From contig NZ_FMDO01000007.1 of NCBI RefSeq assembly GCF_900095305.1, positions 186,001-250,000 of the forward strand: a DNA stretch of 64,000 nt, written 5' to 3'. This DNA is from Proteiniborus sp. DW1. Lineage in GTDB: Bacteria; Bacillota; Clostridia; Tissierellales; Proteiniboraceae. The notes beneath the pieces are model-generated. The model made no database searches. It was not told the DNA's origin and saw only the letters and a program-made list of their open reading frames with translations. The first letter of the stretch is position 1. Each line of letters begins with the position of its first letter. The translations under genes were made by a program, and so were the position numbers. Positions 1 through 64,000 of the stretch are shown piece after piece.

Positions 1-1265
1 TTCATATTAAGGACATTCAATTTGGAAATGAAACAGCTGTAAAAGATGGTGTTTTAACAGTAAGAAAAGAAGATATAATTGAAAAGTTAATGGAAGATAC
101 AAGAATTAAAGAGATTAAACTGGACATTGCAAGACCTGGAGAAAAGGTTAGAATAATTCCAGTAAAGGACGTTATCGAGCCAAGAGTTAAGATAGAAGGC
201 GATGGAAATGGCTTTCCTGGTGTAACAACTAAAATGGCACAATTAGGAGAAGGAAAAGTAAATATCTTATACGGAGCAGCTATTGTTACTATTGGAGATA
301 TTGTAGGCTTCCAAGAAGGTGTAATAGATATGTGGGATGAAGGAGCTAAGTGGACTCCATTTTCCAAAACTTATAACTTAGTTGTAGATATTACACCAAT
401 TGAAGGGCTTGACCCACATACACATGAAACTGTAGTTAGATCAGCTGGACTAAGAGCTGCTGAGCTTGTAGGAGAAGCAGGAAGAGAAGTAGAGCCAGAT
501 GAAGTACTAACATATGAAATTGGAAGTATGGCAGAAGAAATTGCTAAGTATCCAAATCTACCAAAGGTGCTATATGTTGAAATGCTAATTTCTCAAGGAT
601 TACTTCATGATGGATATATATATGGAGTAAACAGCCAAAAGATACTACCAACATTGTTACATCCAAATGAGGAATTAGATGGTGCAGTAATAAGTGGTAA
701 CTGTGTTGCAGCATGTGACAAGATAACTACTTACCAACACCAAAATAATTCAGTTATTTTAGACTTATATGCACAACATGGGAAAACGTTAAATTTCTTA
801 GGAGTTATATTAACTCCAGAGCTTACTACATTAGAAGGTAAGTTTAGAACTTGTGACTATACAGCTAAGCTATGTAAGATGCTAGGTGCAGACGGAGTTA
901 TAGTATCAGAAGAAGGCTACGGAAATCCGGACTCAGACCTATTGATGATTTGTAAGAGATTAGAAAATGCAGGTATAAAAACTGTTCTAATTACTGATGA
1001 ATGTTCTGGCTGGGATGGAATGTCTCAACCATTAGCAGATACAGCTAAAGAAGCAGTAGCAGTAGTATCTGGAGGAAATGTTAGCCATGTGGTTACTCTT
1101 CCACCTGCTGATAGAGTTATCGGAAATGCTGAGGCAATAGCAACTTTAGCAGGAGGCTGGGATGGCGCTTTATTAGAAGATGGAACATTAATGTGTGAAT
1201 TAAATGCAGTTATTGGTTCTACCTCAGAAATAGGCTATCACAACTGTACAGCAAAATTATACTAA
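1..1265 (+). CDS. Glycine/sarcosine/betaine reductase component B, alpha/beta precursor (GrdE/GrdG/GrdI family), 5' partial
   Basis: The reading frame is open from the left edge, so the true start lies upstream; the ATG at 90 is internal because the residues before it (HIKDIQFGNE...) are still typical of the family. These proteins form substrate-binding component B of the Stickland reductases, which with selenoprotein A reduce glycine, sarcosine or betaine to acetyl phosphate and ammonia or an amine. The precursor is cleaved at an Asn-Cys bond and the Cys becomes a pyruvoyl group; the expected site is visible as SGNCVAACDK with the Cys codon at 702-704. The gene is followed after 24 bases by the selenoprotein subunit, so the two are co-transcribed. 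I cannot tell from memory which of the three substrates is used. The family call is secure; the substrate is open. Confidence 0.93.
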   Translation, partial: HIKDIQFGNETAVKDGVLTVRKEDIIEKLMEDTRIKEIKLDIARPGEKVRIIPVKDVIEPRVKIEGDGNGFPGVTTKMAQLGEGKVNILYGAAIVTIGDIVGFQEGVIDMWDEGAKWTPFSKTYNLVVDITPIEGLDPHTHETVVRSAGLRAAELVGEAGREVEPDEVLTYEIGSMAEEIAKYPNLPKVLYVEMLISQGLLHDGYIYGVNSQKILPTLLHPNEELDGAVISGNCVAACDKITTYQHQNNSVILDLYAQHGKTLNFLGVILTPELTTLEGKFRTCDYTAKLCKMLGADGVIVSEEGYGNPDSDLLMICKRLENAGIKTVLITDECSGWDGMSQPLADTAKEAVAVVSGGNVSHVVTLPPADRVIGNAEAIATLAGGWDGALLEDGTLMCELNAVIGSTSEIGYHNCTAKLY

Positions 1266-1289
1266 TCGTATTCGAAAGGAGGATGAAAC

Positions 1290-2597
1290 ATGACAGATAA
1301 ATATAGAGTTTTATACTATGTAAATCAGTTCTTTGGACAGGTGGGCGGAGAAGATAAGGCAGGTATGGCACCTGAATATGTAGAGAAAACAGTAGGACCA
1401 GCAATGGGTCTTAATGGATTGTTAAATGGTGTAGGAGAAGTAGTAGGTACTATCATATGCGGTGATAACTATTTCAATGAAAATAAGGAAGAAGCACTAG
1501 AGTATATATTTAATGTAGTTAAAAAGGTTAATCCAGATATACTGGTTGCAGGACCAGCTTTTAATGCAGGTAGATATGGTATGGCTTGTGGAGAAATAGC
1601 AAAAGAAGTTGTAGAAAAGCTAAATATACCTGTAGTAACTGGTATGTATATTGAAAACCCAGGAGTAGATGTTTGTAAAGACAAGGCAATAGTAGTAAGT
1701 GTATCTGATTCTGCAGCAGGTATGCGTAAAGCATTAGATACTATAGCTAAGATAGTTAAGAAAATACTTAATAAAGAAGAACTAGGTCTTCCACAGGAAG
1801 AAGGCTATATCCCTCAAGGAAAGCGATTAACAGTATTTGCAGAGAAGAGAGGTTCTCAAAGAGCTGTAGAAATGCTATTAGCAAGATTGAATAATGAAGA
1901 ATTTGAAACAGAGCTTCCTATGCCTGTATTTGATATGGTTGACCCAGCACCAGCTATAAAAGATTTAAGCAAAGCAACTATAGCTTTAGTCACTAGTGGT
2001 GGTATGGTTCCACTAGGTAACCCTGATAGAATTCAATCTGCAAGTGCCCAAAAATGGGGAAAGTATGATGTTGAAAACCTAGATGAGCTTAAGGGTGAAT
2101 ACTGTACTATCCATGGCGGATTTGACCCAGTATATGCAAACGAAGTACCTGATAGAGTAGCACCTCTTGATTTATTAAAGCAATATGAGAAAGCGGGAGT
2201 TATAGGTAAAGTATTTAAATACTTCTACACAACTACTGGAACAGGTACATCTGTAGGTAACTCAGTTAAGTTTGGAACTGAAATAGGAAAAGAGTTAAAA
2301 GAAGCCGGAGTAGATGGTGTTATATTAACTTCCACCTGAGGCACTTGTACTCGTTGCGGTGCAACGATGGTAAAAGAAATAGAAAGATATGGTATACCAA
2401 TAGTTCATATGGCTACTATTACAACAATATCTGAATCAGTAGGAGCAAATAGAATAGTACCTACTGTAGCTATTCCACACCCGGTTGGAGACCCAAGCCT
2501 TACACCAGATAATGAGTTAGAGTTGAGACGCAATCTAGTTAAGAAAGCATTAGGTGCTTTAGCAACAGAGGTTACAGAAGCAACTCAATTTGAATAA
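1290..2597 (+). CDS. Glycine/sarcosine/betaine/D-proline reductase family selenoprotein B (GrdB/GrdF/GrdH), UGA read as selenocysteine
   Basis: This 435-residue selenoprotein is the partner of the pyruvoyl subunit just upstream. The frame has one internal TGA at 2337-2339 (residue 350), giving TSTUGTCTRCGATM, the conserved selenocysteine context of GrdB-type proteins. The same frame continues for 85 conserved codons to TAA at 2597. A 7-bp hairpin with a GGU loop starts 14 bases after the UGA and fits a bacterial SECIS. The ATG at 1290 is preceded by a perfect AAAGGAGG. Conventional gene calling would split this into two ORFs (1290-2339 and 2367-2597). The assignment to GrdB (glycine), GrdF (sarcosine) or GrdH (betaine) is not resolved. 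The SelA, SelB, SelC and SelD machinery must be encoded elsewhere. Confidence 0.95.
2337..2367 (+). promoter_or_regulatory. Selenocysteine UGA with SECIS-like hairpin
   Basis: The recoded UGA (2337-2339) is followed by a hairpin with 5' arm 2351-2357, GGU loop 2358-2360 and 3' arm 2361-2367, all seven pairs canonical. Position and size match bacterial SECIS elements, which SelB binds to deliver Sec-tRNA. The hairpin lies in coding sequence and also encodes the conserved CTRCGA motif. Confidence 0.8.
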
Positions 2598-2612
2598 AAC
2601 TTTAGTGTATCT

Positions 2613-2648
2613 TTGCATTTGGACCTCAGTATTGGGGTTCAAATGCAA
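2613..2648 (+). terminator. Hairpin after the reductase operon, possible weak terminator
   Basis: A 9-bp inverted repeat (2613-2621 with 2640-2648) with further partial pairing inside lies 15 bases after the selenoprotein stop. No long U tract follows at once, so this may be a weak terminator or an RNA 3'-end stabiliser. Confidence 0.45.
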
Positions 2649-2707
2649 TAACTAAAAATTTTGAGTAGAACCAGGCTTGACTTATACTAAATAGGGGGTG
2701 GGTTCTT

Positions 2708-3784
2708 ATGAATAATCAGACTGTGAGCATGAAAAAAGTATTTGCTTTTGCAGGTGCATTTATAGCATTTCTAATAGGTTCAGGATTTGCTACTGGACAA
2801 GAAATAATGCAATATTTTGCCTCTTATGGACATATGGGTATTGCAGGTGCAATAGTTATGTTTGTATTGTTTCTGTATGTTGGAGTTAGTTTTATAACAG
2901 TAGGACAGAAACATAAGTTTCCAAAAGGAAGTGACATTTACACATATTACTGTGGTAAAACCATAGGAAAGTTTTATGATTACTTTTCAGTAATTTTTAT
3001 TTATATGTCATTTGTAGTAATGATTGCAGGAGCTGGTGCTACATTAAATCAACAATATGGACTACCTGTTGCTGTTGGCGGTATCATTATGGGCATACTT
3101 GCAGGGGGAACAGTTATTTTCGGACTAGGCAAGATAGTTGATGTAATAGGGAAAATTGGTCCGGTAATAGTTGTATTATCAATATTATTAGGTCTCTCTG
3201 CTATCATTATAAACCCTGGAGGATTAAGTAATGCAAATGAGGTTATACCTACTTTAGAATTAATGAAGGCATCTACTAACTGGTTGTTTGCAGCAGGTTC
3301 CTATGTTGGCTTCTGTATGCTTTGGTTAGCATCCTTTATGTCTTCTATGGGAGCAACAGCAAATAGCAAAAAAGAAGCTGCTCTTGGTGCAGTTTTTGGA
3401 GCAATAGCTTTTTCTATAGCTGTTATAATTGTTGCATTAGGACTTATGGCGAACATTGAACAAGTTGCAGGGTCTATGATTCCATCATTGATTTTAGCAG
3501 CCAATATACATCCAGCTATAGCTGTATTGTTTTCATTAACAGTTGTAGCAGGTATTTATACTACAGCAGTACCACTGCTTTGGACAGCTTCGTCCAGAAT
3601 TGCAGATGAAAAGAGTAGTAAATTTAAAATTATTACTATTGTTTTGGCAGTCATAGGAGTTTTTATTGGATTAAAAGTACCATTTGATAGATTAGTTAAT
3701 ATTATTTATGTAATCAATGGATATGTAGGTATTCTATTATTAGTGCTGATGGTAATTAAGAGTATTAGAAATAAAACTTTTTAA
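2708..3784 (+). CDS. YkvI-type polytopic membrane protein, probable transporter
   Basis: This 358-residue protein has about ten hydrophobic segments and begins with the GSGFATGQEIMQYF motif, which I associate with the YkvI family (COG3949) of the APC/sodium-symporter fold. It sits in the cytoplasmic membrane; no substrate is established for the family to my knowledge. The start ATG follows GGGGGTGGG. It lies 110 bases after the reductase selenoprotein in the same direction, with only a weak hairpin between. Uptake of a reductase substrate such as glycine, sarcosine or betaine is therefore possible, but that is inference from position alone. The length is normal for the family and I see no frame damage. 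Confidence 0.75.
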   Translation: MNNQTVSMKKVFAFAGAFIAFLIGSGFATGQEIMQYFASYGHMGIAGAIVMFVLFLYVGVSFITVGQKHKFPKGSDIYTYYCGKTIGKFYDYFSVIFIYMSFVVMIAGAGATLNQQYGLPVAVGGIIMGILAGGTVIFGLGKIVDVIGKIGPVIVVLSILLGLSAIIINPGGLSNANEVIPTLELMKASTNWLFAAGSYVGFCMLWLASFMSSMGATANSKKEAALGAVFGAIAFSIAVIIVALGLMANIEQVAGSMIPSLILAANIHPAIAVLFSLTVVAGIYTTAVPLLWTASSRIADEKSSKFKIITIVLAVIGVFIGLKVPFDRLVNIIYVINGYVGILLLVLMVIKSIRNKTF

Positions 3785-4284
3785 TCATTAGATATCCAGA
3801 AATATGAAAAAGATATGATTCATAACTACTGATATTAAAGGACAAACAGTATTTAAGGTTATAATTTAATCTTAAAATAAATTGTAAATTTTAACTTGTC
3901 AATTAATGAGTATTGAAAATTTTAATTTACTAGTTAATGAGTATTGAAAAATTTAATTTGTTAATTTAGGATTTCTTGAATAATATTATTAATAACAGAA
4001 GTAACTAATGGAATTTTAGCTATGATTAGTCTTTTCATGCTGGGTTAAGATTAATCTACACACTATTAATAGTAAAGGGTGATAAGAATATCATCCTTCT
4101 GCTGTACAAGAGGACGATTCTTCTGTGTCTTAAATACTGACACAGAAGAATCGTCCTTTTTCATTTGCCATCTATTTTTCAGATAAAATAGATTAAATTC
4201 CTTATGACTATATGTTATTATTATATTATAGGTTATTTTGTCGAAGAATGTATGAATATGGAATATGATCCAGAGGTGAAATAA
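3785..4284. other. 500-bp AT-rich intergenic region with tandem repeat and long hairpin
   Basis: No convincing gene is present. It holds two copies of a 31-bp direct repeat (about 3903-3961, copies starting TTAATGAGTATTG at 3903 and 3934) and a very stable hairpin at 4111-4157. A short inverted repeat (GGTGATA ... TATCATCC, about 4078-4096) lies just before the hairpin. No known riboswitch or T-box motif was recognised. Confidence 0.6.
4111..4162 (+). terminator. Strong intrinsic terminator or attenuator hairpin
   Basis: A perfect 19-bp stem (4111-4129 with 4139-4157), 9-base loop and five Ts. It is unusually long for a terminator. It lies 327 bases after the YkvI-type gene and 123 bases before the kinase gene, so it either ends the upstream transcript late or attenuates the kinase operon. 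Confidence 0.8.
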
Positions 4285-5886
4285 ATGATACATAAAAAAC
4301 ATATGGGAGTTTTTATGTTAATCTTCATAATAATTTTATTACCTACTATAACTTATGCCATAAATGAAGAAAGCTTAGAAGGTAGAGTAATTAGAATTGG
4401 CGGTGATAACAATTATCCACCCTATGAGTTTATAGACCAAAGCGGTAGCTATAGAGGCTTTAATGTAGACATTATGAGAGCAGTAGCAATTGAACTAGGT
4501 ATAGACATAGAGTTAATTCCAATGAGCTGGGGAACTGCACTTTACTCTCTCAAACATGGAGAAATAGATGCTATTCAAGGAATTACACGAACTAGCTCAA
4601 GGGAAGAGATATATGATTTTACTGAAGCATTAGTCACAAATTCTCAAAATATTTTTGTTATGAAGAACACAACCCATATAGCTGGATTAGAAGATTTATC
4701 GGGAGTTAAGGTTGCAATTCAGACAGGAGATGTGACAGATGAGATACTTGCTAAGGTACCTGATATAATCTTGATAGAAAAGGAAAATCAAGCAGAGGCA
4801 TTAGATGCTTTATTAAATGGCGAAGTAGAAGCTTATATGGGTAATAGATTAACAGGGATTTATTACATTCAAAAAAGAGGTTTGACAGAAGATGTAAAAA
4901 TAGTTGGAGTGCCTATGTATGTTACCCAGTATTCTTCAGCTGTCCAAAAGGGAAACAAAGAAATATTGGATTTATTAGATAAGGGAATAGAAGCTATAAA
5001 GAAAAATGGGACTTATGACAAAATTTACAAGAAGTGGTTTGGAGAGGAGATATTAGAACCTGGTATAAGATGGCAAAGGTTATTATATATATCCCTAGCA
5101 ATCATACTAATAGCCTTGATAGCTATTGTAATCATAATTATCTTGAATAGAAGCTTAAAAAGAGAAGTTGAAAATAGAACAAATGAAATAAAAAGATTAT
5201 ATGATATGGCAATGCATGACGATAAAATGAAAGCACTAGGTGAACTGTCTGCAGGAGTTGCTCATGAACTAAGAAATCCTCTGACATCTATAAAAGCATT
5301 TATAGACATGCTACCTTCTAAAATAAACAACCCAGAATTTGTGGAGGAACTTGTTAAGATAGTACCCAAGGAAATAAACAGACTTAATAGTCTAGTAAGC
5401 ACTCTTTTAGATTATGCTAAGCCAAAAGCTTCTGTTCCTCAGAAAAACATTCTAAAGTATGTACTTTCTGATATAATTATATTATTAAAACAGAAAATGA
5501 ACGAAAAAAATATTAGAATAATAGAAAGTGGAACAGACATAGAGGTATGGGCAGATACATCACAGCTTAAGCAGATAATGATAAATATACTTCTAAACAG
5601 TATAGAGGCAATAGAAAAAAATGGGGTAATATCAATAACTGGTAGCACAGATGATAAAAGTGCTATAATTACTATAACGGACAATGGATGTGGGATTTCA
5701 CAAGGTGTATTAAATAAGGTATTTGATCCTTTTTTCACATCAAAAAAATATGGATATGGAATAGGGCTATCTATAACACATCAACTTATAAAGGAGAACA
5801 AGGGACAAATTGTAATAGACAGTATAGAAGGAGTAGGAACAAGCATTACTATTAGCTTGCCTATTGCTACACTGGCTATAGAATAA
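4285..5886 (+). CDS. Sensor histidine kinase with periplasmic SBP_bac_3 domain
   Basis: This 533-residue protein has an N-terminal signal (1-25) and an extracytoplasmic amino-acid-type solute-binding domain (about 33-255, with NNYPPYEF, GITRTSSRE and a YDKIYKKWFG end). A single membrane helix follows (about 268-290), then a kinase core with H-box HELRNPLTSIK, N-box NILLNSIEAI, G1 DNGCG and G2 YGYGIGL. The kinase half is NtrB/ZraS-like. The binding domain probably senses an amino acid or related ligand and drives autophosphorylation of the His. The ATG follows AGAGGTGA. The response regulator starts 26 bases downstream, forming a two-component pair. The regulated target is probably the liv-type operon after it. 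The ligand is unknown. Confidence 0.92.
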   Translation: MIHKKHMGVFMLIFIIILLPTITYAINEESLEGRVIRIGGDNNYPPYEFIDQSGSYRGFNVDIMRAVAIELGIDIELIPMSWGTALYSLKHGEIDAIQGITRTSSREEIYDFTEALVTNSQNIFVMKNTTHIAGLEDLSGVKVAIQTGDVTDEILAKVPDIILIEKENQAEALDALLNGEVEAYMGNRLTGIYYIQKRGLTEDVKIVGVPMYVTQYSSAVQKGNKEILDLLDKGIEAIKKNGTYDKIYKKWFGEEILEPGIRWQRLLYISLAIILIALIAIVIIIILNRSLKREVENRTNEIKRLYDMAMHDDKMKALGELSAGVAHELRNPLTSIKAFIDMLPSKINNPEFVEELVKIVPKEINRLNSLVSTLLDYAKPKASVPQKNILKYVLSDIIILLKQKMNEKNIRIIESGTDIEVWADTSQLKQIMINILLNSIEAIEKNGVISITGSTDDKSAIITITDNGCGISQGVLNKVFDPFFTSKKYGYGIGLSITHQLIKENKGQIVIDSIEGVGTSITISLPIATLAIE

Positions 5887-5912
5887 TACATGTAAAATAG
5901 AAAGGTGATAAA

Positions 5913-7274
5913 ATGTACAATATATTAGTAATTGATGATGAACTTGCTATATTAACAGCGCTAAAGTTTGCTCTTGAAGATAGCTTTAATGTCTATTGTA
6001 CACCTAGTGTTCCAGAAGGCTTAGAGCTGTTAAGTAATAAGGATATAGATTTAGTGCTGTTAGATCAATATTTAGGAGAATATTCTGGTCTTGAAGTGTT
6101 ACAAACTATAAAAAACCAAAAACCTGGCACTTTAGTTATAGCTATGACAGCCTATGGAAGCATAGAAAATTCTATAGAAGCTATTCAAAGAGGTGCCTAT
6201 TATTATATCACAAAACCTTTGGACATAAATGGCTTAAAGATTCTAATAAACAAGGCTTTAGATTATAAAAATCTTTCTAATAGGGTAGAAGATTTAACGA
6301 AGCAAATAAATCATAAGCTAGGATTAGATAATATTGTAGCTTCTAGCAAGGCCATGGATGAGGTCTTTAAAATAATTGAGAGAGTCAAAGATTTAGACAT
6401 AAATGTATTAGTAACAGGTGAAAGTGGAACTGGAAAAGAGCTTATAGCTAGAGCTATACATAATTCAAGTAAGAGAGCCAGCGAAGCTCTAGAGATAATT
6501 AACTGTGCAGCGATTCCCTACAATCTTTTAGAAAGTGAGCTTTTTGGATATGAAAAAGGAGCTTTTACAGGCGCAAATCAACGCTATAAGGGTAAATTTG
6601 AACTGGCACATAAGGGAACTATTTTTCTGGATGAAATAGGAGAAATGGATATTCAGCTACAGGCAAAGCTACTTAGAGTAATACAAGAAAAGACAATTAC
6701 ACCTTTAGGTAGTGAAAAGTCAATTCCTGTTGACTTTAGATTAATTGCTGCTACTAACAAGAATTTAGCTGAAGAAGTAAAAAAAGGGAGATTTAGAGAG
6801 GATTTATTTTTTAGGTTAAATGTAATAAGCATAAATACTCCTCCATTGAGAGAGAGAAAAGAAGATATACCAGCCTTAGCAAAATATTTTATGAAAAAAT
6901 ATAGCGATGCCTTTAACAAGGAAGTATCAGGGATTTCAAAAAGTGCTATAGTAGTTTTAGAAAAGCACACTTATCCTGGAAATGTAAGGGAATTAGAAAA
7001 TATAATTGAAAGAGCTGTAGCATTAACAAATAACGATATAATAGATATTAGCGATTTACCAAAGGAAGTAGTAGGAAGTGTTGACTTAGGCCAGTCAAAT
7101 GAGCTGGTACCAATATATGTAGGAGATAGCTTGATAGAGGCAGAAAGAAAACTAATCCTAGCTACTCTAAAATACCATAATGGTAATAAAAGAAAAACAG
7201 CTAAGACTTTAGGTATGAGCGAGAGACACCTATATACGAAGATAAAGGATTATAACTTAGAGGAAGAATCGTAG
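5913..7274 (+). CDS. NtrC-family sigma54-dependent response regulator
   Basis: This 453-residue activator has an N-terminal receiver (IDDE acidic pair, phospho-acceptor Asp in LVLLDQYLG, TAY and KP switch residues). A central AAA+ domain follows with Walker A GESGTGKE, the sigma54-contacting GAFTGA loop, Walker B FLDEIGEMD and an arginine-finger region FREDLFFRLN. The C-terminal Fis-type helix-turn-helix includes NKRKTAKTLGMSERHLYTKI. It pairs with the upstream kinase (RBS AAAGGTGA). The intact GAFTGA predicts activation of a sigma54 promoter, and one lies 200 bases downstream before the liv-type genes. Two dyads overlapping its own stop codon may be its enhancer sites. Length is normal. Confidence 0.95.
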   Translation: MYNILVIDDELAILTALKFALEDSFNVYCTPSVPEGLELLSNKDIDLVLLDQYLGEYSGLEVLQTIKNQKPGTLVIAMTAYGSIENSIEAIQRGAYYYITKPLDINGLKILINKALDYKNLSNRVEDLTKQINHKLGLDNIVASSKAMDEVFKIIERVKDLDINVLVTGESGTGKELIARAIHNSSKRASEALEIINCAAIPYNLLESELFGYEKGAFTGANQRYKGKFELAHKGTIFLDEIGEMDIQLQAKLLRVIQEKTITPLGSEKSIPVDFRLIAATNKNLAEEVKKGRFREDLFFRLNVISINTPPLRERKEDIPALAKYFMKKYSDAFNKEVSGISKSAIVVLEKHTYPGNVRELENIIERAVALTNNDIIDISDLPKEVVGSVDLGQSNELVPIYVGDSLIEAERKLILATLKYHNGNKRKTAKTLGMSERHLYTKIKDYNLEEES

Positions 7275-7310
7275 TATGAAGTTATTTCATACTATGAAAT
7301 AACTTCATAC
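7274..7310. promoter_or_regulatory. Two adjacent dyads forming a perfect 37-bp palindrome, candidate enhancer (UAS) for the NtrC-type regulator
   Basis: Positions 7274-7291 and 7293-7310 are exact inverse complements around a single base. Each half is itself a dyad of the form TATGAA-N5-TTCATA, with centres 18 bp apart. The site starts in the regulator's stop codon, ends 166 bp upstream of the -24 element and is separated from it by a terminator. This spacing and doubled dyad design suit binding of activator dimers. Binding by this regulator is inference. Confidence 0.6.
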
Positions 7311-7343
7311 AAAATAAGGATAAAATATTCTAATCTTTTATTT

Positions 7344-7366
7344 AGACCCAAATGGGTCTTTTTTAT
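7344..7366 (+). terminator. Intrinsic terminator of the two-component operon
   Basis: A 7-bp AGACCCA/TGGGTCT stem with AA loop, followed by a run of Ts. It ends the kinase-regulator transcript and insulates it from the liv-type operon. Confidence 0.88.
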
Positions 7367-7475
7367 TTTCTTTTTATTTTCTTTTTACAAGCCCACATTG
7401 TTAAAGCGTGTAAACCACTAGAATTAGACTATTGAGTGATAAAAATATCAATAATTATATTGTCCTTCTAAAGAC

Positions 7476-7491
7476 TTGGCACGGAAATTGT
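7476..7491 (+). promoter_or_regulatory. Sigma54 (-24/-12) promoter of the liv-type operon
   Basis: TTGGCACG-N4-TTGT matches the sigma54 consensus TTGGCACG-N4-TTGC except for T at the last position. The GG (7478-7479) and the TG doublet (7489-7490) have the required spacing. It lies 95 bases before the binding-protein start, just downstream of a gene for a GAFTGA-containing activator. Together these give strong support for sigma54 control. Confidence 0.85.
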
Positions 7492-7586
7492 ATATATAAG
7501 AGTTAGCAAGAGAAGCTTTTATGGAAACAAGGAAAACGATTCCAAAGCAAAAAATACTAATAAAAAATTAAAGGGAGGATATTGAC

Positions 7587-8720
7587 ATGAAAAAGAAAGG
7601 TATATTAGCAGCAGTATTAGTATTAACTATGGTATTTTTAACAGCATGTGGAGGCTCAGATTCAGCAAATTCATCTAAAATATATATAGCTTCTGCAAAC
7701 CCTATGACTGGAGATTCAGCTCAATTTGGTGACATGAAGGTTAAAGCAATTCAGTTAGCAATTGACGAAGTCAATGCAGCAGGTGGAATTAATGGTAAAC
7801 AAGTAGAACTAATAGTTGGTGATGATACAGGTAATCCAAAAGAGGCTCCAAACGTAGCACAAAAATTTGCTGCAGATGATAAAATACTTGCAGTAATAGG
7901 TCACTGGAACAGTTCATGTACACTAGCAGCAAGAGGTATTTATGAAGCAGTACAAATGCCAGTTATAACAGATTCAGTTAACAAAGCTATAACAGATGGA
8001 ACGACTCCTCATATGTTCCGTATCTCATTAACAGATACAACTCAAGCTAAAAACCTTGCACAATATGCATATAATAAACTAGGTAAAAGAAATGCAGCTA
8101 TACTGTTTACAGCAAACGATTTTGGTACAGGCTTGAAAAACGATTTCACAGAAGAATTTACAAGATTAGGTGGAAAAATAGTAGCATCCGAAACATATTT
8201 TGAAGGACAATCTAAAGACTTTAGTCCACAGCTTACAAAGATAAAAGGACAAAATCCTGATGTGTTATTCGTGCCAGGATATTATGTTGAAACAGCATTA
8301 ATAGCACAACAAGCTAAGTCACTTGGTCTTAATATAGAAATGATAGGTACAGAAGGAATAAGTTCTGATGAACTTGTAAAGTTAGGAGGAGAAGCAGTAG
8401 AAGGCATTAAATTTGCAGCATTCTTCCATCCAGACATAGAATTCCCAGGAACAAAGGAATTCGTAGAAGCATTTAGATCTAAGTACAACAAAGAACCTGA
8501 CAACTACTCAGCCTTAGCATACGACTCAGCAAAACTTATCTTAGAAGGAATGAAGCAAAACGGTGCAACTAGAGAAGGAATAACAAAATATCTAAATGAA
8601 GTAAAGGACTTCCCAGGAGTTGCAGGTCCTATATCCTTTGAAAATAATGATGTAACTAGAGGTATAATCATATTAACTGTTAAAGATGGTAAGATAGTAC
8701 CAGCAGATGTTCAGTTATAA
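7587..8720 (+). CDS. livK: ABC transporter substrate-binding lipoprotein, branched-chain amino acid (LivK/LivJ) type
   Basis: This 377-residue protein has a lipoprotein signal (lipobox LTAC, Cys at residue 21) and a type I periplasmic-binding fold of the Leu/Ile/Val family. Typical motifs are NPMTGDSAQFGDM, INGKQVELIVGDDTGNP, GHWNSSCTLAA and YDSAKLILEGM. It should be tethered outside the membrane and deliver ligand to the LivHM permease. It is the first gene of a five-gene import operon behind a sigma54 promoter; the ATG follows AAAGGGAGG. Family members also bind other amino acids, amides or urea, so leucine/isoleucine/valine is only the default guess. Confidence 0.9.
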   Translation: MKKKGILAAVLVLTMVFLTACGGSDSANSSKIYIASANPMTGDSAQFGDMKVKAIQLAIDEVNAAGGINGKQVELIVGDDTGNPKEAPNVAQKFAADDKILAVIGHWNSSCTLAARGIYEAVQMPVITDSVNKAITDGTTPHMFRISLTDTTQAKNLAQYAYNKLGKRNAAILFTANDFGTGLKNDFTEEFTRLGGKIVASETYFEGQSKDFSPQLTKIKGQNPDVLFVPGYYVETALIAQQAKSLGLNIEMIGTEGISSDELVKLGGEAVEGIKFAAFFHPDIEFPGTKEFVEAFRSKYNKEPDNYSALAYDSAKLILEGMKQNGATREGITKYLNEVKDFPGVAGPISFENNDVTRGIIILTVKDGKIVPADVQL

Positions 8721-8784
8721 AATCAAACTATAATAGGTGGGGCACAGGCCTCACCTATATTATCAAAAGAGGAAGGTGATAGAT

Positions 8785-9657
8785 ATGTTTTTGGAACAGC
8801 TTAGCAATGGATTAGCCCTTGGGAGTATTTATGCATTGACTGCTATAGGCTATACAATGGTATACGGAATAATAAGGCTTATCAACTTTGCTCATGGTGA
8901 TATATATATGGTAGGGGCTTTTTTATCTTTGACAGCCTTAACTTTATTTAATATGCCGCTTGTACCAGCATTTATATTTGGGATGGTTGGAGCAGCTCTA
9001 TTTGGAATTGCAATAGCTAAATTTGCTTATAGTCCAGTATTTAAGGCGCCAAGAATAAATCTTTTCCTATCAGCAGTAGGTGTTGCTATATTTTTAGAGA
9101 ACTTTGCGATGCTAGTATGGGGCCCAGAGACACAGTCGTTCCCAGATGTAATTACTAATAAAGTATATAATATCTTAGGTTTGAGAATAACAACACTTCA
9201 ACTTATTATTTTAGGAACTACAATAGTCCTAGTTGCTATTCTAACGTATGTTGTCCAATACACTAAATTTGGTAGGGCCATGAGATGTACATCTCAAGAT
9301 ATGGATACAGCTAAGCTTATGGGAATAAACACTAATAGAGTCGTATTCTTTACATTTGCCATAGGCTCAAGCTTAGGTGCAGCAGCAGGTATTCTAGTAG
9401 GCATGTATTATAAGGCAGTTTTTCCGATGATGGGATTTGTACCAGGACTTAAAGCTTTCATAGCAGCAGTTATTGGAGGAGTAGGAAGTATTCCAGGAGC
9501 TATGATAGGTGGTCTAATAATGGGAATTTCAGAAAGTTTAGGGGCAGCTTATATATCTTCAGGATATCGTGATGCAATAGCATTCATAATTTTAATATTA
9601 ATTTTATTAGTTAAGCCTGATGGATTATTTGGCAAGTCAATAAAAGAAAAGATATAA
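8785..9657 (+). CDS. livH: Branched-chain amino acid type ABC permease LivH
   Basis: This 290-residue polytopic protein begins MFLEQLSNGLALGSIYALTA and carries the FAHGDIYMVGAF and GGVGSIPGAMIGG motifs typical of LivH permeases. The ATG at 8785 is chosen because GGAAGGTGA lies just before it; a longer frame starting at 8737 lacks a ribosome binding site and adds residues not seen in the family. It forms the membrane channel with LivM. The gap of 64 bases from the binding protein has no terminator, so it belongs to the same transcript. Confidence 0.93.
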   Translation: MFLEQLSNGLALGSIYALTAIGYTMVYGIIRLINFAHGDIYMVGAFLSLTALTLFNMPLVPAFIFGMVGAALFGIAIAKFAYSPVFKAPRINLFLSAVGVAIFLENFAMLVWGPETQSFPDVITNKVYNILGLRITTLQLIILGTTIVLVAILTYVVQYTKFGRAMRCTSQDMDTAKLMGINTNRVVFFTFAIGSSLGAAAGILVGMYYKAVFPMMGFVPGLKAFIAAVIGGVGSIPGAMIGGLIMGISESLGAAYISSGYRDAIAFIILILILLVKPDGLFGKSIKEKI

Positions 9658-9670
9658 GGGGGGAAACAGA

Positions 9671-10786
9671 ATGGGCAATTTATCAAGAGTTTTACTAAAT
9701 CTAGTAATTTACACAGCCGTACTATTTGTAGGCATTAAGCTTTTATCAAAAGTCTTTGATATAGGAATTAAGAAATTTACTGGCTTAAGCAAAAAAGCAA
9801 AAACAATAACTGGCATAATACTAGTAATAGCTGTAATTGCATGGCCTCTTCTTGTTTCTGGTCAGCCTTACTTACTAAGAACAAGCGTTATAGTGTTACT
9901 GTATATAGTACTAGCATTAAGCTTAAACTTCGTAATTGGCTTTGCAGGGCAATTATCTATGGGACACTCAGCATTTTATGCAATAGGTGCTTATACAACT
10001 GCATTACTTACAGTTAATTTTGGGGTGTCATTTTGGATAGTATTGTTAGCTAGTGCTTTAGTGGCAGGAATATTTGGGCTACTATTAGGGATACCTACCC
10101 TTAGACTAAAAGGTGACTATCTGGCAATCACTACAATAGGCTTTGGAGAAATACTTCGTTTAGTTCTTATAAATTGGACATCCTTGACAAGAGGACCTGC
10201 TGGAATTCCGGGTATTCCTTCTCCATCTATCTTTGGTTTTGTAATAAATAATAATATTGGTTATTTCTATATAATTCTACTACTGGCTTTCTTAACTATA
10301 TTCATATCATCCAGACTGTTAAATTCTAGATTAGGAAGAGGGCTTATAGCAGTTAGAGATGATGAAGTGGCGGCAGAGGCAATGGGTATTAACCCTACCT
10401 ATTTAAAGATATTAGCATTCGTTTTAGGAGCAGTTTTAGCAGGAATTGCAGGAGGCTTCTTTGCATCATTCGTACACTATGTAAATCCAGATAACTTCAC
10501 ATATAATGAGTCAGTTACTATATTGATAATGGTAGTTTTAGGAGGAGTAGGTAGTGTACCTGGAGTTATTGCAGGAGCTACAGTACTTGCAGTACTACCG
10601 GAGGCACTAAGAAGCATATCAACTTATCGTTATGCTATATATGGAATACTACTAATTCTAATGATGATTATAAGACCACAAGGTATGATTAGTATGGCTA
10701 GTCTAAAAGGAGGTGCAGGCAAAAATGAGGATACTAGAAGCAAAGGGAATAACAAAGTGCTTTGGAGGGCTAACGGCAGTAAATAA
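9671..10786 (+). CDS. livM: Branched-chain amino acid type ABC permease LivM
   Basis: This 371-residue polytopic permease has LNFVIGFAGQLSMGHSAFYAIGAY and LRLKGDYLAITTIGFGEILR, hallmark LivM motifs (given here in part), and LGGVGSVPGVIAGA near the end. An N-terminal extension of about 60 residues with an extra hydrophobic segment precedes the core. The last 62 bases overlap the start of livG in another frame, so the C-terminal tail is translated over the livG ribosome binding site, suggesting translational coupling. It pairs with LivH in the membrane. Confidence 0.92.
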   Translation: MGNLSRVLLNLVIYTAVLFVGIKLLSKVFDIGIKKFTGLSKKAKTITGIILVIAVIAWPLLVSGQPYLLRTSVIVLLYIVLALSLNFVIGFAGQLSMGHSAFYAIGAYTTALLTVNFGVSFWIVLLASALVAGIFGLLLGIPTLRLKGDYLAITTIGFGEILRLVLINWTSLTRGPAGIPGIPSPSIFGFVINNNIGYFYIILLLAFLTIFISSRLLNSRLGRGLIAVRDDEVAAEAMGINPTYLKILAFVLGAVLAGIAGGFFASFVHYVNPDNFTYNESVTILIMVVLGGVGSVPGVIAGATVLAVLPEALRSISTYRYAIYGILLILMMIIRPQGMISMASLKGGAGKNEDTRSKGNNKVLWRANGSK

Positions 10787-11492
10787 TGTAGATTTTCATA
10801 TAGATGAAGGTGAGATAGTTAGCTTAATCGGACCAAATGGAGCAGGAAAAACAACTTTCTTCAACCTATTGACTGCAATATATGAACCAACGAAAGGGGA
10901 GGTTTATTTTCTAGGTGAGAAACTAAAAAAATCTAGACCAAGTGATATAACTAAGTTGGGAATAGGACGAACTTTTCAAAATATAAGATTATTTAGCAGT
11001 ATGACTGTGCTAGAAAATGTCATGACAGGTCAATACTGTAGAACATCATCAAACTTATTTGGGGCTATAGTAAAGCATCCAAAGGCAGCTAAAGAAGAAA
11101 ATGCTGTTAGAGAAAAAGCACTTAAAATACTAGACTTTCTTGAATTAACGGACCTAAAGGATGAAATAGCAGTAAGCCTTCCCTATGGGCATCAAAGAAG
11201 AGTGGAAATAGCTAGGGCTTTAGCTACTGAACCAAAGCTTCTATTACTTGATGAGCCTGCAGCAGGTATGAATACAGGTGAAAAAGTTGAGATGACAGAA
11301 CTTATTAAGAAAATACGAAATAAGGGATACACTATATTAGTAATTGAACACGACATGAAGTTAGTTATGGGCATTTCAGATAGAATAGCAGTTCTGGACT
11401 ATGGAAATAAAATAGCAGAAGGACTTCCTCAGGAAATACAGAAAAATGAAAAGGTAATTACTGCATACTTAGGCAAGGGAGGTGCAAGCTAA
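10725..11492 (+). CDS. livG: Branched-chain amino acid type ABC ATPase LivG
   Basis: This 255-residue ATPase has Walker A GPNGAGKTT, the LivG insertion region, signature LPYGHQRRVEIARAL (a YGHQRR variant normal for LivG), Walker B LLLLDEPAAGMN and the switch His in VIEHDM. The ATG at 10725 follows AAAGGAGGTG at ideal distance. The start lies inside livM (62-base overlap). Together with LivF it powers import by LivHM. It is intact and of normal length. Confidence 0.94.
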   Translation: MRILEAKGITKCFGGLTAVNNVDFHIDEGEIVSLIGPNGAGKTTFFNLLTAIYEPTKGEVYFLGEKLKKSRPSDITKLGIGRTFQNIRLFSSMTVLENVMTGQYCRTSSNLFGAIVKHPKAAKEENAVREKALKILDFLELTDLKDEIAVSLPYGHQRRVEIARALATEPKLLLLDEPAAGMNTGEKVEMTELIKKIRNKGYTILVIEHDMKLVMGISDRIAVLDYGNKIAEGLPQEIQKNEKVITAYLGKGGAS

Positions 11493-11493
11493 T

Positions 11494-12201
11494 ATGTTAA
11501 AAATAAAAGATCTAGAGGTATATTATGGAGGGATTCATGCACTTAAAGGAATTTCCTTTGATGTAAAAAATGGACAGATAGTTACCCTTGTAGGCAGTAA
11601 TGGTGCAGGAAAGACTACAACCTTAAAAGCAATATCAAATTTAGTAAAATCTAAAGGCAGTATTGAATATAACGGACAGGAAATAAGTAATATGCATTCT
11701 GAGAAAATAGTTGCCCAGGGATTGATACATGTACCTGAGGGAAGAAAAATATTTACCGCCTTAACTGTAGAAGAAAACTTAATGATGGGAGCATACTTGA
11801 GAAAAGATAAAGAAAAGATGGAAAAAGACTTACAATATGTATATGAACTTTTTCCTAGACTTAAAGAGAGAGCTAAACAATATGGTGGAACATTAAGTGG
11901 TGGAGAGCAGCAGATGTTAGCAATTGGAAGAGCTATCATGTCTGCACCGAAGCTACTAATGCTAGATGAGCCTTCAATGGGGCTTGCACCTATAGTAGTT
12001 GAAGAAATATTTGAATCAATAAAGGAGTTAAATAAAAGAACAGGACTTACAGTATTGCTAGTAGAGCAAAACGCCAATATAGCTCTACAAACAGCTCATA
12101 TTGGATATGTTATAGAAACAGGACAAATCGCATTTTCTGGAAACGCAAATGAGCTATTACATGATGATAGAGTTCGTAAAGCTTATCTTGGAGAAGAGTA
12201 G
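11494..12201 (+). CDS. livF: Branched-chain amino acid type ABC ATPase LivF
   Basis: This 235-residue ATPase has Walker A GSNGAGKTT, HVPEGRKIFTALTVEENL (LivF hallmark), signature LSGGEQQMLAIGRA and Walker B LLMLDEPSMGLAP. The ATG at 11494 follows AGGGAGGTG and one base after the livG stop. It is the last gene of the operon; a terminator follows at 12223. With LivG it forms the ATPase heterodimer of the importer. Confidence 0.94.
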   Translation: MLKIKDLEVYYGGIHALKGISFDVKNGQIVTLVGSNGAGKTTTLKAISNLVKSKGSIEYNGQEISNMHSEKIVAQGLIHVPEGRKIFTALTVEENLMMGAYLRKDKEKMEKDLQYVYELFPRLKERAKQYGGTLSGGEQQMLAIGRAIMSAPKLLMLDEPSMGLAPIVVEEIFESIKELNKRTGLTVLLVEQNANIALQTAHIGYVIETGQIAFSGNANELLHDDRVRKAYLGEE

Positions 12202-12222
12202 AATTCCCCCCCTTTAATAATA

Positions 12223-12264
12223 CAAACAGCGAGTAAGAAGATTATCTGCTCGCTGTTTGCTTTT
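12223..12264 (+). terminator. Intrinsic terminator after livF
   Basis: An 11-bp perfect stem (12223-12233 with 12249-12259) followed by C and four Ts ends the liv-type operon. Confidence 0.85.
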
Positions 12265-12357
12265 AAAGCATTTCTACAACCCTATTGTAAAAAAACTTAG
12301 ATAATAATACAATAATAATATGAAAACGTTTTGATTAATATGCTGAGGAGTGATTTT

Positions 12358-12660
12358 ATGGAGTATAGGTCAAAAATTAAGGACAAGCAATTAGATGAAC
12401 TATTTGAAGCAGTATTAATGCTTGAAAATATTGAAGAATGCTATAGATTTTTTGAAGACATATGTACCATAAATGAGCTTAAATCAATTAGTCAGAGACT
12501 AGAGGTGGCCAAGCTACTAAGACAAGAAAAAACATATAATGAAATAGAAGAAAGGACTGGAGCAAGTACTGCAACTATCAGCAGGATAAATAGGGCTCTA
12601 AACTATGGAGCAGAAGGATATAATTTGATACTAGATAAGTTAGGATATAATAAAAAATAG
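12358..12660 (+). CDS. YerC/YecD-type TrpR-related DNA-binding protein
   Basis: This 100-residue protein matches the TrpR-like YerC/YecD family. The helical region LFEAVLMLENIEECYRFFED is followed by a helix-turn-helix (RLEVAKLLRQ ... IEERTGASTATISRINRAL). The family is widespread in Firmicutes and likely regulatory; ligand and targets are not established. The ATG at 12358 is chosen because TGAGGAGTG precedes it; an upstream in-frame start at 12331 lacks a site. It is followed after 10 bases by a small membrane protein gene, probably co-transcribed. Confidence 0.85.
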   Translation: MEYRSKIKDKQLDELFEAVLMLENIEECYRFFEDICTINELKSISQRLEVAKLLRQEKTYNEIEERTGASTATISRINRALNYGAEGYNLILDKLGYNKK

Positions 12661-12670
12661 GAGATAAGGT

Positions 12671-12991
12671 ATGAAAACCAAAAATATTAAGGTAAAAAGT
12701 GTGTCTTATATGGACATGGAAGAAAAAAAAGAAATGATAAGAAAGTTGAGGACTAAAAAGATAATCGAAATGTGTATATCTTTTTTAGTTATAGGATTAG
12801 CAGTATTTTTGTACATGAAAGGCTATGATCCAACAGTTGTTTTAACTTATCTTGCAGGAAAGAACCTTTATTCAATAGCAAAAAGAAGCAACAATAGGAA
12901 AAACCAGAGATTTTTAATTGGTCTCAATGTTGCTGGTTTGTTTCTAGGTCTTTTGGGAGGGTATAATTTAATACAACAGTTAATAAAGTAA
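12671..12991 (+). CDS. Small membrane protein of unknown function
   Basis: This 106-residue protein has a charged N terminus (about 1-35, KKEMIRKLRTKK) and two hydrophobic segments (about 38-56 and 85-102). It is not recognised as a named family. The start has TAGGAGATAAGG upstream. Its tight spacing after the YerC-type gene suggests a shared transcript. The charged region before the first helix and lack of a signal peptidase site suggest an integral inner-membrane hairpin. No function can be assigned. Confidence 0.7.
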   Translation: MKTKNIKVKSVSYMDMEEKKEMIRKLRTKKIIEMCISFLVIGLAVFLYMKGYDPTVVLTYLAGKNLYSIAKRSNNRKNQRFLIGLNVAGLFLGLLGGYNLIQQLIK

Positions 12992-13049
12992 TCAGTAAAT
13001 AAAATATCGTTGTAGAATGTATTGACTATAAGAAAATGAGGTTGTAAAT

Positions 13050-14210
13050 ATGAGATATTTGATAAAATCAGAAGAAATCTTTTTAAAGGATAGAATAATT
13101 AAAAATGGAGTTATTGTAGTTAACAATGGAATAATAGAAGAAGTGAATACTGAGGATACAGCTGAAGATATAGAAATTATTGACTTAAGCAATTATAAAG
13201 TATTACCAGGACTGATAGATACCCACATTCATGGTGCAAATGGCTATGATACTATGGACGCAAGCTATAACTCATTAAATGAAATATCTAAGTACCTTGG
13301 AACTGTTGGAGTTACAGGTTTTTTAGCCACTACAGTAACAGCTCCTTGGAATAAAATACATGTTGCAGTGAAAAATATTCATGAGTCTATGAACAGAGAA
13401 GTAGAAGGAGCAGAAGTACTAGGAGCTTATATAGAGGGTCCATTTATTACAGGGAAGCATAAAGGTGCCCATCCTTCTGAGCATATCAGAGAAATAAATA
13501 CTGAGGATATGAGAGCCTTAATAGATAATTACCCTTCATGTATAAAAACTGTAACTGTTGCACCTGATAAGGAAGGTGCTATAGAGCTTATAAAATACTT
13601 AAAATCCCAGGGAATAAATTCATCCATAGGTCACACTAACGCAACTTATGATGAAACAATAGATGCCATCAAAGCTGGCGCAAATATTGCAGTACATGTA
13701 TTTAATGGAATGAGGGGGCTACATCATAGAGAACCTGGTACAGTAGGAGCGGTATTATCTGATGACAGAGTAATGTGTGAGTTAATAGCCGATACCATAC
13801 ATGTTCATCCAGCAGTGATGAAGTTAGTGTTGAGAGCAAAGAGCACAGAAAAAGTGTGCTTGATTACTGACTGTATGATGGCTGGAGGACTTAAAGATGG
13901 AAAATACATGCTTGGAGAATTAAAAGTATCTGTAAGGGATGGAATAGCTAGGATAGCAAATGGTTCCCTTGCCGGAAGTACATTAAAGCTGATAGATGCT
14001 ATAAGAAACATGAAAGAACACTTAGATGTAAGCCTTATAGATGCAGTAAATATGGCATCCTTAGTATCAGCTAAGATAGCAGGAGTAGACCATATACAAG
14101 GCAGTATTGAGTCCGGGAAGAAGGCAAACTTCACTGTCATAGATGAAGACTTTAATGTAGTCATGACTATAGTGAAGGGGAAAATTATATATTCAAGTAT
14201 CACTATTTAG
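13050..14210 (+). CDS. nagA: N-acetylglucosamine-6-phosphate deacetylase
   Basis: This 386-residue amidohydrolase converts GlcNAc-6-phosphate to glucosamine-6-phosphate and acetate. The metal-site motif DTHIHGANGYDTMD, the GAYIEGPFI segment, IGHTNATYDE, HVFNGMRGLHHREPG and the catalytic Asp in LITDCMMAGG are all present. Length is normal. The start has a modest GAGG site. No nagB or PTS gene adjoins it, so it is a stand-alone copy, probably for cell-wall amino-sugar recycling. No terminator was recognised downstream. Confidence 0.95.
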   Translation: MRYLIKSEEIFLKDRIIKNGVIVVNNGIIEEVNTEDTAEDIEIIDLSNYKVLPGLIDTHIHGANGYDTMDASYNSLNEISKYLGTVGVTGFLATTVTAPWNKIHVAVKNIHESMNREVEGAEVLGAYIEGPFITGKHKGAHPSEHIREINTEDMRALIDNYPSCIKTVTVAPDKEGAIELIKYLKSQGINSSIGHTNATYDETIDAIKAGANIAVHVFNGMRGLHHREPGTVGAVLSDDRVMCELIADTIHVHPAVMKLVLRAKSTEKVCLITDCMMAGGLKDGKYMLGELKVSVRDGIARIANGSLAGSTLKLIDAIRNMKEHLDVSLIDAVNMASLVSAKIAGVDHIQGSIESGKKANFTVIDEDFNVVMTIVKGKIIYSSITI

Positions 14211-14551
14211 TTATAGGAGAATGATCTAACTCGATTTCCTGAATGATTTTATCAGGAGTTTAAGGAAGCCTAGAAATCAAGCTTCTGATTACTACAACTA
14301 CACCAGATCAAAGATTTGGCAGCTGCAGCATATCTCGAGCTGGGCATGTACTAACCTCAATGTAGGTTTATGACAAGAGTGTCCGATAGGACTAAATTTA
14401 TGGATGATAGTAGAGTAAATAAATTTGTGTAGCGAAACTACGATAATATAACAAATTAATTACATTTTGTCGTTCAATCTTTCTTTCATGTCGGTTTATG
14501 CTATAATTAGTAATATATAGCCACAAAAGCGTACATGAAAGGATGAGAAAT
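14211..14551. other. 341-bp intergenic region without a recognised gene
   Basis: No ORF with a ribosome binding site was found. The stretch 14215-14410 is richer in G and C than other gaps here and has several short inverted repeats (for example AACCT/AGGTT around 14352-14368). It may encode a structured RNA or be gene debris. No known riboswitch consensus was recognised. Confidence 0.4.
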
Positions 14552-15481
14552 GTGAGTGAAGGTAGCAGAGCAAAAAGGAAAAGAAGAAGATTTTTTAGTA
14601 ATATTTTTGTTATTTTTCTTTTGATAATAGCATTTATACAGGTTAAGGACAAGCTATTTCCTGCTATTAAGAACATAGTTATTAAGAATTCATCACCTTT
14701 TAATGACTATGTATTAGCAGATAAGGATACATTAATTAATGAAAATCAACCTACAGAAGGGAGCAATAATGGTCCTATTAATGTGGATAATAACAAAGCA
14801 GGGGTTGATAATGAACAAATAGACCAAGAAATTATAAAGAAAAAAGAAATGCTAAAAAATAGTGTGTACATAAATGAAGAAGGTCTAAAAGTTGTCAATA
14901 ATCCTGATGACATATTGGTTTTAGTTAACAAAGAACGAAATTTGCCATCTGACTATAAACCAGATGATTTAATAATCCCAAATGTAAGGTTTTCTTTCGA
15001 GGGACATGACCAAAAAAGATATCTAAGAAAAGAAGCAGCAACAGCACTTGAAGAGCTTTTTGAAGAAGCTGAAAAAGAGGGCGTTATATTTTATGCAGCT
15101 TCAGGTTATAGATCATATGAAAGACAAGAGTTCCTTTTTAATTATAGGGCAGAAAGAGATGGAGTTGAAAAAGCAAATAAGTTAACAGCTAGACCAGGAC
15201 AAAGCGAGCACCAGACAGGCTTAGCAATGGATGTGACTAGCCAAAGCGTTAATCTATCCTTAGAATCAAGCTTTGGAGAAACTACTGAAGGAATTTGGCT
15301 AAAAGAAAATGCACACAGGTTTGGTTTTATAATCAGATATTTAAAGGACAAGACCGATATTACTGGCTATAGCTATGAACCATGGCATATTAGATATGTG
15401 GGGACAGATGTGGCTAAGGAAATCTATGAAAATAATATTACACTTGAAGAATATCTAGGATTTGAATATAGTTTAGAATAG
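14552..15481 (+). CDS. VanY-type D-alanyl-D-alanine carboxypeptidase (M15B)
   Basis: This 309-residue protein has one N-terminal membrane anchor (FFSNIFVIFLLIIAFIQV), a spacer rich in N, D and E, and a C-terminal M15 peptidase domain (about 150-300). Zinc and active-site motifs are SEHQTGLAMDV and EPWHIRYVG, with the GYRSYERQ segment before them. It should act outside the membrane, trimming the terminal D-Ala of peptidoglycan stem peptides. The GTG at 14552 is chosen because AAAGGA lies 8 bases before it; the ATG at 14543 overlaps that site. No vancomycin-resistance genes adjoin it, so a housekeeping role is likely. Confidence 0.88.
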   Translation: MSEGSRAKRKRRRFFSNIFVIFLLIIAFIQVKDKLFPAIKNIVIKNSSPFNDYVLADKDTLINENQPTEGSNNGPINVDNNKAGVDNEQIDQEIIKKKEMLKNSVYINEEGLKVVNNPDDILVLVNKERNLPSDYKPDDLIIPNVRFSFEGHDQKRYLRKEAATALEELFEEAEKEGVIFYAASGYRSYERQEFLFNYRAERDGVEKANKLTARPGQSEHQTGLAMDVTSQSVNLSLESSFGETTEGIWLKENAHRFGFIIRYLKDKTDITGYSYEPWHIRYVGTDVAKEIYENNITLEEYLGFEYSLE

Positions 15482-15502
15482 TAGACCTAATTTGAATATA
15501 GG

Positions 15503-15536
15503 GCTAAAGGATATATTGTTTCCTTTAGCTTTTTTA
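15503..15536 (+). terminator. Intrinsic terminator after the carboxypeptidase gene
   Basis: A 9-bp stem GCTAAAGGA/TCCTTTAGC followed by a run of Ts. Confidence 0.88.
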
Positions 15537-15680
15537 GTTGTCCATGTATAATGAACTTTCACGAAAATTGTAATTTCGGCAATGTGCTTGTCACATCCTT
15601 TGTACTATTCATAATTACTCTATTTTGATATAATTAATCTCAATAATAAAAGTACTAGAAATTCATGGGGTGTGAGGTTA

Positions 15681-16778
15681 ATGAAGGAGATATTAGAAAA
15701 ACTTAAGCAAAATGAAATAATTAGTACTAGAAATATTTCAGACTTAAGAAGGTACATATCTACTAAGTATCCAAACCTATCATCACATGAAGCTTCTATT
15801 TTACTTGTTAATACATTACATAAAATAATAGATAATAATTTACTACAATTTGATTCAGAGTATAGAAATAGAATAAAGCAAAGTATTGTAAATAAATCAA
15901 TTCATAAAAACCCTTTTATGATTACTGCTGATGAGGTTGTATACGCTTTTGTTGACAACTATGAGGACGAGGAAAGGTATATTGATGGTCTGGTTGCTTG
16001 GTTAAATGAAAGACAAAGTATAGAAGTCGCAAGGAATCAACTACTAGATATTATTGATGAAATTAAAAAAATTGATACTAAATATTTGGCTAAAGATATA
16101 CAGCTAGAGCCTGAAGAGATAATACTACATAATGAAGTCATTGAAGAACCTGCTAATATGCAAATACCTAAAAGAGCTGCAAATAAGTATCTAGGAATTG
16201 CTATATGTGGATTCTTGATAGGTCTATTTAGTTTAACAATGTTAATAAAAAACAATAAAGCGGAGGAAGCAGACATAGGAGTAGCAGATGAAGTTATAGA
16301 AGTAGAAGAAACTAGAGATATTAATGAATTGCCCAGAGAATTTAAGTATAAAAACATCGAAGTTGGAAAACTAAGAGAGTGGTTAAACCGTAGAGATTCA
16401 AGGCTGGCAGATGAACCATACTTAACAGCAATAATAAATGCAGCGGAGGAATTTGATATAAACCCTATGTTATTGATAGCTATTACAGGGCAAGAACAGG
16501 GATTTGTTCCAAGGACACACCAATATGCAGATAAAATGGCCAATAATCCTTTTAATGTATATGGAAGCTGGATTGATTATAATACAGACATATCTGACTC
16601 TGCTAGGATAGCTGCTATAACTATAGTTAATTTAAGTAAAAATAGACCCGATGATGTAGACCCTATTCAGTGGATTAATAGAAAATATGCAGAGGATGAA
16701 AATTGGTATAAAGGTGTTTCCAAGATATTTCATATGTTAAATGAAGAAATGTTATTGGTTGAGGGATATAACGAATGA
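15681..16778 (+). CDS. Membrane-anchored protein with C-terminal lysozyme-like domain
   Basis: This 365-residue protein has a helical cytoplasmic N-terminal half (about 1-160) and one membrane segment (YLGIAICGFLIGLFSLTMLI, about 173-192). An acidic linker follows, then an extracytoplasmic domain (about 245-360). That domain reads like the lysozyme superfamily: INPMLLIAITGQEQGF with a candidate catalytic Glu, then NPFNVYGSW and a Tyr/Trp-rich end, as in bacterial endo-beta-N-acetylglucosaminidases. Cleavage of peptidoglycan glycan is therefore inferred. Either GTG at 15672 or ATG at 15681 could start it; the ATG has GGGGTG 9 bases upstream. The N-terminal half is unrecognised. Confidence 0.65.
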   Translation: MKEILEKLKQNEIISTRNISDLRRYISTKYPNLSSHEASILLVNTLHKIIDNNLLQFDSEYRNRIKQSIVNKSIHKNPFMITADEVVYAFVDNYEDEERYIDGLVAWLNERQSIEVARNQLLDIIDEIKKIDTKYLAKDIQLEPEEIILHNEVIEEPANMQIPKRAANKYLGIAICGFLIGLFSLTMLIKNNKAEEADIGVADEVIEVEETRDINELPREFKYKNIEVGKLREWLNRRDSRLADEPYLTAIINAAEEFDINPMLLIAITGQEQGFVPRTHQYADKMANNPFNVYGSWIDYNTDISDSARIAAITIVNLSKNRPDDVDPIQWINRKYAEDENWYKGVSKIFHMLNEEMLLVEGYNE

Positions 16779-17119
16779 AAAGTCCTACCTAATTTTTTGA
16801 TTTAGGGATTTGTTCTCAATTAGTTTTAAAAAGTTTCTTCAATTTTTATAAAAATGCTCCTAAAAAGACAGTGGAAATAATAAAGAACTTTGTGTACTAA
16901 TTATTGTGCTGTAATATTATTAAAAAATACATTTGAAGAGCTAAAACTAGTCCTAAAGGTGAGTTTATACATGGCTACTTATTTCGTAGCTTTTCCTATG
17001 GCTAGAATGATGAAATAATTGTTAGATTTTTTAGATTGAATGGTATCATATGACATATATAAATATCAGCTAAAATGACTAAAATAATATATACACCAAT
17101 ATACGAGAGGATGAACCAT
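16779..17119. other. 341-bp intergenic region, nothing recognised
   Basis: AT-rich, with no ORF having a ribosome binding site, no strong terminator and no known riboswitch. The folA promoter presumably lies in its 3' part. Confidence 0.4.
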
Positions 17120-17638
17120 ATGGATAGAAATATGATTTTGATTTTTGCAGTAGATAACAACTGGAATATTGGATATGATGGGGATTTACTATATAAAATA
17201 TCAGAAGACCTAAAGCGATTTAGGATGATTACAGAAGGAAACATAATAATTATGGGGAGGAGGACTTTTGAAGCATTGCCAGGGCAGACAGCTTTACCTA
17301 ATAGAATAAATATAGTTCTCACAAGAGATAAAGACTACAGGGCTGAAGGCTCTATAGTCATTAATTCACTAGACGAACTTCCTCCACTATTAAGAAAGTT
17401 AAAATCCTCCGCAGATAAAGAAATGGAAGTATTTGTAATTGGTGGAGGAAATATTGCGAGACAGCTTATAGATTATTGTAATAGGGCTTACATAACTAAA
17501 GTGTTTAAAACCTTTCCTGCAGATACCCTAATCCCTAATCTAGATTTAGATAAAAATTGGCAAATTATAAATGAATCTGAGATTTTTAGTGAAGGCGATA
17601 TGTTGTACCAGTATGTAGACTATGTTAGAGTAAAATAG
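17120..17638 (+). CDS. folA: Dihydrofolate reductase
   Basis: This 172-residue enzyme reduces dihydrofolate to tetrahydrofolate with NADPH. Visible motifs are the N-terminal ILIFAVDNNWNIGYDGDL, LKRFRMIT, IIMGRRTFEALPG (NADPH-binding) and VFVIGGGNIARQL. The usual active-site acidic residue is Asp in the DLLY segment. The ATG at 17120 is chosen because GAGAGGATGA precedes it; upstream in-frame ATGs lack a site. It is not beside thyA, which is unusual but not rare. Tetrahydrofolate is a likely methyl acceptor for corrinoid systems such as the one at 48-55 kb, but there is no direct link. Confidence 0.93.
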   Translation: MDRNMILIFAVDNNWNIGYDGDLLYKISEDLKRFRMITEGNIIIMGRRTFEALPGQTALPNRINIVLTRDKDYRAEGSIVINSLDELPPLLRKLKSSADKEMEVFVIGGGNIARQLIDYCNRAYITKVFKTFPADTLIPNLDLDKNWQIINESEIFSEGDMLYQYVDYVRVK

Positions 17639-17782
17639 CAGAATTGTACATAAAGTGAATTTGTATATAATCTGGCATCTTCTTGACTTAAAAGGAATGA
17701 CTTTTATTTAATAAAGTATGAGTCATTTCTTTATTATGGTATAATATGTATGTACTACATCATTTATTGAGGGGGAATGGAA

Positions 17783-18436
17783 TTGAAAAAAGGAGATATT
17801 TTATGGGCTTTAGCACTAATATTATTTATTTTTATTATGCTGTCTCCGCTGACAGGAGACGAGTTTATTAGGTTTACTACAGAGCATGCCTATATTGGGG
17901 GATTTATTAAATTTTTTGTATTAGCAACTATGGGAGAGCTATTAGCCATAAGAATAACCACAAGCGATTGGAAAATGCCTTGTGGAATAGTGTATAGGGC
18001 AGTTATTTGGGGTTTTTTAGGTATGGGAATTACATTATTTTTTGCTATATTCCAAAATGGAGTTCAAGCTATAATGGCTAGTGGACTGCTTCCAAAAAGT
18101 AATTCTAGACTTATATCGGCTTTTTTTACAAGTGCAGCAACTAACATGACTTTTGGACCTGTAATGATGGCTTTTCATAGGGTTACAGATACATATATAG
18201 ATATGAAATACGAGAGTAAAGGCAGTAATATTTCCCTAAATAATGTTATTGAAAGAATAGATTGGAGAGGCTTTATTTCATTTGTTGTACTAAAAACAAT
18301 ACCTCTATTCTGGATACCAGCACATACCTTAACATTTTGGCTGCCATCAGAATATAGAATAATGGCAGCTGCAATGCTATCTATAGCACTAGGGGCCATA
18401 CTTGCTTTTGCAAAGAAGAGAAAGCAAACTGCATAA
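17783..18436 (+). CDS. Integral membrane protein resembling Mpv17/PMP22
   Basis: This 217-residue protein has four to five hydrophobic segments. The C-terminal stretch FWIPAHTLTFWLPSEYR resembles the Mpv17/PMP22 signature (W-x-P-x5-NF-x3-P-x2-YR), and FGPVMMAFHR fits the family's GP-x3-H-x-W-Y region. The family is mostly eukaryotic, with bacterial members of unknown role, so the assignment is tentative. The TTG at 17783 is chosen because GAGGGGG lies 7 bases upstream; an ATG at 17777 is too close to it. A symmetrical terminator follows the gene. Confidence 0.6.
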   Translation: MKKGDILWALALILFIFIMLSPLTGDEFIRFTTEHAYIGGFIKFFVLATMGELLAIRITTSDWKMPCGIVYRAVIWGFLGMGITLFFAIFQNGVQAIMASGLLPKSNSRLISAFFTSAATNMTFGPVMMAFHRVTDTYIDMKYESKGSNISLNNVIERIDWRGFISFVVLKTIPLFWIPAHTLTFWLPSEYRIMAAAMLSIALGAILAFAKKRKQTA

Positions 18437-18458
18437 AAAGTGTTTACTCATCTTCTAT

Positions 18459-18508
18459 AAAATAAAAATCTAACAGTGCATAACAGTGTACTGTTAGATT
18501 TTTATTTT
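18459..18508. terminator. Bidirectional intrinsic terminator
   Basis: A perfect 19-bp inverted repeat (18459-18477 with 18490-18508) with A-rich and T-rich outer arms, so it can terminate on either strand. Confidence 0.85.
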
Positions 18509-18686
18509 ATACAATAATCTAGAATATTCTTTTATAAAGCAGGTTTATTTGTAAGAGATATCTGATGAAGTCACAACTATATACATGTTATGTAACACAG
18601 GAGAAACTGTGAAGATTATATGAAAATATAACAGAATAATCTTCTATGGCATAAAATGATTGAAAAGTAATGAAGGGAGTTTTATT

Positions 18687-19691
18687 ATGTGGAATAAACT
18701 CTTGTTTTTTGGAAGAAGAATGAAATCATTATTAAGAGAGAGCCTAACTAAAGAGGAGCTTTATAAAGAAGTTAGTCGCATGGTACAAGGTAAGATTATA
18801 GGTTCATTTGCTTTAGAAGAGCTTTATAAAAATATCCTCAGTAAAAAGTTTATCAATAACACAGTGATAGAATCTCAGGTAGATAATAGAGATACAGTAA
18901 ATCTAGAATTTATTGAAGGTTATAGGAATATGGCAGATGAAGAGGAATATATTTTAAAACTTATTACTGAAAAATATAATAGAGAAACTTCTATTGCAAA
19001 TTGGAAAATGAATCTACATCTGTTAAAAGGAAACTATAAAGATTTAGAGAAGGACAAAAGTGTATATATTGATAGGATAAATTCTTATATTACTGGATAT
19101 TCATTTATTGATAATATTAAAAACAATTCTTCAAAAAAAACTAGAAAGAATGTAAGTTTACTTTCTAACTATTCTCCAGAAAAAGCTGTTGAATATGCGA
19201 TAACCTATGCTTTTAATTATAATACAGCTAAATACCCCAACTATGCAGGAAAGGGGGGAGATTGTGCTAACTTTATTTCCCAGGTATTACATGCCGGAGG
19301 GAAGCCAATGAATGGAACTAATGCCTCTAATTTTAACAACTGGTTTTGCAGATCAAATCGTGTATGGGATGTAGATAAAATATCTTCAACCTGGAGAGGG
19401 GCAGATGCTTTTGGACATTACTGGATGAGGAAGGCAGTTTCTTATAAAAGCTTTGATAGGTCATACTTTAGTGACAACTCTAAATTGAAGAAGGTTCTCG
19501 AGTATGGAAATAGAGGAGATGCAGTATCCATACTTAATAGTAATGGTAGGCCCTTTCATACACTCATAATCATAGACTATGCCAAGGATGATTTAATATG
19601 TGCAGCTCATTCAGGAGATACAGTAAGCGCATCCTTAAGAAATTATGGTTTGTTTAGCGGTGGAATAAGAATTTATAAAATGGGTCAATAA
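18687..19691 (+). CDS. Amidase domain (amidase_6) protein
   Basis: This 334-residue protein has an unrecognised, lysine-rich N-terminal half (about 1-165) and a C-terminal papain-like amidase_6 domain. Motifs are YSPEKAVEYAITYAFNYN, the catalytic-Cys segment GGDCANFISQVLHAGG and the His segment HTLIIIDY. Proteins with this domain are frequent in sporulating Firmicutes; substrates are largely unknown. No signal peptide is evident. The ATG at 18687 follows GAAGGGAG. A terminator shared with the convergent purine permease follows. Confidence 0.85.
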   Translation: MWNKLLFFGRRMKSLLRESLTKEELYKEVSRMVQGKIIGSFALEELYKNILSKKFINNTVIESQVDNRDTVNLEFIEGYRNMADEEEYILKLITEKYNRETSIANWKMNLHLLKGNYKDLEKDKSVYIDRINSYITGYSFIDNIKNNSSKKTRKNVSLLSNYSPEKAVEYAITYAFNYNTAKYPNYAGKGGDCANFISQVLHAGGKPMNGTNASNFNNWFCRSNRVWDVDKISSTWRGADAFGHYWMRKAVSYKSFDRSYFSDNSKLKKVLEYGNRGDAVSILNSNGRPFHTLIIIDYAKDDLICAAHSGDTVSASLRNYGLFSGGIRIYKMGQ

Positions 19692-19699
19692 AATAATAA

Positions 19700-19731
19700 A
19701 ATCCGTAGGCACTTATAAAATCCTACGGATT
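19700..19731. terminator. Terminator between convergent genes
   Basis: A 10-bp AATCCGTAGG/CCTACGGATT stem with a 12-base loop lies between the amidase gene and the minus-strand purine permease gene; short A and T runs flank both arms. Confidence 0.75.
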
Positions 19732-19741
19732 ATTAAGTTTA

Positions 19742-21160
19742 TTAATTTGGCAATAATGCAAATCTTACAATAAATAATATTGCTAGTATATACATTATTG
19801 GGTTAACTTCTTTATGTCTACCAGTAACAAGTTTCATAATTGGATAGAATATAATTCCTGCTGCAACTCCATTAGCAATACTAAATGTGAATGGCATTAT
19901 TGCTAATGTGAAGAAAGCTGGAACCGCTTCTGTAAAGTCTGAAAAATCTATGTCAACTACAGATTGAATCATAAGTACACCTACTATTACAAGTGCTGGT
20001 GCTGTAGCTTGAGTAGGAACAACTCCGATTACTCCTGAAAGGAATAATGAAGCGGCAAATAATATACCTGTAACTACTGATGCTAGACCGGTTCTACCGC
20101 CAGCTGCTATTCCTGCTGTTGATTCAACATAAGTTGATGTTGTAGTAGTTCCTAAGAATGAGCTTAATGTTGTAGCTATAGAGTCAGATAATAAGGCTCT
20201 ATTCATATTTCTTACTTTTCCATCTGGCTCAATCATATTTCCCCTTTGGGCAGTTCCTAAGAGAGTTCCTATGTTATCAAACAGGTCAACGAAGCTTATT
20301 GTCATAACAACCATACCTATATTGATTAGAGCACCTATAAATCCACCCTCACCATTTCCTAGTAATCCTGCAAAGTCCCATTTTAAGAAAGTTGGTGCTA
20401 TTGATGGTGGAGCACTAAATAATTTGATACCTTCAATATTAGTTATACCCATTGGGATACCTATAATAGTAGTTAGAATTATTGATATAAGCATTGCACC
20501 TGTAACATTTTTAGCCATAAGTATAGCTGTTATTACTATACCTATTAATGTTAACAGTACAGCTGGGCTTGTAAAGTCACCAAATCCAACTAAATTAGCA
20601 GGATTTGAAACGATAACGCCACCACTTTTTAATCCGACTAATGTAATAAATAGTCCTACACCTGCTCCTATTGCAGTTCTTAAATTCATTGGTAGGGCAT
20701 CAATTATCTTCTCTCTTATTGAGGTTACAGTTATTATGATGAATAAAATACCAGAAATAGCAACAGCAGCAAGACCTTGTTGCCAAGTATAACCTAAGTC
20801 TACTACTACAGTATAAGCAAAAAATGCAGTTAATCCTAGTCCAGGAGCTGTAGCAAATGGTAATTTAGCAAATATACCCATTTGTAAAGTTCCGTAAGTT
20901 GATATTAAACAAGTAGCAGTAAAAAGAGCACCAACAATTGGATCATTGAATATTGTAAGTGCATTAGCTTCGTCTCCTAATAAACCAGGTACATTCATAC
21001 CTGCTGCTTTAAGTAGATTCGGAATAACTAACAGAACATATGCCATAGTAACAAAAGTAGTTATACCTGCGATTATTTCGGTTTTTACATTTGTACCGTA
21101 TTTAGTTAGTTCGAAATACCTTTCGACAAATGAGCCAGATTTTCCTTTTTGATTTCCCAT
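19742..21160 (-). CDS. pbuG: NCS2/AzgA-type hypoxanthine/guanine permease
   Basis: This 472-residue protein has 12-14 hydrophobic segments. Motifs typical of AzgA/PbuG permeases are TKYGTNVKTEIIAGITTFVTMAY (seen in part), PFATAPGLGLTAFFAYTVV, SFVDLFDNIGTLLG and TSTYVESTAGIAAGGRTGL. It should import purine bases with protons. On the minus strand the start at 21160 is chosen because GGGAGGA lies just upstream; in-frame ATGs at 21166 and 21175 sit on or before that site. I looked for a purine riboswitch in its leader and saw none. It runs convergent to the amidase gene and divergent from the lipoprotein gene. Confidence 0.92.
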   Translation of the reverse strand: MGNQKGKSGSFVERYFELTKYGTNVKTEIIAGITTFVTMAYVLLVIPNLLKAAGMNVPGLLGDEANALTIFNDPIVGALFTATCLISTYGTLQMGIFAKLPFATAPGLGLTAFFAYTVVVDLGYTWQQGLAAVAISGILFIIITVTSIREKIIDALPMNLRTAIGAGVGLFITLVGLKSGGVIVSNPANLVGFGDFTSPAVLLTLIGIVITAILMAKNVTGAMLISIILTTIIGIPMGITNIEGIKLFSAPPSIAPTFLKWDFAGLLGNGEGGFIGALINIGMVVMTISFVDLFDNIGTLLGTAQRGNMIEPDGKVRNMNRALLSDSIATTLSSFLGTTTTSTYVESTAGIAAGGRTGLASVVTGILFAASLFLSGVIGVVPTQATAPALVIVGVLMIQSVVDIDFSDFTEAVPAFFTLAIMPFTFSIANGVAAGIIFYPIMKLVTGRHKEVNPIMYILAILFIVRFALLPN

Positions 21161-21551
21161 CTTCATTCCTCCCATTATTATTTTGAGTAATTTTTTAAAT
21201 TTTATGTTACTTTAGACGAAGTTAACTTTTATCACATGAAAAACGTTAACACACGATTTACATTTTAACAGTTATAATTAAGATTGTAAACAATAAAAAA
21301 ATCCAATAGAAATAAATTTTAAACAGCAGACTGTTAAAAAGGAATTATTCTGTTAATATGAAGAAAGTTAATAACTTGTATTTTAAGCTATTTGAGGATG
21401 CTTATTTCTAATAAAACAGCAGCTGTCAAAAGGTCATTTTTTTCAAATGATTTTTAATGGCTATTATAAAAATTATGATGGAACATTTTCTTATAGATTA
21501 TAGTCTATTTTAGAGAAGCAGATATACTAATTTTATTAAGGGGGAGATAAG
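21161..21551. other. 391-bp divergent intergenic region
   Basis: This spans the promoters of the purine permease (minus) and the small lipoprotein (plus). It contains a short palindrome AAGTTAACTT at about 21219-21228 and a related CGTTAAC at 21244-21250, possible operator half-sites. No riboswitch was recognised. Confidence 0.4.
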
Positions 21552-21845
21552 ATGAAAAGGAGGATACTCTTACTATCTTTACTTGTTTTATTGGGAATAT
21601 TTTTATTGACAGGGTGTATACCTGGAGATGGAAGTTATACTATAAGCAAACCAGCAGGATTTTTATCTGGAATATGGCATGGTTGGATTGCTCCAATTTC
21701 ATTAATAGTAGGTATATTCAAGTCTGGTGTCAGAGTTTATGAAACAGTAAATTCTGGCTGGTGGTATGATTTTGGCTTCTATATAGCAATAATAAGCGGA
21801 TTTGGAGGCATTTCACTTAGTAGAAAGAAGAAAAAAGGTGAATAG
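21552..21845 (+). CDS. Small membrane lipoprotein, conserved hypothetical
   Basis: This 97-residue protein starts with a lipoprotein signal (lipobox LLTGC, Cys at residue 22). Next is KPAGFLSGIWHGWIAPISLI with a hydrophobic stretch, then SGWWYDFGFYIAII, a second hydrophobic stretch, and a lysine-rich tail. I recognise the GIWHGWIAP and GWWYDFGF motifs as common in small membrane proteins of diverse bacteria, but know no function. The ATG follows AGGGGGAGA. It may share a transcript with the dipeptidase gene 67 bases downstream. Confidence 0.8.
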   Translation: MKRRILLLSLLVLLGIFLLTGCIPGDGSYTISKPAGFLSGIWHGWIAPISLIVGIFKSGVRVYETVNSGWWYDFGFYIAIISGFGGISLSRKKKKGE

Positions 21846-21912
21846 CAGTATTTTACTGACTAAGTGAGAATACAAAAATATACCATAACAAACTTTGAAG
21901 GAGCTGAAAAAG

Positions 21913-22851
21913 ATGCGACCAGTTGATATGCATTGTGACACAATTTTAGGACTTATGAAGGATAAAGAAAAACTAGAGCTATTTAAAAACGACTTCAGTA
22001 TAGACATTAGAAAAATGAAAAAAGGGAACTCATTAGCTCAGTTTTTCGCTATGTTTGTATATTTAAAATCAGGAAAAGATCCAATGGAAACTTGCCTTGA
22101 GATGATAGATAAGTTTTATGTTGAGCTTGAAAAGAATTCTACTCATATTTCTCTGGCAACTAACTATGGTGAAATTATGAAAAATGACAGAGAAGGCAAA
22201 GTGTCCGCTGTGCTTACTATAGAAGAAGGCGGAGCTATAAAGGGAAAGCTTCATAATCTGAGAAACTTCTATAGATTAGGAGTTAGGGCTATAACTCTTA
22301 CATGGAACTATCCAAATGAAATAGGGTTCCCTAATACTAATTATGAGCATAAGGATAAGGGACTAACTAGCTTTGGAGAAGAAGTAGTTCATGAGATGAA
22401 TAGGCTTGGAATGTTAATAGATGTCTCACATATTTCTGATCAAGGATTTTATGATGTAGCCAGACTAAGTTCAAAACCATTTATAGCTTCTCATTCTAAT
22501 GCAAGAGCTATTAAGGAGCATTCTAGAAATCTTGACGATAACATGATAAGAGCTCTCTCGGAAAAGGGAGGGGTTATGGGAATCTGCTTTGAAAGAGATT
22601 TTCTTGGAGAAAGTGAAAAAGCTAGAATAAAAGACATGATTAGGCACATTAAGCATATCAGAAATGTTGGAGGAATAGATGTCATAGGATTAGGCTCAGA
22701 CTTTGATGGTTGTCATCCAGATGGAGAGATTAGTAATATCGGAGAAATTGAAAAGCTAGCTTATGCCTTAAAGGATAATAATTTCACAGAGGATGAAATA
22801 GATAAGATATTTTATAGGAATGCTTTAAGAGTTATTAAGGATGTGTTGTAG
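21913..22851 (+). CDS. Membrane dipeptidase (M19, renal dipeptidase family)
   Basis: This 312-residue zinc peptidase begins MRPVDMHCDT, the first metal motif, and continues with TIEEGGAI (bridging Glu), LTWNYPNEIGFP, LIDVSHISDQ, PFIASHSNARAI and GLGSDFDG. These are the expected M19 metal and substrate residues. Family members cleave dipeptides and some D-amino-acid dipeptides. ATG at 21913 is chosen because AAGGAG lies 9 bases upstream. It probably processes peptides supplied by peptide importers such as the opp system at 29-37 kb. A terminator follows. Confidence 0.93.
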   Translation: MRPVDMHCDTILGLMKDKEKLELFKNDFSIDIRKMKKGNSLAQFFAMFVYLKSGKDPMETCLEMIDKFYVELEKNSTHISLATNYGEIMKNDREGKVSAVLTIEEGGAIKGKLHNLRNFYRLGVRAITLTWNYPNEIGFPNTNYEHKDKGLTSFGEEVVHEMNRLGMLIDVSHISDQGFYDVARLSSKPFIASHSNARAIKEHSRNLDDNMIRALSEKGGVMGICFERDFLGESEKARIKDMIRHIKHIRNVGGIDVIGLGSDFDGCHPDGEISNIGEIEKLAYALKDNNFTEDEIDKIFYRNALRVIKDVL

Positions 22852-22882
22852 ACTAATGTAGGTAGAATTTGGATACTAATAT

Positions 22883-22926
22883 AAAAAACCTTCTATAAAT
22901 CAATTTAACTTATAGAGGGTTTTTTT
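22883..22926 (+). terminator. Intrinsic terminator after the dipeptidase gene
   Basis: A long A-rich/T-rich stem around CCTTCTATAA/TTATAGAGGG followed by TTTTTT. Confidence 0.87.
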
Positions 22927-23063
22927 ATATTCCTCCTTCAATTATTTTACACTTTCCTATATAATAGGGTATAGTATAATAGGAATATCGTACAAATGTT
23001 CGCCAAATATTTCTATTAAAATTTATTGTTCGCTATAGGATAAGAAATGAAAGGAGTAACCTA

Positions 23064-26000
23064 TTGATGAATTTTCTTGATGGACTTAATGATAAACAAA
23101 GAGAGGCGGTATTGACTACAGAAGGGCCACTGTTAGTTCTTGCTGGTGCAGGAAGTGGAAAGACCCGAGTACTTACTCATAGAATAGCATACATAATTGA
23201 AGAAAAGGGAGTAAAAGCAAGCAATATACTTGCACTTACCTTTACTAATAAAGCAGCTAATGAAATGAAAGAGCGAATTAGTAGACTAATAGGAGACGAG
23301 GCTGAGTATATATGGGCTGGGACATTCCACTCAATATGTGTAAGAATACTTAGAAGAGATATTGAAAAGTTAGGATATGGGAAAAGCTTTGTCATATTTG
23401 ATACAACAGATCAAAAGACCTTAATTAAGGATTGTATAAAGCAACTAAATTTAAGTGAAAAGCACTATGAACCTGCTTCGATTATGGGATTTATAGGTTC
23501 TCAGAAAGACAATTTAATAGAGCCAGATACCTACATAAACCAACATTATGGGGATTATAGAGAAAGACAAAAAGGAGAAATATACAGACTCTATCAGCAA
23601 AGATTAAAAGAAAACAATGCATTAGATTTTGATGACCTAATCAATAAAACTATAGAGTTATTCAGACAGTTTCCAGACATACTGGAGTTTTATCAAAATA
23701 AGTTCAGATATATTCTAGTTGATGAGTATCAGGATACAAATAGGGCTCAATATACACTTATTAACCTATTGTCAAAGAAATATAACAATATCTGTGTGGT
23801 TGGAGATGACGATCAATGTATTCTTCAAGGTATGATGGTTAATACACCAGAAGGTAACATACCTATCGAAGAACTGACAGAGGGGCAAAAGATCTACTCT
23901 CCTTCTGGTTGGGGTAGAGTTTCGGAAGGGACAGTGGAGAAAAAGATTAAGAAAGAATACTCAGGTCCAATAATAAAAATTAGAACTCAAAATGGAAACG
24001 TTATTAAGACAACTCCTAATCACATTATGTTTGGGAAACTAAACGTAAAACCAGGAGTATATTACGTTTACCTTATGTATAAAAAAGGGAAAGGGTATAG
24101 AATAGGACAAACACAAGGGGTTAGAAGCAGAGAAGGAGAGATCGTCAATGGTTTAATGGTGAGATTAAACCAAGAGCATGGTGACAAGATATGGATTCTC
24201 AAAATATGTAGCAGTAAAGAAGAGTCAACTTTTTATGAACAGTTATATTCGTTTAAGTATGGAATCCCTACTACTGTATTTCATGATGTCGGTAGGGGAA
24301 TAACATTGACTCAGAAATATATTGATGAGTTATTTAATGAGATAGATACAGAAAGCAACGCAATTAAATTAATGGATGATCTCTTAATTTTTGAAGATTT
24401 CCCACATCACAGAGCTAATGGAGTAATTAGAGGAGGGGCGATTAGAAGACTTATAAATTTAACCTTTTTTGGAGGAAGAGTTACAGGTATAGATAAAGGA
24501 TGGAATAGTCATAGGATCGCATTTAACACTTCTAGTGATGAATTAGAAAGCAAGGCAATTAGGGCAGGATTTCCTGTAAGAAAGGGACAGCGAAACACTT
24601 GGAGAATTGAAACAGAAAGAGTATTTTATGATGAAGCTAATGAATATGGAAAAAGCATTCAAGAACTAGATAGTGATATAGAAATAGTTAGAAGAGCAAA
24701 ATTAACTGAGCAAGAAAGTTTTTATTATATGCCAGCTTCACACATTAGACCATCTATGAGTATAGCCAGTTACGAGGGTGGTAAAATTGTTGAAGACATT
24801 GTTGAAGAGGTTTCGATTGAAGAATATGATGGATATGTATTTGACATCTCTGTGCCTAACTTTAGACAATATTTATGCGAAGGGATAGTCGTTCATAACT
24901 CTATATATGGATGGCGCGGGGCTGATATTCGAAACATTCTTGACTTCGAGAAGGATTATAAGAATACAAAGGTCATAAAACTTGAGCAAAATTACCGTTC
25001 TACGAAGACAATACTAAATGCTGCCAATCAAGTAATAGAAAATAACGAGGGCAGAAAAAGTAAAAGACTGTGGACTGCAAATGATGAAGGATGTCCAATA
25101 AAGGTTTTCAGCGGTGCTAATGAACATGAAGAAGCAAATTTTATAGTAGATAAAATAAAAGAATTATCTGCAAAAGAAGATAGAAAACTATCAGATTTTG
25201 CTATTTTATATAGAACTAATGCCCAATCACGTGTAATAGAGGAAGCATTTTTAAAAGCTAATCTTCCTTATAAAATAGTAGGAGGACATAAATTCTACGA
25301 CAGAAAAGAAATAAAAGACATAATAGCATATTTAAGGCTAATTCAGAACCCAGTAGACAACTATGCATTTAAGAGAATAATAAATGTACCAAAAAGAGGT
25401 ATAGGAAAGACAACATTAGATAGACTAGAGCAATACAGCATAGAAAAAGAAGATAGTATGTTCGGAGCAATGCTTGAATGTGATGAAATTCCAGGGCTTA
25501 CTCAAAGGGCAAAAGACAGTCTAAATTCCTTTTCTACATTAATAAGAAAGTTTATGGCAATGAAGGAAATTTTCACAGTAACAGAATTAATAGAAAATGT
25601 AATAGATTCTATTGGCTATATAGAGGAAATACAACAGGAGGAAACTGTTCAAGCAGAATCTAGAATAGAGAATATTAAAGAGTTTTTATCTGTAGCTGTT
25701 AGCTTTGAGGAAACCAGTGAAGATAAAACCTTAGAAGGATTCTTAGCAAATATATCACTGCTTTCTGATTTAGACAAAACAGATGATACAGATAGAGACA
25801 CTGTTACTATGATGACTCTTCACAGTGCAAAAGGATTAGAGTTTCCAGTAGTTTTCATGACAGGAATGGAAGAAAACCTTTTTCCAACATCTAGAGCCTA
25901 TTTCAATGAAGACGACTTAGAAGAAGAAAGAAGACTATGCTATGTAGGTATTACAAGAGCAGAGGAAATGCTATTTATGACAAGAGCATTCAGCCGTATG

Positions 26001-26372
26001 ATTTACGGTAAAACGGGAGTTAATTCCATGTCTAGATTCTTAAGAGAAATACCTGATGAACTAATTGAGGACCTTAATGAAAGTCGGACGAATAAATCAT
26101 CTAGTGTTTTTTCTGTATCATCTACTAAAACATATAATAGCATGTCCCCAAAATATTTTACTGGATACACCATAGAAAACACTAGAAAAACTCCTAAGGA
26201 TACTAATCTAGATATAAAGCCGGGTTCAAAAGTCAACCATAAGGTTTGGGGTATAGGGACAGTAGTACAGGTCAAAGAATTAGACAACGACAAAGAAATT
26301 ACAATAGCTTTTAATAGCCAAGGTGTTAGAAAGCTTATGCTTTCATTTGCCCCTATAGAGGTAATTAGTTAA
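23064..26372 (+). CDS. pcrA: ATP-dependent DNA helicase PcrA/UvrD with in-frame intein
   Basis: The precursor has 1102 residues: a 741-residue PcrA-type SF1 helicase interrupted by a 361-residue intein. Extein motifs are LAGAGSGKTR (Walker A), TFTNKAANEM, VDEYQDTNRAQY (motif II), VVGDDDQ/SIYGWRGAD (motif III, split by the intein), LEQNYRST (motif IV), TLHSAKGLEFP (motif V) and VGITRAEE (motif VI). PcrA unwinds DNA in repair and plasmid replication and removes RecA or RNA polymerase. Without the intein the length equals typical PcrA (about 740). The start is TTG 23064 or the adjacent ATG 23067; AAGGAG at 23051 serves either. ligA follows after 15 bases, the usual pcrA-ligA order. Confidence 0.95.
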   Translation: MMNFLDGLNDKQREAVLTTEGPLLVLAGAGSGKTRVLTHRIAYIIEEKGVKASNILALTFTNKAANEMKERISRLIGDEAEYIWAGTFHSICVRILRRDIEKLGYGKSFVIFDTTDQKTLIKDCIKQLNLSEKHYEPASIMGFIGSQKDNLIEPDTYINQHYGDYRERQKGEIYRLYQQRLKENNALDFDDLINKTIELFRQFPDILEFYQNKFRYILVDEYQDTNRAQYTLINLLSKKYNNICVVGDDDQCILQGMMVNTPEGNIPIEELTEGQKIYSPSGWGRVSEGTVEKKIKKEYSGPIIKIRTQNGNVIKTTPNHIMFGKLNVKPGVYYVYLMYKKGKGYRIGQTQGVRSREGEIVNGLMVRLNQEHGDKIWILKICSSKEESTFYEQLYSFKYGIPTTVFHDVGRGITLTQKYIDELFNEIDTESNAIKLMDDLLIFEDFPHHRANGVIRGGAIRRLINLTFFGGRVTGIDKGWNSHRIAFNTSSDELESKAIRAGFPVRKGQRNTWRIETERVFYDEANEYGKSIQELDSDIEIVRRAKLTEQESFYYMPASHIRPSMSIASYEGGKIVEDIVEEVSIEEYDGYVFDISVPNFRQYLCEGIVVHNSIYGWRGADIRNILDFEKDYKNTKVIKLEQNYRSTKTILNAANQVIENNEGRKSKRLWTANDEGCPIKVFSGANEHEEANFIVDKIKELSAKEDRKLSDFAILYRTNAQSRVIEEAFLKANLPYKIVGGHKFYDRKEIKDIIAYLRLIQNPVDNYAFKRIINVPKRGIGKTTLDRLEQYSIEKEDSMFGAMLECDEIPGLTQRAKDSLNSFSTLIRKFMAMKEIFTVTELIENVIDSIGYIEEIQQEETVQAESRIENIKEFLSVAVSFEETSEDKTLEGFLANISLLSDLDKTDDTDRDTVTMMTLHSAKGLEFPVVFMTGMEENLFPTSRAYFNEDDLEEERRLCYVGITRAEEMLFMTRAFSRMIYGKTGVNSMSRFLREIPDELIEDLNESRTNKSSSVFSVSSTKTYNSMSPKYFTGYTIENTRKTPKDTNLDIKPGSKVNHKVWGIGTVVQVKELDNDKEITIAFNSQGVRKLMLSFAPIEVIS
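23817..24899 (+). mobile_element. Intein in PcrA motif III carrying a GIY-YIG-like endonuclease domain
   Basis: The 361-residue insert starts with Cys (codon 23817) directly after VVGDDDQ and ends VVHN before Ser of SIYGWRGAD. Splicing residues are all present: Cys1, block B GNVIKTTPNHIMF with the TxxH His, block F YDGYVFDISVP, penultimate His, terminal Asn and +1 Ser. The middle lacks a clear LAGLIDADG motif. It contains PGVYYVYLM then YRIGQT, an Arg in GVRSR and a Glu in STFYEQLYSF, the order of GIY-YIG nuclease residues (about 24054-24300). The following ~150 residues are unrecognised and may bind DNA. Frame and key residues are intact, so splicing is expected. Confidence 0.92.
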
Positions 26373-26381
26373 GGAAGGTGA

Positions 26382-28379
<1,998 letters not shown>

Positions 28380-28411
28380 TTGATATAATAAGACAAAATA
28401 TTCATAGTATT

Positions 28412-28457
28412 AACAAGAAAATGCAAGATGTGGCAATACATCCTGCATTTTCTTGTT
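28412..28457 (+). terminator. Intrinsic terminator of the pcrA-ligA operon
   Basis: A long stem pairing AACAAGAAAATGCA with TGCATTTTCTTGTT, continued by GATGT/ACATC across one bulge, then a T-rich stretch. Confidence 0.88.
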
Positions 28458-29018
28458 TTATTTTAGAAAACGCTGTTGAATTATTTTTTTATTACTAGTA
28501 TAATATTTTGTTATAAGCGGTTCTTTTAAATTGACATATTCAGTCATTTAGACGGACTTATACTAAGTATTGATTTTTTTCAATTCTATTTATTCTAAAA
28601 CTCTAGAATGGGAAATATAGCTAATTTGCTTAAATGTTAATTTTATTTAATAATTAGCAAAAGTTTTTTTAACAGTCATAGTCAAAAAATAACAAAAAAG
28701 ATATTTAATACCTACCGCTCTTCCTTTGAAAAACTGCTGTTTATAAAAAAACATGGCAATGAAACGGCATAACCATGAGATTGTTACATTTTGTTAACAA
28801 TTTATTTAACTAGATTTAATTGAAAAGTGGATAAATATGATGTATCATTAATAAAAGTTTTAAAAGTTCTGACAATTGGTGGATGCATTTCATATCATAC
28901 TTATCTTAGTCTTAGCGTAGTCTTACCTAAGAGTTCACTTTTTACTTCAGGTTTCAAAGAAAGTTTCCAATGTCATGTTATTTTTAATTAACTCATTAGA
29001 AAGGGGAGAGAGTTTTTT
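28458..29018. other. 561-bp leader region of the opp operon
   Basis: No gene is seen. A plausible sigma-A promoter lies at 28820-28848 (TTGAAA, 17-bp spacer, TATCAT). A perfect 10-bp palindrome TTGTTAACAA lies 18 bp before it, in a region where a regulator could bind. The transcript leader would be about 200 bases long. No T-box, S-box or other riboswitch motif was recognised. Confidence 0.45.
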
Positions 29019-29066
29019 ATGCTTTTTAATGTTCAAAAAAGAATTTTGGAGGTGTATTCATGTTAA
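29019..29066 (+). CDS. Possible 15-codon leader peptide overlapping oppB
   Basis: An ATG at 29019, preceded by AAGGGGAGAG at good distance, opens a 15-codon frame. It ends TAA at 29064-29066, seven bases inside oppB (ATG 29060). The arrangement would couple its translation to oppB. It may be chance, since the oppB site GGAGGTG lies within it. Confidence 0.3.
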   Translation: MLFNVQKRILEVYSC

Positions 29067-29980
29067 GGTATACTTTAAAACGAGGACTCATAGCCCTTAT
29101 AACTATCTGGGTAATTATAACAGTTACTTTTTTCTTAATGCGTGCAATACCTGGAGATCCATTCACTAACGAAAAGAAAATTCAGCCACAAATCATGGAA
29201 AACTTAAAAAGAAAATATGGCTTAGATAAGCCTCTAATTGTTCAATATGGAACATATCTTAAGAATCTGCTTAAAGGTGATTTGGGAGATTCTATGAAGT
29301 ACAAAACAAGAACTGTTAATGATATGCTAAGAACTTCATTCCCTGTTTCAGCTAAACTTGGACTCATGGCTGTAGCTTTAGGAGCAGGTTTGGGAATTAG
29401 TTTTGGTATTATAGCAGCACTAAATAGAGGAAAGATATTTGACTATTTTGTCATTCTACTTGCAGTTGTAGGAGTTTCAGTCCCTGGATTTGTGTTTGCA
29501 GCACTATTCCAGTATTGGTTTGGGGCAAAGCTTCAATGGTTTCCTGTAGCTAGATGGGGCACTTGGAAACATATGGTATTGCCGGTTGCAGCCTTAGGAT
29601 TTACTATGATTGCATATATTGCTAGAATGATGAGAACTAGTATGTTAGATGTTTTAAGTCAGGACTATATTAGAACTGCTAAAGCAAAAGGACTTTCTAG
29701 AGGTGCTGTTACTTGGAAGCATACAATTAGAAATGCCATACTTCCAGTGGTTACAATAATAGGTGTTAGTATTGCTGGGGTTGTAGTTGGCTCTTTCGTA
29801 GTTGAGTCAATATTTGCTGTACCTGGTATGGGTAAATATTATGTTCAAAGTATTCAGCAAAATGATTATACATTGATAATGGGAACAACAATATTCTATG
29901 CTGTTATCCTTGTTGTTATGATGTATTTAATAGATATCGTATATGGACTAGTAGACCCAAGAATAAGATTAGATGATTAA
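29060..29980 (+). CDS. oppB: Oligopeptide/dipeptide ABC permease OppB/DppB
   Basis: This 306-residue permease starts with the family's MLRYTLKRGLIALITIWVI helix. It has PGDPF, the KYGLDKPLIVQY region, and the transport loop DYIRTAKAKGLS ... HTIRNAILPV that contacts the ATPases. Six membrane helices are expected. The ATG follows TTGGAGGTG. It is the first gene of oppBCDF-oppA, a peptide importer with close spacing. Opp and Dpp cannot be told apart by the permease alone. Confidence 0.93.
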   Translation: MLRYTLKRGLIALITIWVIITVTFFLMRAIPGDPFTNEKKIQPQIMENLKRKYGLDKPLIVQYGTYLKNLLKGDLGDSMKYKTRTVNDMLRTSFPVSAKLGLMAVALGAGLGISFGIIAALNRGKIFDYFVILLAVVGVSVPGFVFAALFQYWFGAKLQWFPVARWGTWKHMVLPVAALGFTMIAYIARMMRTSMLDVLSQDYIRTAKAKGLSRGAVTWKHTIRNAILPVVTIIGVSIAGVVVGSFVVESIFAVPGMGKYYVQSIQQNDYTLIMGTTIFYAVILVVMMYLIDIVYGLVDPRIRLDD

Positions 29981-29994
29981 AAGGGGGGAAAGAA

Positions 29995-30918
29995 ATGGCA
30001 CAAATTAGTATTGAAAAAGACATGTTTGAAATAGTGGGAAAGGACTTGGAAAGTGCAGATGCTGTAATTAGACCAAGCTTAACTTATTGGGCAGATGCTT
30101 GGAGAAGATTAAAAGAAAATAAGCTAGCAATAGTTGCATTAATAGTACTTTCTTTAGTAGTTATTATGGCATTTGTAGGACCTATGATAAGTCCACACAC
30201 TTATGATGGCCAAGATTATACTGTAATTAATAAAGAACCAAGTGCAGAACATTGGTTTGGAACTGATGCTTTAGGAAGAGATATATTTGTTAGATGCTGG
30301 GCTGGTGCAAAGATTTCACTATTTATAGGTCTAGTATCAGCAATTATTAACGTAACTATAGGTATTATCTATGGTGGTATTGCTGGTTATCTAGGTGGAT
30401 ATGTAGATATTATAATGATGCGTTTTGTTGAGATTATATATTCCATTCCAGAACTATTATGGGTAATTCTGCTAATGGTGGTAATGGGCACAGGATTAAA
30501 AACAATAATTATTGCCATATCTATCTCTGGCTGGGGGGGAATGGCACGACTAGTTAGAGGTCAGGTGTTACAATTAAAGCAAATGGAATATGTATTAGCT
30601 GCTAAGACGCTAGGAGCTGATACATCAAGAATCATTGCTAAGCACTTAATTCCAAATGCAATGGGACCAATCATCATTAACCTTACATTCCAAGTTCCTA
30701 GTGCTATATTTACTGAGGCTTTCTTAAGCTATATAGGACTTGGTATTCAGCCACCTTTAGCAAGCTGGGGTAGTTTAGCTAATGAAGGAACATTAATGCT
30801 TTTGATAAAGCCATATCAAATGTTCTTCCCAGCACTTCTTATTTGTATAACTATGCTTGCATTTAATATTTTAGGTGACGGTCTGAGAGATTCATTAGAC
30901 CCAAGACTTAGAAAGTAG
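29995..30918 (+). CDS. oppC: Oligopeptide/dipeptide ABC permease OppC/DppC
   Basis: This 307-residue permease has the N-terminal OppC extension (SYWADAWRRLKENKLAIVAL-like region), the periplasmic HWFGTDALGRDIFVR motif diagnostic for the family, and the EYVLAAKTLGA loop followed by HLIPNAMGPIIIN. The start follows AAAGGGGGGAAAG. It partners OppB in the membrane and lies 14 bases after it. It is intact and of normal length. Confidence 0.94.
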   Translation: MAQISIEKDMFEIVGKDLESADAVIRPSLTYWADAWRRLKENKLAIVALIVLSLVVIMAFVGPMISPHTYDGQDYTVINKEPSAEHWFGTDALGRDIFVRCWAGAKISLFIGLVSAIINVTIGIIYGGIAGYLGGYVDIIMMRFVEIIYSIPELLWVILLMVVMGTGLKTIIIAISISGWGGMARLVRGQVLQLKQMEYVLAAKTLGADTSRIIAKHLIPNAMGPIIINLTFQVPSAIFTEAFLSYIGLGIQPPLASWGSLANEGTLMLLIKPYQMFFPALLICITMLAFNILGDGLRDSLDPRLRK

Positions 30919-30930
30919 GGGGGGAAAAAC

Positions 30931-31956
30931 TTGGCTAATAAAAATAATGTTTTATTAGAAGTTAAGGATTTGACTGTATCCTTTGACACTTATGCTGGTG
31001 AAGTACAGGCAGTGAGAGGAGCATCCTTTCACGTCAATAAGGGTGAAACTTTAGCTATAGTAGGAGAATCAGGTTGTGGTAAATCAGTTACGGCGCAGAC
31101 TATAATGCAGCTTATTCCTATGCCCCCTGGAAGAATTAAAAAAGGTAATATCTTCTTTGAGGGAAAAGATCTGGCTAAACTTACAGACAAGCAAATGGAA
31201 GCAGTACGTGGTAAGGATATAAGTATGATTTTCCAAGACCCTATGACTTCTTTAAACCCAACTATGAGAGTTGGTAAGCAAATAATGGAAGGACTTATGA
31301 AGCATCAAAAATTCACTAAATCAGAAGCAAAAGAAAGAGCAATAGAGATGCTAAGGCTAGTTGGTATGCCAACACCTGAAAAACGTGTTGAACAGTATCC
31401 CCACGAATTCAGTGGTGGTATGAGACAAAGAGCTATGATTGCCATAGCTTTAGCATGTAATCCAAAGTTATTAATAGCTGATGAGCCTACAACAGCACTA
31501 GATGTTACTATTCAGGCTCAAATCATGGAATTAATGCAGGACTTACAAAGAAAGCTTAATACATCGATTATTTTGATAACTCATGACCTTGGGGTTGTTG
31601 CTAAGGTAGCAGATAGAATTGCAGTTATGTATGCAGGTGTTATAATCGAAAGTGGTACAGCACATGAAATATTCCACAATCCTCAGCATCCATATACATG
31701 GGGGCTTTTAAAATCAGTACCAAGGTTAGACACAGGTGAGAAAGAGAGGCTAGTACCTATAGAGGGGACTCCTCCAGACTTATTTGCACCACCTAAGGGG
31801 TGTCCTTTTGCTGCAAGATGCGAACATGCTATGAAAATATGTAAGCATCAACATCCAGAAAAGACTAACTTAACTGACACTCATTATGTGAATTGTTGGT
31901 TACAACACCAAGATGCACCTAAGGTTATAAATCCTATTACTGGAGAAGGGAGGTAG
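30931..31956 (+). CDS. oppD: Oligopeptide/dipeptide ABC ATPase OppD/DppD
   Basis: This 341-residue ATPase has Walker A GESGCGKS, MIFQDPMTSLNP, signature EFSGGMRQRAMIAIALAC, Walker B LLIADEPTTALD and the switch His in LITHDLG. The C-terminal oligopeptide-transporter domain has cysteines (GCPFAARCEHAMKIC ... C) that in homologues bind an iron-sulfur cluster. The start is TTG at 30931 preceded by a long G run (AGGGGGGGAAAA). It works with OppF to power OppBC. Confidence 0.95.
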   Translation: MANKNNVLLEVKDLTVSFDTYAGEVQAVRGASFHVNKGETLAIVGESGCGKSVTAQTIMQLIPMPPGRIKKGNIFFEGKDLAKLTDKQMEAVRGKDISMIFQDPMTSLNPTMRVGKQIMEGLMKHQKFTKSEAKERAIEMLRLVGMPTPEKRVEQYPHEFSGGMRQRAMIAIALACNPKLLIADEPTTALDVTIQAQIMELMQDLQRKLNTSIILITHDLGVVAKVADRIAVMYAGVIIESGTAHEIFHNPQHPYTWGLLKSVPRLDTGEKERLVPIEGTPPDLFAPPKGCPFAARCEHAMKICKHQHPEKTNLTDTHYVNCWLQHQDAPKVINPITGEGR

Positions 31957-31961
31957 CTAAT

Positions 31962-32924
31962 ATGGATGAAAGAAAAAATTTAATAGAAGTTAGAAACCTG
32001 AAAAAATATTTTAACGTTGGTAGAGGACTAACTCTTAAAGCTGTAGATGGAATAAGCTTCAGTATAAAAGAAGGAGAAACCTTAGGCTTAGTTGGAGAAT
32101 CTGGGTGTGGAAAATCTACTGCTGGTAGAACTATAGTTGGCCTTTACGATATTACAGACGGAGAAATTATTTTTGATGGAATGGATGTGGGTAGACTTAG
32201 TAAATCAGAAAAGAAGCAGTTCACTAGATCTGCTCAGATGATATTTCAGGATCCATATGCTTCCCTTAATCCTAGAATGACAGTTACGGACATTATAGGA
32301 GAAGGTATAGATATTCATGGTCTTCATAAGGGACAGGATAGGCAAAAAAGAATATATAATTTGCTAGAGCTAGTTGGACTTCGAAGAGAACATGCAAGTA
32401 GATATCCTCATGAATTTAGCGGTGGACAAAGACAGCGTATAGGTATTGCGAGGGCACTTGCTGTAGAACCAAAGTTTATCGTTTGTGATGAGCCTATTTC
32501 TGCTCTTGATGTGTCTATTCAAGCACAAGTAGTTAACCTATTAGAAGACTTACAAACTGAGTTTGGACTTACCTATTTATTTATTGCTCATGATTTGAGT
32601 ATGGTTAAACATATTTCAAATAGAATAGCAGTTATGTATTTGGGAACAATTGTAGAGCTTGCAGATAGCAATGAGCTTTATGAAAGACCTCTTCACCCCT
32701 ATACTCAGGCATTACTATCAGCAGTACCAATTCCTGACCCTGAGATTGAGAAGGATAGAAAGAGAATTATGCTTGAGGGAGACGTACCAAGTCCTATAAA
32801 CCCATCACCAGGATGTAAATTTCAAGGTAGATGTAGAATGGCTCAAGATATTTGTAGAAAAGAGACTCCTGAGTTAAAAGAGATATATCCAGGACACTTT
32901 GTTGCATGTCATATGATAAAATAG
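31962..32924 (+). CDS. oppF: Oligopeptide/dipeptide ABC ATPase OppF/DppF
   Basis: This 320-residue ATPase has Walker A GESGCGKST, MIFQDPYASLNPRM, signature EFSGGQRQRIGIARALA, Walker B FIVCDEPISALDVS and FIAHDLS. The C-terminal Cys-rich domain (GCKFQGRCRMAQDIC ... C) matches OppF. It follows oppD by five bases (RBS GGGAGG). The first oppA copy starts 136 bases downstream without an evident terminator between. Confidence 0.95.
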   Translation: MDERKNLIEVRNLKKYFNVGRGLTLKAVDGISFSIKEGETLGLVGESGCGKSTAGRTIVGLYDITDGEIIFDGMDVGRLSKSEKKQFTRSAQMIFQDPYASLNPRMTVTDIIGEGIDIHGLHKGQDRQKRIYNLLELVGLRREHASRYPHEFSGGQRQRIGIARALAVEPKFIVCDEPISALDVSIQAQVVNLLEDLQTEFGLTYLFIAHDLSMVKHISNRIAVMYLGTIVELADSNELYERPLHPYTQALLSAVPIPDPEIEKDRKRIMLEGDVPSPINPSPGCKFQGRCRMAQDICRKETPELKEIYPGHFVACHMIK

Positions 32925-33060
32925 ATTTTTCATGACATAGGGTGAACATTGATTTTCTTCATATTCAAGGAAGTTAAAGTAACTAGTATATTCCTGAAGA
33001 TTTGAAGGAATCAATTTCATTATATACAGAATAACTTTGAGATAAAGGGAGGAGAAAAAC

Positions 33061-34740
33061 ATGAGAAGAATCAAATGGGTAGCTTTGGTATTAGCTATTT
33101 TTATGGTGCTAACTATAGGCTTAACTGCTTGTGGCAATAGCACAGACAAAGATACAAATGATAACAATGCTGGTAATCCTTCTCAAGGGGAAGAAAAACT
33201 GGCAGCAGAACAAGTGTTGAGAGTTAACTGGGGTTCAGAGCCACCAGATCTAGACCCACAAACATCAACAGACCAAGTTTCTTTCTGGATTATTAATGCT
33301 ATTTATGAAGGATTAGTGAGACAACAGCCAGATGGAAGCATCACAAAAGGTTCAGGATTAGCAGAGGACTGGAGAATTAGTGAAGATGGATTGACTTATA
33401 CATTTGAACTAAGAGATGCTCAGTGGTCAGATGGGACACCAATAACTGCATATGATTTCGAATATGCATGGTTTAGGGCAATAGAACCAGAAACAGCAGC
33501 AGAATATGCATACCAATTCTACCACATAAAAGGTGCAGAAGCATATAATAAGGGAGAAATAACAGACAGAAATCAAGTAGGTATCAAAGCATTAGATGAA
33601 AAAACATTAGAAGTTGAGTTAGTAAGACCAACTCCATTTTTCTTAAGCCTAACATCATTTATAAGCTATATGCCTGCTCAAAAAGCAGCAGTTGAAAATT
33701 TAGGTGAAGAATTTGCTTCCTCACCAGATAAAATGGTTTATAGTGGACCATTTATGATTGAAACATGGGACAAAGAGCAAAAATTAAACCTAGCTAAAAA
33801 TCCAAATTACTGGGATGCAGACATAGTTAAGCTTGAAAGAATAGAAGGAGATATGATTACTGATAATAATACTAGAATTAACCTTTACGATACTGGTGAG
33901 CTTGATGTAACTGCAGTTCCATCAGAGTTTATTGAGAAATACAAAGATACACCTGAATTTGGTACAGCAGCTGATGCAACAACTTGGTATTTACAATTTA
34001 ACATGGAAGATGAATATTTCAGTAACATAAATATTAGAAAAGCATTTGCTTATGCATCTAATAGAAAAGCATATGTTGACAATGTATTAGCAGATGGTTC
34101 TATAGTAGCAGGAGGATTAACACCACCACTATTAGCAGGAAAAGATGGCAAAGATTTTGCTGAGAACCGTGGGAATCTATATGATGAATATGATGCAGCA
34201 AAAGCTAAAGAGTATTTTGAAACAGGACTAAAAGAATTAGGAATTACAAAAGAAGAATTTGTAAAGAATGTATCCTTCATTGGTGGAGAATCTACATGGT
34301 GGAGCAGAACAATGCAAGCAATGCAACAAATGTGGAAGGATACTTTAGGAGTAGAACTAAAGATTGAACAAATGTCATTTGCAATGCGTCTAGAAAGATA
34401 CGATAGCAAGGACTATGGAATAACTCTAGCTGGTTGGGGTGGAGATTATAACGACCCAATGACATTTATGGATTTATTCGTAACAGGTGGCGGAAATAAT
34501 GATGCATATTATTCAAACCCTGAGTATGATGCAAATATTAAGAAAGCTATGGAAGGTGAAGGTGACGAAAGAATAGATGCTATGATAGAGGCTGAAAAGC
34601 ATTTAGCTGAAGACCTTCCAATATTCCCATTATTCCATCCTGCAAGAGTATATGTACAAAGAGAATATGTAAAAGATATTGCTAGATTTGCAGTTGGTTG
34701 TGATACCGAATATAAATGGGCATATATATTAGAGCACTAG
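33061..34740 (+). CDS. oppA: Oligopeptide-binding lipoprotein OppA, copy 1
   Basis: This 559-residue substrate-binding protein has a lipoprotein signal (lipobox LTAC, Cys at residue 24), a polar linker, and an SBP_bac_5 domain beginning EQVLRVNWGSEPPDLDPQTS. It also contains LAEDWRISEDGLTYTFELRD and WSDGTPITAYDFEYAW, typical of OppA. It is held at the outer face of the membrane and feeds peptides to OppBCDF. The ATG follows AAAGGGAGG. A close paralogue lies 384 bases downstream (35125-36777), so this is a tandem duplication with diverged signal peptides and linkers. Confidence 0.95.
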   Translation: MRRIKWVALVLAIFMVLTIGLTACGNSTDKDTNDNNAGNPSQGEEKLAAEQVLRVNWGSEPPDLDPQTSTDQVSFWIINAIYEGLVRQQPDGSITKGSGLAEDWRISEDGLTYTFELRDAQWSDGTPITAYDFEYAWFRAIEPETAAEYAYQFYHIKGAEAYNKGEITDRNQVGIKALDEKTLEVELVRPTPFFLSLTSFISYMPAQKAAVENLGEEFASSPDKMVYSGPFMIETWDKEQKLNLAKNPNYWDADIVKLERIEGDMITDNNTRINLYDTGELDVTAVPSEFIEKYKDTPEFGTAADATTWYLQFNMEDEYFSNINIRKAFAYASNRKAYVDNVLADGSIVAGGLTPPLLAGKDGKDFAENRGNLYDEYDAAKAKEYFETGLKELGITKEEFVKNVSFIGGESTWWSRTMQAMQQMWKDTLGVELKIEQMSFAMRLERYDSKDYGITLAGWGGDYNDPMTFMDLFVTGGGNNDAYYSNPEYDANIKKAMEGEGDERIDAMIEAEKHLAEDLPIFPLFHPARVYVQREYVKDIARFAVGCDTEYKWAYILEH

Positions 34741-35124
34741 AATAAAATAAATCAGAGGAGAGGGTTCAAGATTTAGAAATTTTCTTAATCGAGGGACCTA
34801 GGCCTCTGATTTTCTGTTTTTGGAATTATGTAGAATGTACATACATAAAAATAATAGTAGAGAAAATTACTTGAATAATATAATTTACATAAACTATTAT
34901 ATGTAGTAAATATATAATAATTTTAAAATATATATAAAAGTAAACGCTCTGCAATATTACATTTTTGTAATAAATTAATTACAAGAAGGAGATTGTTCTG
35001 AATTTATTGAATATTACATAAATATAGTTTTGATAAAATTATAGAATAAGCAGGAGGTGATATTATAGAAAATTAATCTGAAAAGTTACTTTTTAAGTAA
35101 ATAATAATCTGAGGGGGAGAATTT
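34741..35124. other. 384-bp region between the oppA copies
   Basis: It holds a terminator-like hairpin (34751-34822) and then an AT-rich stretch that probably contains a separate promoter for oppA copy 2, with a small inverted repeat ATTAC/GTAAT at about 34954-34970. No gene is seen. Confidence 0.45.
34751..34822 (+). terminator. Hairpin after oppA copy 1, likely terminator
   Basis: ATCAGAGG (34751-34758) pairs with CCTCTGAT (34803-34810), closing a 44-base internal region, and is followed by TTTTCTGTTTTT. The large loop is unusual for a simple terminator and may itself fold. Confidence 0.65.
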
Positions 35125-36777
35125 ATGAAAAAAATTCTAGCATTAACATTGGTTTTAGTGATGATTTTATCACTAGGTCTTGTTGGATGCAGCAGTAGTT
35201 CGAAGACAACACCTGGACCAAAGGCTGGAGAAAAGTTGGCTGCAGAGCAAGTTTTAAGATATAACTGGGGAGCAGAGCCACCAGACCTAGATCCTCAAAC
35301 ATCTACAGACCAAGTTTCATTCTGGATTATCAATGCTGTATATGAAGGTTTAGTAAGAACTCAGCCAGATGGAACTACACCAAAAGGTTCCGGACTAGCA
35401 GAAGATTGGACAATTAGTGATGATGAACTAACCTATACATTTAAACTTAGAGATGCCCAGTGGTCAGATGGTACTCCAATAACTGCATATGATTTCGAAT
35501 ATGCATGGTTTAGAGCAATTGAGCCAGAAACAGCGGCTGAGTATGCATATCAGTTCTATCACATCAAAGGGGCGGAAGAATATAATACAGGTGCAATAAC
35601 AGATAGAAGCCAAGTAGGTATAAAAGCTTTAGACGACAAAACTCTAGAAGTTGAGTTAGTAAGACCAACACCATTCTTTATTGGTTTAACATCATTTATA
35701 ACTTATATCCCTGCTCAAAAAGCAGCAGTTGAGGCATTTGGTGAAGAATTTGCTTCCTCACCAGATAAAATGGTTTATAGTGGACCATTCGTGATTGAGC
35801 TATGGGAGCATGAACAAAAATTGAACCTAGCAAAGAATCCAAATTACTGGGATGCAGATACAGTTAAGCTTGAAAGAATCGAAGGAGATATGATTACTGA
35901 TAACAACACTAGAATAAACCTTTATGACACTGGTGGACTTGATGTAACAGGAGTTCCAACAGAGTTCTTAGAAAAGTATAAAGATACACCTGAATTTGGT
36001 ACAGCAGCAGATGCAACAACTTGGTATGTACAATTTAACTGTGAAGATGAGTATTTCAGCAACCTAAATATTAGAAAAGCATTTGCTTATGCAAGTAATA
36101 ACCAAGAATATGTAGACAAAGTAATGGCTGATGGTTCTATAGTAGCAGGAGGATTAACTCCACCATTACTAGCAGGAAAAGACGGTAAAGATTTTGCTGA
36201 AAACCGTGGTCATGTTTCATTACCATATGATCCTAAAAAAGCAAAAGAGCATTTTGAAGAAGGACTTAAGGAGCTAGGAATAACAAGAGAAGAGTTTCAG
36301 AAAAATGCATCATTCATAGCAGGAGATTCTACATGGCATCAAAGAACAAGTCAAGCATACCAGCAAATGTGGAAGGATGCATTAGGAGTGGAACTTGCAA
36401 TAGAGAATATGACCTTTGCTATGCGTCTAGAGAGATATAATCAAAAAGACTATTCAATATCCTTAGCTGGTTGGGGTGGAGACTACAATGATGCTATGAC
36501 ATTTATGGACCTATTTGTAACAGGTGGAGGAAACAATGATGCATATTATTCAAATCCAGATTACGACGCAGCTATTAAGAGAGCTATGGAAGGCGAAGGA
36601 GACGAGAGAATAGATGCTATGCTAGAAGCTGAAAAATTACTAGCAAAAGATGTTCCTATCCACCCATTCTATCATCCAGCAAGAATATATGTACAAAGAG
36701 AGTATGTAAAAGGTATTGCTAGATTTGCAGTAGGTGCAGATACTGAGTTTAAATGGGCTTATATACTAGAACATTAA
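35125..36777 (+). CDS. oppA: Oligopeptide-binding lipoprotein OppA, copy 2
   Basis: This 550-residue paralogue of the upstream binding protein has a different signal peptide (lipobox LVGC, Cys at residue 22) and a short Ser-rich linker. The SBP_bac_5 body is nearly the same, with long shared blocks including TSTDQVSFWIINA, EFASSPDKMVYSGPF and LAGWGGDYND. Differences cluster in parts of the C-terminal half (for example HVSLPYDPKKAKEHFEEG here versus NLYDEYDAAKAKEYFETG). This may reflect altered peptide preference. The ATG follows GAGGGGGAG. No separate permease set accompanies it, so it probably shares OppBCDF. Confidence 0.95.
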   Translation: MKKILALTLVLVMILSLGLVGCSSSSKTTPGPKAGEKLAAEQVLRYNWGAEPPDLDPQTSTDQVSFWIINAVYEGLVRTQPDGTTPKGSGLAEDWTISDDELTYTFKLRDAQWSDGTPITAYDFEYAWFRAIEPETAAEYAYQFYHIKGAEEYNTGAITDRSQVGIKALDDKTLEVELVRPTPFFIGLTSFITYIPAQKAAVEAFGEEFASSPDKMVYSGPFVIELWEHEQKLNLAKNPNYWDADTVKLERIEGDMITDNNTRINLYDTGGLDVTGVPTEFLEKYKDTPEFGTAADATTWYVQFNCEDEYFSNLNIRKAFAYASNNQEYVDKVMADGSIVAGGLTPPLLAGKDGKDFAENRGHVSLPYDPKKAKEHFEEGLKELGITREEFQKNASFIAGDSTWHQRTSQAYQQMWKDALGVELAIENMTFAMRLERYNQKDYSISLAGWGGDYNDAMTFMDLFVTGGGNNDAYYSNPDYDAAIKRAMEGEGDERIDAMLEAEKLLAKDVPIHPFYHPARIYVQREYVKGIARFAVGADTEFKWAYILEH

Positions 36778-36814
36778 AATAAATAAAAAAGCAGTGGTAA
36801 AACCTTGATATGAT

Positions 36815-36874
36815 ACCTCCAAAGTAGACAGTCTAATTAATTAAAGTTAGATTATCTACTTGGAGGTGTTTTTT
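36815..36874 (+). terminator. Long hairpin and T run after oppA copy 2
   Basis: About 21 bases (36815-36836) pair with 36847-36867 with a few mismatches, followed by GTTTTTTA. It works as an intrinsic terminator. The arms' CCAAAGTAGACAG and CTACTTGG also look like facing insertion-sequence ends, so a tiny non-autonomous element is possible. Confidence 0.75.
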
Positions 36875-36876
36875 AT

Positions 36877-36926
36877 GACCTAACCCAATTTTCTAAGTGC
36901 TTTTCTCAGAAAATTGTAGGTAGGTC
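36877..36926. repeat. Second inverted repeat directly after the terminator
   Basis: GACCTA...AATTTTCT pairs with AGAAAATT...TAGGTC over about 18 positions with small mismatches, loop about 13 bases. It adjoins the terminator at 36815-36874. No T run follows, so a terminator role is doubtful. Confidence 0.5.
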
Positions 36927-37015
36927 AAACTAAGTGTGCTCCAAAATTAAAATCAACCCTATCAAAATTCTGCATAGTTTAAAGAAGAAAACAGAATAAT
37001 ATAATAATATAAATT

Positions 37016-37171
37016 TTATTTAAAATTATTATTTGTATTTTTCTGTGATTCTTGTTTATTCTTATAATAAGGGCAACCAGAAGATATATTACCAGAAGAA
37101 ATAATTATGCGATTTAGTGTGCATATTCCATCTCTTTCATATAGACATTTCTCAGAGCAGTTTATGTTCAT
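37016..37171 (-). CDS. Small cysteine-rich protein, conserved hypothetical
   Basis: A 51-residue minus-strand frame begins MNINCSEKCLYERDGICTL and ends after GCPYYKNK and an N-rich tail. Four cysteines in the pattern C-x3-C-x7-C ... C-P-Y suggest metal binding. I recall small proteins of this pattern in many clostridia, but no function. The start at 37171 has AAGGAGGTG at ideal distance upstream, strong evidence that it is translated. It is divergent from the gene at 37295. Confidence 0.7.
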   Translation of the reverse strand: MNINCSEKCLYERDGICTLNRIIISSGNISSGCPYYKNKQESQKNTNNNFK

Positions 37172-37294
37172 TACTGGCACCTCCTTTTTAAAACTCACGA
37201 TACAGATAAACTTAATATATTTTGCCCAAATATATTAGTCATTATTTTGATTTAGTTTTATTTCAAAATGTGCTATTCTAAGTAATGAAGAGAT

Positions 37295-37903
37295 ATGAAA
37301 GAAGGTGATCATATTACATTTTTTCCTGACTATAATACTACAGAAACTGTTTATCATGTAGCTTGTATTACTGACTTGGACAATATACTGAATAATGGTA
37401 TAAAATATAATGATAAGTCTACTTATAGTACTATGTATTTAGAGTTTCACAAATATATAAGTTCCTTTAAGCCAGAGAATATTCCTGATTGGGTTATAAG
37501 GGAAAAGGCTATATTTGCTAGCTTAAACTATAAAAAGGATCACTCTTGGCATTCTCATTCAGTCGTATTGGCCCTAAAAATAGATAAAGAAAGATGTTGG
37601 ATAGCAAACGAAAATTTAGCCAATAGAATATATGAGCCATTTATATTAAAGGATGTAAAATATTTTGAAGTAGCAAATAGCTATTTAAATAGAGAAGGTA
37701 AAAAAGCAATAGAAGAGTATTGGAATACATCGCTTAGCTTTAATGAAAATCTACTACTTAGACGTGATAAAGAAAAAGGATATGATGCAGAGGTCATGAT
37801 TTTCCACGACATAAAGCCTGAGGATATAACTATACTCAGAATAATTTCAGATCACAAAATAATGACATTTGAAGAATGTTTGGAGCTCTATAAGGGGGAA
37901 TAA
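37295..37903 (+). CDS. Unknown protein, possibly of ADP-ribosyltransferase-like fold
   Basis: This 202-residue soluble protein is not recognised with certainty. The beginning, TVYHVACITDLDNILNNGIKY, resembles the YH-x-T...L-x2-I-L-x2-G motif that opens DarT/DUF4433-like ADP-ribosyltransferase folds. Near the end, GYDAEVMIFHDIKPEDITIL resembles the segment with the catalytic Glu followed by I-x-P-x2-I. The middle (HSWHSHSVVLALKID) would be a core strand. The ribosome binding site before ATG 37295 is weak. It lies three bases before the AIR-synthase-like gene, suggesting co-translation; no antitoxin (DarG/macro domain) adjoins it. The fold is inference. Confidence 0.55.
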   Translation: MKEGDHITFFPDYNTTETVYHVACITDLDNILNNGIKYNDKSTYSTMYLEFHKYISSFKPENIPDWVIREKAIFASLNYKKDHSWHSHSVVLALKIDKERCWIANENLANRIYEPFILKDVKYFEVANSYLNREGKKAIEEYWNTSLSFNENLLLRRDKEKGYDAEVMIFHDIKPEDITILRIISDHKIMTFEECLELYKGE

Positions 37904-37906
37904 AAA

Positions 37907-38890
37907 ATGAAAATAGGCAAGTTGCCAAATGAACTATTAGAAAAGATTGTATTCTCAAACATAAGCCGCAATAGAAATGAGGTATTAACTAGGGCAGGTA
38001 TAGGAAAAGACTGTGCAGTACTAGACTTTGGTGAAAATGTATGTGTAGTATCCACTGATCCAATTACAGGCACTGTTAAAGATATTGGGAAATTAGCTGT
38101 TCATATTTCATGCAATGATGTAGCTTCTAATGGAGCTGAGCCAGTAGGACTACTTATGACCATACTAGCCCCTCCTAGTTCTACAGAAGAAGATATAAAA
38201 AAAATAATGGAGGATGCTAATGAAGCAGCATCAGAGCTTAATGTAGAAATCATAGGAGGACATACAGAGGTAACAGATACAGTAAATAGAATAATAGTTT
38301 CAACCACAGTTTTAGGAATGCAAGCAAAGAAAAACATGTTAGATCCTGAACGTGTAAAGGTAGGAGATAAAATATTGATTACTAAAAGTGCGGGCATAGA
38401 AGGAACAGCTATAATAGCTAAAGAACTTGAAGAAAAGCTAATAAACTCAATTCCACAATACCTTATAGATGAAGGGAAGTCTCTAATGGAAAATATAAGT
38501 ATTGTGACAGAAGGCATAATCTGTGGTCATATAGGAGTGCCTTACATGCATGACATCACTGAAGGAGGAGTATTTGGGGCTGTCTGGGAGACTGGCGTAG
38601 CTACAAAAAAAGGAGTTAAGATTAATATTGATGCTATACCATTAAAGGAATCTACAAGAGAAATATGTAATGTACTTAGTATCAATCCATACAAACTAAT
38701 ATCTAGTGGTAGTTTAATAGTAGTTTCACCTGTAGAGAAGGTGGATAAAATTCAGAAAGAACTTTATGAAAAAGGAATAGAGGCGTCAGTAATAGGTGAG
38801 ATAACAGAAGGGAATATTTTAGTTGAGATAGATGGAGAACTAAAGGAAATTGAACCGCCTGATAGTGATGAGTTGTATAAAGTGATTTAG
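37907..38890 (+). CDS. AIR synthase/HypE-like (PurM superfamily) protein
   Basis: This 327-residue protein has the PurM/HypE/ThiL/SelD two-domain fold. Its motifs are AGIGKDCAVLDFGE, VVSTDPITG, HISCNDVASNGAEPVG, IIGGHTEVTD and MHDITEGGVFGAVWE. These proteins bind ATP and phosphorylate or dehydrate small substrates. It resembles the stand-alone AIR-synthase proteins of clostridia, and no HypC, HypD or hydrogenase gene is nearby. The C-terminal Cys of true HypE (P-R-I-C end) is absent; it ends SDELYKVI. Nor is it SelD, despite the selenoprotein in this window, because no N-terminal Cys/Sec-rich loop is seen. The substrate is unknown. Confidence 0.82.
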   Translation: MKIGKLPNELLEKIVFSNISRNRNEVLTRAGIGKDCAVLDFGENVCVVSTDPITGTVKDIGKLAVHISCNDVASNGAEPVGLLMTILAPPSSTEEDIKKIMEDANEAASELNVEIIGGHTEVTDTVNRIIVSTTVLGMQAKKNMLDPERVKVGDKILITKSAGIEGTAIIAKELEEKLINSIPQYLIDEGKSLMENISIVTEGIICGHIGVPYMHDITEGGVFGAVWETGVATKKGVKINIDAIPLKESTREICNVLSINPYKLISSGSLIVVSPVEKVDKIQKELYEKGIEASVIGEITEGNILVEIDGELKEIEPPDSDELYKVI

Positions 38891-38943
38891 ATTTTCCTGT
38901 TTTTTTCGCTATATTAAAAGAATATTACAAAACCCCAAATCGA

Positions 38944-38973
38944 TTGACATAATATTTTGTGAAATGATATAAA
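38944..38973 (+). promoter_or_regulatory. Sigma-A-type promoter of the amidase gene
   Basis: TTGACA (38944-38949), 18-bp spacer, TATAAA (38968-38973), about 100 bases before the cell-wall amidase start. Confidence 0.6.
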
Positions 38974-39072
38974 TATACTATACACAGCTGTGAAAATTGT
39001 AGACATTTGCAGAATTAGCTAAAGAAGCAGTAGACATAATCACAAAATATTGCAGAATTTAGGGGGTAAGAT

Positions 39073-41136
39073 ATGAAGAAAATAGTTGCAGCTTTTATGG
39101 TGTTTATTATGTTAATGGGATTGGGAGCTAGTGTAATGGCAGCTTCAAAGCAATCCACAAAAGTTAGTATTAATGGGAGGCAGCTAGATGTTGCTACGGC
39201 TAATGTAATATTTGATGGAAAACCTATTGAAACTGATATACCTCCAATTATTCTCAAAGACAGAACTCTAGTCCCAATAAGATCTATTGGAAATCACTTG
39301 GGAGCAGAGGTAGGTTGGAATCAACAAACTAAAGAAGCCACTGTTAAGACAGCAAATCAAGAAATAGTTTTAACCCTAAATAGTTCCATGGTTTCAGTAA
39401 ATGGAACTAAAAAAGAAATACCTTATGGAGTACCGGCTATTATAGTAAATGATGCTAGAATTATGGTTCCTCTAAGATTTGTGTCAGAGGTGTTAGGATG
39501 TATAGTTGACTGGGATCAAGACACTATGACAGGTATTATAACAAGCCAAGTATCTGAGAATATTGAGATTACTAATATTACAGTAGAAGAATCATCAGAA
39601 TCTAGTCCAAAGATTAAACTTACTACGACTGGAAAAATCGAATATAGCGAAGAGTATCTTAGTGAGCCAGACAGGTTAATCATTGATGTACATAATAGCA
39701 GGTTGAATATTAGTGACAAATCTATAGTGGATTCTAATGGGGTAGTTAATATAGAAGTCAATAAATCTCCTATAAAGAGCATAAGAATGGCGGAGTTTTC
39801 TAAAGAACCTGAAATTGTTAGAATAGTTATAGATTTAGATAAGCACATAGGATACAATATTAGCACATCTATGGAGGACAAGCTTACGACAATATCTTTT
39901 TTAAATAATGTTCAAGATATTAGCTTGGAAAGCATAAATGGTAAAGAAGCAATAGTAATAAATAACTCTGAGGAGTTCAAATATAGTATGTTTACCTTGA
40001 CTAATCCTAATAGGGTGGTTATTGACATACTTGATTCTAAGTTATGGACAGATAGCCTACAGTTTGATGTAGATGCTGAATACGTTAAATCAGTACGTTC
40101 TTCACAATATATTCCTGACTCTTCAGTTGAAGGGCAAGATAATATAGTAAGGGTAGTTCTTGATATAAAGGAGAATAGAGCAATTCCTAACATCAAGGTA
40201 GACATGAAAAAAAATAGTTTGATAATATTTGTAGACGATGAAGGTTTTGAGAATATATCCTATTCAAACAAAAATGAAGACGGTGGTCTAATAACAGTCC
40301 ATGCTGAAAAAAGAACCGACTATTCAATTGAATATAATGAAAAAAGTAGACAAATGCAGATTAGAGTGGACAAAGATGATATAGATTTAGCAAAGGGCAT
40401 AGTTGCAATAAACGATGACTATATAAGCAATATTACGGTAGATGAAGATGATGAGTATAAGAAAATAACTTTTAGCTTTAAGCAAAAGATAGCATACGAA
40501 GTACTTTCAAGTTCAACAGATGATTTAATTGAGGTGGCTTTTGAGAAAATAGAAGAAAATAATGGGGCAAGGCTTATTGTTATTGATGCAGGTCATGGAG
40601 GAAAGGATCCAGGAGCCGTTTCACCTTATTCTAAGACAAAAGAAAAAGATTTGAATTTAAGTGTAGCACTTAAACTAGATAAAAAGCTTAGAGAGCTTGG
40701 ATTTAGAACTATACTTACAAGAAGTACAGATGAATTTATAGTACTTCAAGAAAGGGCAGACATCGCAAACAGAAATGGAGCTGATGCATTTATTAGTGTT
40801 CATTTTAATGCTAATGATAAAAGCAGTATAGCAGGAGTACAGACTCTATATTGTCCTGCTTTTAATAGTGAAGTAAAAGAAGAGGACCAATATCCATTTG
40901 CAAAAGCTATACAAGATGCACTATTATCAGGACTTAATAGAGAAGATAGAAAAATAGTAAAGAGACCTGACTTAGTTGTTGTAAGAGAAACAAAGATGGT
41001 AGCTGCCCTTGCAGAGCTTGGATTCCTTACTAATCCTGAGGAGGAAAAGTTGATTATAACAGAGGCATATCACGAAAAAGCAGCTCAAGCACTAGCAAAT
41101 GGGATAGTGAATTATTTTAATAGTTTAGGAAAATAA
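39073..41136 (+). CDS. N-acetylmuramoyl-L-alanine amidase with copper-amine-oxidase-like and AMIN domains
   Basis: This 687-residue secreted protein has a signal peptide (1-24, ending SVMAA). A copper-amine-oxidase N-terminal-like domain follows (about 28-160, DRTLVPIRSIGNHLGAEVGW, MVPLRFVSEVLG). Two or more AMIN-type beta domains come next (about 165-500). The C-terminal amidase_3 domain (about 510-687) has IDAGHGGKDPGA, Glu in KEKDLNLSVALKL, SVHFNAN and a late Glu in ALAELGFLTN, the zinc ligands and catalytic residues. It cleaves the lactyl amide of peptidoglycan. The ATG follows TTAGGGGGTAAG. A strong hairpin terminator follows. Confidence 0.92.
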   Translation: MKKIVAAFMVFIMLMGLGASVMAASKQSTKVSINGRQLDVATANVIFDGKPIETDIPPIILKDRTLVPIRSIGNHLGAEVGWNQQTKEATVKTANQEIVLTLNSSMVSVNGTKKEIPYGVPAIIVNDARIMVPLRFVSEVLGCIVDWDQDTMTGIITSQVSENIEITNITVEESSESSPKIKLTTTGKIEYSEEYLSEPDRLIIDVHNSRLNISDKSIVDSNGVVNIEVNKSPIKSIRMAEFSKEPEIVRIVIDLDKHIGYNISTSMEDKLTTISFLNNVQDISLESINGKEAIVINNSEEFKYSMFTLTNPNRVVIDILDSKLWTDSLQFDVDAEYVKSVRSSQYIPDSSVEGQDNIVRVVLDIKENRAIPNIKVDMKKNSLIIFVDDEGFENISYSNKNEDGGLITVHAEKRTDYSIEYNEKSRQMQIRVDKDDIDLAKGIVAINDDYISNITVDEDDEYKKITFSFKQKIAYEVLSSSTDDLIEVAFEKIEENNGARLIVIDAGHGGKDPGAVSPYSKTKEKDLNLSVALKLDKKLRELGFRTILTRSTDEFIVLQERADIANRNGADAFISVHFNANDKSSIAGVQTLYCPAFNSEVKEEDQYPFAKAIQDALLSGLNREDRKIVKRPDLVVVRETKMVAALAELGFLTNPEEEKLIITEAYHEKAAQALANGIVNYFNSLGK

Positions 41137-41189
41137 GAGCAATTGAGAGTTGAGAATGGAAAATTGAGAATTAAATAAGGCTAAGAAAC

Positions 41190-41255
41190 GTCATCCTATT
41201 ATAGAGGATAGTCTTAGATTTAAGACTTCCTCCTGACGCATAGGATGACTTTTTG
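41190..41255 (+). terminator. Terminator with nested hairpin after the amidase gene
   Basis: GTCATCCTAT (41190-41199) pairs with ATAGGATGAC (41240-41249), with an inner stem-loop and five Ts after. Confidence 0.8.
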
Positions 41256-41321
41256 ATTAGTTATTAATAATATTTTAGATAGGGTAATATATAATAGAAA
41301 GATTATTAAGGAGGAAGTTTT

Positions 41322-41843
41322 ATGGAGGCTTTGTTTGGGTATCTTTTTATTTTTGGAGCAAGGATAATGGATGTTTCTTTGGCTACTATAAGAATGCTTA
41401 TGGTAGTCCAAGGTAGGAGAAAATATGCTGCAATAATAGGTTTTTTTGAGGTCATTATATATATTGTAGCTTTAGGTAAGGTTGTAAATGGGCTAAGTAA
41501 TCTAGGAAACGTTTTAGCGTATGCACTAGGCTTTGCCAGCGGTAACTATATTGGTAGCTATATTGAAGAGAAAATTGCTTTAGGAAATTTAACTGCTCAA
41601 GTGATATTAAATGATAATGATCAAGGTATCGTTAATGAATTGAGGGAAAATGGATTTGGAGTTACGGTAATAGAAGGACAGGGAAAGGAAGGTCCAAAGA
41701 ACTTATTAACTATCATGTTAAAAAGAAAAGATTTGAGTAAACTTCACAAATTATTGGCTTCACATGATAAAGGAGTTTTCATAACAGTAAGTACTACGAA
41801 GCTTATAAGTGGTGGATATTTTGCAAAAATTAAAAAGAAATAG
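41322..41843 (+). CDS. UPF0316 (DUF2179/DUF5698) membrane protein
   Basis: This 173-residue protein has an N-terminal membrane region with the motif ARIMDVSLATIRMLMVVQGRR, then FFEVIIYIVALGKV and a GNYIGSYIEEKIALG link. The C-terminal soluble domain (about 95-170) includes TVIEGQGKEGPKNLLTIMLKRKD and TVSTTKLISGGYF, typical of DUF2179. The family is common in Firmicutes; the C-terminal domain resembles ligand-binding domains, but its function is unknown. The ATG follows AAGGAGGAAG. It appears monocistronic. Confidence 0.88.
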   Translation: MEALFGYLFIFGARIMDVSLATIRMLMVVQGRRKYAAIIGFFEVIIYIVALGKVVNGLSNLGNVLAYALGFASGNYIGSYIEEKIALGNLTAQVILNDNDQGIVNELRENGFGVTVIEGQGKEGPKNLLTIMLKRKDLSKLHKLLASHDKGVFITVSTTKLISGGYFAKIKKK

Positions 41844-41921
41844 AAATAAACAAAATATTCATAGTATTCCCTTAGGGCTAATATACTTTATTAAGTAGTT
41901 TTAGCAAAGGGAGGGTAATGA

Positions 41922-42938
41922 ATGTATATCAAAAAGTTGTTAATACTTGCTATAGTACTAGTTTTAGCACTTGGTCTATTTGGATGTAAGGCAATAGACA
42001 CTATGAAGGATTTAATAACTAGTGAAGAGCCAGAAATTGAAATCATAAGAAGTGATGAAGATGAGAACATTATGGATGATGCTAGTCTAAGAAACACAGT
42101 TCTTTATTATCAAAATGAAAACGGATATCTTGTACCTGTTAAAAGAAAAGTTCCTTGGGAAGAGGGGATAGCCAAAGCAGCACTTAAGAACATCATGGAT
42201 ACTCCCACTATTAGGGAGGATATTAGCAGCATAGGGCTTAAGCCAATAATACCTGCAGGAACAGAAATAATTGGAATGTCAATTAATGAAGAAACTGGTT
42301 TGTGTAAGGTTGACTTTAATAGTCAAATTATGAATTGCCAATCAAAAAAAGATGAAGAAAACATGGTAAAGGGTGTAGTATACACATTAACCGAGTTTTC
42401 AAATATTAAGGAAGTACAGTTTATGGTAGACGGGAAGATAGTACCAGAACTTAAATATGGTACAAAAGTGCAACAACCATTAGCTAGAGAAGACATAAAT
42501 GTAGTAGAAGACTTAGGGACTGGAGAATCAAAGGTTGTTGTATACTATAAAGGAACTAGCAATGGGGATTATGAATATTATGTTCCTGTAACAGTACCTA
42601 CATCAGCGCCTAGTGCAAATATACTTACATCTCTTGAAGCATTATTTGATGGAGCACCTGCTTTATCAGGACTTTATACAGATATTCCAGAAGGAATAGA
42701 TTTTCAAGGAGTAGAAGTATATAATGGAGTAGCTTATGTAGATATTATATCTCATGATTTTGAGATATTAGAAGATCAGACTGTATTTAATAAAATGACT
42801 AAAAATATAGGACTTACATTAAAAGAGTTCCCTGAAATAGAATATGTGGAGATATTATTTGATGGCAAGACTATAGAAGAAGCAGGGCTAGATATAGAAG
42901 CTCAAGAAACAGTACCAGTTTTCGCAAATGAGTATTAA
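41922..42938 (+). CDS. GerMN-domain lipoprotein (spore germination GerM-like)
   Basis: This 338-residue lipoprotein (lipobox LFGC, Cys at residue 22) has two GerMN domains. The first is about 60-190 (TVLYYQNENGYLVPVKRKVPWEEGIAKAAL begins it, shown in part) and the second about 205-325 (VVVYYKGTSNGDYEYYVPV). GerM proteins act in sporulation and germination at the cortex. The ATG at 41922 follows AAAGGGAGG. This supports a spore-forming ancestry, though such domains also occur in non-sporulating relatives. A terminator follows. Confidence 0.85.
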   Translation: MYIKKLLILAIVLVLALGLFGCKAIDTMKDLITSEEPEIEIIRSDEDENIMDDASLRNTVLYYQNENGYLVPVKRKVPWEEGIAKAALKNIMDTPTIREDISSIGLKPIIPAGTEIIGMSINEETGLCKVDFNSQIMNCQSKKDEENMVKGVVYTLTEFSNIKEVQFMVDGKIVPELKYGTKVQQPLAREDINVVEDLGTGESKVVVYYKGTSNGDYEYYVPVTVPTSAPSANILTSLEALFDGAPALSGLYTDIPEGIDFQGVEVYNGVAYVDIISHDFEILEDQTVFNKMTKNIGLTLKEFPEIEYVEILFDGKTIEEAGLDIEAQETVPVFANEY

Positions 42939-42951
42939 AAGATTATATACA

Positions 42952-42988
42952 AAACTCATGGATAATGCTTAGTTACCATGAGTTTTTA
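42952..42988 (+). terminator. Intrinsic terminator after the GerMN gene
   Basis: AAACTCATGG (42952-42961) pairs with CCATGAGTTT (42977-42986) and is followed by Ts. Confidence 0.87.
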
Positions 42989-43099
42989 TATTGACTATGG
43001 TTTTATTTAAAATTAATAGAAAAAAATCATATTCTCTGTTATTATATTGGATAGTAGGAAACAATATTATGTGTAAAATTAATTGAAAGGTGAATACAT

Positions 43100-43879
43100 A
43101 TGACTAGAATAGATGAAAGAAATAATGACGAATTAAGAAAAGTTAGAATAACTAGAAACTACATAAAACATCCACAAGGATCAGTTTTAATAGAAATGGG
43201 AGACACAAAGGTTATTTGTACTGCCATGATAGAGGATAGAGTACCACTTTTTCTAAAGGGTGCTGGTACAGGTTGGATAACAGCAGAATATTCAATGCTG
43301 CCTGGATCAACTATTACTAGAAAAATTAGAGAATCCAGTAGAGGAAAGGTAGAAGGTAGAAGCCAAGAAATTCAAAGATTGATAGGTAGAGCATTAAGAT
43401 CTGTTGTTATATTAGAGGACATAGGAGAAAGGACTATTTGGATAGATTGTGATGTAATACAAGCAGATGGAGGAACTAGGACGGCCTCTATAACAGGGGC
43501 TTTTATAGCCCTAGCAGACGCTTTGTATAATCTATATAAAGAAGGAAGCATATCATACATTCCTCTAAGGAATTTTTTATCAGCCGTAAGTGTGGGAATT
43601 GTCAATGATGAGGCTGTATTGGATTTATGTTATGAAGAAGATTCGAATGCAAAAGTAGACATGAATGTTGTAATGACAGGTAATGGAGATTTTGTAGAGA
43701 TTCAAGGTACTGGAGAAGAATCACCATTTTCTTTAAATGACTTGAATGAATTAATTGCATTAGCACAAAAAGGCAATGCAGAGCTCATAAGATTTCAAAA
43801 AGAGTCTCTAGGAGAAGAAATAAGTAGTCTTATAGGAGTAAGTAAACCTGAAACTAAAGGGGAGCCAAAATATGAATAA
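43100..43879 (+). CDS. rph: Ribonuclease PH
   Basis: This 259-residue phosphorolytic exonuclease trims tRNA 3' ends. Motifs are [52 protein letters not shown], the [19 protein letters not shown] core and the C-terminal [14 protein letters not shown] gene for tRNA-end trimming lies just upstream of a tRNA cluster in which all genes encode CCA. The ATG follows AAAGGTGA. It overlaps rdgB by eight bases, and rdgB overlaps the phosphodiesterase gene, a common three-gene operon in Firmicutes. Confidence 0.96.
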
Positions 43880-44507
43880 AAAATTACTTATTGTTTCAAG
43901 TGATAACAGTCATAAGATAGCTGAAATAAAAAGTATATTAAAAGACCTACCCATCACTGTACTTTCAAAAACTGAAGCAGGGTGTGGTGATATTGAAGTA
44001 ATAGAAGATGGAGATACCTTGGAGGAGAACGCAACAAAAAAAGCAGTAGAAATAGCAAAAAGAGCAAATGGTATAGTTATAGCTGATGATACAGGACTTT
44101 TTGTTGATAGGCTAAATGGAGAGCCTGGTGTCTATTCAGCTAGATATAGTGGTGAGAATGCAACATATATAAGCAATAATCAGAAATTGCTAAAAAAGTT
44201 AGAAGGAGTACCATTAGAAGATAGAACAGCTAAGTTTAAGACTATAATTGCAATAGTTTTAGAAGATAAGAGTGTAAAGCTGGTATCAGGAGAATGTACT
44301 GGCCAAATAGGCTTCGAACCAAAGGGAGAAAATGGCTTTGGCTATGACCCTCTATTTATAGTTGATGGATATGGGAAGACTTTTGCAGAGCTAGGTGAAG
44401 AGATTAAAAACACCATAAGTCATAGGGCTAATGCTTTAAAAGAACTTAAGAAAGAGCTTAAAATATTATTAGAGGACGAGTACAATGAAAATAGCAATAA
44501 TAAGTGA
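43872..44507 (+). CDS. rdgB: dITP/XTP pyrophosphatase (RdgB/HAM1)
   Basis: This 211-residue enzyme hydrolyses non-canonical purine nucleoside triphosphates to monophosphates, keeping dITP and XTP out of DNA. Motifs are [15 protein letters not shown] (a variant of the T-x-N-x2-K start), [45 protein letters not shown] and [10 protein letters not shown]. It overlaps rph by eight bases and the next gene by 23, indicating translational coupling. Confidence 0.95.
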
Positions 44508-44961
44508 TACTCATGGATATGTTCAGGGGTGTATAGATGCACTGAATAAAATAGAAGGGATTGACATTATAATACACCTTGGAGATTATACGAAGGATGT
44601 TAAAGCCATTAGAGAAGCTTTTAATATTACAGTGTTAAATGTAAAAGGCAATTGTGATTCTTATGACTTTGAAACTCCAGATGATAATATTATCGAAATA
44701 AAAGGTAAGAAAATTTTTGCTACTCATGGTGACTTATATAGAGTTAAGCAAGGATTAAATGATATTTATTATAGAGCTAAAGAGCTAGATGTGGATGTAG
44801 CCTTATTTGGTCATAGTCACACCTCGACCTTAGTAGAATACGATGGTGTTCTTTTTCTAAACCCAGGAAGCCCTACCCTACCTAGAGCAGGTACATCAAA
44901 GAGTATAGGAATACTATATATAGATGATAATGAAGTCAAGGGTGAAATAATTACAATATAG
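44485..44961 (+). CDS. YfcE/MJ0936-family phosphodiesterase
   Basis: This 158-residue metallophosphoesterase begins [11 protein letters not shown] and has HLGDYTKD, VKGNCDSYD, FATHGDLYRV, GHSHTSTL and NPGSPTLPR, the complete metal-binding set. Such enzymes hydrolyse phosphodiesters in vitro; the natural substrate is unclear. It starts inside rdgB with AGAGGACGAG as its site. It is the last gene before the tRNA cluster; no clear terminator is seen in the 70 bases between. Confidence 0.93.
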   Translation: MKIAIISDTHGYVQGCIDALNKIEGIDIIIHLGDYTKDVKAIREAFNITVLNVKGNCDSYDFETPDDNIIEIKGKKIFATHGDLYRVKQGLNDIYYRAKELDVDVALFGHSHTSTLVEYDGVLFLNPGSPTLPRAGTSKSIGILYIDDNEVKGEIITI

Positions 44962-45032
44962 CTAATAAAATTATATATTAATAATGTTAGCTTAAAGTAA
45001 TAAATATTCTAATAAAAAATGTCGAAAAAGCC

Positions 45033-45061
45033 TTGACGAAAGTACTTAAGGCTGGTATAAT
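45033..45061 (+). promoter_or_regulatory. Strong sigma-A promoter of the tRNA cluster
   Basis: TTGACG (45033-45038), exactly 17 bp, TATAAT (45056-45061), 38 bases before the first tRNA. It is near consensus, as expected for stable-RNA genes. Confidence 0.88.
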
Positions 45062-45099
45062 TTATTATTGTCAGTTGAAAAAATATTTGTACGCCCAAC

Positions 45100-45173
45100 G
45101 CGGGTGTTGCTTAGTGGTAGAGCACCGGCTTCCCAAGCCGGTTGTGAGGGTTCGATTCCCTTCACCCGCTCCA
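45100..45173 (+). tRNA. tRNA-Gly (CCC)
   Basis: A full cloverleaf: acceptor GCGGGTG/CACCCGC, anticodon loop TTCCCAA (anticodon CCC), T-loop GTTCGATTC, encoded CCA. First gene of a seven-tRNA cluster. The extent was read from stem pairing. Confidence 0.95.
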
Positions 45174-45238
45174 ACCTCAATATTTGTTCCATAGGACAAC
45201 AGTTAAGAGTCCCCTGCAGGAGCAAGCTGCTTATAAAC

Positions 45239-45315
45239 GTACCCATAGCTCAGCAGGATAGAGCAACGGCCTTCTAAGCCGTGTGTCCGGGGTTCGAATC
45301 CCTGTGGGTACGCCA
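45239..45315 (+). tRNA. tRNA-Arg (UCU)
   Basis: Acceptor GTACCCA/TGGGTAC, anticodon loop CTTCTAA (anticodon TCT), T-loop GGTTCGAATCC, encoded CCA. It reads AGA and AGG, the dominant Arg codons in this AT-rich DNA. Confidence 0.95.
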
Positions 45316-45329
45316 TTTAATAAAAATAT

Positions 45330-45407
45330 GGTGGGTATAGCGCAGTTGGTTAGCGCGCCAGATTGTGGCTCTGGAGGCCATGGGTTCGAATCCCATTATC
45401 CACCCCA
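45330..45407 (+). tRNA. tRNA-His (GUG)
   Basis: Acceptor GTGGGTA/TATCCAC with the extra 5' G (45330) opposite discriminator C, diagnostic for tRNA-His. Anticodon loop TTGTGGC (GTG), encoded CCA. Confidence 0.95.
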
Positions 45408-45410
45408 TAT

Positions 45411-45486
45411 GACCCATTAGCTCAGTCGGTAGAGCACCTGACTTTTAATCAGGGTGTCCCGCGTTCGAGTCGCGGATGGGTCACCA
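45411..45486 (+). tRNA. tRNA-Lys (UUU)
   Basis: Acceptor GACCCAT/ATGGGTC, anticodon loop CTTTTAA (TTT), T-loop CGTTCGAGTCG, encoded CCA. It begins three bases after tRNA-His. Confidence 0.95.
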
Positions 45487-45491
45487 ATCAT

Positions 45492-45575
45492 GCGGGAGTG
45501 GCGGAACTGGCAGACGCGCTAGACTTAGGATCTAGTGTCATAGACGTGGGGGTTCAAGTCCTCTCTCCCGCACCA
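45492..45575 (+). tRNA. tRNA-Leu (UAG), copy 1
   Basis: Acceptor GCGGGAG/CTCCCGC, anticodon loop CTTAGGA (TAG), long variable arm, encoded CCA, 84 bases. The same 84 bases recur at 60276 and 60511. Confidence 0.95.
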
Positions 45576-45652
45576 ATAAAAAGGAAATTTGAGAACTGAA
45601 GTTTTCGAGCACTACAATCACATTTAATCAAAGATTTACGTAATTAAAGCAT

Positions 45653-45727
45653 GCGGAAGTGGCTCAGTGGTAGAGCATCGCCTTGCCAAGGCGAGGGTCG
45701 CGAGTTCGAATCTCGTCTTCCGCTCCA
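45653..45727 (+). tRNA. tRNA-Gly (GCC)
   Basis: Acceptor GCGGAAG/CTTCCGC, anticodon loop TTGCCAA (GCC), T-loop AGTTCGAATCT, encoded CCA. Confidence 0.95.
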
Positions 45728-45750
45728 TTCTATTTTTTGACCATTTTTAT

Positions 45751-45827
45751 GCGCTCTTAGCTCAGCTGGATAGAGTAGCTGACTTCGAATCAGTTGGTCG
45801 GGGGTTCGAATCCCTCAGGGCGCGCCA
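45751..45827 (+). tRNA. tRNA-Arg (UCG)
   Basis: Acceptor GCGCTCT/AGGGCGC, anticodon loop CTTCGAA (TCG), encoded CCA. It is the last tRNA of the cluster and lies 124 bases before a recombinase fragment, so its 3' end is a candidate attachment site. Confidence 0.94.
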
Positions 45828-45879
45828 TGAGTTGAAATTTCAACGTTTATAGAGATTAGACATAAGAAAGAAACATAAA

Positions 45880-45934
45880 ATAGGTACTATGATTTTTAAG
45901 GAAATTTTCCTTGGTCATAGTACCTATTTTTTTA
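45880..45934 (+). terminator. Strong terminator of the tRNA cluster
   Basis: A perfect 13-bp stem (45880-45892 with 45915-45927), an inner AAGGAAA/TTTCCTT stem, and seven Ts. It lies between tRNA-Arg and the recombinase fragment. Confidence 0.92.
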
Positions 45935-45951
45935 TGCTTAGGAGGTGAAAA

Positions 45952-46581
45952 ATGGTAAAAAAAATTGGTTTTAATAATAAAACTAACAAAGATATTGATA
46001 GTGCATTTAAAGATTTCATTAGGTATTGCAGAGTTAAAAATCTATCAGATGCGACATTAACTTACTACGAAAATACGTATAAAACATTTAGAGAATTTTA
46101 CAAGGGTAAGTTAGAAGAAATAAAAGATAATGTAATAGATGATTATATCTTGTATCTAAGACAAAATACTAAAATGAACGACATATCAATTAATACAAGC
46201 ATTAGAGGTATTAGAGTAATTTTATATTATTTCATGAAATTAGGTTATATAGACAAATTTAAAATAACTATATCTAAAGCAGAGAAGAAAATAAAAGAAA
46301 CCTATACAGATGCAGAATTAGAATTACTATTAAAGAAACCTGATATCAAGGAATGTAACTTCGCAGATTATAGAACATGGGTAATAATCAATTTTCTTCT
46401 TGCGACAGGTGCTAGGGCTAATACAATATGTAACATTACTATTAAAGACTTAAATCTACAAGATAGCTATGTAGTTTATAGAAGCACTAAAAATAAAAGG
46501 CAGCAAATAGTACCACTAACAAATAGCGAAGAACCTCCAAATAGAGTTTTCTATTTTAGAAGGGAAATTAGAAAGATATAG
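45952..46581 (+). pseudogene. Tyrosine recombinase/integrase, truncated after the first catalytic Arg
   Basis: The 209-codon frame has an intact ribosome binding site (TAGGAGGTG) and a SAM-like N-terminal core-binding domain (about 15-95, DFIRYCRVKNLSDATLTYY). The catalytic domain then starts (LLLATGARANTICNITIKDLNL with the first active Arg, given here in part). It stops after KNKRQQIVPLT, around 46520. The H-x2-R, H/W and catalytic Tyr motifs are absent. Distal sequence reads instead into a metN remnant in another frame, so a deletion joined the two genes. It cannot be an active recombinase. Confidence 0.85.
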
Positions 46582-46684
46582 GGATAAACATTTTGGTTAT
46601 ATTACAATTAATGTTAAAGAAGAAGATTTCGAAAAAGTTCAGCAATATTTAAATAACAATAACATTAAATGGAATTCTTATTGA
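46544..46684 (+). pseudogene. metN: 3' remnant of metN (methionine ABC ATPase, NIL domain)
   Basis: In a different frame from the recombinase, this stretch encodes about 46 residues, FSILEGKLERYRDKHFG then YITINVKEEDFEKVQQYL, ending SY-stop. It fits the end of the NIL domain that closes MetN. It stops 15 bases before metI, the normal metN-metI spacing. The ATPase domain and upstream part are gone, replaced by the recombinase 5' part. The NIL assignment is from motif and position. Confidence 0.7.
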
Positions 46685-46699
46685 TCGTGAGGTGGAAAT

Positions 46700-47371
46700 A
46701 TGTTTGATTTTCTATCTGATTATCAAAAGAACTTTTGGAAGATGATTATGATACCAGCATTTAGTTCCACTATTCAAATAGTACTAATTACTACTATATT
46801 ATCTACAATACTAGGTTTTATTATAGCTGTTATATTAGTAATAACAAATAAAGATGGTTTACATCCAAATAAATTTATTTATCAAGTGCTATCTTTTGTT
46901 GTAAACGTAGTTCGTTCATTTCCATTTGTTATTTTGATGATATTTTTACTTCCATTTACAAAATCTTTAGTAGGTACTTCTTTTGGGGTAAAAGCTGCTG
47001 TAGTACCTTTAACTGTTTCTGCTACAGCGTTTATTGCAAGACTAATAGAAAGTGCTATGCAAGAAGTTGATAAAGATTTAATTGAAGCTATGCAGTCTTT
47101 TGGTATTTCAGATAAGCATATTATTTTTGGTGTTATTGTGTCAGAAGCAACACCAGCTATTATTTCTGGGGTTATAATTGCCACTATTGCTATTTTGGGT
47201 TCTACGGCTATGGCAGGGACCATGGGTGCTGGTGGTATTGGATCTGTTGCTATTACATACGGATATCAGAGTTTTAATAAAAAGGTAATGTATATGACAG
47301 CCTTTATTCTTGTTATAATGGTTCAGGGTATTCAGACAATTGGAAACTGGCTGTATAAGAAAATGAAATAG
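46700..47371 (+). CDS. metI: Methionine ABC transporter permease MetI
   Basis: This 223-residue permease has five membrane segments, RSFPFVILMIFLLPF, TAFIARLIESAMQEV, the ATPase-contact loop LIEAMQSFGISDKHIIFGVI and a GGIGSVAITYGYQ end, all typical of MetI. The ATG follows GTGAGGTGG. Its gene is intact, but the ATPase gene metN is reduced to a fragment and no metQ follows, so it can only work if partners are supplied elsewhere. A deleted copy of the same gene lies at 49103-49200. Confidence 0.92.
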   Translation: MFDFLSDYQKNFWKMIMIPAFSSTIQIVLITTILSTILGFIIAVILVITNKDGLHPNKFIYQVLSFVVNVVRSFPFVILMIFLLPFTKSLVGTSFGVKAAVVPLTVSATAFIARLIESAMQEVDKDLIEAMQSFGISDKHIIFGVIVSEATPAIISGVIIATIAILGSTAMAGTMGAGGIGSVAITYGYQSFNKKVMYMTAFILVIMVQGIQTIGNWLYKKMK

Positions 47372-47897
47372 TCTGTATAAGATTGTAATTCTAACTATAT
47401 TTGCCGAAGATTTGTATAGCTAGCTTTCTTTTAAAGCTAGTCTTTAAGTCACCGAGTAAGCTCATAAAGAAATTAAGAAGTCATTAGAATTTTTCAAACT
47501 GTATATTTGATGCTGTAGATGCTGTTTTAGAAGTAGCTGATAATTATGGATAATATTCTGTTAATACAAGGCTTGTAGGTTTTTCTACTGGCCTCTTTTA
47601 TTGTGTCTCATTAAAATCCTTGGTTCTACTAGGGATTCTAAAGAACTTTAACATAGAATGGATGCTTTAACAGTAGCCTAAAAATAAAGCAGTTGGTGAG
47701 TCATTATCGGCAGAAAGGGAGTTACATGAGCTGAGAAGTTCATATTAGAATTTATAAATTTTATTAATATTGACTATATTTACTATTAACATATTTGATT
47801 TGATTAAAAGCACTGTTGTGATAAAATTTTGACGAGAGTAAAGTAAAATGTGTTTGTCTAAAATGTAACAGAAATGAGAGTAGGGGGAGGTCTTAGT
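47372..47897. other. 526-bp region without intact genes after metI
   Basis: It starts with a weak hairpin (CTAACTATA.../TATAGCTAG, about 47391-47424), similar to the one after the decayed metI copy. The rest has many stops in all frames and short coding-like scraps (for example AVDAVLEVADNYG near 47512-47550), so it looks like decayed gene material. No cobalamin riboswitch motif was found. Confidence 0.45.
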
Positions 47898-49019
47898 ATG
47901 GACTACAGTGAACTAAAGCTTAGGATGAAGGATGCAAAATCAGAAATGACACCATCAGAGAGGTCAAAAAGATATTTTGCTGGTGAAGAAGTGGATCATA
48001 TTCCATATGGCTTGATTTCAATTTATGAAGCTTTGTCTGAAATCTATGGATATACGACTAGGAAAATAAATACTGATTTTAATGTTTTCGCTGAGATTAT
48101 AGAAAGAGCAAGGGATGATTATGGTTTAGAAGGAGTTAATTTAGGTTTGAGACTTAGAGGCATGGGAGCTGCTATGGGTTCAACTCTTTTCCATCCAGAA
48201 CATGGGATTGATCGTATAGAAGAACATATTTTACAGAGCTATGATGATTGGGATAAACTTGATAAGGCTGATCCATATAATAACAGAATTCTAACACCGA
48301 TGTTAGAAAAAGCAGCTAAAATAAGAGAGAAATTTCCCGAGATACCAATAAATACGGGTGTTGCAGGTCCGTTATCTACAACTATTGCAATTCGTCCAAT
48401 TGAAAAAGTTCTTAGAGATACAAGAAAGAACCCAGAGAGACTAAAAGAATTAATTGCCCTAGCTGTAGACAATTCTTTAAGATGGGTAGAGGTCTTTACA
48501 AAGGAATTTGGACCAGGTACAGTGTCTATATCAGACCCTGTTACTTGTACAGATATCTTAAGCCTAAGCCAATTTGAAGAGTTTTCTTTTCCAGAATTAA
48601 AACGATTAGTTTCAGGTCTTAAAGAGATTACAGGCTTGAAACCTTCTTTGCATATCTGCGGGCATACTAAAGGAATATGGGAAAAACTAAAGGAGTTAGA
48701 AATATCTTCTTTTAGTGTAGACAATTGTGAAGATATTGCAGAAGCCTGTGAAGTACTAGGAGGTACCTTTGCCATTGTAGGAAATGTGCCGCCAGTGGAT
48801 ATTTTAAAGAACGGTAGTATAGATGATGTAATAGAAAGCGTGAAGGAATGTATCCAAAAGAGTGCTACTTCACCGAAAGGATATATACTTTCTAGTGGAT
48901 GTCAAGTAGCAATGGGAACACCAAAGGAAAACTTAGAAGCGTATGTTTATGCAGCTAGGAAATATGGAAAGGGTGCAAAGATAGGTGAAATGCCAAGAGG
49001 CATATTAGAAGAAGACTAG
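47898..49019 (+). CDS. UroD-family (MtaA/CmuA/HemE-like) corrinoid methyltransferase 1
   Basis: This 373-residue protein of the uroporphyrinogen decarboxylase fold begins MDYSELKLRMKD and has MTPSERSKRYFAGEEVDHIP. The zinc-type motif LHICGHTKGIW (His-x-Cys) and a distal Cys in LSSGCQVAMGTPKENLEAYV follow the H-x-C...C pattern of zinc-dependent methyltransferases. Enzymes of this family move methyl groups between a substrate or cofactor and a corrinoid protein. The ATG at 47898 is chosen because AGGGGGAGG lies just upstream, trimming eight residues from the longer frame. Corrinoid protein, GTPase and activator genes follow downstream. It is probably the substrate-side enzyme; the substrate is unknown. 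Confidence 0.85.
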   Translation: MDYSELKLRMKDAKSEMTPSERSKRYFAGEEVDHIPYGLISIYEALSEIYGYTTRKINTDFNVFAEIIERARDDYGLEGVNLGLRLRGMGAAMGSTLFHPEHGIDRIEEHILQSYDDWDKLDKADPYNNRILTPMLEKAAKIREKFPEIPINTGVAGPLSTTIAIRPIEKVLRDTRKNPERLKELIALAVDNSLRWVEVFTKEFGPGTVSISDPVTCTDILSLSQFEEFSFPELKRLVSGLKEITGLKPSLHICGHTKGIWEKLKELEISSFSVDNCEDIAEACEVLGGTFAIVGNVPPVDILKNGSIDDVIESVKECIQKSATSPKGYILSSGCQVAMGTPKENLEAYVYAARKYGKGAKIGEMPRGILEED

Positions 49020-49102
49020 ATAATAGTAAAATTCCTAAAATGATAGATTAAGAGTTTTACTAATGAATTAGCTATCCTTTATATTAGAGAAGGAATTATA
49101 TT

Positions 49103-49200
49103 AGATTTTCTGTTTGATTATCAAAAGAACTTTTGGAAGATGATTATGATACCAGCATTTAGTACCACTAATTGTAATGGCTGTATAAGAAAATGAAATA
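49103..49200 (+). pseudogene. metI: Internally deleted copy of metI
   Basis: About 67 bases match the first part of metI (46704-46771) almost exactly. They then jump to the last ~28 bases (GGCTGTATAAGAAAATGAAA and stop, 47349-47370). Roughly 580 internal bases are missing and the start codon is altered (ATTAGATTTTCT). Similarity continues past the stop (TAGTCT-TAAGATT). High identity points to a recent duplication followed by deletion. Confidence 0.88.
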
Positions 49201-49224
49201 GTCTATATGTAAGATTATAATTTA

Positions 49225-49274
49225 AACTAGCTATATAAAGGGAAATTACACCCTAGTAGGTATAGCTAGTTTTT
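49225..49274 (+). terminator. Intrinsic terminator after the metI remnant
   Basis: AAACTAGCTATA pairs with TATAGCTAGTTTTT, loop about 25 bases, followed by Ts. It is related to the hairpin after intact metI. Confidence 0.75.
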
Positions 49275-49538
49275 CTATAAAATCTATCTTTATTCTAAAC
49301 CATTTTTCAATTTGACATCTTCTAATATTAATTTTAGAATTTTTAAATCGTCATCTTAGAATCTCTTAGGATTCCTAGTATTGGAACAACTTGGTGGTAA
49401 AAGTAGACAGATATATACTTAATAAAAAATATCTATACCTTAATAATTTTGTATTAATAAAATTAATTAGAAGCCTAGTAGTAACTAATATACAATATAT
49501 ATGCATGTGATATTTTTGTCAATTAAAATGGGGAAATT

Positions 49539-49838
49539 ATGCATAAATTAGACCAGATGATGCCAAATGAGAGATTGCAAGCTTTTATGACAGGTAAGGA
49601 AATGGATAGAATACTAGTTATGCCAATATTAGTATCAATTACCCATAGAGTAGTAGGGATGACACATAAAGAGAAGTTCAGCAGAAAATGAGGTAGCTGC
49701 AACATGTATATATCCTGTGCTTCGGGCTGTGATATTACACAAAATGTTCCTGTTGAAAACATAGATGCATTTATGGAAGCAGCTCGTAAGTATGGAAAAT
49801 ATCCATTAGATAAAGAGTTGTTAGGAATAGAAAACTAG
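49539..49838 (+). pseudogene. Decayed UroD-family methyltransferase gene
   Basis: The 5' end encodes MHKLDQMMPNERLQAFMTG then KEMDRILVMPILVSITHRVV, a UroD-family N terminus, and hits a TGA after KEKFSRK (49689-49691). Shifting one base restores AENEVAATC, so there is a frameshift. The 3' end encodes SCASGCDITQNVPVENIDAF and MEAARKYGKYPLDKELLG, the family's C terminus. The middle ~220 codons are missing. The TGA is not a likely selenocysteine because the core is deleted. It is a diverged paralogue of the intact methyltransferase upstream. Confidence 0.85.
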
Positions 49839-49883
49839 TATAAAATAATTGGGTTTAAATATATTATACGAGGAGGAATAAGT

Positions 49884-50552
49884 GTGAGCAAATCAAAAGA
49901 AGAACTGTTAAAACAGTTATCAGATTGTGTTTTTGAAATGGAAGATGAAGAGGTTATAAGTGTAGCACAGGAATATCTAGATGCTGGATATGACCCACTA
50001 GAGGGTATTACAGAAGGATTAGTCGATGGAATGAATAGAGCTGGAAAAATGTATGAAGAAGAAGAGTATTTTATTACAGACTTATTAATTTGTTCTGATG
50101 CTATGTACAATGGATTAGATATATTAAAGCCTCATTTGCCTCAAAAGAAACTTGAGGGAACAAAAACATATAAATGTGTTATTGGAGTTGTTGAAGGTGA
50201 CACTCATGATATAGGGAAGAACTTAGTAAAAATCATGTTAGAAACTGCTGGTTTTGAAATGTATGATTTAGGACGAGATGTACCTTTAAAAAATTTCATA
50301 GATAAAGCAAAAGAAGTAGATGCAGACCTTATTTGTCTATCAACTTTAATGACAACTACTATGCCTGGGATGAAAAGGGTTGTTGAAATGCTAAAAGAAG
50401 AGAAAATGTATGAAAAAACAAAAGTAATGATAGGTGGAGGACCTGTTTCCCAGACATACTGTGAAAAAATCGATGCTAGTGGCTATTCACCTAATGCAGT
50501 TGAAGCTGTTAAACTAGCAAAACTATTAGTTGGTATGGGTATTCCGGTGTAA
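49884..50552 (+). CDS. Corrinoid (cobalamin-binding) methyltransferase protein
   Basis: This 222-residue protein has an N-terminal helical cap (about 1-90, EYLDAGYDPLEGITEGLVDGM, shown in part) and a B12-binding Rossmann domain with VVEGDTHDIGKNLVKIML. The Asp-x-His-x2-Gly motif is the corrinoid lower ligand. It resembles MtbC/MtgC-type shuttles that carry the methyl group between two methyltransferases. The start is GTG with CGAGGAGGA upstream. It is the only corrinoid protein in the cluster, so all three UroD-type enzymes presumably act on it. It must be kept as Co(I), which the activator at 52626 can do. Confidence 0.95.
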   Translation: MSKSKEELLKQLSDCVFEMEDEEVISVAQEYLDAGYDPLEGITEGLVDGMNRAGKMYEEEEYFITDLLICSDAMYNGLDILKPHLPQKKLEGTKTYKCVIGVVEGDTHDIGKNLVKIMLETAGFEMYDLGRDVPLKNFIDKAKEVDADLICLSTLMTTTMPGMKRVVEMLKEEKMYEKTKVMIGGGPVSQTYCEKIDASGYSPNAVEAVKLAKLLVGMGIPV

Positions 50553-50571
50553 ATGATAGGAGGTTTTGATA

Positions 50572-51591
50572 TTGAATTCAAGAGAAAGACTTCTTTCTGC
50601 ATTGAAGGGAAATAAGGTGGATAGAGTTCCTTGTATTTGCCCTGGCGGAATGATGAACATGATTATAACTGAATTAATGGAAAAGACAGGAATCATATGG
50701 CCAGATGCTCATACAGATGCTAATAAAATGGCAGAGCTTGCAAGGGCTGTATATGAATATGGGATGTTTGAAAACTATGGCGTCCCATTTTGTATGACTA
50801 TTGAAGTAGAGAGTATGGGCTCAGGTATTGACATGGGCTCTAAAATTTTTGAACCTCATGTTGTTGATTATGTAATTAATTCAGTGTCAGATTATAAGGA
50901 GTTAAAAGCTTTAGATATAAATAGTGGGAGAGCTAAGGTAACAACAGATGCGATTTCAATTTTAAAAAGTAGAGGCGATGGTGTTCCTATAATTGGTAAT
51001 CTTTCAGGTCCTATTAGTGTAGCCTCATCACTTATGGATCCAGTTCCATACTATAAGGAATTAAGAAGAAAAAGAGAAGATGCTCATGAGTTTATGAAAT
51101 TTGTAACAAATCAAATTATTGAATTTGGTAAAGCTCAAGTAAAAGCAGGAGCAGATGTAATTGCCATATCTGATCCAAGTGGAACTGGAGAAATATTAGG
51201 TCCAAAATATTTTGAAGAGTATGCTGTTAAATATATTAATATGCTAATAGATGGTATTAGGGAAGTTGATGAAAATTTCCCTATAATTGTTCATATATGT
51301 GGTCAGATGCGTAGTGTATATTCTGAAATAAGAGAATTAAAAGCAGATGCTTTTAGTTTCGATGCAATTGTTAGCATAAAAGAAATAAGAGAGCATATGA
51401 GAGATAAGATTTTAATGGGCAATATAAGTTCTTTTGCTCTTGAATCTACTGATGAAGAAAAGATTAAGAAAATGACTGAAAATGCAATTAATAGTGGTAT
51501 AAATATTGTTTCACCTGCTTGTGGTCTTGGAACCCAATCATCAATGAAAAATATCCAAGCTATACTGAAAACTGTTAAAGCTGAAAGTTAA
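50572..51591 (+). CDS. UroD-family (MtaA-like) corrinoid methyltransferase 2
   Basis: This 339-residue protein begins MNSRERLLSALKGNKVDRVP and has CICPGGMMN, GSGIDMGSKI and the GNLSGPISVASSLMDP core. The zinc-type motif is IVHICGQM with distal Cys in VSPACGLGTQS, the His-x-Cys...Cys pattern seen in MtaA/MtbA. It lies 19 bases after the corrinoid protein gene. The TTG at 50572 is chosen because ATAGGAGG lies 8 bases before it; TTG at 50566 is too close. It is probably the second half-reaction enzyme, or a second substrate enzyme. A methyl acceptor other than coenzyme M is expected in a bacterium. Confidence 0.87.
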   Translation: MNSRERLLSALKGNKVDRVPCICPGGMMNMIITELMEKTGIIWPDAHTDANKMAELARAVYEYGMFENYGVPFCMTIEVESMGSGIDMGSKIFEPHVVDYVINSVSDYKELKALDINSGRAKVTTDAISILKSRGDGVPIIGNLSGPISVASSLMDPVPYYKELRRKREDAHEFMKFVTNQIIEFGKAQVKAGADVIAISDPSGTGEILGPKYFEEYAVKYINMLIDGIREVDENFPIIVHICGQMRSVYSEIRELKADAFSFDAIVSIKEIREHMRDKILMGNISSFALESTDEEKIKKMTENAINSGINIVSPACGLGTQSSMKNIQAILKTVKAES

Positions 51592-51606
51592 CAGGAAGGA
51601 GGAAAT

Positions 51607-52575
51607 ATGACTGTAAAAATAGACATTATCTCTGGCTTTTTAGGAGCTGGGAAAACAACTATGATTAAAAAGTTATTAGATGAAGATGTGTTAGGAGGCA
51701 GAATCGCCATAATAGAAAATGAGTTTGGAGAAATTAGTATAGATTCTAATAGGCTGGAAGAATCAGGCGTTGAGATAAAATCTATTTCATCTGGATGTAT
51801 ATGCTGTACACTTTCAGGAGATTTTCAATTGGCAATTAAAGAGCTTATAAAAGAACATAAGCCTAATAGAATCATAATTGAGCCAACAGGTTTAGGAAAG
51901 TTATCAGATATAATATCTACAATTAATATGACTAAAAAAACTGAAGATATTGAAGTAGATATGGCTATGACAATCGTAGATGTTTTAGAATTTGAAGATT
52001 TTATTGAAGTTTTTGGGGACTTTTTTAAAGATCAAATCCAATATGCAAATGCTATTGCTCTTAGCAAAGCTCAGTTGACTGATGAATCCAGAGTTAATAA
52101 TGTAATAAATTCTATTAGAGATATAAATACAGATGCTGCCATAATTGCATTCCCATGGAATGAGTTGGAAGCTAAGGATATTCTAGATGCAGCAAAATTA
52201 AATAAAAGAAATAAGCATATTTATGCACTAGATAACTGTGATGACGAGCACAATCATGCATATCATGACCATGTTCATGATCATAATCATGAAGAATATT
52301 CAGTTAATGCTTCATTTGATTATTGTTCTTTTGAAACTATGAAAACATATAGTGAAGAAGAGCTAGTATCTGTTTTAAATTCCCTAAGCAACTCAAAACA
52401 TGGTAAAGTTTTGAGAGCTAAAGGCTCTCTTTTAAATGATGATAAGAAGTGGGTTGACTTTGATTTTACACCTAGCAATTATGAAGTGAAAGTAGGAAAG
52501 ATAAAGACTATAGGTCAAGTCACAGTTATTGGAATTGATTTAAATAAAGATTCCATTAGAAACTTATTTAATTAA
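51607..52575 (+). CDS. CobW/G3E-family metallochaperone GTPase
   Basis: This 322-residue GTPase has Walker A SGFLGAGKTT, Mg-binding ENEFGEISID, the metal motif SGCICCTLSG (C-x-C-C), Walker B IIIEPTGLGK, a SKAQ variant of the base-specificity (N/S/T)KxD motif, and a His/Asp-rich stretch (DEHNHAYHDHVHDHNHEE, about 215-232). A CobW C-terminal domain follows. G3E proteins deliver metals such as Zn or Co. Placed between zinc-type methyltransferases and a corrinoid activator, it may load zinc into the UroD-type enzymes or assist the corrinoid; this is inference. RBS AGGAAGGAGG. Confidence 0.9.
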   Translation: MTVKIDIISGFLGAGKTTMIKKLLDEDVLGGRIAIIENEFGEISIDSNRLEESGVEIKSISSGCICCTLSGDFQLAIKELIKEHKPNRIIIEPTGLGKLSDIISTINMTKKTEDIEVDMAMTIVDVLEFEDFIEVFGDFFKDQIQYANAIALSKAQLTDESRVNNVINSIRDINTDAAIIAFPWNELEAKDILDAAKLNKRNKHIYALDNCDDEHNHAYHDHVHDHNHEEYSVNASFDYCSFETMKTYSEEELVSVLNSLSNSKHGKVLRAKGSLLNDDKKWVDFDFTPSNYEVKVGKIKTIGQVTVIGIDLNKDSIRNLFN

Positions 52576-52625
52576 ATTTCTAGAATAGTAGTGAATTCTA
52601 TTTTAGAAGCGGAAGGAAGTATGCA

Positions 52626-54350
52626 ATGCCTAAAGTAAATTTTGTAAAAGATAAAATATGTATTGAAGTTAAGGAAAATACACTTTTATTAGATGCTATT
52701 AGGAAAGCCAAACTAAGTATTGAAACTCCATGTAATGGTATGGGGTTTTGCGGTAAATGTAAGGTAATCGCTAAAGGACACCTGTCTGAACCAACTGATA
52801 GAGAAAGAAGGATTATAGATGAAGAAAAGTGCGAAAGACTATCATGTATGGCAAAGATTTTGGGTGATGTAGAAGTAGAACTAATTGAAAAGCAAAAAGT
52901 ATTAAAGACAATTAACAAGGGTTTTAGTATTGATGTAGAAGTTGATAGTCCTGTTAAATTAGTAAGACTTCCAAAAGTGAACAAATCAAGTTTTGTCCCT
53001 TATGTTGATTATATAGGATATAGAGTTAGCTCAGCAGAACTATATAAAAAGATTGCAGCTATAGAAGAAGGTAATTATGAGGAGATTTGGGGTGTAGCTT
53101 TTGAAGATAAGCTACTAGATATAACTACTTACAAGAAGACTGTGTTAGGTTTAGCTGTGGATATTGGAACTACAGGTGTTTCTTATTATTTAGTTGATTT
53201 ATCCAATGGACAAATAGTTAGAAACCTATCCTCTTTAAATCCTCAGACACAATATGGCGGGGATGTACTAACAAGGATTACATATTGCATGGAAAATCCA
53301 TCAGGAGCTGCCAAGCTTCAGGAATTAATAGTAGATGAAATAAACCATACAATTAAGAAGATTGTTGAGAATCTATATAGTATAGATGATATTTATCACA
53401 TTGCCATTGCAGCAAATACTACAATGATGCATTTATTATTAGGGATTAATCCTGAAATATTGGCTAAAGCACCATATAGAGCTGTGTTTTTAAGTTGTGA
53501 AGCTACTAAAGCAAGGGATATATGGATTAAGGCTAATAGTGAGGCTTTACTCACTATAATTCCATCTGCTTCATCATATGTAGGTGGGGATATAGTATCA
53601 GGCATTATGGCATCAGATTTTCAAGACAATAAAGAGGCTGTGTTCATAGATATAGGCACAAATGGCGAGTTGGCAGCTTTAAAGGATGGAAAGATAATAT
53701 GCACATCTACAGCAGCAGGCCCAGCATTAGAAGGTATGAATATCGAATGTGGATGCCGTGCAGAAGAAGGAGCTATAGAAAAATTTGATATTGATGAAGA
53801 CTATAATATTAATTACTCAACAATAGGAAATGCCAAAGCAATAGGAATCTGTGGTAGTGGTCTTATAGACATAGCTGGGGCATTGGTAAAAAGAGATATT
53901 GTAATGAAATCTGGCAGGTGGAATAAGAACTTTAATTCTAAATTGGCTGAAAGATTAGTAGATAAAAAGTTTTATATAACTGATGATATATTTATTTCTC
54001 AAAAGGACATAAGACAAATTCAGCTAGCTAAAGGGGCTGTAGCTGCTGGTGTAATTATGATGTTAGATGAGATAGGACTGACAATTGAAGACATACCATT
54101 AGTTTACATAGCTGGAGCTTTTGGCTATCATATTAATCCAGACAATATAATGGAGATAGGACTGATACCTAAAGGGTTTAATGGAGATATAAAGTTTTTA
54201 GGGAATACTTCACTAGAAGGTGCAAGGCTTGTCTTGATTAACAGGGATTGTTATAGAAAAGTATATGATATTAAGAGGGATATGGAAGTGTTGGAACTGT
54301 CTCTAAAAGAAAATTTTCAAGATATTTTTATTGGTCAGCTAAATTTCTAG
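52626..54350 (+). CDS. RACo-like corrinoid activation protein (2Fe-2S ferredoxin plus DUF4445/ASKHA ATPase)
   Basis: This 574-residue protein has an N-terminal plant-type [2Fe-2S] ferredoxin (CNGMGFCGKCKV and a later Cys, about 37-80), a linker, and an ASKHA-fold ATPase. The ATPase motifs are LAVDIGTTGVSYYLVDL, VFIDIGTNGELA, GICGSGLIDIAGAL and YIAGAFGYHINP. Homologues (RACo, RamA-type activators) use ATP to push an electron onto inactive Co(II) corrinoid and restore Co(I). RamA itself has a C-terminal two-4Fe-4S domain, which is lacking here, so this is RACo-like. The ATG at 52626 follows GGAAGGAAG. It supports methyl transfer via the nearby corrinoid protein. Confidence 0.92.
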   Translation: MPKVNFVKDKICIEVKENTLLLDAIRKAKLSIETPCNGMGFCGKCKVIAKGHLSEPTDRERRIIDEEKCERLSCMAKILGDVEVELIEKQKVLKTINKGFSIDVEVDSPVKLVRLPKVNKSSFVPYVDYIGYRVSSAELYKKIAAIEEGNYEEIWGVAFEDKLLDITTYKKTVLGLAVDIGTTGVSYYLVDLSNGQIVRNLSSLNPQTQYGGDVLTRITYCMENPSGAAKLQELIVDEINHTIKKIVENLYSIDDIYHIAIAANTTMMHLLLGINPEILAKAPYRAVFLSCEATKARDIWIKANSEALLTIIPSASSYVGGDIVSGIMASDFQDNKEAVFIDIGTNGELAALKDGKIICTSTAAGPALEGMNIECGCRAEEGAIEKFDIDEDYNINYSTIGNAKAIGICGSGLIDIAGALVKRDIVMKSGRWNKNFNSKLAERLVDKKFYITDDIFISQKDIRQIQLAKGAVAAGVIMMLDEIGLTIEDIPLVYIAGAFGYHINPDNIMEIGLIPKGFNGDIKFLGNTSLEGARLVLINRDCYRKVYDIKRDMEVLELSLKENFQDIFIGQLNF

Positions 54351-54363
54351 AAAAGGTGATAAA

Positions 54364-55227
54364 ATGACATCTAAAAATTTATTAAAGTGTATTGGTGAGA
54401 AGGTAGATTCAATACCTGACAGTATTTTGGAGGATTTAGGTTTGTCTTTTGAAGAGATAAATAATGATGCCTCTAAAATGGCTATCCTGTCAAAATCCCT
54501 TAAAAGATATAAGAATTCCTCGCATTGTAAAATACCTTTTTGCCATACTGTAGAAGCTGAAGCCTTTGGTTCTTCAGTGGTCTTTGACCATAAATATGGT
54601 AATAGAATTGGAGGATATGCAATTAAGGATATCAATTCAATAGATGATTTAAAAGAATTTGATTTAAGTAGAGGAAGAATTGCTGAGGTTTTAAAAGCTA
54701 TTAGTTTATTGAAGAAAGATGGAGAAAATGTAGTCCTTGATATAACAGGACCTGTTACACTTGGAACAGGTATTATAGATAGCAATGTATTTTTTAGGGC
54801 TACTAGAAAGGATATAGGCAAGGCTAATAAGTTGTTTGAATTAATCGAAAATAGTACTGTGGAGTATATACTAGAATCCATAAAAAATGGAGTTGACATA
54901 ATTTCCTATTCAGATCCAGCTGGTTCTTTAGATATAGTTGGACCAAAGTTTTTTAAAGACTTTGCAGGTAAAACTATATACAGTATTTTGAAAAGAGTTG
55001 AAGGCAAATTAGGAGACTCAGTTATTCATCTTTGTATCAAAACATCCAAATCTCTTGAATTATCTGGTTTTTTAGAGGTTGAAGAGACTAAAGTAGAAGG
55101 ACAAAGTTATTATGAAATAATTAAAAATGCTAAAAAAGAAAATAAAGATATAGAATTTTTAGGACACTGGTGTTTGAAGTCTAAAGCAAATAAAAATGAG
55201 ATAATCTGTTGTAAACTCATACCCTAG
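54364..55227 (+). CDS. Short UroD-family protein (methyltransferase 3), diverged C terminus
   Basis: This 287-residue protein is about 50 residues shorter than its neighbour at 50572. The N-terminal half matches it (SKNLLKCIGEKVDSIPDSI, KIPFCHTVEAEAFGSSV, DITGPVTLGTGIID), as does ISYSDPAGSLDIVGPKFF. The zinc-type His-x-Cys is kept (VIHLCIKTSK), but the segment leading to the distal Cys is compressed and the end reads GHWCLKSKANKNEIICC, with Cys residues in new places. It follows the activator gene by 13 bases with RBS AAAAGGTGA. It may be a specialised methyltransferase, a corrinoid-binding accessory or a decaying copy. Confidence 0.75.
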   Translation: MTSKNLLKCIGEKVDSIPDSILEDLGLSFEEINNDASKMAILSKSLKRYKNSSHCKIPFCHTVEAEAFGSSVVFDHKYGNRIGGYAIKDINSIDDLKEFDLSRGRIAEVLKAISLLKKDGENVVLDITGPVTLGTGIIDSNVFFRATRKDIGKANKLFELIENSTVEYILESIKNGVDIISYSDPAGSLDIVGPKFFKDFAGKTIYSILKRVEGKLGDSVIHLCIKTSKSLELSGFLEVEETKVEGQSYYEIIKNAKKENKDIEFLGHWCLKSKANKNEIICCKLIP

Positions 55228-55622
55228 CCTGATTTGTTTAAGAGTTTATTAGCAATAGTAATGATTAATTACTATATTTTATCTATTTTCAACATATTAT
55301 ATTGATAGATTTCTATAATATACTTAAATAATGATAAAAACTAGAGATATCCTGCATAGATTGAAGAAGTCGATGCAGGATATACTTTGTTTATTAGGCT
55401 CTTTATTATTTCTTTTATATATTTTATTGGCTGATCTCTAAGCTAAGGACTGAAATTATATACCATATTAAGAAATATAGTAAAGCAGTTTAGCATAGCA
55501 ACATCAAGTATATTCTAAGACGATAATTGTTAATTAATTTATACTGTTTTTTAATAAAATAATGAGGTATAATGTTATCTAGTATTTGTATTGTATAACA
55601 TAAAGGGTTTGGTGAAATGATT
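55228..55622. other. 395-bp intergenic region with a terminator-like hairpin
   Basis: Contains the hairpin at 55347-55387 that may end the corrinoid cluster, and a TATAAT at 55569-55574 near the MATE gene. No gene is seen. Confidence 0.45.
55347..55387 (+). terminator. Probable terminator of the corrinoid cluster
   Basis: ATATCCTGCAT (55347-55357) pairs perfectly with ATGCAGGATAT (55373-55383), followed by a moderately T-rich tail. Confidence 0.65.
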
Positions 55623-56966
55623 ATGGAAAGATTAGACAATAGAGATATTAGGAATCAGATTTTTAAGCTAGCTATTCCAGCAATTTTAGAAATGACACTT
55701 CATACTCTTGTATGGACAGCTGATACTGCTATGGTAGGAAGACTTAATCCTGCTTCAATATCCGCAGTTAATTTAGGTTCACAGATAATGTTTACTATAA
55801 GTAATATTTTTGGTGCTCTTGGAATAGGTGCTACAGCATTGGTATCTAGACAAATAGGGGCTAAAAATAGAGATGAGGCTGAAAATATAGCAGCTCAAGC
55901 AATTGGAATAGGACTTATAATCAGTATTATAATAGGATTTAGTGGAATCTTATCAGCAAATGCAGTGTTTAATCTAATAGTAGATGACCCTGAGGTCATA
56001 GTACTAGGAAGTAATTATCTTAGGATAGTTTTTGTTGGGGCATTGTTTTTAATACCACAATTTATCGCCAATTCTATATTAAGAGGAGCTGGAAATACAG
56101 TTATTCCTTTAGTATCAGCAGCTTTTGCAAATGCATTTAATATTATTGGTGACTATGTGCTAATCTTTGGGAAGTTTGGATTTCCCGAGCTTGGAGTAAA
56201 TGGAGCAGCTATTGCAACAGGAGTCGCTCAAATATTAGGAGCTTCTATTACATTTTTTTTCTTGATTAGAGGAAAATCTGGTATTAAGCTTCATATCAGT
56301 AAGGTATTTAAGTTAAATAGAAATGTAACCAAAAATATTGTAAACCTAAGTGTACCTGCTACGCTTGAAACATTTATGAATGAAGGAAGTAGACTGTTAT
56401 CTTCATTCTGGATAGCACAATTAGGGACTATTTCTTTTGCTGCACATTCACTTGCCAATGCAGCAGAATCGATTTCGTATATGCCTGGTTATGGCTTTGC
56501 TGTAGCTGCCACTACTATGGTTGGACAAAGCTTAGGAGCTAAGAATATAAAGAGGGCTGAGGTCAGTACGAAGAAAATTATAATGTATTCAGTATGGTTA
56601 ATGGGATTAGTAGCTTTAGCTTTTGCCCTTATACCTTTTGGAATTATGAGACTTTTCAGTAATGACCTTGGAACAGTGGAACTAGCATCTAGATGCTTGC
56701 GAGTAGGTGCGGTTGAACAGATTCCTATAGCAATAGGTATGACTGTTTCAGGTGCTTTAAAAGGAGCAGGAGATACAAAGGGACCTTTTAAAATATCTTT
56801 AGTTACAAATCTAGCAGTAAGACTGCCTTTAATATTCATTATTGTATTTGTTTTAAAATTGAATGTTGTATTTGTATGGTGGGCAACAGGAATACAGTTT
56901 ATAGTTGAAGCAACATTAATGGTAATTAGATACAGGCGAGGTAGATGGAAATCTATAAATGTATAA
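55623..56966 (+). CDS. MATE-family multidrug/toxin efflux transporter
   Basis: This 447-residue protein has 12 expected membrane helices. Motifs typical of MATE exporters are IFKLAIPAILEMTLHTLVWTADTAMVGRL (seen in part), GATALVSRQIGAKN, NSILRGAGNT and the second-half repeat VGQSLGAKN and GALKGAGDT. It exports cationic compounds with sodium or protons. ATG 55623 is chosen because GGTGA lies 7 bases before it; ATG 55617 is one base from it. Its terminator is shared with the convergent Gre-like gene. Confidence 0.9.
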   Translation: MERLDNRDIRNQIFKLAIPAILEMTLHTLVWTADTAMVGRLNPASISAVNLGSQIMFTISNIFGALGIGATALVSRQIGAKNRDEAENIAAQAIGIGLIISIIIGFSGILSANAVFNLIVDDPEVIVLGSNYLRIVFVGALFLIPQFIANSILRGAGNTVIPLVSAAFANAFNIIGDYVLIFGKFGFPELGVNGAAIATGVAQILGASITFFFLIRGKSGIKLHISKVFKLNRNVTKNIVNLSVPATLETFMNEGSRLLSSFWIAQLGTISFAAHSLANAAESISYMPGYGFAVAATTMVGQSLGAKNIKRAEVSTKKIIMYSVWLMGLVALAFALIPFGIMRLFSNDLGTVELASRCLRVGAVEQIPIAIGMTVSGALKGAGDTKGPFKISLVTNLAVRLPLIFIIVFVLKLNVVFVWWATGIQFIVEATLMVIRYRRGRWKSINV

Positions 56967-56973
56967 GAAAAAG

Positions 56974-57020
56974 AAAAAGAGCTTTTTACTTGACATAGGT
57001 CAGTTTGCTAAGCTCTTTTT
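56974..57020. terminator. Bidirectional terminator between MATE and Gre-like genes
   Basis: AAAAAGAGCTT pairs with AAGCTCTTTTT, flanked by A and T runs, between convergent genes. Confidence 0.85.
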
Positions 57021-57026
57021 GTTTTT

Positions 57027-57467
57027 TTAATCTAATTCAATTGACTTTATTTCATACTCAATATTCTCCATAGGAGTTTCTACTAAAACATGATCCCCTA
57101 CTTTTTTCAGTAAGAGCGCTTTTCCAATTGGTGAAAGATATGAAGCATAATCTCCATCTAATGGATTTGTAGTCAAGAAAGGAGAAACAATTTTAAACCT
57201 TTCTACTTCATTACTGTTGATATCCTCCACTTCAACGATGCTATCGATTATTACAAAAGGACAATTGGTGCTCTTTTTATTAGACTTTTTCATTTTTTTC
57301 ACATACTTATATATCTGTGAAATATAATCTGCTATTAGGGTTTCGAACTCTAACCTCTCGGCAGACATTTCATAGTAGTACTCTTCAATGACTTCGCTTT
57401 TTTCTTCTTCAATTTGAACTAAATGCTCTATAAGTTTTTCATATATTGTTTTTACTTCTATGGACAT
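57027..57467 (-). CDS. GreA/GreB-family C-terminal domain protein
   Basis: This 146-residue minus-strand protein has an N-terminal helical part with acidic residues (about 1-60), a Lys-rich link (YVKKMKKSNKKS), and a C-terminal FKBP-like Gre domain. That domain includes FKIVSPFLTTNPLDGDYASYLSPIGKALLLKK (shown in part), matching the S-x2-SP-x-G-x-A-L motif of Gre factors. The N-terminal coiled coil is shorter than in true GreA, so it may be a Gre-like RNA polymerase secondary-channel modulator. The start has a long G run (GGGGGGATATTAC). A perfect hairpin lies 58 bases upstream. Confidence 0.8.
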   Translation of the reverse strand: MSIEVKTIYEKLIEHLVQIEEEKSEVIEEYYYEMSAERLEFETLIADYISQIYKYVKKMKKSNKKSTNCPFVIIDSIVEVEDINSNEVERFKIVSPFLTTNPLDGDYASYLSPIGKALLLKKVGDHVLVETPMENIEYEIKSIELD

Positions 57468-57524
57468 GTAATATCCCCCCTATCCCCATATACATTAAAT
57501 GGCAAATGTTTCCATATACAACAA

Positions 57525-57550
57525 GCCATTCCGTAGAAATACGGAATGGC
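57525..57550. repeat. Perfect 10-bp inverted repeat upstream of the Gre-like gene
   Basis: GCCATTCCGT (57525-57534) and ACGGAATGGC (57541-57550) with a 6-base loop, extended one base on each side (A57524/T57551). No T run follows on either strand, so an operator or leader hairpin is more likely than a terminator. Confidence 0.55.
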
Positions 57551-57705
57551 TCATATATAATCATATCATAGCTGTTAATCATTGTCAACAATGACTGACA
57601 TTACCACTTAATAACAAAGATTTAATAATGATTATAAATATTGCAAAGAAAGCTATTTTCTAATACTATTATAGCTAGAGAATTATAGATAGTAGGTTGG
57701 TAACC

Positions 57706-60051
57706 ATGAAATTAAAGCAGAAAATAAAGGTGTCTGTTCGTAATCTAGTAGAATTCATTCTAAGAACTGGAGATATAGACTCAGGATTTGTAGGTAGTAG
57801 CAACAACAGGGCATTAGAAGGGACTAGGATACATAAGAAGGTGCAAAGCACCAGTGGAGAAAACTACGATTCTGAGGTTATTCTTAAATATGACATAGAA
57901 TATGAAGAATACATCTTAAGCCTAGAAGGTAGAGCAGACGGTATTATTATAGAAAATGGACTTGTTACAATAGATGAAATAAAAAGCACTGCAGCACCTA
58001 TTGAAAAAATAGATGAAGATTACAATCCTCTTCATTGGGCACAGGCAAAATGCTATGCCTTTATTTATGCTGAGGAAAAAGAGCTACAATATATAAATGT
58101 CCAGTTAACATATTATCAAATAGACACAGATGAAATTAAGCGTATAGTTAAGGAATTTAGCTTTGAAGAGCTAAAGAGCTTTTTCTTTGACTTGATTCAG
58201 AAGTATTTTATATGGACAGAAATGCAGCATAAGTGGAATATTAAAAGAAATGCTTCTATAAAAGAATTATCCTTTCCTCATGAAAAGTATAGAAAGGGAC
58301 AGAGGGAATTAGCAGTTGCTGCATATAAGACAATAGTAAATGAGAAAAAACTATATGCCCAAGCCCCTACTGGAATAGGTAAGACCATATCTACAGCATT
58401 TCCTGCTATTAAGGCTATGGGAGAAGGACACACATCTAAAATATTTTATCTAACAGCTAAAACCATAACCCGAACTGTGGCTGGAGAGGCATTTTCACTA
58501 ATGAGAGAAAATGGATTAGATGTTAAGACTGTAGTACTTACTGCTAAAGATAAAATATGCTTTAAAGAAAAAGCAACCTGCAGCCCAGAAGCATGTGAAT
58601 ATGCTAAAGGCCATTATGACAGAGTAAATGATGCCATAATGGATATTTTAAAGAATGAGGATGAACTAAATAGAGAAACTATTGAAAAATATGCACTAAG
58701 GCACTGTGTATGTCCTTTTGAATTTTCATTAGACTTAACTTTATGGGCGGATGCAGTTATTTGTGACTATAATTATGTATTTGATCCTAGTGTAAGCTTA
58801 AAAAGGTTTTTTGCAGAAAAGGGAGGAGACTATGTATTTCTAATTGACGAAGCCCATAATCTAGTAGATAGAGCTAGAGAAATGTATTCAGCAGAGCTTT
58901 TTAAGAAGCCCTTTCTGGACTTTAAAAGAGAAGTTAAGACTACTTACCCTAAACTATCTAAAGCTCTAAACAAAATCAATCAATATATGCTTGAGCAAAA
59001 AAAGAAGTGCGATTCCAATGGTTATTATATTAAAGAAGAGTTAGATGGGGATATATACTATTACCTTAAAAAATTCATTGCAGAATGTGAAGAATACTTA
59101 TTAAGACAAAAAAATGCTGAAAGATACGAAGAACATTTAAGCCTATATTTTGATGCTTTGGCTTTTACAAGAATATGCGAGTTGTATGACGATAAATATA
59201 TTACCTATGTAGAAAACTCTAATAAAGATGTAAGACTAAAGCTCTATTGTCTAGATCCATCACATTTATTAAAGGAAACATTAAAAAAAGGCAAGGCAGC
59301 TATATTTTTCTCTGCTACATTGATTCCAATGGATTATCATAAGAACATATTAGGCGGGGAAGAGGATGATTATACTATTTATTTAAATTCTCCTTTTTCT
59401 ATAGAAAACAGGCAAATTCTTGTGGCAGATAGGATTTCAACCAAGTATAGAGATAGAGAAAGAAGTTATTCAGATATTGTGGAGTATATTAACTCTGTAT
59501 TAAATGTCAAGAAGGGAAATTATCTAATCTTCTTTCCATCCTATCAATATATGAATAAGGTTTATGAATTATTCAAAGAAAAGTATCCAGAGTATGAAAC
59601 CTACATTCAAGAGCCTAATATGACTGAAGAAGAGAGAGAAGATTTTTTGGAACTATTTGAAATAGATAATGAGAAAAATGTCTTAGGTTTTTGTGTTCTT
59701 GGAGGAATATTCTCAGAAGGAATCGATCTTAAGCATGATAGACTAATAGGGGTTATAATAGTTGGAGTAGGGCTACCACAGATTTGCTTAGAAAGAGATA
59801 TCATTAAAGATTATTTTAACAAGGTAAATAAGCTAGGCTACGAATACTCATACATGTACCCTGGCATGACTAAGGTCCTTCAGGCAGCAGGGCGATTAAT
59901 TCGTACAGAAGAGGATAGGGGAGTTATTCTGCTATTAGATGAAAGATTTGTATACTCAAATTATCAAAGATTATTTCCTAAAGAATGGTTTCCTCATGAA
60001 AGAGTAAATAAAGATAATATAGAAAAGTATCTCAGTAAGTTCTGGGGGTAG
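57706..60051 (+). CDS. XPD/DinG-like Fe-S helicase with N-terminal PD-(D/E)XK-like region
   Basis: This 781-residue protein has an N-terminal nuclease-like region (about 1-180) with GRADGIIIENGLVTIDEIKST, a D-x(n)-E-x-K pattern, plus LHWAQAKCYAFIYA. An SF2 helicase core follows: QAPTGIGKTISTAFP (motif I), FYLTAKTITRTVA, four cysteines of an Fe-S cluster (CFKEKATCSPEACEYA and HCVCPFEF), VICDYNYVFDP, LIDEAHNLVDRA (DEAH) and a C-terminal motif VI (QAAGRLIRTEEDRG). It should unwind DNA 5' to 3', perhaps with cutting. The ATG at 57706 has AGTAGG 9 bases upstream; TTG 57697 is possible. It appears monocistronic, with a repair role likely. Confidence 0.87.
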   Translation: MKLKQKIKVSVRNLVEFILRTGDIDSGFVGSSNNRALEGTRIHKKVQSTSGENYDSEVILKYDIEYEEYILSLEGRADGIIIENGLVTIDEIKSTAAPIEKIDEDYNPLHWAQAKCYAFIYAEEKELQYINVQLTYYQIDTDEIKRIVKEFSFEELKSFFFDLIQKYFIWTEMQHKWNIKRNASIKELSFPHEKYRKGQRELAVAAYKTIVNEKKLYAQAPTGIGKTISTAFPAIKAMGEGHTSKIFYLTAKTITRTVAGEAFSLMRENGLDVKTVVLTAKDKICFKEKATCSPEACEYAKGHYDRVNDAIMDILKNEDELNRETIEKYALRHCVCPFEFSLDLTLWADAVICDYNYVFDPSVSLKRFFAEKGGDYVFLIDEAHNLVDRAREMYSAELFKKPFLDFKREVKTTYPKLSKALNKINQYMLEQKKKCDSNGYYIKEELDGDIYYYLKKFIAECEEYLLRQKNAERYEEHLSLYFDALAFTRICELYDDKYITYVENSNKDVRLKLYCLDPSHLLKETLKKGKAAIFFSATLIPMDYHKNILGGEEDDYTIYLNSPFSIENRQILVADRISTKYRDRERSYSDIVEYINSVLNVKKGNYLIFFPSYQYMNKVYELFKEKYPEYETYIQEPNMTEEEREDFLELFEIDNEKNVLGFCVLGGIFSEGIDLKHDRLIGVIIVGVGLPQICLERDIIKDYFNKVNKLGYEYSYMYPGMTKVLQAAGRLIRTEEDRGVILLLDERFVYSNYQRLFPKEWFPHERVNKDNIEKYLSKFWG

Positions 60052-60218
60052 CAGGAAGAGAGCTAGAATTATGAGAGATTCTTTGTTATAAAATTTTTAG
60101 AGGTATTTTTTGTGTTTTCCTTTGAGTTTCCTGTACTATATATCTTTGATTGATATGGAAGTGTAAAAATTCCCTTATATTACATCATATTACCTCCAAA
60201 AAAAATTTTAAAAACTTA

Positions 60219-60246
60219 TTGACTTTATTTCTGTACGTGATATAAT
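60219..60246 (+). promoter_or_regulatory. Promoter of tRNA-Leu copy 2
   Basis: TTGACT (60219-60224), 16-bp spacer, TATAAT (60241-60246), 29 bases before the tRNA. Confidence 0.8.
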
Positions 60247-60275
60247 ATTCTTTGTCGTTAATAAAAACAATCTAT

Positions 60276-60359
60276 GCGGGAGTGGCGGAACTGGCAGACG
60301 CGCTAGACTTAGGATCTAGTGTCATAGACGTGGGGGTTCAAGTCCTCTCTCCCGCACCA
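60276..60359 (+). tRNA. tRNA-Leu (UAG), copy 2
   Basis: 84 bases identical to the tRNA-Leu at 45492: acceptor GCGGGAG/CTCCCGC, anticodon TAG, long variable arm, encoded CCA. It has its own promoter. Confidence 0.95.
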
Positions 60360-60453
60360 TAATAGCCAATGTAAATGTCAGTGATTTTTTAGCGAATGCA
60401 AATGTAAAAGAACTTTTCTCAATAAGATTCACAATAAATTTCTTAAAAATCTA

Positions 60454-60483
60454 TTGACTTTATTTTTAAATGCATGATATAAT
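60454..60483 (+). promoter_or_regulatory. Promoter of tRNA-Leu copy 3
   Basis: TTGACT (60454-60459), 18-bp spacer, TATAAT (60478-60483). The flanking ATTGACTTTATTT is shared with the copy 2 promoter, showing that the promoter was duplicated with the gene. Confidence 0.8.
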
Positions 60484-60510
60484 AATCAAGTCAGTAAGAA
60501 AAATAACTAT

Positions 60511-60594
60511 GCGGGAGTGGCGGAACTGGCAGACGCGCTAGACTTAGGATCTAGTGTCATAGACGTGGGGGTTCAAGTCCTCTCTCCCGCACCA
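60511..60594 (+). tRNA. tRNA-Leu (UAG), copy 3
   Basis: Identical over 84 bases to copies 1 and 2. The CACCATAATAGCCAATG sequence at the 3' end is also shared with copy 2, so a unit of about 235 bp was tandemly duplicated. Confidence 0.95.
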
Positions 60595-60600
60595 TAATAG

Positions 60601-60626
60601 CCAATGGTATATTCCATTGGTTTTTT
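60601..60626 (+). terminator. Terminator after tRNA-Leu copy 3
   Basis: CCAATGG/CCATTGG with a 6-base loop and six Ts. The matching position after copy 2 keeps only the first arm. Confidence 0.88.
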
Positions 60627-60657
60627 CTTATATTTTTTTAAAAAATGTATGGTACAA

Positions 60658-60686
60658 TTGGACATGGGAAGAATTTATGATATAAT
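60658..60686 (+). promoter_or_regulatory. Sigma-A promoter upstream of tig
   Basis: TTGGAC (60658-60663), exact 17-bp spacer, TATAAT (60681-60686), giving a leader of about 215 bases before tig. Confidence 0.7.
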
Positions 60687-60911
60687 ATAGTGGTTAATCA
60701 TAAGGAAGTCATACGAATGGTTAAATTACACTGGTTGTAGCCTTATAATTGAAACGACATTAAGATTATTTGCAGTATATAGGAATTCTTCAAATTTATT
60801 TATTCACACCATACATAGGCACGGACTTTCGGAAATATCTCATCAGTATGTCAGTGATTTAAATACGTGTGAATTAGAGAGACTAATATAAAGGTTTAAG
60901 GAGGAAAGTTA

Positions 60912-62198
60912 ATGAGTTCATCAGTAGTAAAAAAAGAAAATAATGTTGTTACATTAAAAATCGAGGTAGATGCAGAAACATTTGAGAAAGGTGTTCAACA
61001 GGCTTATCAAAAAAACAAGCACAGATTTAATATTCCAGGATTTAGAAAAGGAAAAGCTCCTAGAAAGATAATTGAAATGAACTATGGAGAAGGAATTTTC
61101 TATGAAGATGCAATAAACATTGTATTTCCAGAAGCATATGATAAAGCTATAGAAGAACACAAACTTGACCCAGTAGATAGACCAACTGTAGACGTTGAAG
61201 ATATTGAAAAAGGAAAAGCAGTAGTGTTTACAGCTGATGTTACAGTTATGCCAGAAGTTAAGCTTGGTGAGTACAAGGGTATAGAAGTAGAAAAATCAGA
61301 GTATAATGTTACAGAAGAAGAAGTAGAAGCAGAGCTAAAAACAATGCGAGAGAGAAATGCTAGAATTGTAGATGCTGGTGACAGACCAGTAAAACAAGGG
61401 GATATATTAACTATTGACTATTCAGGATTTGTAGGAGAAGAGCAATTTGAAGGTGGTACAGCACAAAACCAAACTCTTGAAATCGGTTCTGGCAGATTTA
61501 TCCCTGGATTCGAAGATCAACTTGTGGGAAAAAATAAAGAAGAGGAAGTTGAAGTAAAGGTTACTTTTCCAGAAGAATATCATGCAGAGAATTTAGCAGG
61601 TAAAGATGCTATATTCAAAGTTATAATACATGAAATAAAAGAAAAAGAATTACCAGCTTTAGATGATGAATTTGCTAAAGATGTAAGTGAATTTGATACG
61701 CTAGATGAATTAAAAGCTGATATAATGAATAGACTAAAAAAACAAGCTGAACAAAGAGAAAAGGCTGAAAATGAAAATAAGGTAGTAGAAAAAGTAGCAG
61801 AATTATGTGAAGTAGATATTCCAGAAGTAATGATTGATAGACAAATAGACGATGACATAAATGATTTTGCATACAGACTAAGATACCAAGGTTTAGAGTT
61901 TGAAAAATACTTAGAATTAACTGGTACACAAATAGAAGATTTAAGAGAGCAGTTTAAGCCAAATGCTGAGAAATTTGTTAAAGCAGATTTAGTGCTTGCA
62001 GCTATTTCAGAGAAAGAGGGAATTGAAGCTACAGAAGAAGAACTAAATAAGGAACTTGAAGATTTTGCTAAGAGCTATAACCAGGATGCTGACAAATTTA
62101 AAGCTAGCTTAAAGGCTAACGATTTAGAGTATATTAAAAAGGGTATAATTAAGAGAAAGACAGTTGAATTTTTAGTAAGGGAAGCTAAACTGTCTTAA
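60912..62198 (+). CDS. tig: Trigger factor
   Basis: This 428-residue ribosome-bound chaperone and prolyl isomerase has the N-terminal ribosome-docking signature FNIPGFRKGKAPRKIIE. Next is a central FKBP-type domain (about 150-240, GDILTIDYSGFVGEEQFEGG, IGSGRFIPGFEDQL, shown in part), then a helical C-terminal cradle. It meets nascent chains at the tunnel exit. The ATG follows TAAGGAGGAAAG. clpP and clpX follow in the usual order. Length is normal. Confidence 0.97.
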   Translation: MSSSVVKKENNVVTLKIEVDAETFEKGVQQAYQKNKHRFNIPGFRKGKAPRKIIEMNYGEGIFYEDAINIVFPEAYDKAIEEHKLDPVDRPTVDVEDIEKGKAVVFTADVTVMPEVKLGEYKGIEVEKSEYNVTEEEVEAELKTMRERNARIVDAGDRPVKQGDILTIDYSGFVGEEQFEGGTAQNQTLEIGSGRFIPGFEDQLVGKNKEEEVEVKVTFPEEYHAENLAGKDAIFKVIIHEIKEKELPALDDEFAKDVSEFDTLDELKADIMNRLKKQAEQREKAENENKVVEKVAELCEVDIPEVMIDRQIDDDINDFAYRLRYQGLEFEKYLELTGTQIEDLREQFKPNAEKFVKADLVLAAISEKEGIEATEEELNKELEDFAKSYNQDADKFKASLKANDLEYIKKGIIKRKTVEFLVREAKLS

Positions 62199-62223
62199 TT
62201 AGAGTAATTAGGGAGGAGATAAC

Positions 62224-62808
62224 ATGGCTTTAGTTCCAATGGTTGTTGAGCAAACAAACAGAGGGGAAAGATCATACGATATTTATTCAAGGCTTTTAAA
62301 AGAAAGAATAATATTCATAAGCGATGAAATTAATGATGTTACAGCAAGCCTTGTAGTAGCACAACTTTTGTTTTTAGAAGCAGAAGATCCAGATAAGGAT
62401 ATTCAGCTTTATATAAATAGCCCTGGTGGTTCCATTACTTCAGGCTTTGCAATATATGATACTATGCAATATATAAAGCCAGATGTTTCTACTATTTGCA
62501 TTGGAATGGCAGCTAGTATGGGTGCATTTTTATTAGCAGCAGGAGCCAAAGGCAAAAGATATGCACTACCAAATGCGGAGGTTATGATACACCAGCCTTT
62601 AGGTGGCACTAGGGGGCAGGCTGAAGATATTAAAATTCATGCTGAGAGAATATTAAAATCAAGGGATCAAATAAATAAGATATTAAGTGATAGGACTGGT
62701 CAACCTCTAGAGAAAATTGCAAGGGATACAGACAGAGATAATTTTATGTCTGCTGAGCAAGCTAAAGAATATGGTATAATAGATGAAGTAATAGAATTTA
62801 GGAAATAA
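62224..62808 (+). CDS. clpP: ATP-dependent Clp protease proteolytic subunit
   Basis: This 194-residue serine protease has the catalytic Ser in [14 protein letters not shown], His in MIHQPLGG and Asp in [11 protein letters not shown], the full triad. [17 protein letters not shown] is the oxyanion-side motif. It forms tetradecamers gated by ClpX. The ATG follows AGGGAGGAG, 25 bases after tig. Substrates may include stalled or regulatory proteins; no adaptor gene is nearby. Confidence 0.97.
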
Positions 62809-62830
62809 AGTTAGTTAGGAGAGGTGAACC

Positions 62831-64000
62831 ATGCCAAAATATGAAGAAAAGCAGCTTAAGTGTTCATTTTGTGGTAAATCTCAAGAACAGGTAAGAAGAC
62901 TTGTTGCAGGACCTAATGTGTATATATGCGATGAGTGTATTGAGTTATGTCAAGAAATAATTGACGAGGAATTTGAAGATACTTTCGAACTTGAGATGAA
63001 AGAACTACCAAAACCAGTAGATATTAAAAAGGTTTTGGATGAGTATGTAATTAAACAAGATAGAGCAAAGAGAGCTTTAGCTGTTGCAGTATATAATCAT
63101 TACAAGAGAATAAATAGAAAAGTAACATCTGATGATATAGACCTACAAAAAAGTAACATAGTTATGATAGGACCTACAGGTTCAGGAAAGACACTATTAG
63201 CGCAGACACTAGCGAAAATATTAAATGTTCCTTTTGCTATTGCGGATGCAACGTCTCTTACTGAAGCAGGGTATGTAGGCGAAGATGTTGAGAACATATT
63301 GCTAAAGCTTATTCAAGCTGCTGATTACGATATAGAGAGAGCAGAAAAAGGTATAGTATATATTGATGAGATTGACAAGATAGCTAGAAAATCAGAAAAT
63401 CCATCTATTACTAGGGATGTAAGTGGTGAAGGAGTTCAGCAGGCCTTGCTAAAGATACTTGAAGGGACAGTGGCAAGTGTTCCTCCACAAGGCGGAAGAA
63501 AACATCCTCATCAAGAGTTTATTCAAATAGACACTACAAATATTCTATTTATAGTTGGTGGAGCTTTTGATGGACTGGAAAATATTATCCAGAAAAGAAT
63601 AGGTAAAAAGGCAATGGGCTTTGGTGCTGATATACAAAGTAAAGAGATTAAGGATGTAGGAGAAGTACTAAAACACTTACAGCCTGAAGACTTGCTTAAG
63701 TTTGGACTGATACCAGAGTTTGTTGGTAGACTTCCAGTAATGGTTACTTTAAATCTCTTAGATAAGGAAGCTCTTATAGAGATATTAACTAAACCTAAGA
63801 ATGCTCTAGTCAAACAATATAAGGAGCTATTTATCATGGATGGTGTAGAGTTAGAAATAGACCATGAAGCCTTAGAAGTAGTAGCAGAAAAGGCCATTGA
63901 AAGAAAATCTGGAGCAAGAGGTCTTAGGGGAATACTAGAAGAGGTAATGCTTGATATAATGTATGATATACCTTCTAGAGAAGATATAGAAAAATGTATC
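62831..64000 (+). CDS. clpX: ATP-dependent Clp protease ATP-binding subunit ClpX, 3' partial
   Basis: 390 codons are visible and the frame is open at the right edge, so the last part is missing. The N-terminal C4 zinc domain ([14 protein letters not shown] ... CDEC) binds substrates and adaptors. The AAA+ core has Walker A GPTGSGKT, Walker [12 protein letters not shown], the pore loop GYVGED, sensor segment FIVGGAFDG, the ClpP-binding IGF-type loop as MGFGAD, and [10 protein letters not shown]. The ATG follows TTAGGAGAGGTG. It unfolds substrates and feeds them to ClpP. Confidence 0.97.

Follow-up and report, generated by a model that had tools for sequence, protein, structure and literature searches.

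Which methyl compound, and which acceptor, is served by a corrinoid methyl-transfer cluster that holds three UroD-family proteins without any MtrH-type enzyme? The question is raised by positions 47898–55227 of the window, the whole 64,000-nucleotide stretch of Proteiniborus sp. DW1 DNA analysed here. The initial annotation had compared this locus with acetogen O-demethylases, whose MtrH-like second enzyme was not seen, and had called it the best candidate for an undescribed pathway. We consider it likely that the locus is instead a type 1 mlp gene cluster for methylated selenium or sulfur compounds with a thiol as methyl acceptor, and that it represents a further case of a known system, not an unknown pathway.

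Gene content and layout of the locus

The six genes follow each other in the order UroD1, corrinoid protein, UroD2, G3E GTPase, RACo-like activator and UroD3 (Table 1). One corrinoid protein, a RACo-like activator and three UroD proteins are present and co-oriented as initially annotated, and the G3E GTPase is indeed embedded between UroD2 and the activator; the tight spacing described there holds from the corrinoid gene onward, with intergenic gaps of 13–50 bp, but not for the 864 bp between UroD1 and the corrinoid gene, the widest gap of the cluster. The annotated UroD1 start was retained, as a Shine-Dalgarno-like sequence, AGGGGGAGG, lies just upstream of it, the longest frame beginning at 47874. 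For UroD2, an alternative TTG start at 50572 is possible.

Table 1. Features of the cluster and its upstream flank, in window coordinates.
Feature	Position	Strand	Basis
MetN-type ATPase remnant (NIL-domain end)	46520..46672	+	terminates truncated integrase frame
MetI-type ABC permease	46700..47371	+	PF00528
UroD1, Mlp2-like corrinoid methyltransferase	47898..49019	+	PF01208 (189 bits); HxC...C; tree clade
Second MetI gene remnant, internal deletion	49092..49229	+	blastn
Remnant of an additional Mlp2-type UroD gene, both termini preserved, middle gone	49364..49850	+	
Corrinoid protein (methyl carrier)	49884..50552	+	PF02607 (B12-binding_2), PF02310 (B12-binding)
UroD2, Mlp3-like, MtaA/MtbA-like methyltransferase	50566..51591	+	PRK06252, TIGR01463
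COG0523/G3E (CobW) GTPase, GCICC and His-rich stretch	51607..52575	+	PF02492 (138 bits)
RACo/Ram-type corrinoid reductive activator	52626..54350	+	Fer2, Raco_middle, RACo_C_ter
UroD3, short (287 aa) Mlp1-like protein, canonical C-terminus replaced	54364..55227	+	PF01208

UroD2 and UroD3 reach 274 and 82 bits with PF01208, for which the cut-off is 23.9, and BLASTP identities to MtaA amount to 26.7 %, 32.1 % and 25.1 % for UroD1, UroD2 and UroD3, respectively. UroD2 passes the cut-offs of PRK06252 (422 bits) and TIGR01463 (242 bits), its nearest PDB entry being the CoM methyltransferase MtaA (4ay7, E=1e-48). The corrinoid protein scores slightly below the TIGR02370 cut-off (210 vs 215 bits), and the activator is matched by profiles with 246 and 185 bits and by PDB entry 3zyy with E=3.5e-81.

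Upstream, the MetI-type permease stays under the cut-off of PRK10782 MetI (163 vs 212 bits), shares 55 % identity with a MetI-type gene of a related locus, L055, and is adjoined by no intact MetN or MetQ. The MetN remnant preceding it was found by tblastn (41 % over 51 aa) with the L055:790–1818 protein, which consists of ABC_tran and NIL by Pfam. Within the 864-bp gap, the MetI remnant matches window positions 46694–46772 (92 %) and 47338–47397 (85 %). The same gap contains a UroD remnant that had previously gone unannotated, with 83 % and 93 % nucleotide identity to positions 8036–8376 and 9162–9300 of locus L040 and with ends that match the L040:8209–9288 protein at 77 % and 97 %.

The GTPase carries the CxCC motif as GCICC together with the His-rich stretch NHAYHDHVHDHNH, a combination that we take to be the mark of a COG0523 zinc chaperone. 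Judged by these motifs it is a probable zinc chaperone, scoring 101 bits with the zinc chaperone model NF038288 (cut-off 600). Homologues lie beside the cluster in L038, L040, L048, L052, L055 and L071. COG0523 GTPases next to corrinoid methyltransferases were noted as early as 2009 (PMC2770081), where subfamily 13 is described among genes for zinc-dependent corrinoid methyltransferases, a likeness in gene context to our locus, and where such a neighbourhood is also given for C. botulinum.

Comparison with type 1 mlp clusters and other corrinoid systems

As defined in PMC10418091, a type 1 mlp gene cluster combines at least two MtaA-like proteins (>25 % identity to a characterised CoM methyltransferase) with a corrinoid protein and a Ram/RACE protein, runs in one direction with gaps of at most 2 kb and no divergent gene between, and has no H4folate methylase within 20 kb. 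The locus agrees with all four published criteria: three MtaA-like proteins above 25 % to MtaA accompany a corrinoid protein and a Ram protein, the genes share one strand with a largest gap of 864 bp, and an H4folate methylase is absent within 20 kb, as checked genome-wide. The His-Cys-Cys zinc ligands of the described clusters are also found, at motif level. In its genes, its missing H4folate methylase and the branching of the tree, the locus fits the described cluster type; the claim of an undescribed pathway is not supported.

In a 65-row tree, in which MtaA and HemE form long branches, UroD1, UroD2 and UroD3 fall into three separate clades. MtaA separates the UroD1 type, which lies towards HemE (split 100/95), from UroD2 and short UroD3, which lie on its other side (99/91). 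This branching fits the topology reported in PMC10418091, where Mlps2 are set against Mlps1 and 3, and the names Mlp2, Mlp3 and Mlp1 used here for UroD1, UroD2 and UroD3 rest on topology and motifs. According to the same source, Mlp1 is often absent and Mlp2/3 nearly universal, so the frequencies given below (14/15 clusters for UroD3, 12/15 for UroD1 types) lean against the Mlp1 name for UroD3.

The His-x-Cys...Cys motif, assigned in PMC10418091 to S/Se methyltransferases with the exception of several Mlps1, occurs in UroD1, UroD2 and UroD3, here taken at motif level only; the putative ligands are H252, C254 and C335 in UroD1 (numbered from the start at 47898) and H222, C224 and C270 in UroD3. 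Counting all rows including fragments, it was found in 24/25 UroD1-type, 18/20 UroD2 and 13/19 UroD3 sequences; the sole UroD1-type row without it is a 125-aa fragment, and the His is replaced in four UroD3-type rows. H243, C245 and C319 of UroD2 are invariant, as are C9, C55, C60, C224 and C270 of UroD3 (n=15 aligned each). PF01208 matches UroD3 only to model position 254 of 346, and the hhalign alignment with the UroD2 family stops about 20 residues past the HxC motif. UroD3 thus belongs to a family whose short length is conserved and whose C-terminus has been rebuilt. A truncated pseudogene was ruled out, since the short form is conserved and UroD3 has a dN/dS of 0.22. A profile of the short UroD3 matched 10 of 196 genomes of the class at E≤1e-20; whole-length matches occur in only six of them, including the genome studied here, the others being partial or UroD2-like genes.

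The described clusters of C. ljungdahlii, C. sporogenes and H. thermocellum (PMC10418091) share with our locus at least two MtaA-like proteins (three clades, as judged by tree topology), the corrinoid protein, the Ram/RACE activator, the single strand, His-Cys-Cys motifs, the missing H4folate methylase and a genomic selenium trait. They differ in gene order from the locus studied here, which also has an Mlp2-type paralogue that lies next to an SsuA-like importer on a different contig, a decayed Mlp2-type copy and the COG0523 GTPase within the cluster; neither CobW nor GTPase is mentioned in the main text of PMC10418091 (version 4). The SdmABC dimethylselenide system of Methanococcus voltae/maripaludis (PMC11097638, PMC10418091) likewise combines a corrinoid protein with UroD-type methyltransferases; compared by description, it has an archaeal host and an SdmC called coenzyme M methyltransferase (PMC11097638). 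UroD2 shares the HxC...C motif with MtaA/MtbA (PDB 4ay7) but stays under the MtaA and MtbA equivalog cut-offs of NF040654 and NF041608, with 234 bits against 400 and 219 against 600.

Rival readings, conservation and history

The closest competitor is the same cluster type restricted to methyl-sulfur compounds, serving methionine or methylthio salvage with the donor entering via MetNI- and SsuA-type importers, which we regard as possible though rather doubtful. The MetI gene and MetN remnant immediately upstream, the MetNIQ set beside UroD1-type genes in L055, and the UroD1 paralogue on contig C44, which adjoins the SsuA-like importer, would suit it. In PMC10418091 the sulfur-only subtype is associated with MarHDK/nitrogenase-like genes, whereas PF00148, over its cut-off in 6 of 60 genomes searched, has no match in the genome studied here, and a sulfur-only subtype with such enzymes was rejected on this ground. 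Moreover, this genome holds selB over its cut-off with selA adjoining it, and a Sec-coding GrdB-type selenoprotein gene with SECIS lies at 1290–2597 of the window. As a correlate of the cluster the selenium trait was dropped: selB exceeds its cut-off in 54 of 60 genomes searched and is therefore uninformative in the 15 genomes with a close UroD2 homologue. The nearby MetI-, SsuA- and OsmF-like importers, all below the cut-offs of those models, are compatible with either sulfur or selenium. HGD-D genes adjoin the clusters of five relatives or lie one gene off; they are presumably the "dicubane cluster" proteins of the mlp paper.

An acetogen O-demethylase with a UroD enzyme in the place of MtrH as the methylase of tetrahydrofolate is very improbable and was rejected. 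UroD-type methyltransferase, corrinoid protein and RACo-type activator are O-demethylase parts, shared by the Mto/Odm O-demethylases and the Cdm chloromethane system (CdmB, PDB 9rui), and the UroD1-type profile found MtaA (1.1e-52) and then also CdmB (E=1.8e-17) and HemE. The lack of an MtrH-type enzyme, noted from the start, was borne out by a genome-wide search with 0 matches (62 contigs, 99 % complete), the control matching in two methanogens, and would in itself agree with such a replacement. The Mto system, however, has an MtrH-related second enzyme (PMC8630106) not found here, and CdmB shows no HxC...C in the printed alignment, unlike all three UroD proteins of the window. Neither trait of the Odm/Mtv type, MtrH-like enzyme or acetyl-CoA synthase, was found in the genome: PF03598 gave 0 matches, with the control matching in two archaea only. 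An AcsE-type partner was not found in the genome either, and PF00809 (pterin-binding) was matched once, by an 800-aa frame of contig C52 that also holds a second PF02607 match and that we read as MetH. Because PF03598 is unmatched and no pterin-binding protein except MetH was detected, the host is probably not an acetogen. UroD2, moreover, is closest in the PDB to a CoM methyltransferase. Of the earlier proposals, a UroD enzyme for the acceptor half-reaction is probably right, and a thiol had been among the suggested donors.

The window proteins were used to read 23 loci, two of the genome itself and 21 of other genomes, the majority of which were chosen for a UroD2 match. In 15 of them corrinoid protein, UroD2 homologue and activator lie on one strand; 14 of these clusters hold a short UroD3 homologue, the contig of the 15th ending inside the activator gene, and 12 a UroD1-type gene. 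This co-occurrence exceeds chance. A decaying, non-functional cluster, as the remnants in the 864-bp gap and upstream, the truncated integrase and a gene number below that of the L040 cluster might suggest, is also very improbable: frames are intact in all six genes that are left, and dN/dS values of 0.09–0.25 (0.09 for the corrinoid protein against L040) suggest purifying selection. Horizontal exchange of the cluster core with a relative of Schnuerera is probable, and Mlp2-type paralogues have been lost reciprocally, the decayed copy in the gap being one. A plasmid collection returned four records, one of them close, a 2.6-Mb record labelled Acetoanaerobium noterae plasmid with no annotated gene in the matching stretch. 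Riboswitch control was discarded, the window giving no riboswitch match at gathering score, only nine tRNAs and one SECIS; promoter (57 vs 49.1, sd 7.3) and terminator patterns (3 vs 2.3) in 46500–55700 are near shuffled expectation.

Proposed mechanism and meaning

For a type 1 mlp cluster we propose that RACo would use ATP to bring the cobalt of the corrinoid protein to the Co(I) state. UroD1, the Mlp2-like enzyme, and likewise its paralogue on contig C44 would bind a methylated selenium or sulfur compound via His-Cys-Cys zinc and pass the methyl group to the corrinoid, releasing a selenol/selenide or thiol. In published work, ClMlp2 methylates selenide, and the use of dimethylselenide was lost in an Mlp2 mutant of M. 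voltae (both in PMC10418091). The Mlp3-like UroD2 may then transfer the corrinoid methyl group to a thiol, either homocysteine or sulfide, in a step that needs neither coenzyme M nor H4folate; UroD3 would act as another S/Se-methyl enzyme or as a partner subunit, and the COG0523 GTPase would supply zinc to the UroD enzymes. The net result would be salvage of selenium (and/or sulfur and the methyl group), for example for selenoprotein synthesis, in a host that is probably an amino-acid-fermenting relative of Schnuerera and Tissierella.

Tentatively, such clusters could be modular scavenging systems. A fixed core of corrinoid protein, Mlp3-like acceptor enzyme, activator and often COG0523 zinc chaperone would serve interchangeable donor modules, in which an Mlp2-type demethylase would be paired with an importer of its own (MetNIQ-, SsuA- or OsmF-like) and which may be encoded at another genomic site. 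The short UroD3, with its conserved G-x-x-C end, might then be a distinct methyltransferase or accessory subunit.

With the type 1 mlp reading, a lineage related to Schnuerera and Tissierella can be counted among the anaerobes that likely recycle methylated selenium or sulfur compounds, and the missing MtrH is no longer a gap but part of how such clusters are defined. Candidate clues to the substrates of such clusters come from the paired importers and from the paralogue that neighbours an SsuA-like transporter.

Organization of the locus and missing partners

The window covers positions 186001-250000 of contig C7 in the 3.12 Mb genome of Proteiniborus sp. DW1 (99 % complete, 62 contigs). It encodes a type 1 mlp gene cluster that is real and well formed. 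The cluster is of a known kind and has three UroD-family (PF01208) proteins, named UroD1 to UroD3 in gene order. The initial annotation had proposed an undescribed pathway here, which could not be upheld, as the four criteria set for this cluster type by Kountz and Balskus (PMC10418091) apply to the cluster, and the topology of the tree fits theirs. They ask for at least two MtaA-like proteins (over 25 % identity to a CoM methyltransferase) with a corrinoid protein and a Ram-type activator, a single gene direction, gaps of at most 2 kb, and no H4folate methylase inside 20 kb. Intergenic gaps measure 13–50 bp from the corrinoid protein gene onward.

Features of the cluster and its upstream flank in the window
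Feature	Position	Strand
Lone MetI-type permease	46700-47371	+
UroD1	47898-49019	+
Gap, 864 bp	between UroD1 and corrinoid protein gene	
Corrinoid protein	49884-50552	+
UroD2	50566-51591	+
COG0523/G3E GTPase	51607-52575	+
RACo-like activator	52626-54350	+
Short UroD3	54364-55227	+

A fourth PF01208 match of the genome lies on contig C44. The lack of an MtrH-type enzyme, already noted in the initial annotation, was confirmed by a search of the host genome, which gave no match outside possible assembly gaps, while the same search was positive in two methanogens. The single PF00809 match, on contig C52, sits in an 800-aa frame that also holds the second of two PF02607 matches (the first being the cluster's corrinoid protein), and we read this protein as MetH. 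As MtrH is missing and the sole PF00809 protein is a putative MetH, the genome, assembly gaps aside, holds no known methylcorrinoid:H4folate enzyme able to accept the methyl group. Acetyl-CoA synthase (PF03598) likewise gave no match in this genome, which makes acetogenesis in the host improbable.

The three UroD proteins and the GTPase

Identities to MtaA amount to 26.7 % for UroD1, 32.1 % for UroD2 and 25.1 % for UroD3. UroD2 is the most MtaA/MtbA-like of the three, as ClMlp3 is of its set in PMC10418091. Three Mlp clades are reported there, with Mlps2 as the sister of a group that joins CoM methyltransferases to Mlps1 and Mlps3. Our 65-row tree, in which MtaA and HemE form long branches and published Mlp sequences are not among the rows, puts the UroD1 type on the same side of MtaA as HemE (split 100/95), and UroD2 together with short UroD3 on the opposite side (99/91). 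From this topology and the likeness of UroD2 to MtaA/MtbA, we read UroD1 as Mlp2-like, UroD2 as Mlp3-like and UroD3 as Mlp1-like. Caution against the last name comes from its frequency, since PMC10418091 describes Mlp1 as often absent, whereas the short form occurs in 14 of the 15 counted clusters (UroD1 types in 12).

The putative zinc motif HxC...C is present in 24/25 UroD1-type rows, the exception being a 125-aa fragment, and in 18/20 UroD2-type rows, where it is lacking from a 67-aa fragment and from a divergent 289-aa row that clusters with the short type in the tree. Among the short rows it is found in 13/19; four of the other six have L, L, S or T in place of His, and in two the last Cys is missing from the alignment, once explained by a contig end. 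His-Cys-Cys ligands, several Mlps1 excepted, are reported for Mlps in PMC10418091. Five cysteines (C9, C55, C60, C224, C270) are conserved without exception across 15 aligned sequences of the short type, and C270 is a candidate for completing a zinc site. When the short and UroD2 families are compared as profiles, the alignment stops about 20 residues past the HxC motif; in place of the usual C-terminal part there are only a few residues, which include a conserved G-x-x-C (for example GHWC, GHNC or GQMC). Against the PDB, the short-family profile matched MtaA only, while the UroD1-type profile matched MtaA first (1.1e-52), HemE enzymes next, and CdmB (1.8e-17).

COG0523 homologues occur in four of the 15 counted clusters (L038, L040, L048, L055), in the partial locus L052 and in Acetoanaerobium noterae, and the cluster GTPase is by far the strongest of five PF02492 matches in the host genome. 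Their position beside corrinoid methyltransferases is known in outline, because Haas et al. (PMC2770081) had associated one COG0523 subfamily with corrinoid methyltransferases that depend on Zn, C. botulinum included. Our best guess for the GTPase is a putative role in zinc delivery.

Relatives, gene loss and importers

One scan of genome contigs yielded four loci, from a Tissierellia MAG (L038, UroD2 90 % identical), Tissierella creatinophila (L039, 71 %), Schnuerera sp. xch1 (L040, 90 %) and an uncultured Clostridia MAG (L041, 48 %). Within the genus, G001 gave no UroD2 match and G002 one of 55 %. Schnuerera (L040) is assigned to the taxonomic order of the host but to another family. From 49711 on, its cluster shares 86–88 % nucleotide identity with that of the window, compared with only 60–62 % for selBA-region proteins. 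As dS is 0.35–0.60 for five cluster genes and 1.49 for selB, horizontal transfer between the two lineages, in either direction, would be the simplest reading. The 864-bp gap keeps both ends of an orthologue of L040:8209-9288, while 257 bases of the L040 fragment 7615-7992 are 82 % identical to window UroD1; with the core in common, Mlp2-type paralogues thus appear to have been lost reciprocally. For the six genes that remain, dN/dS is 0.09–0.25 (UroD1 against its C44 paralogue, the others against L040).

Importer names are given at family level, all scores being below curated cut-offs. In the window, a MetNI unit survives as the MetI gene plus a remnant of MetN. A tyrosine integrase frame (45952-46581) that stops short, its Pfam match ending at profile position 73/172, adjoins a tRNA array and runs into the MetN remnant. 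Three practically identical tRNA-Leu (tag) genes (99–100 % in nucleotides) lie at 45492-45575, within a seven-tRNA array, and about 15 kb downstream at 60276-60359 and 60511-60594. The C44 paralogue of UroD1 (74–75 % identical) adjoins an SsuA-like binding protein, an ABC ATPase and a permease, a candidate satellite module (L059, 8159-12299). In A. noterae the order is SsuA-like importer, COG0523, UroD3, UroD1, corrinoid protein, UroD2, RACo and a further UroD1-type gene; its 2.63-Mb record (NZ_CP154629.1), labelled a plasmid with four annotated features, looks like a mislabelled chromosome. L055 has four UroD1-type genes, interspersed with MetNIQ and with an importer of the SsuA-like kind; L048 has an OsmF-like importer.

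Selenium or sulfur

The genome contains a full-length selB over the cut-off with selA adjoining, and gave no PF00148 match. At 1290-2597 of the window, a GrdB-type gene has an in-frame UGA (2337-2339), and a SECIS_4 match lies just downstream of that codon (2340-2377); in a simple six-frame translation the gene comes out split. Together with 90-1265 it forms GrdG/GrdF-type genes for glycine/sarcosine reductase component B, and at 4285-7274 a protein matching amino-acid binding proteins and histidine kinases precedes a sigma-54-type response regulator. Among the selected neighbours scanned in relatives, HGD-D genes, which we take to encode dicubane cluster proteins, directly adjoin the clusters in L043, L044 and L045 and lie one gene away in L046 and L049. 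Dicubane proteins, selABCD and grd genes are tied to mlp clusters, and ClMlp2 is reported to methylate selenide, in PMC10418091.

These features, selB, selA, the GrdB-type gene, absent PF00148 and HGD-D neighbours, would favour selenium, yet allow no firm choice against sulfur, as the nearby importers would suit sulfur compounds equally. SelB is present in all 15 genomes whose UroD2 homologue is close (E ≤ 1e-80, the host genome among them), which says little because 54 of 60 genomes have it over the cut-off; PF00148 proteins also occur in three of the 15 (G023, G042, G051). Judging from published relatives and the motifs, the cluster would demethylate a methyl-sulfur or methyl-selenium compound, placing the methyl group on the corrinoid protein, from which it may then pass to a thiol.
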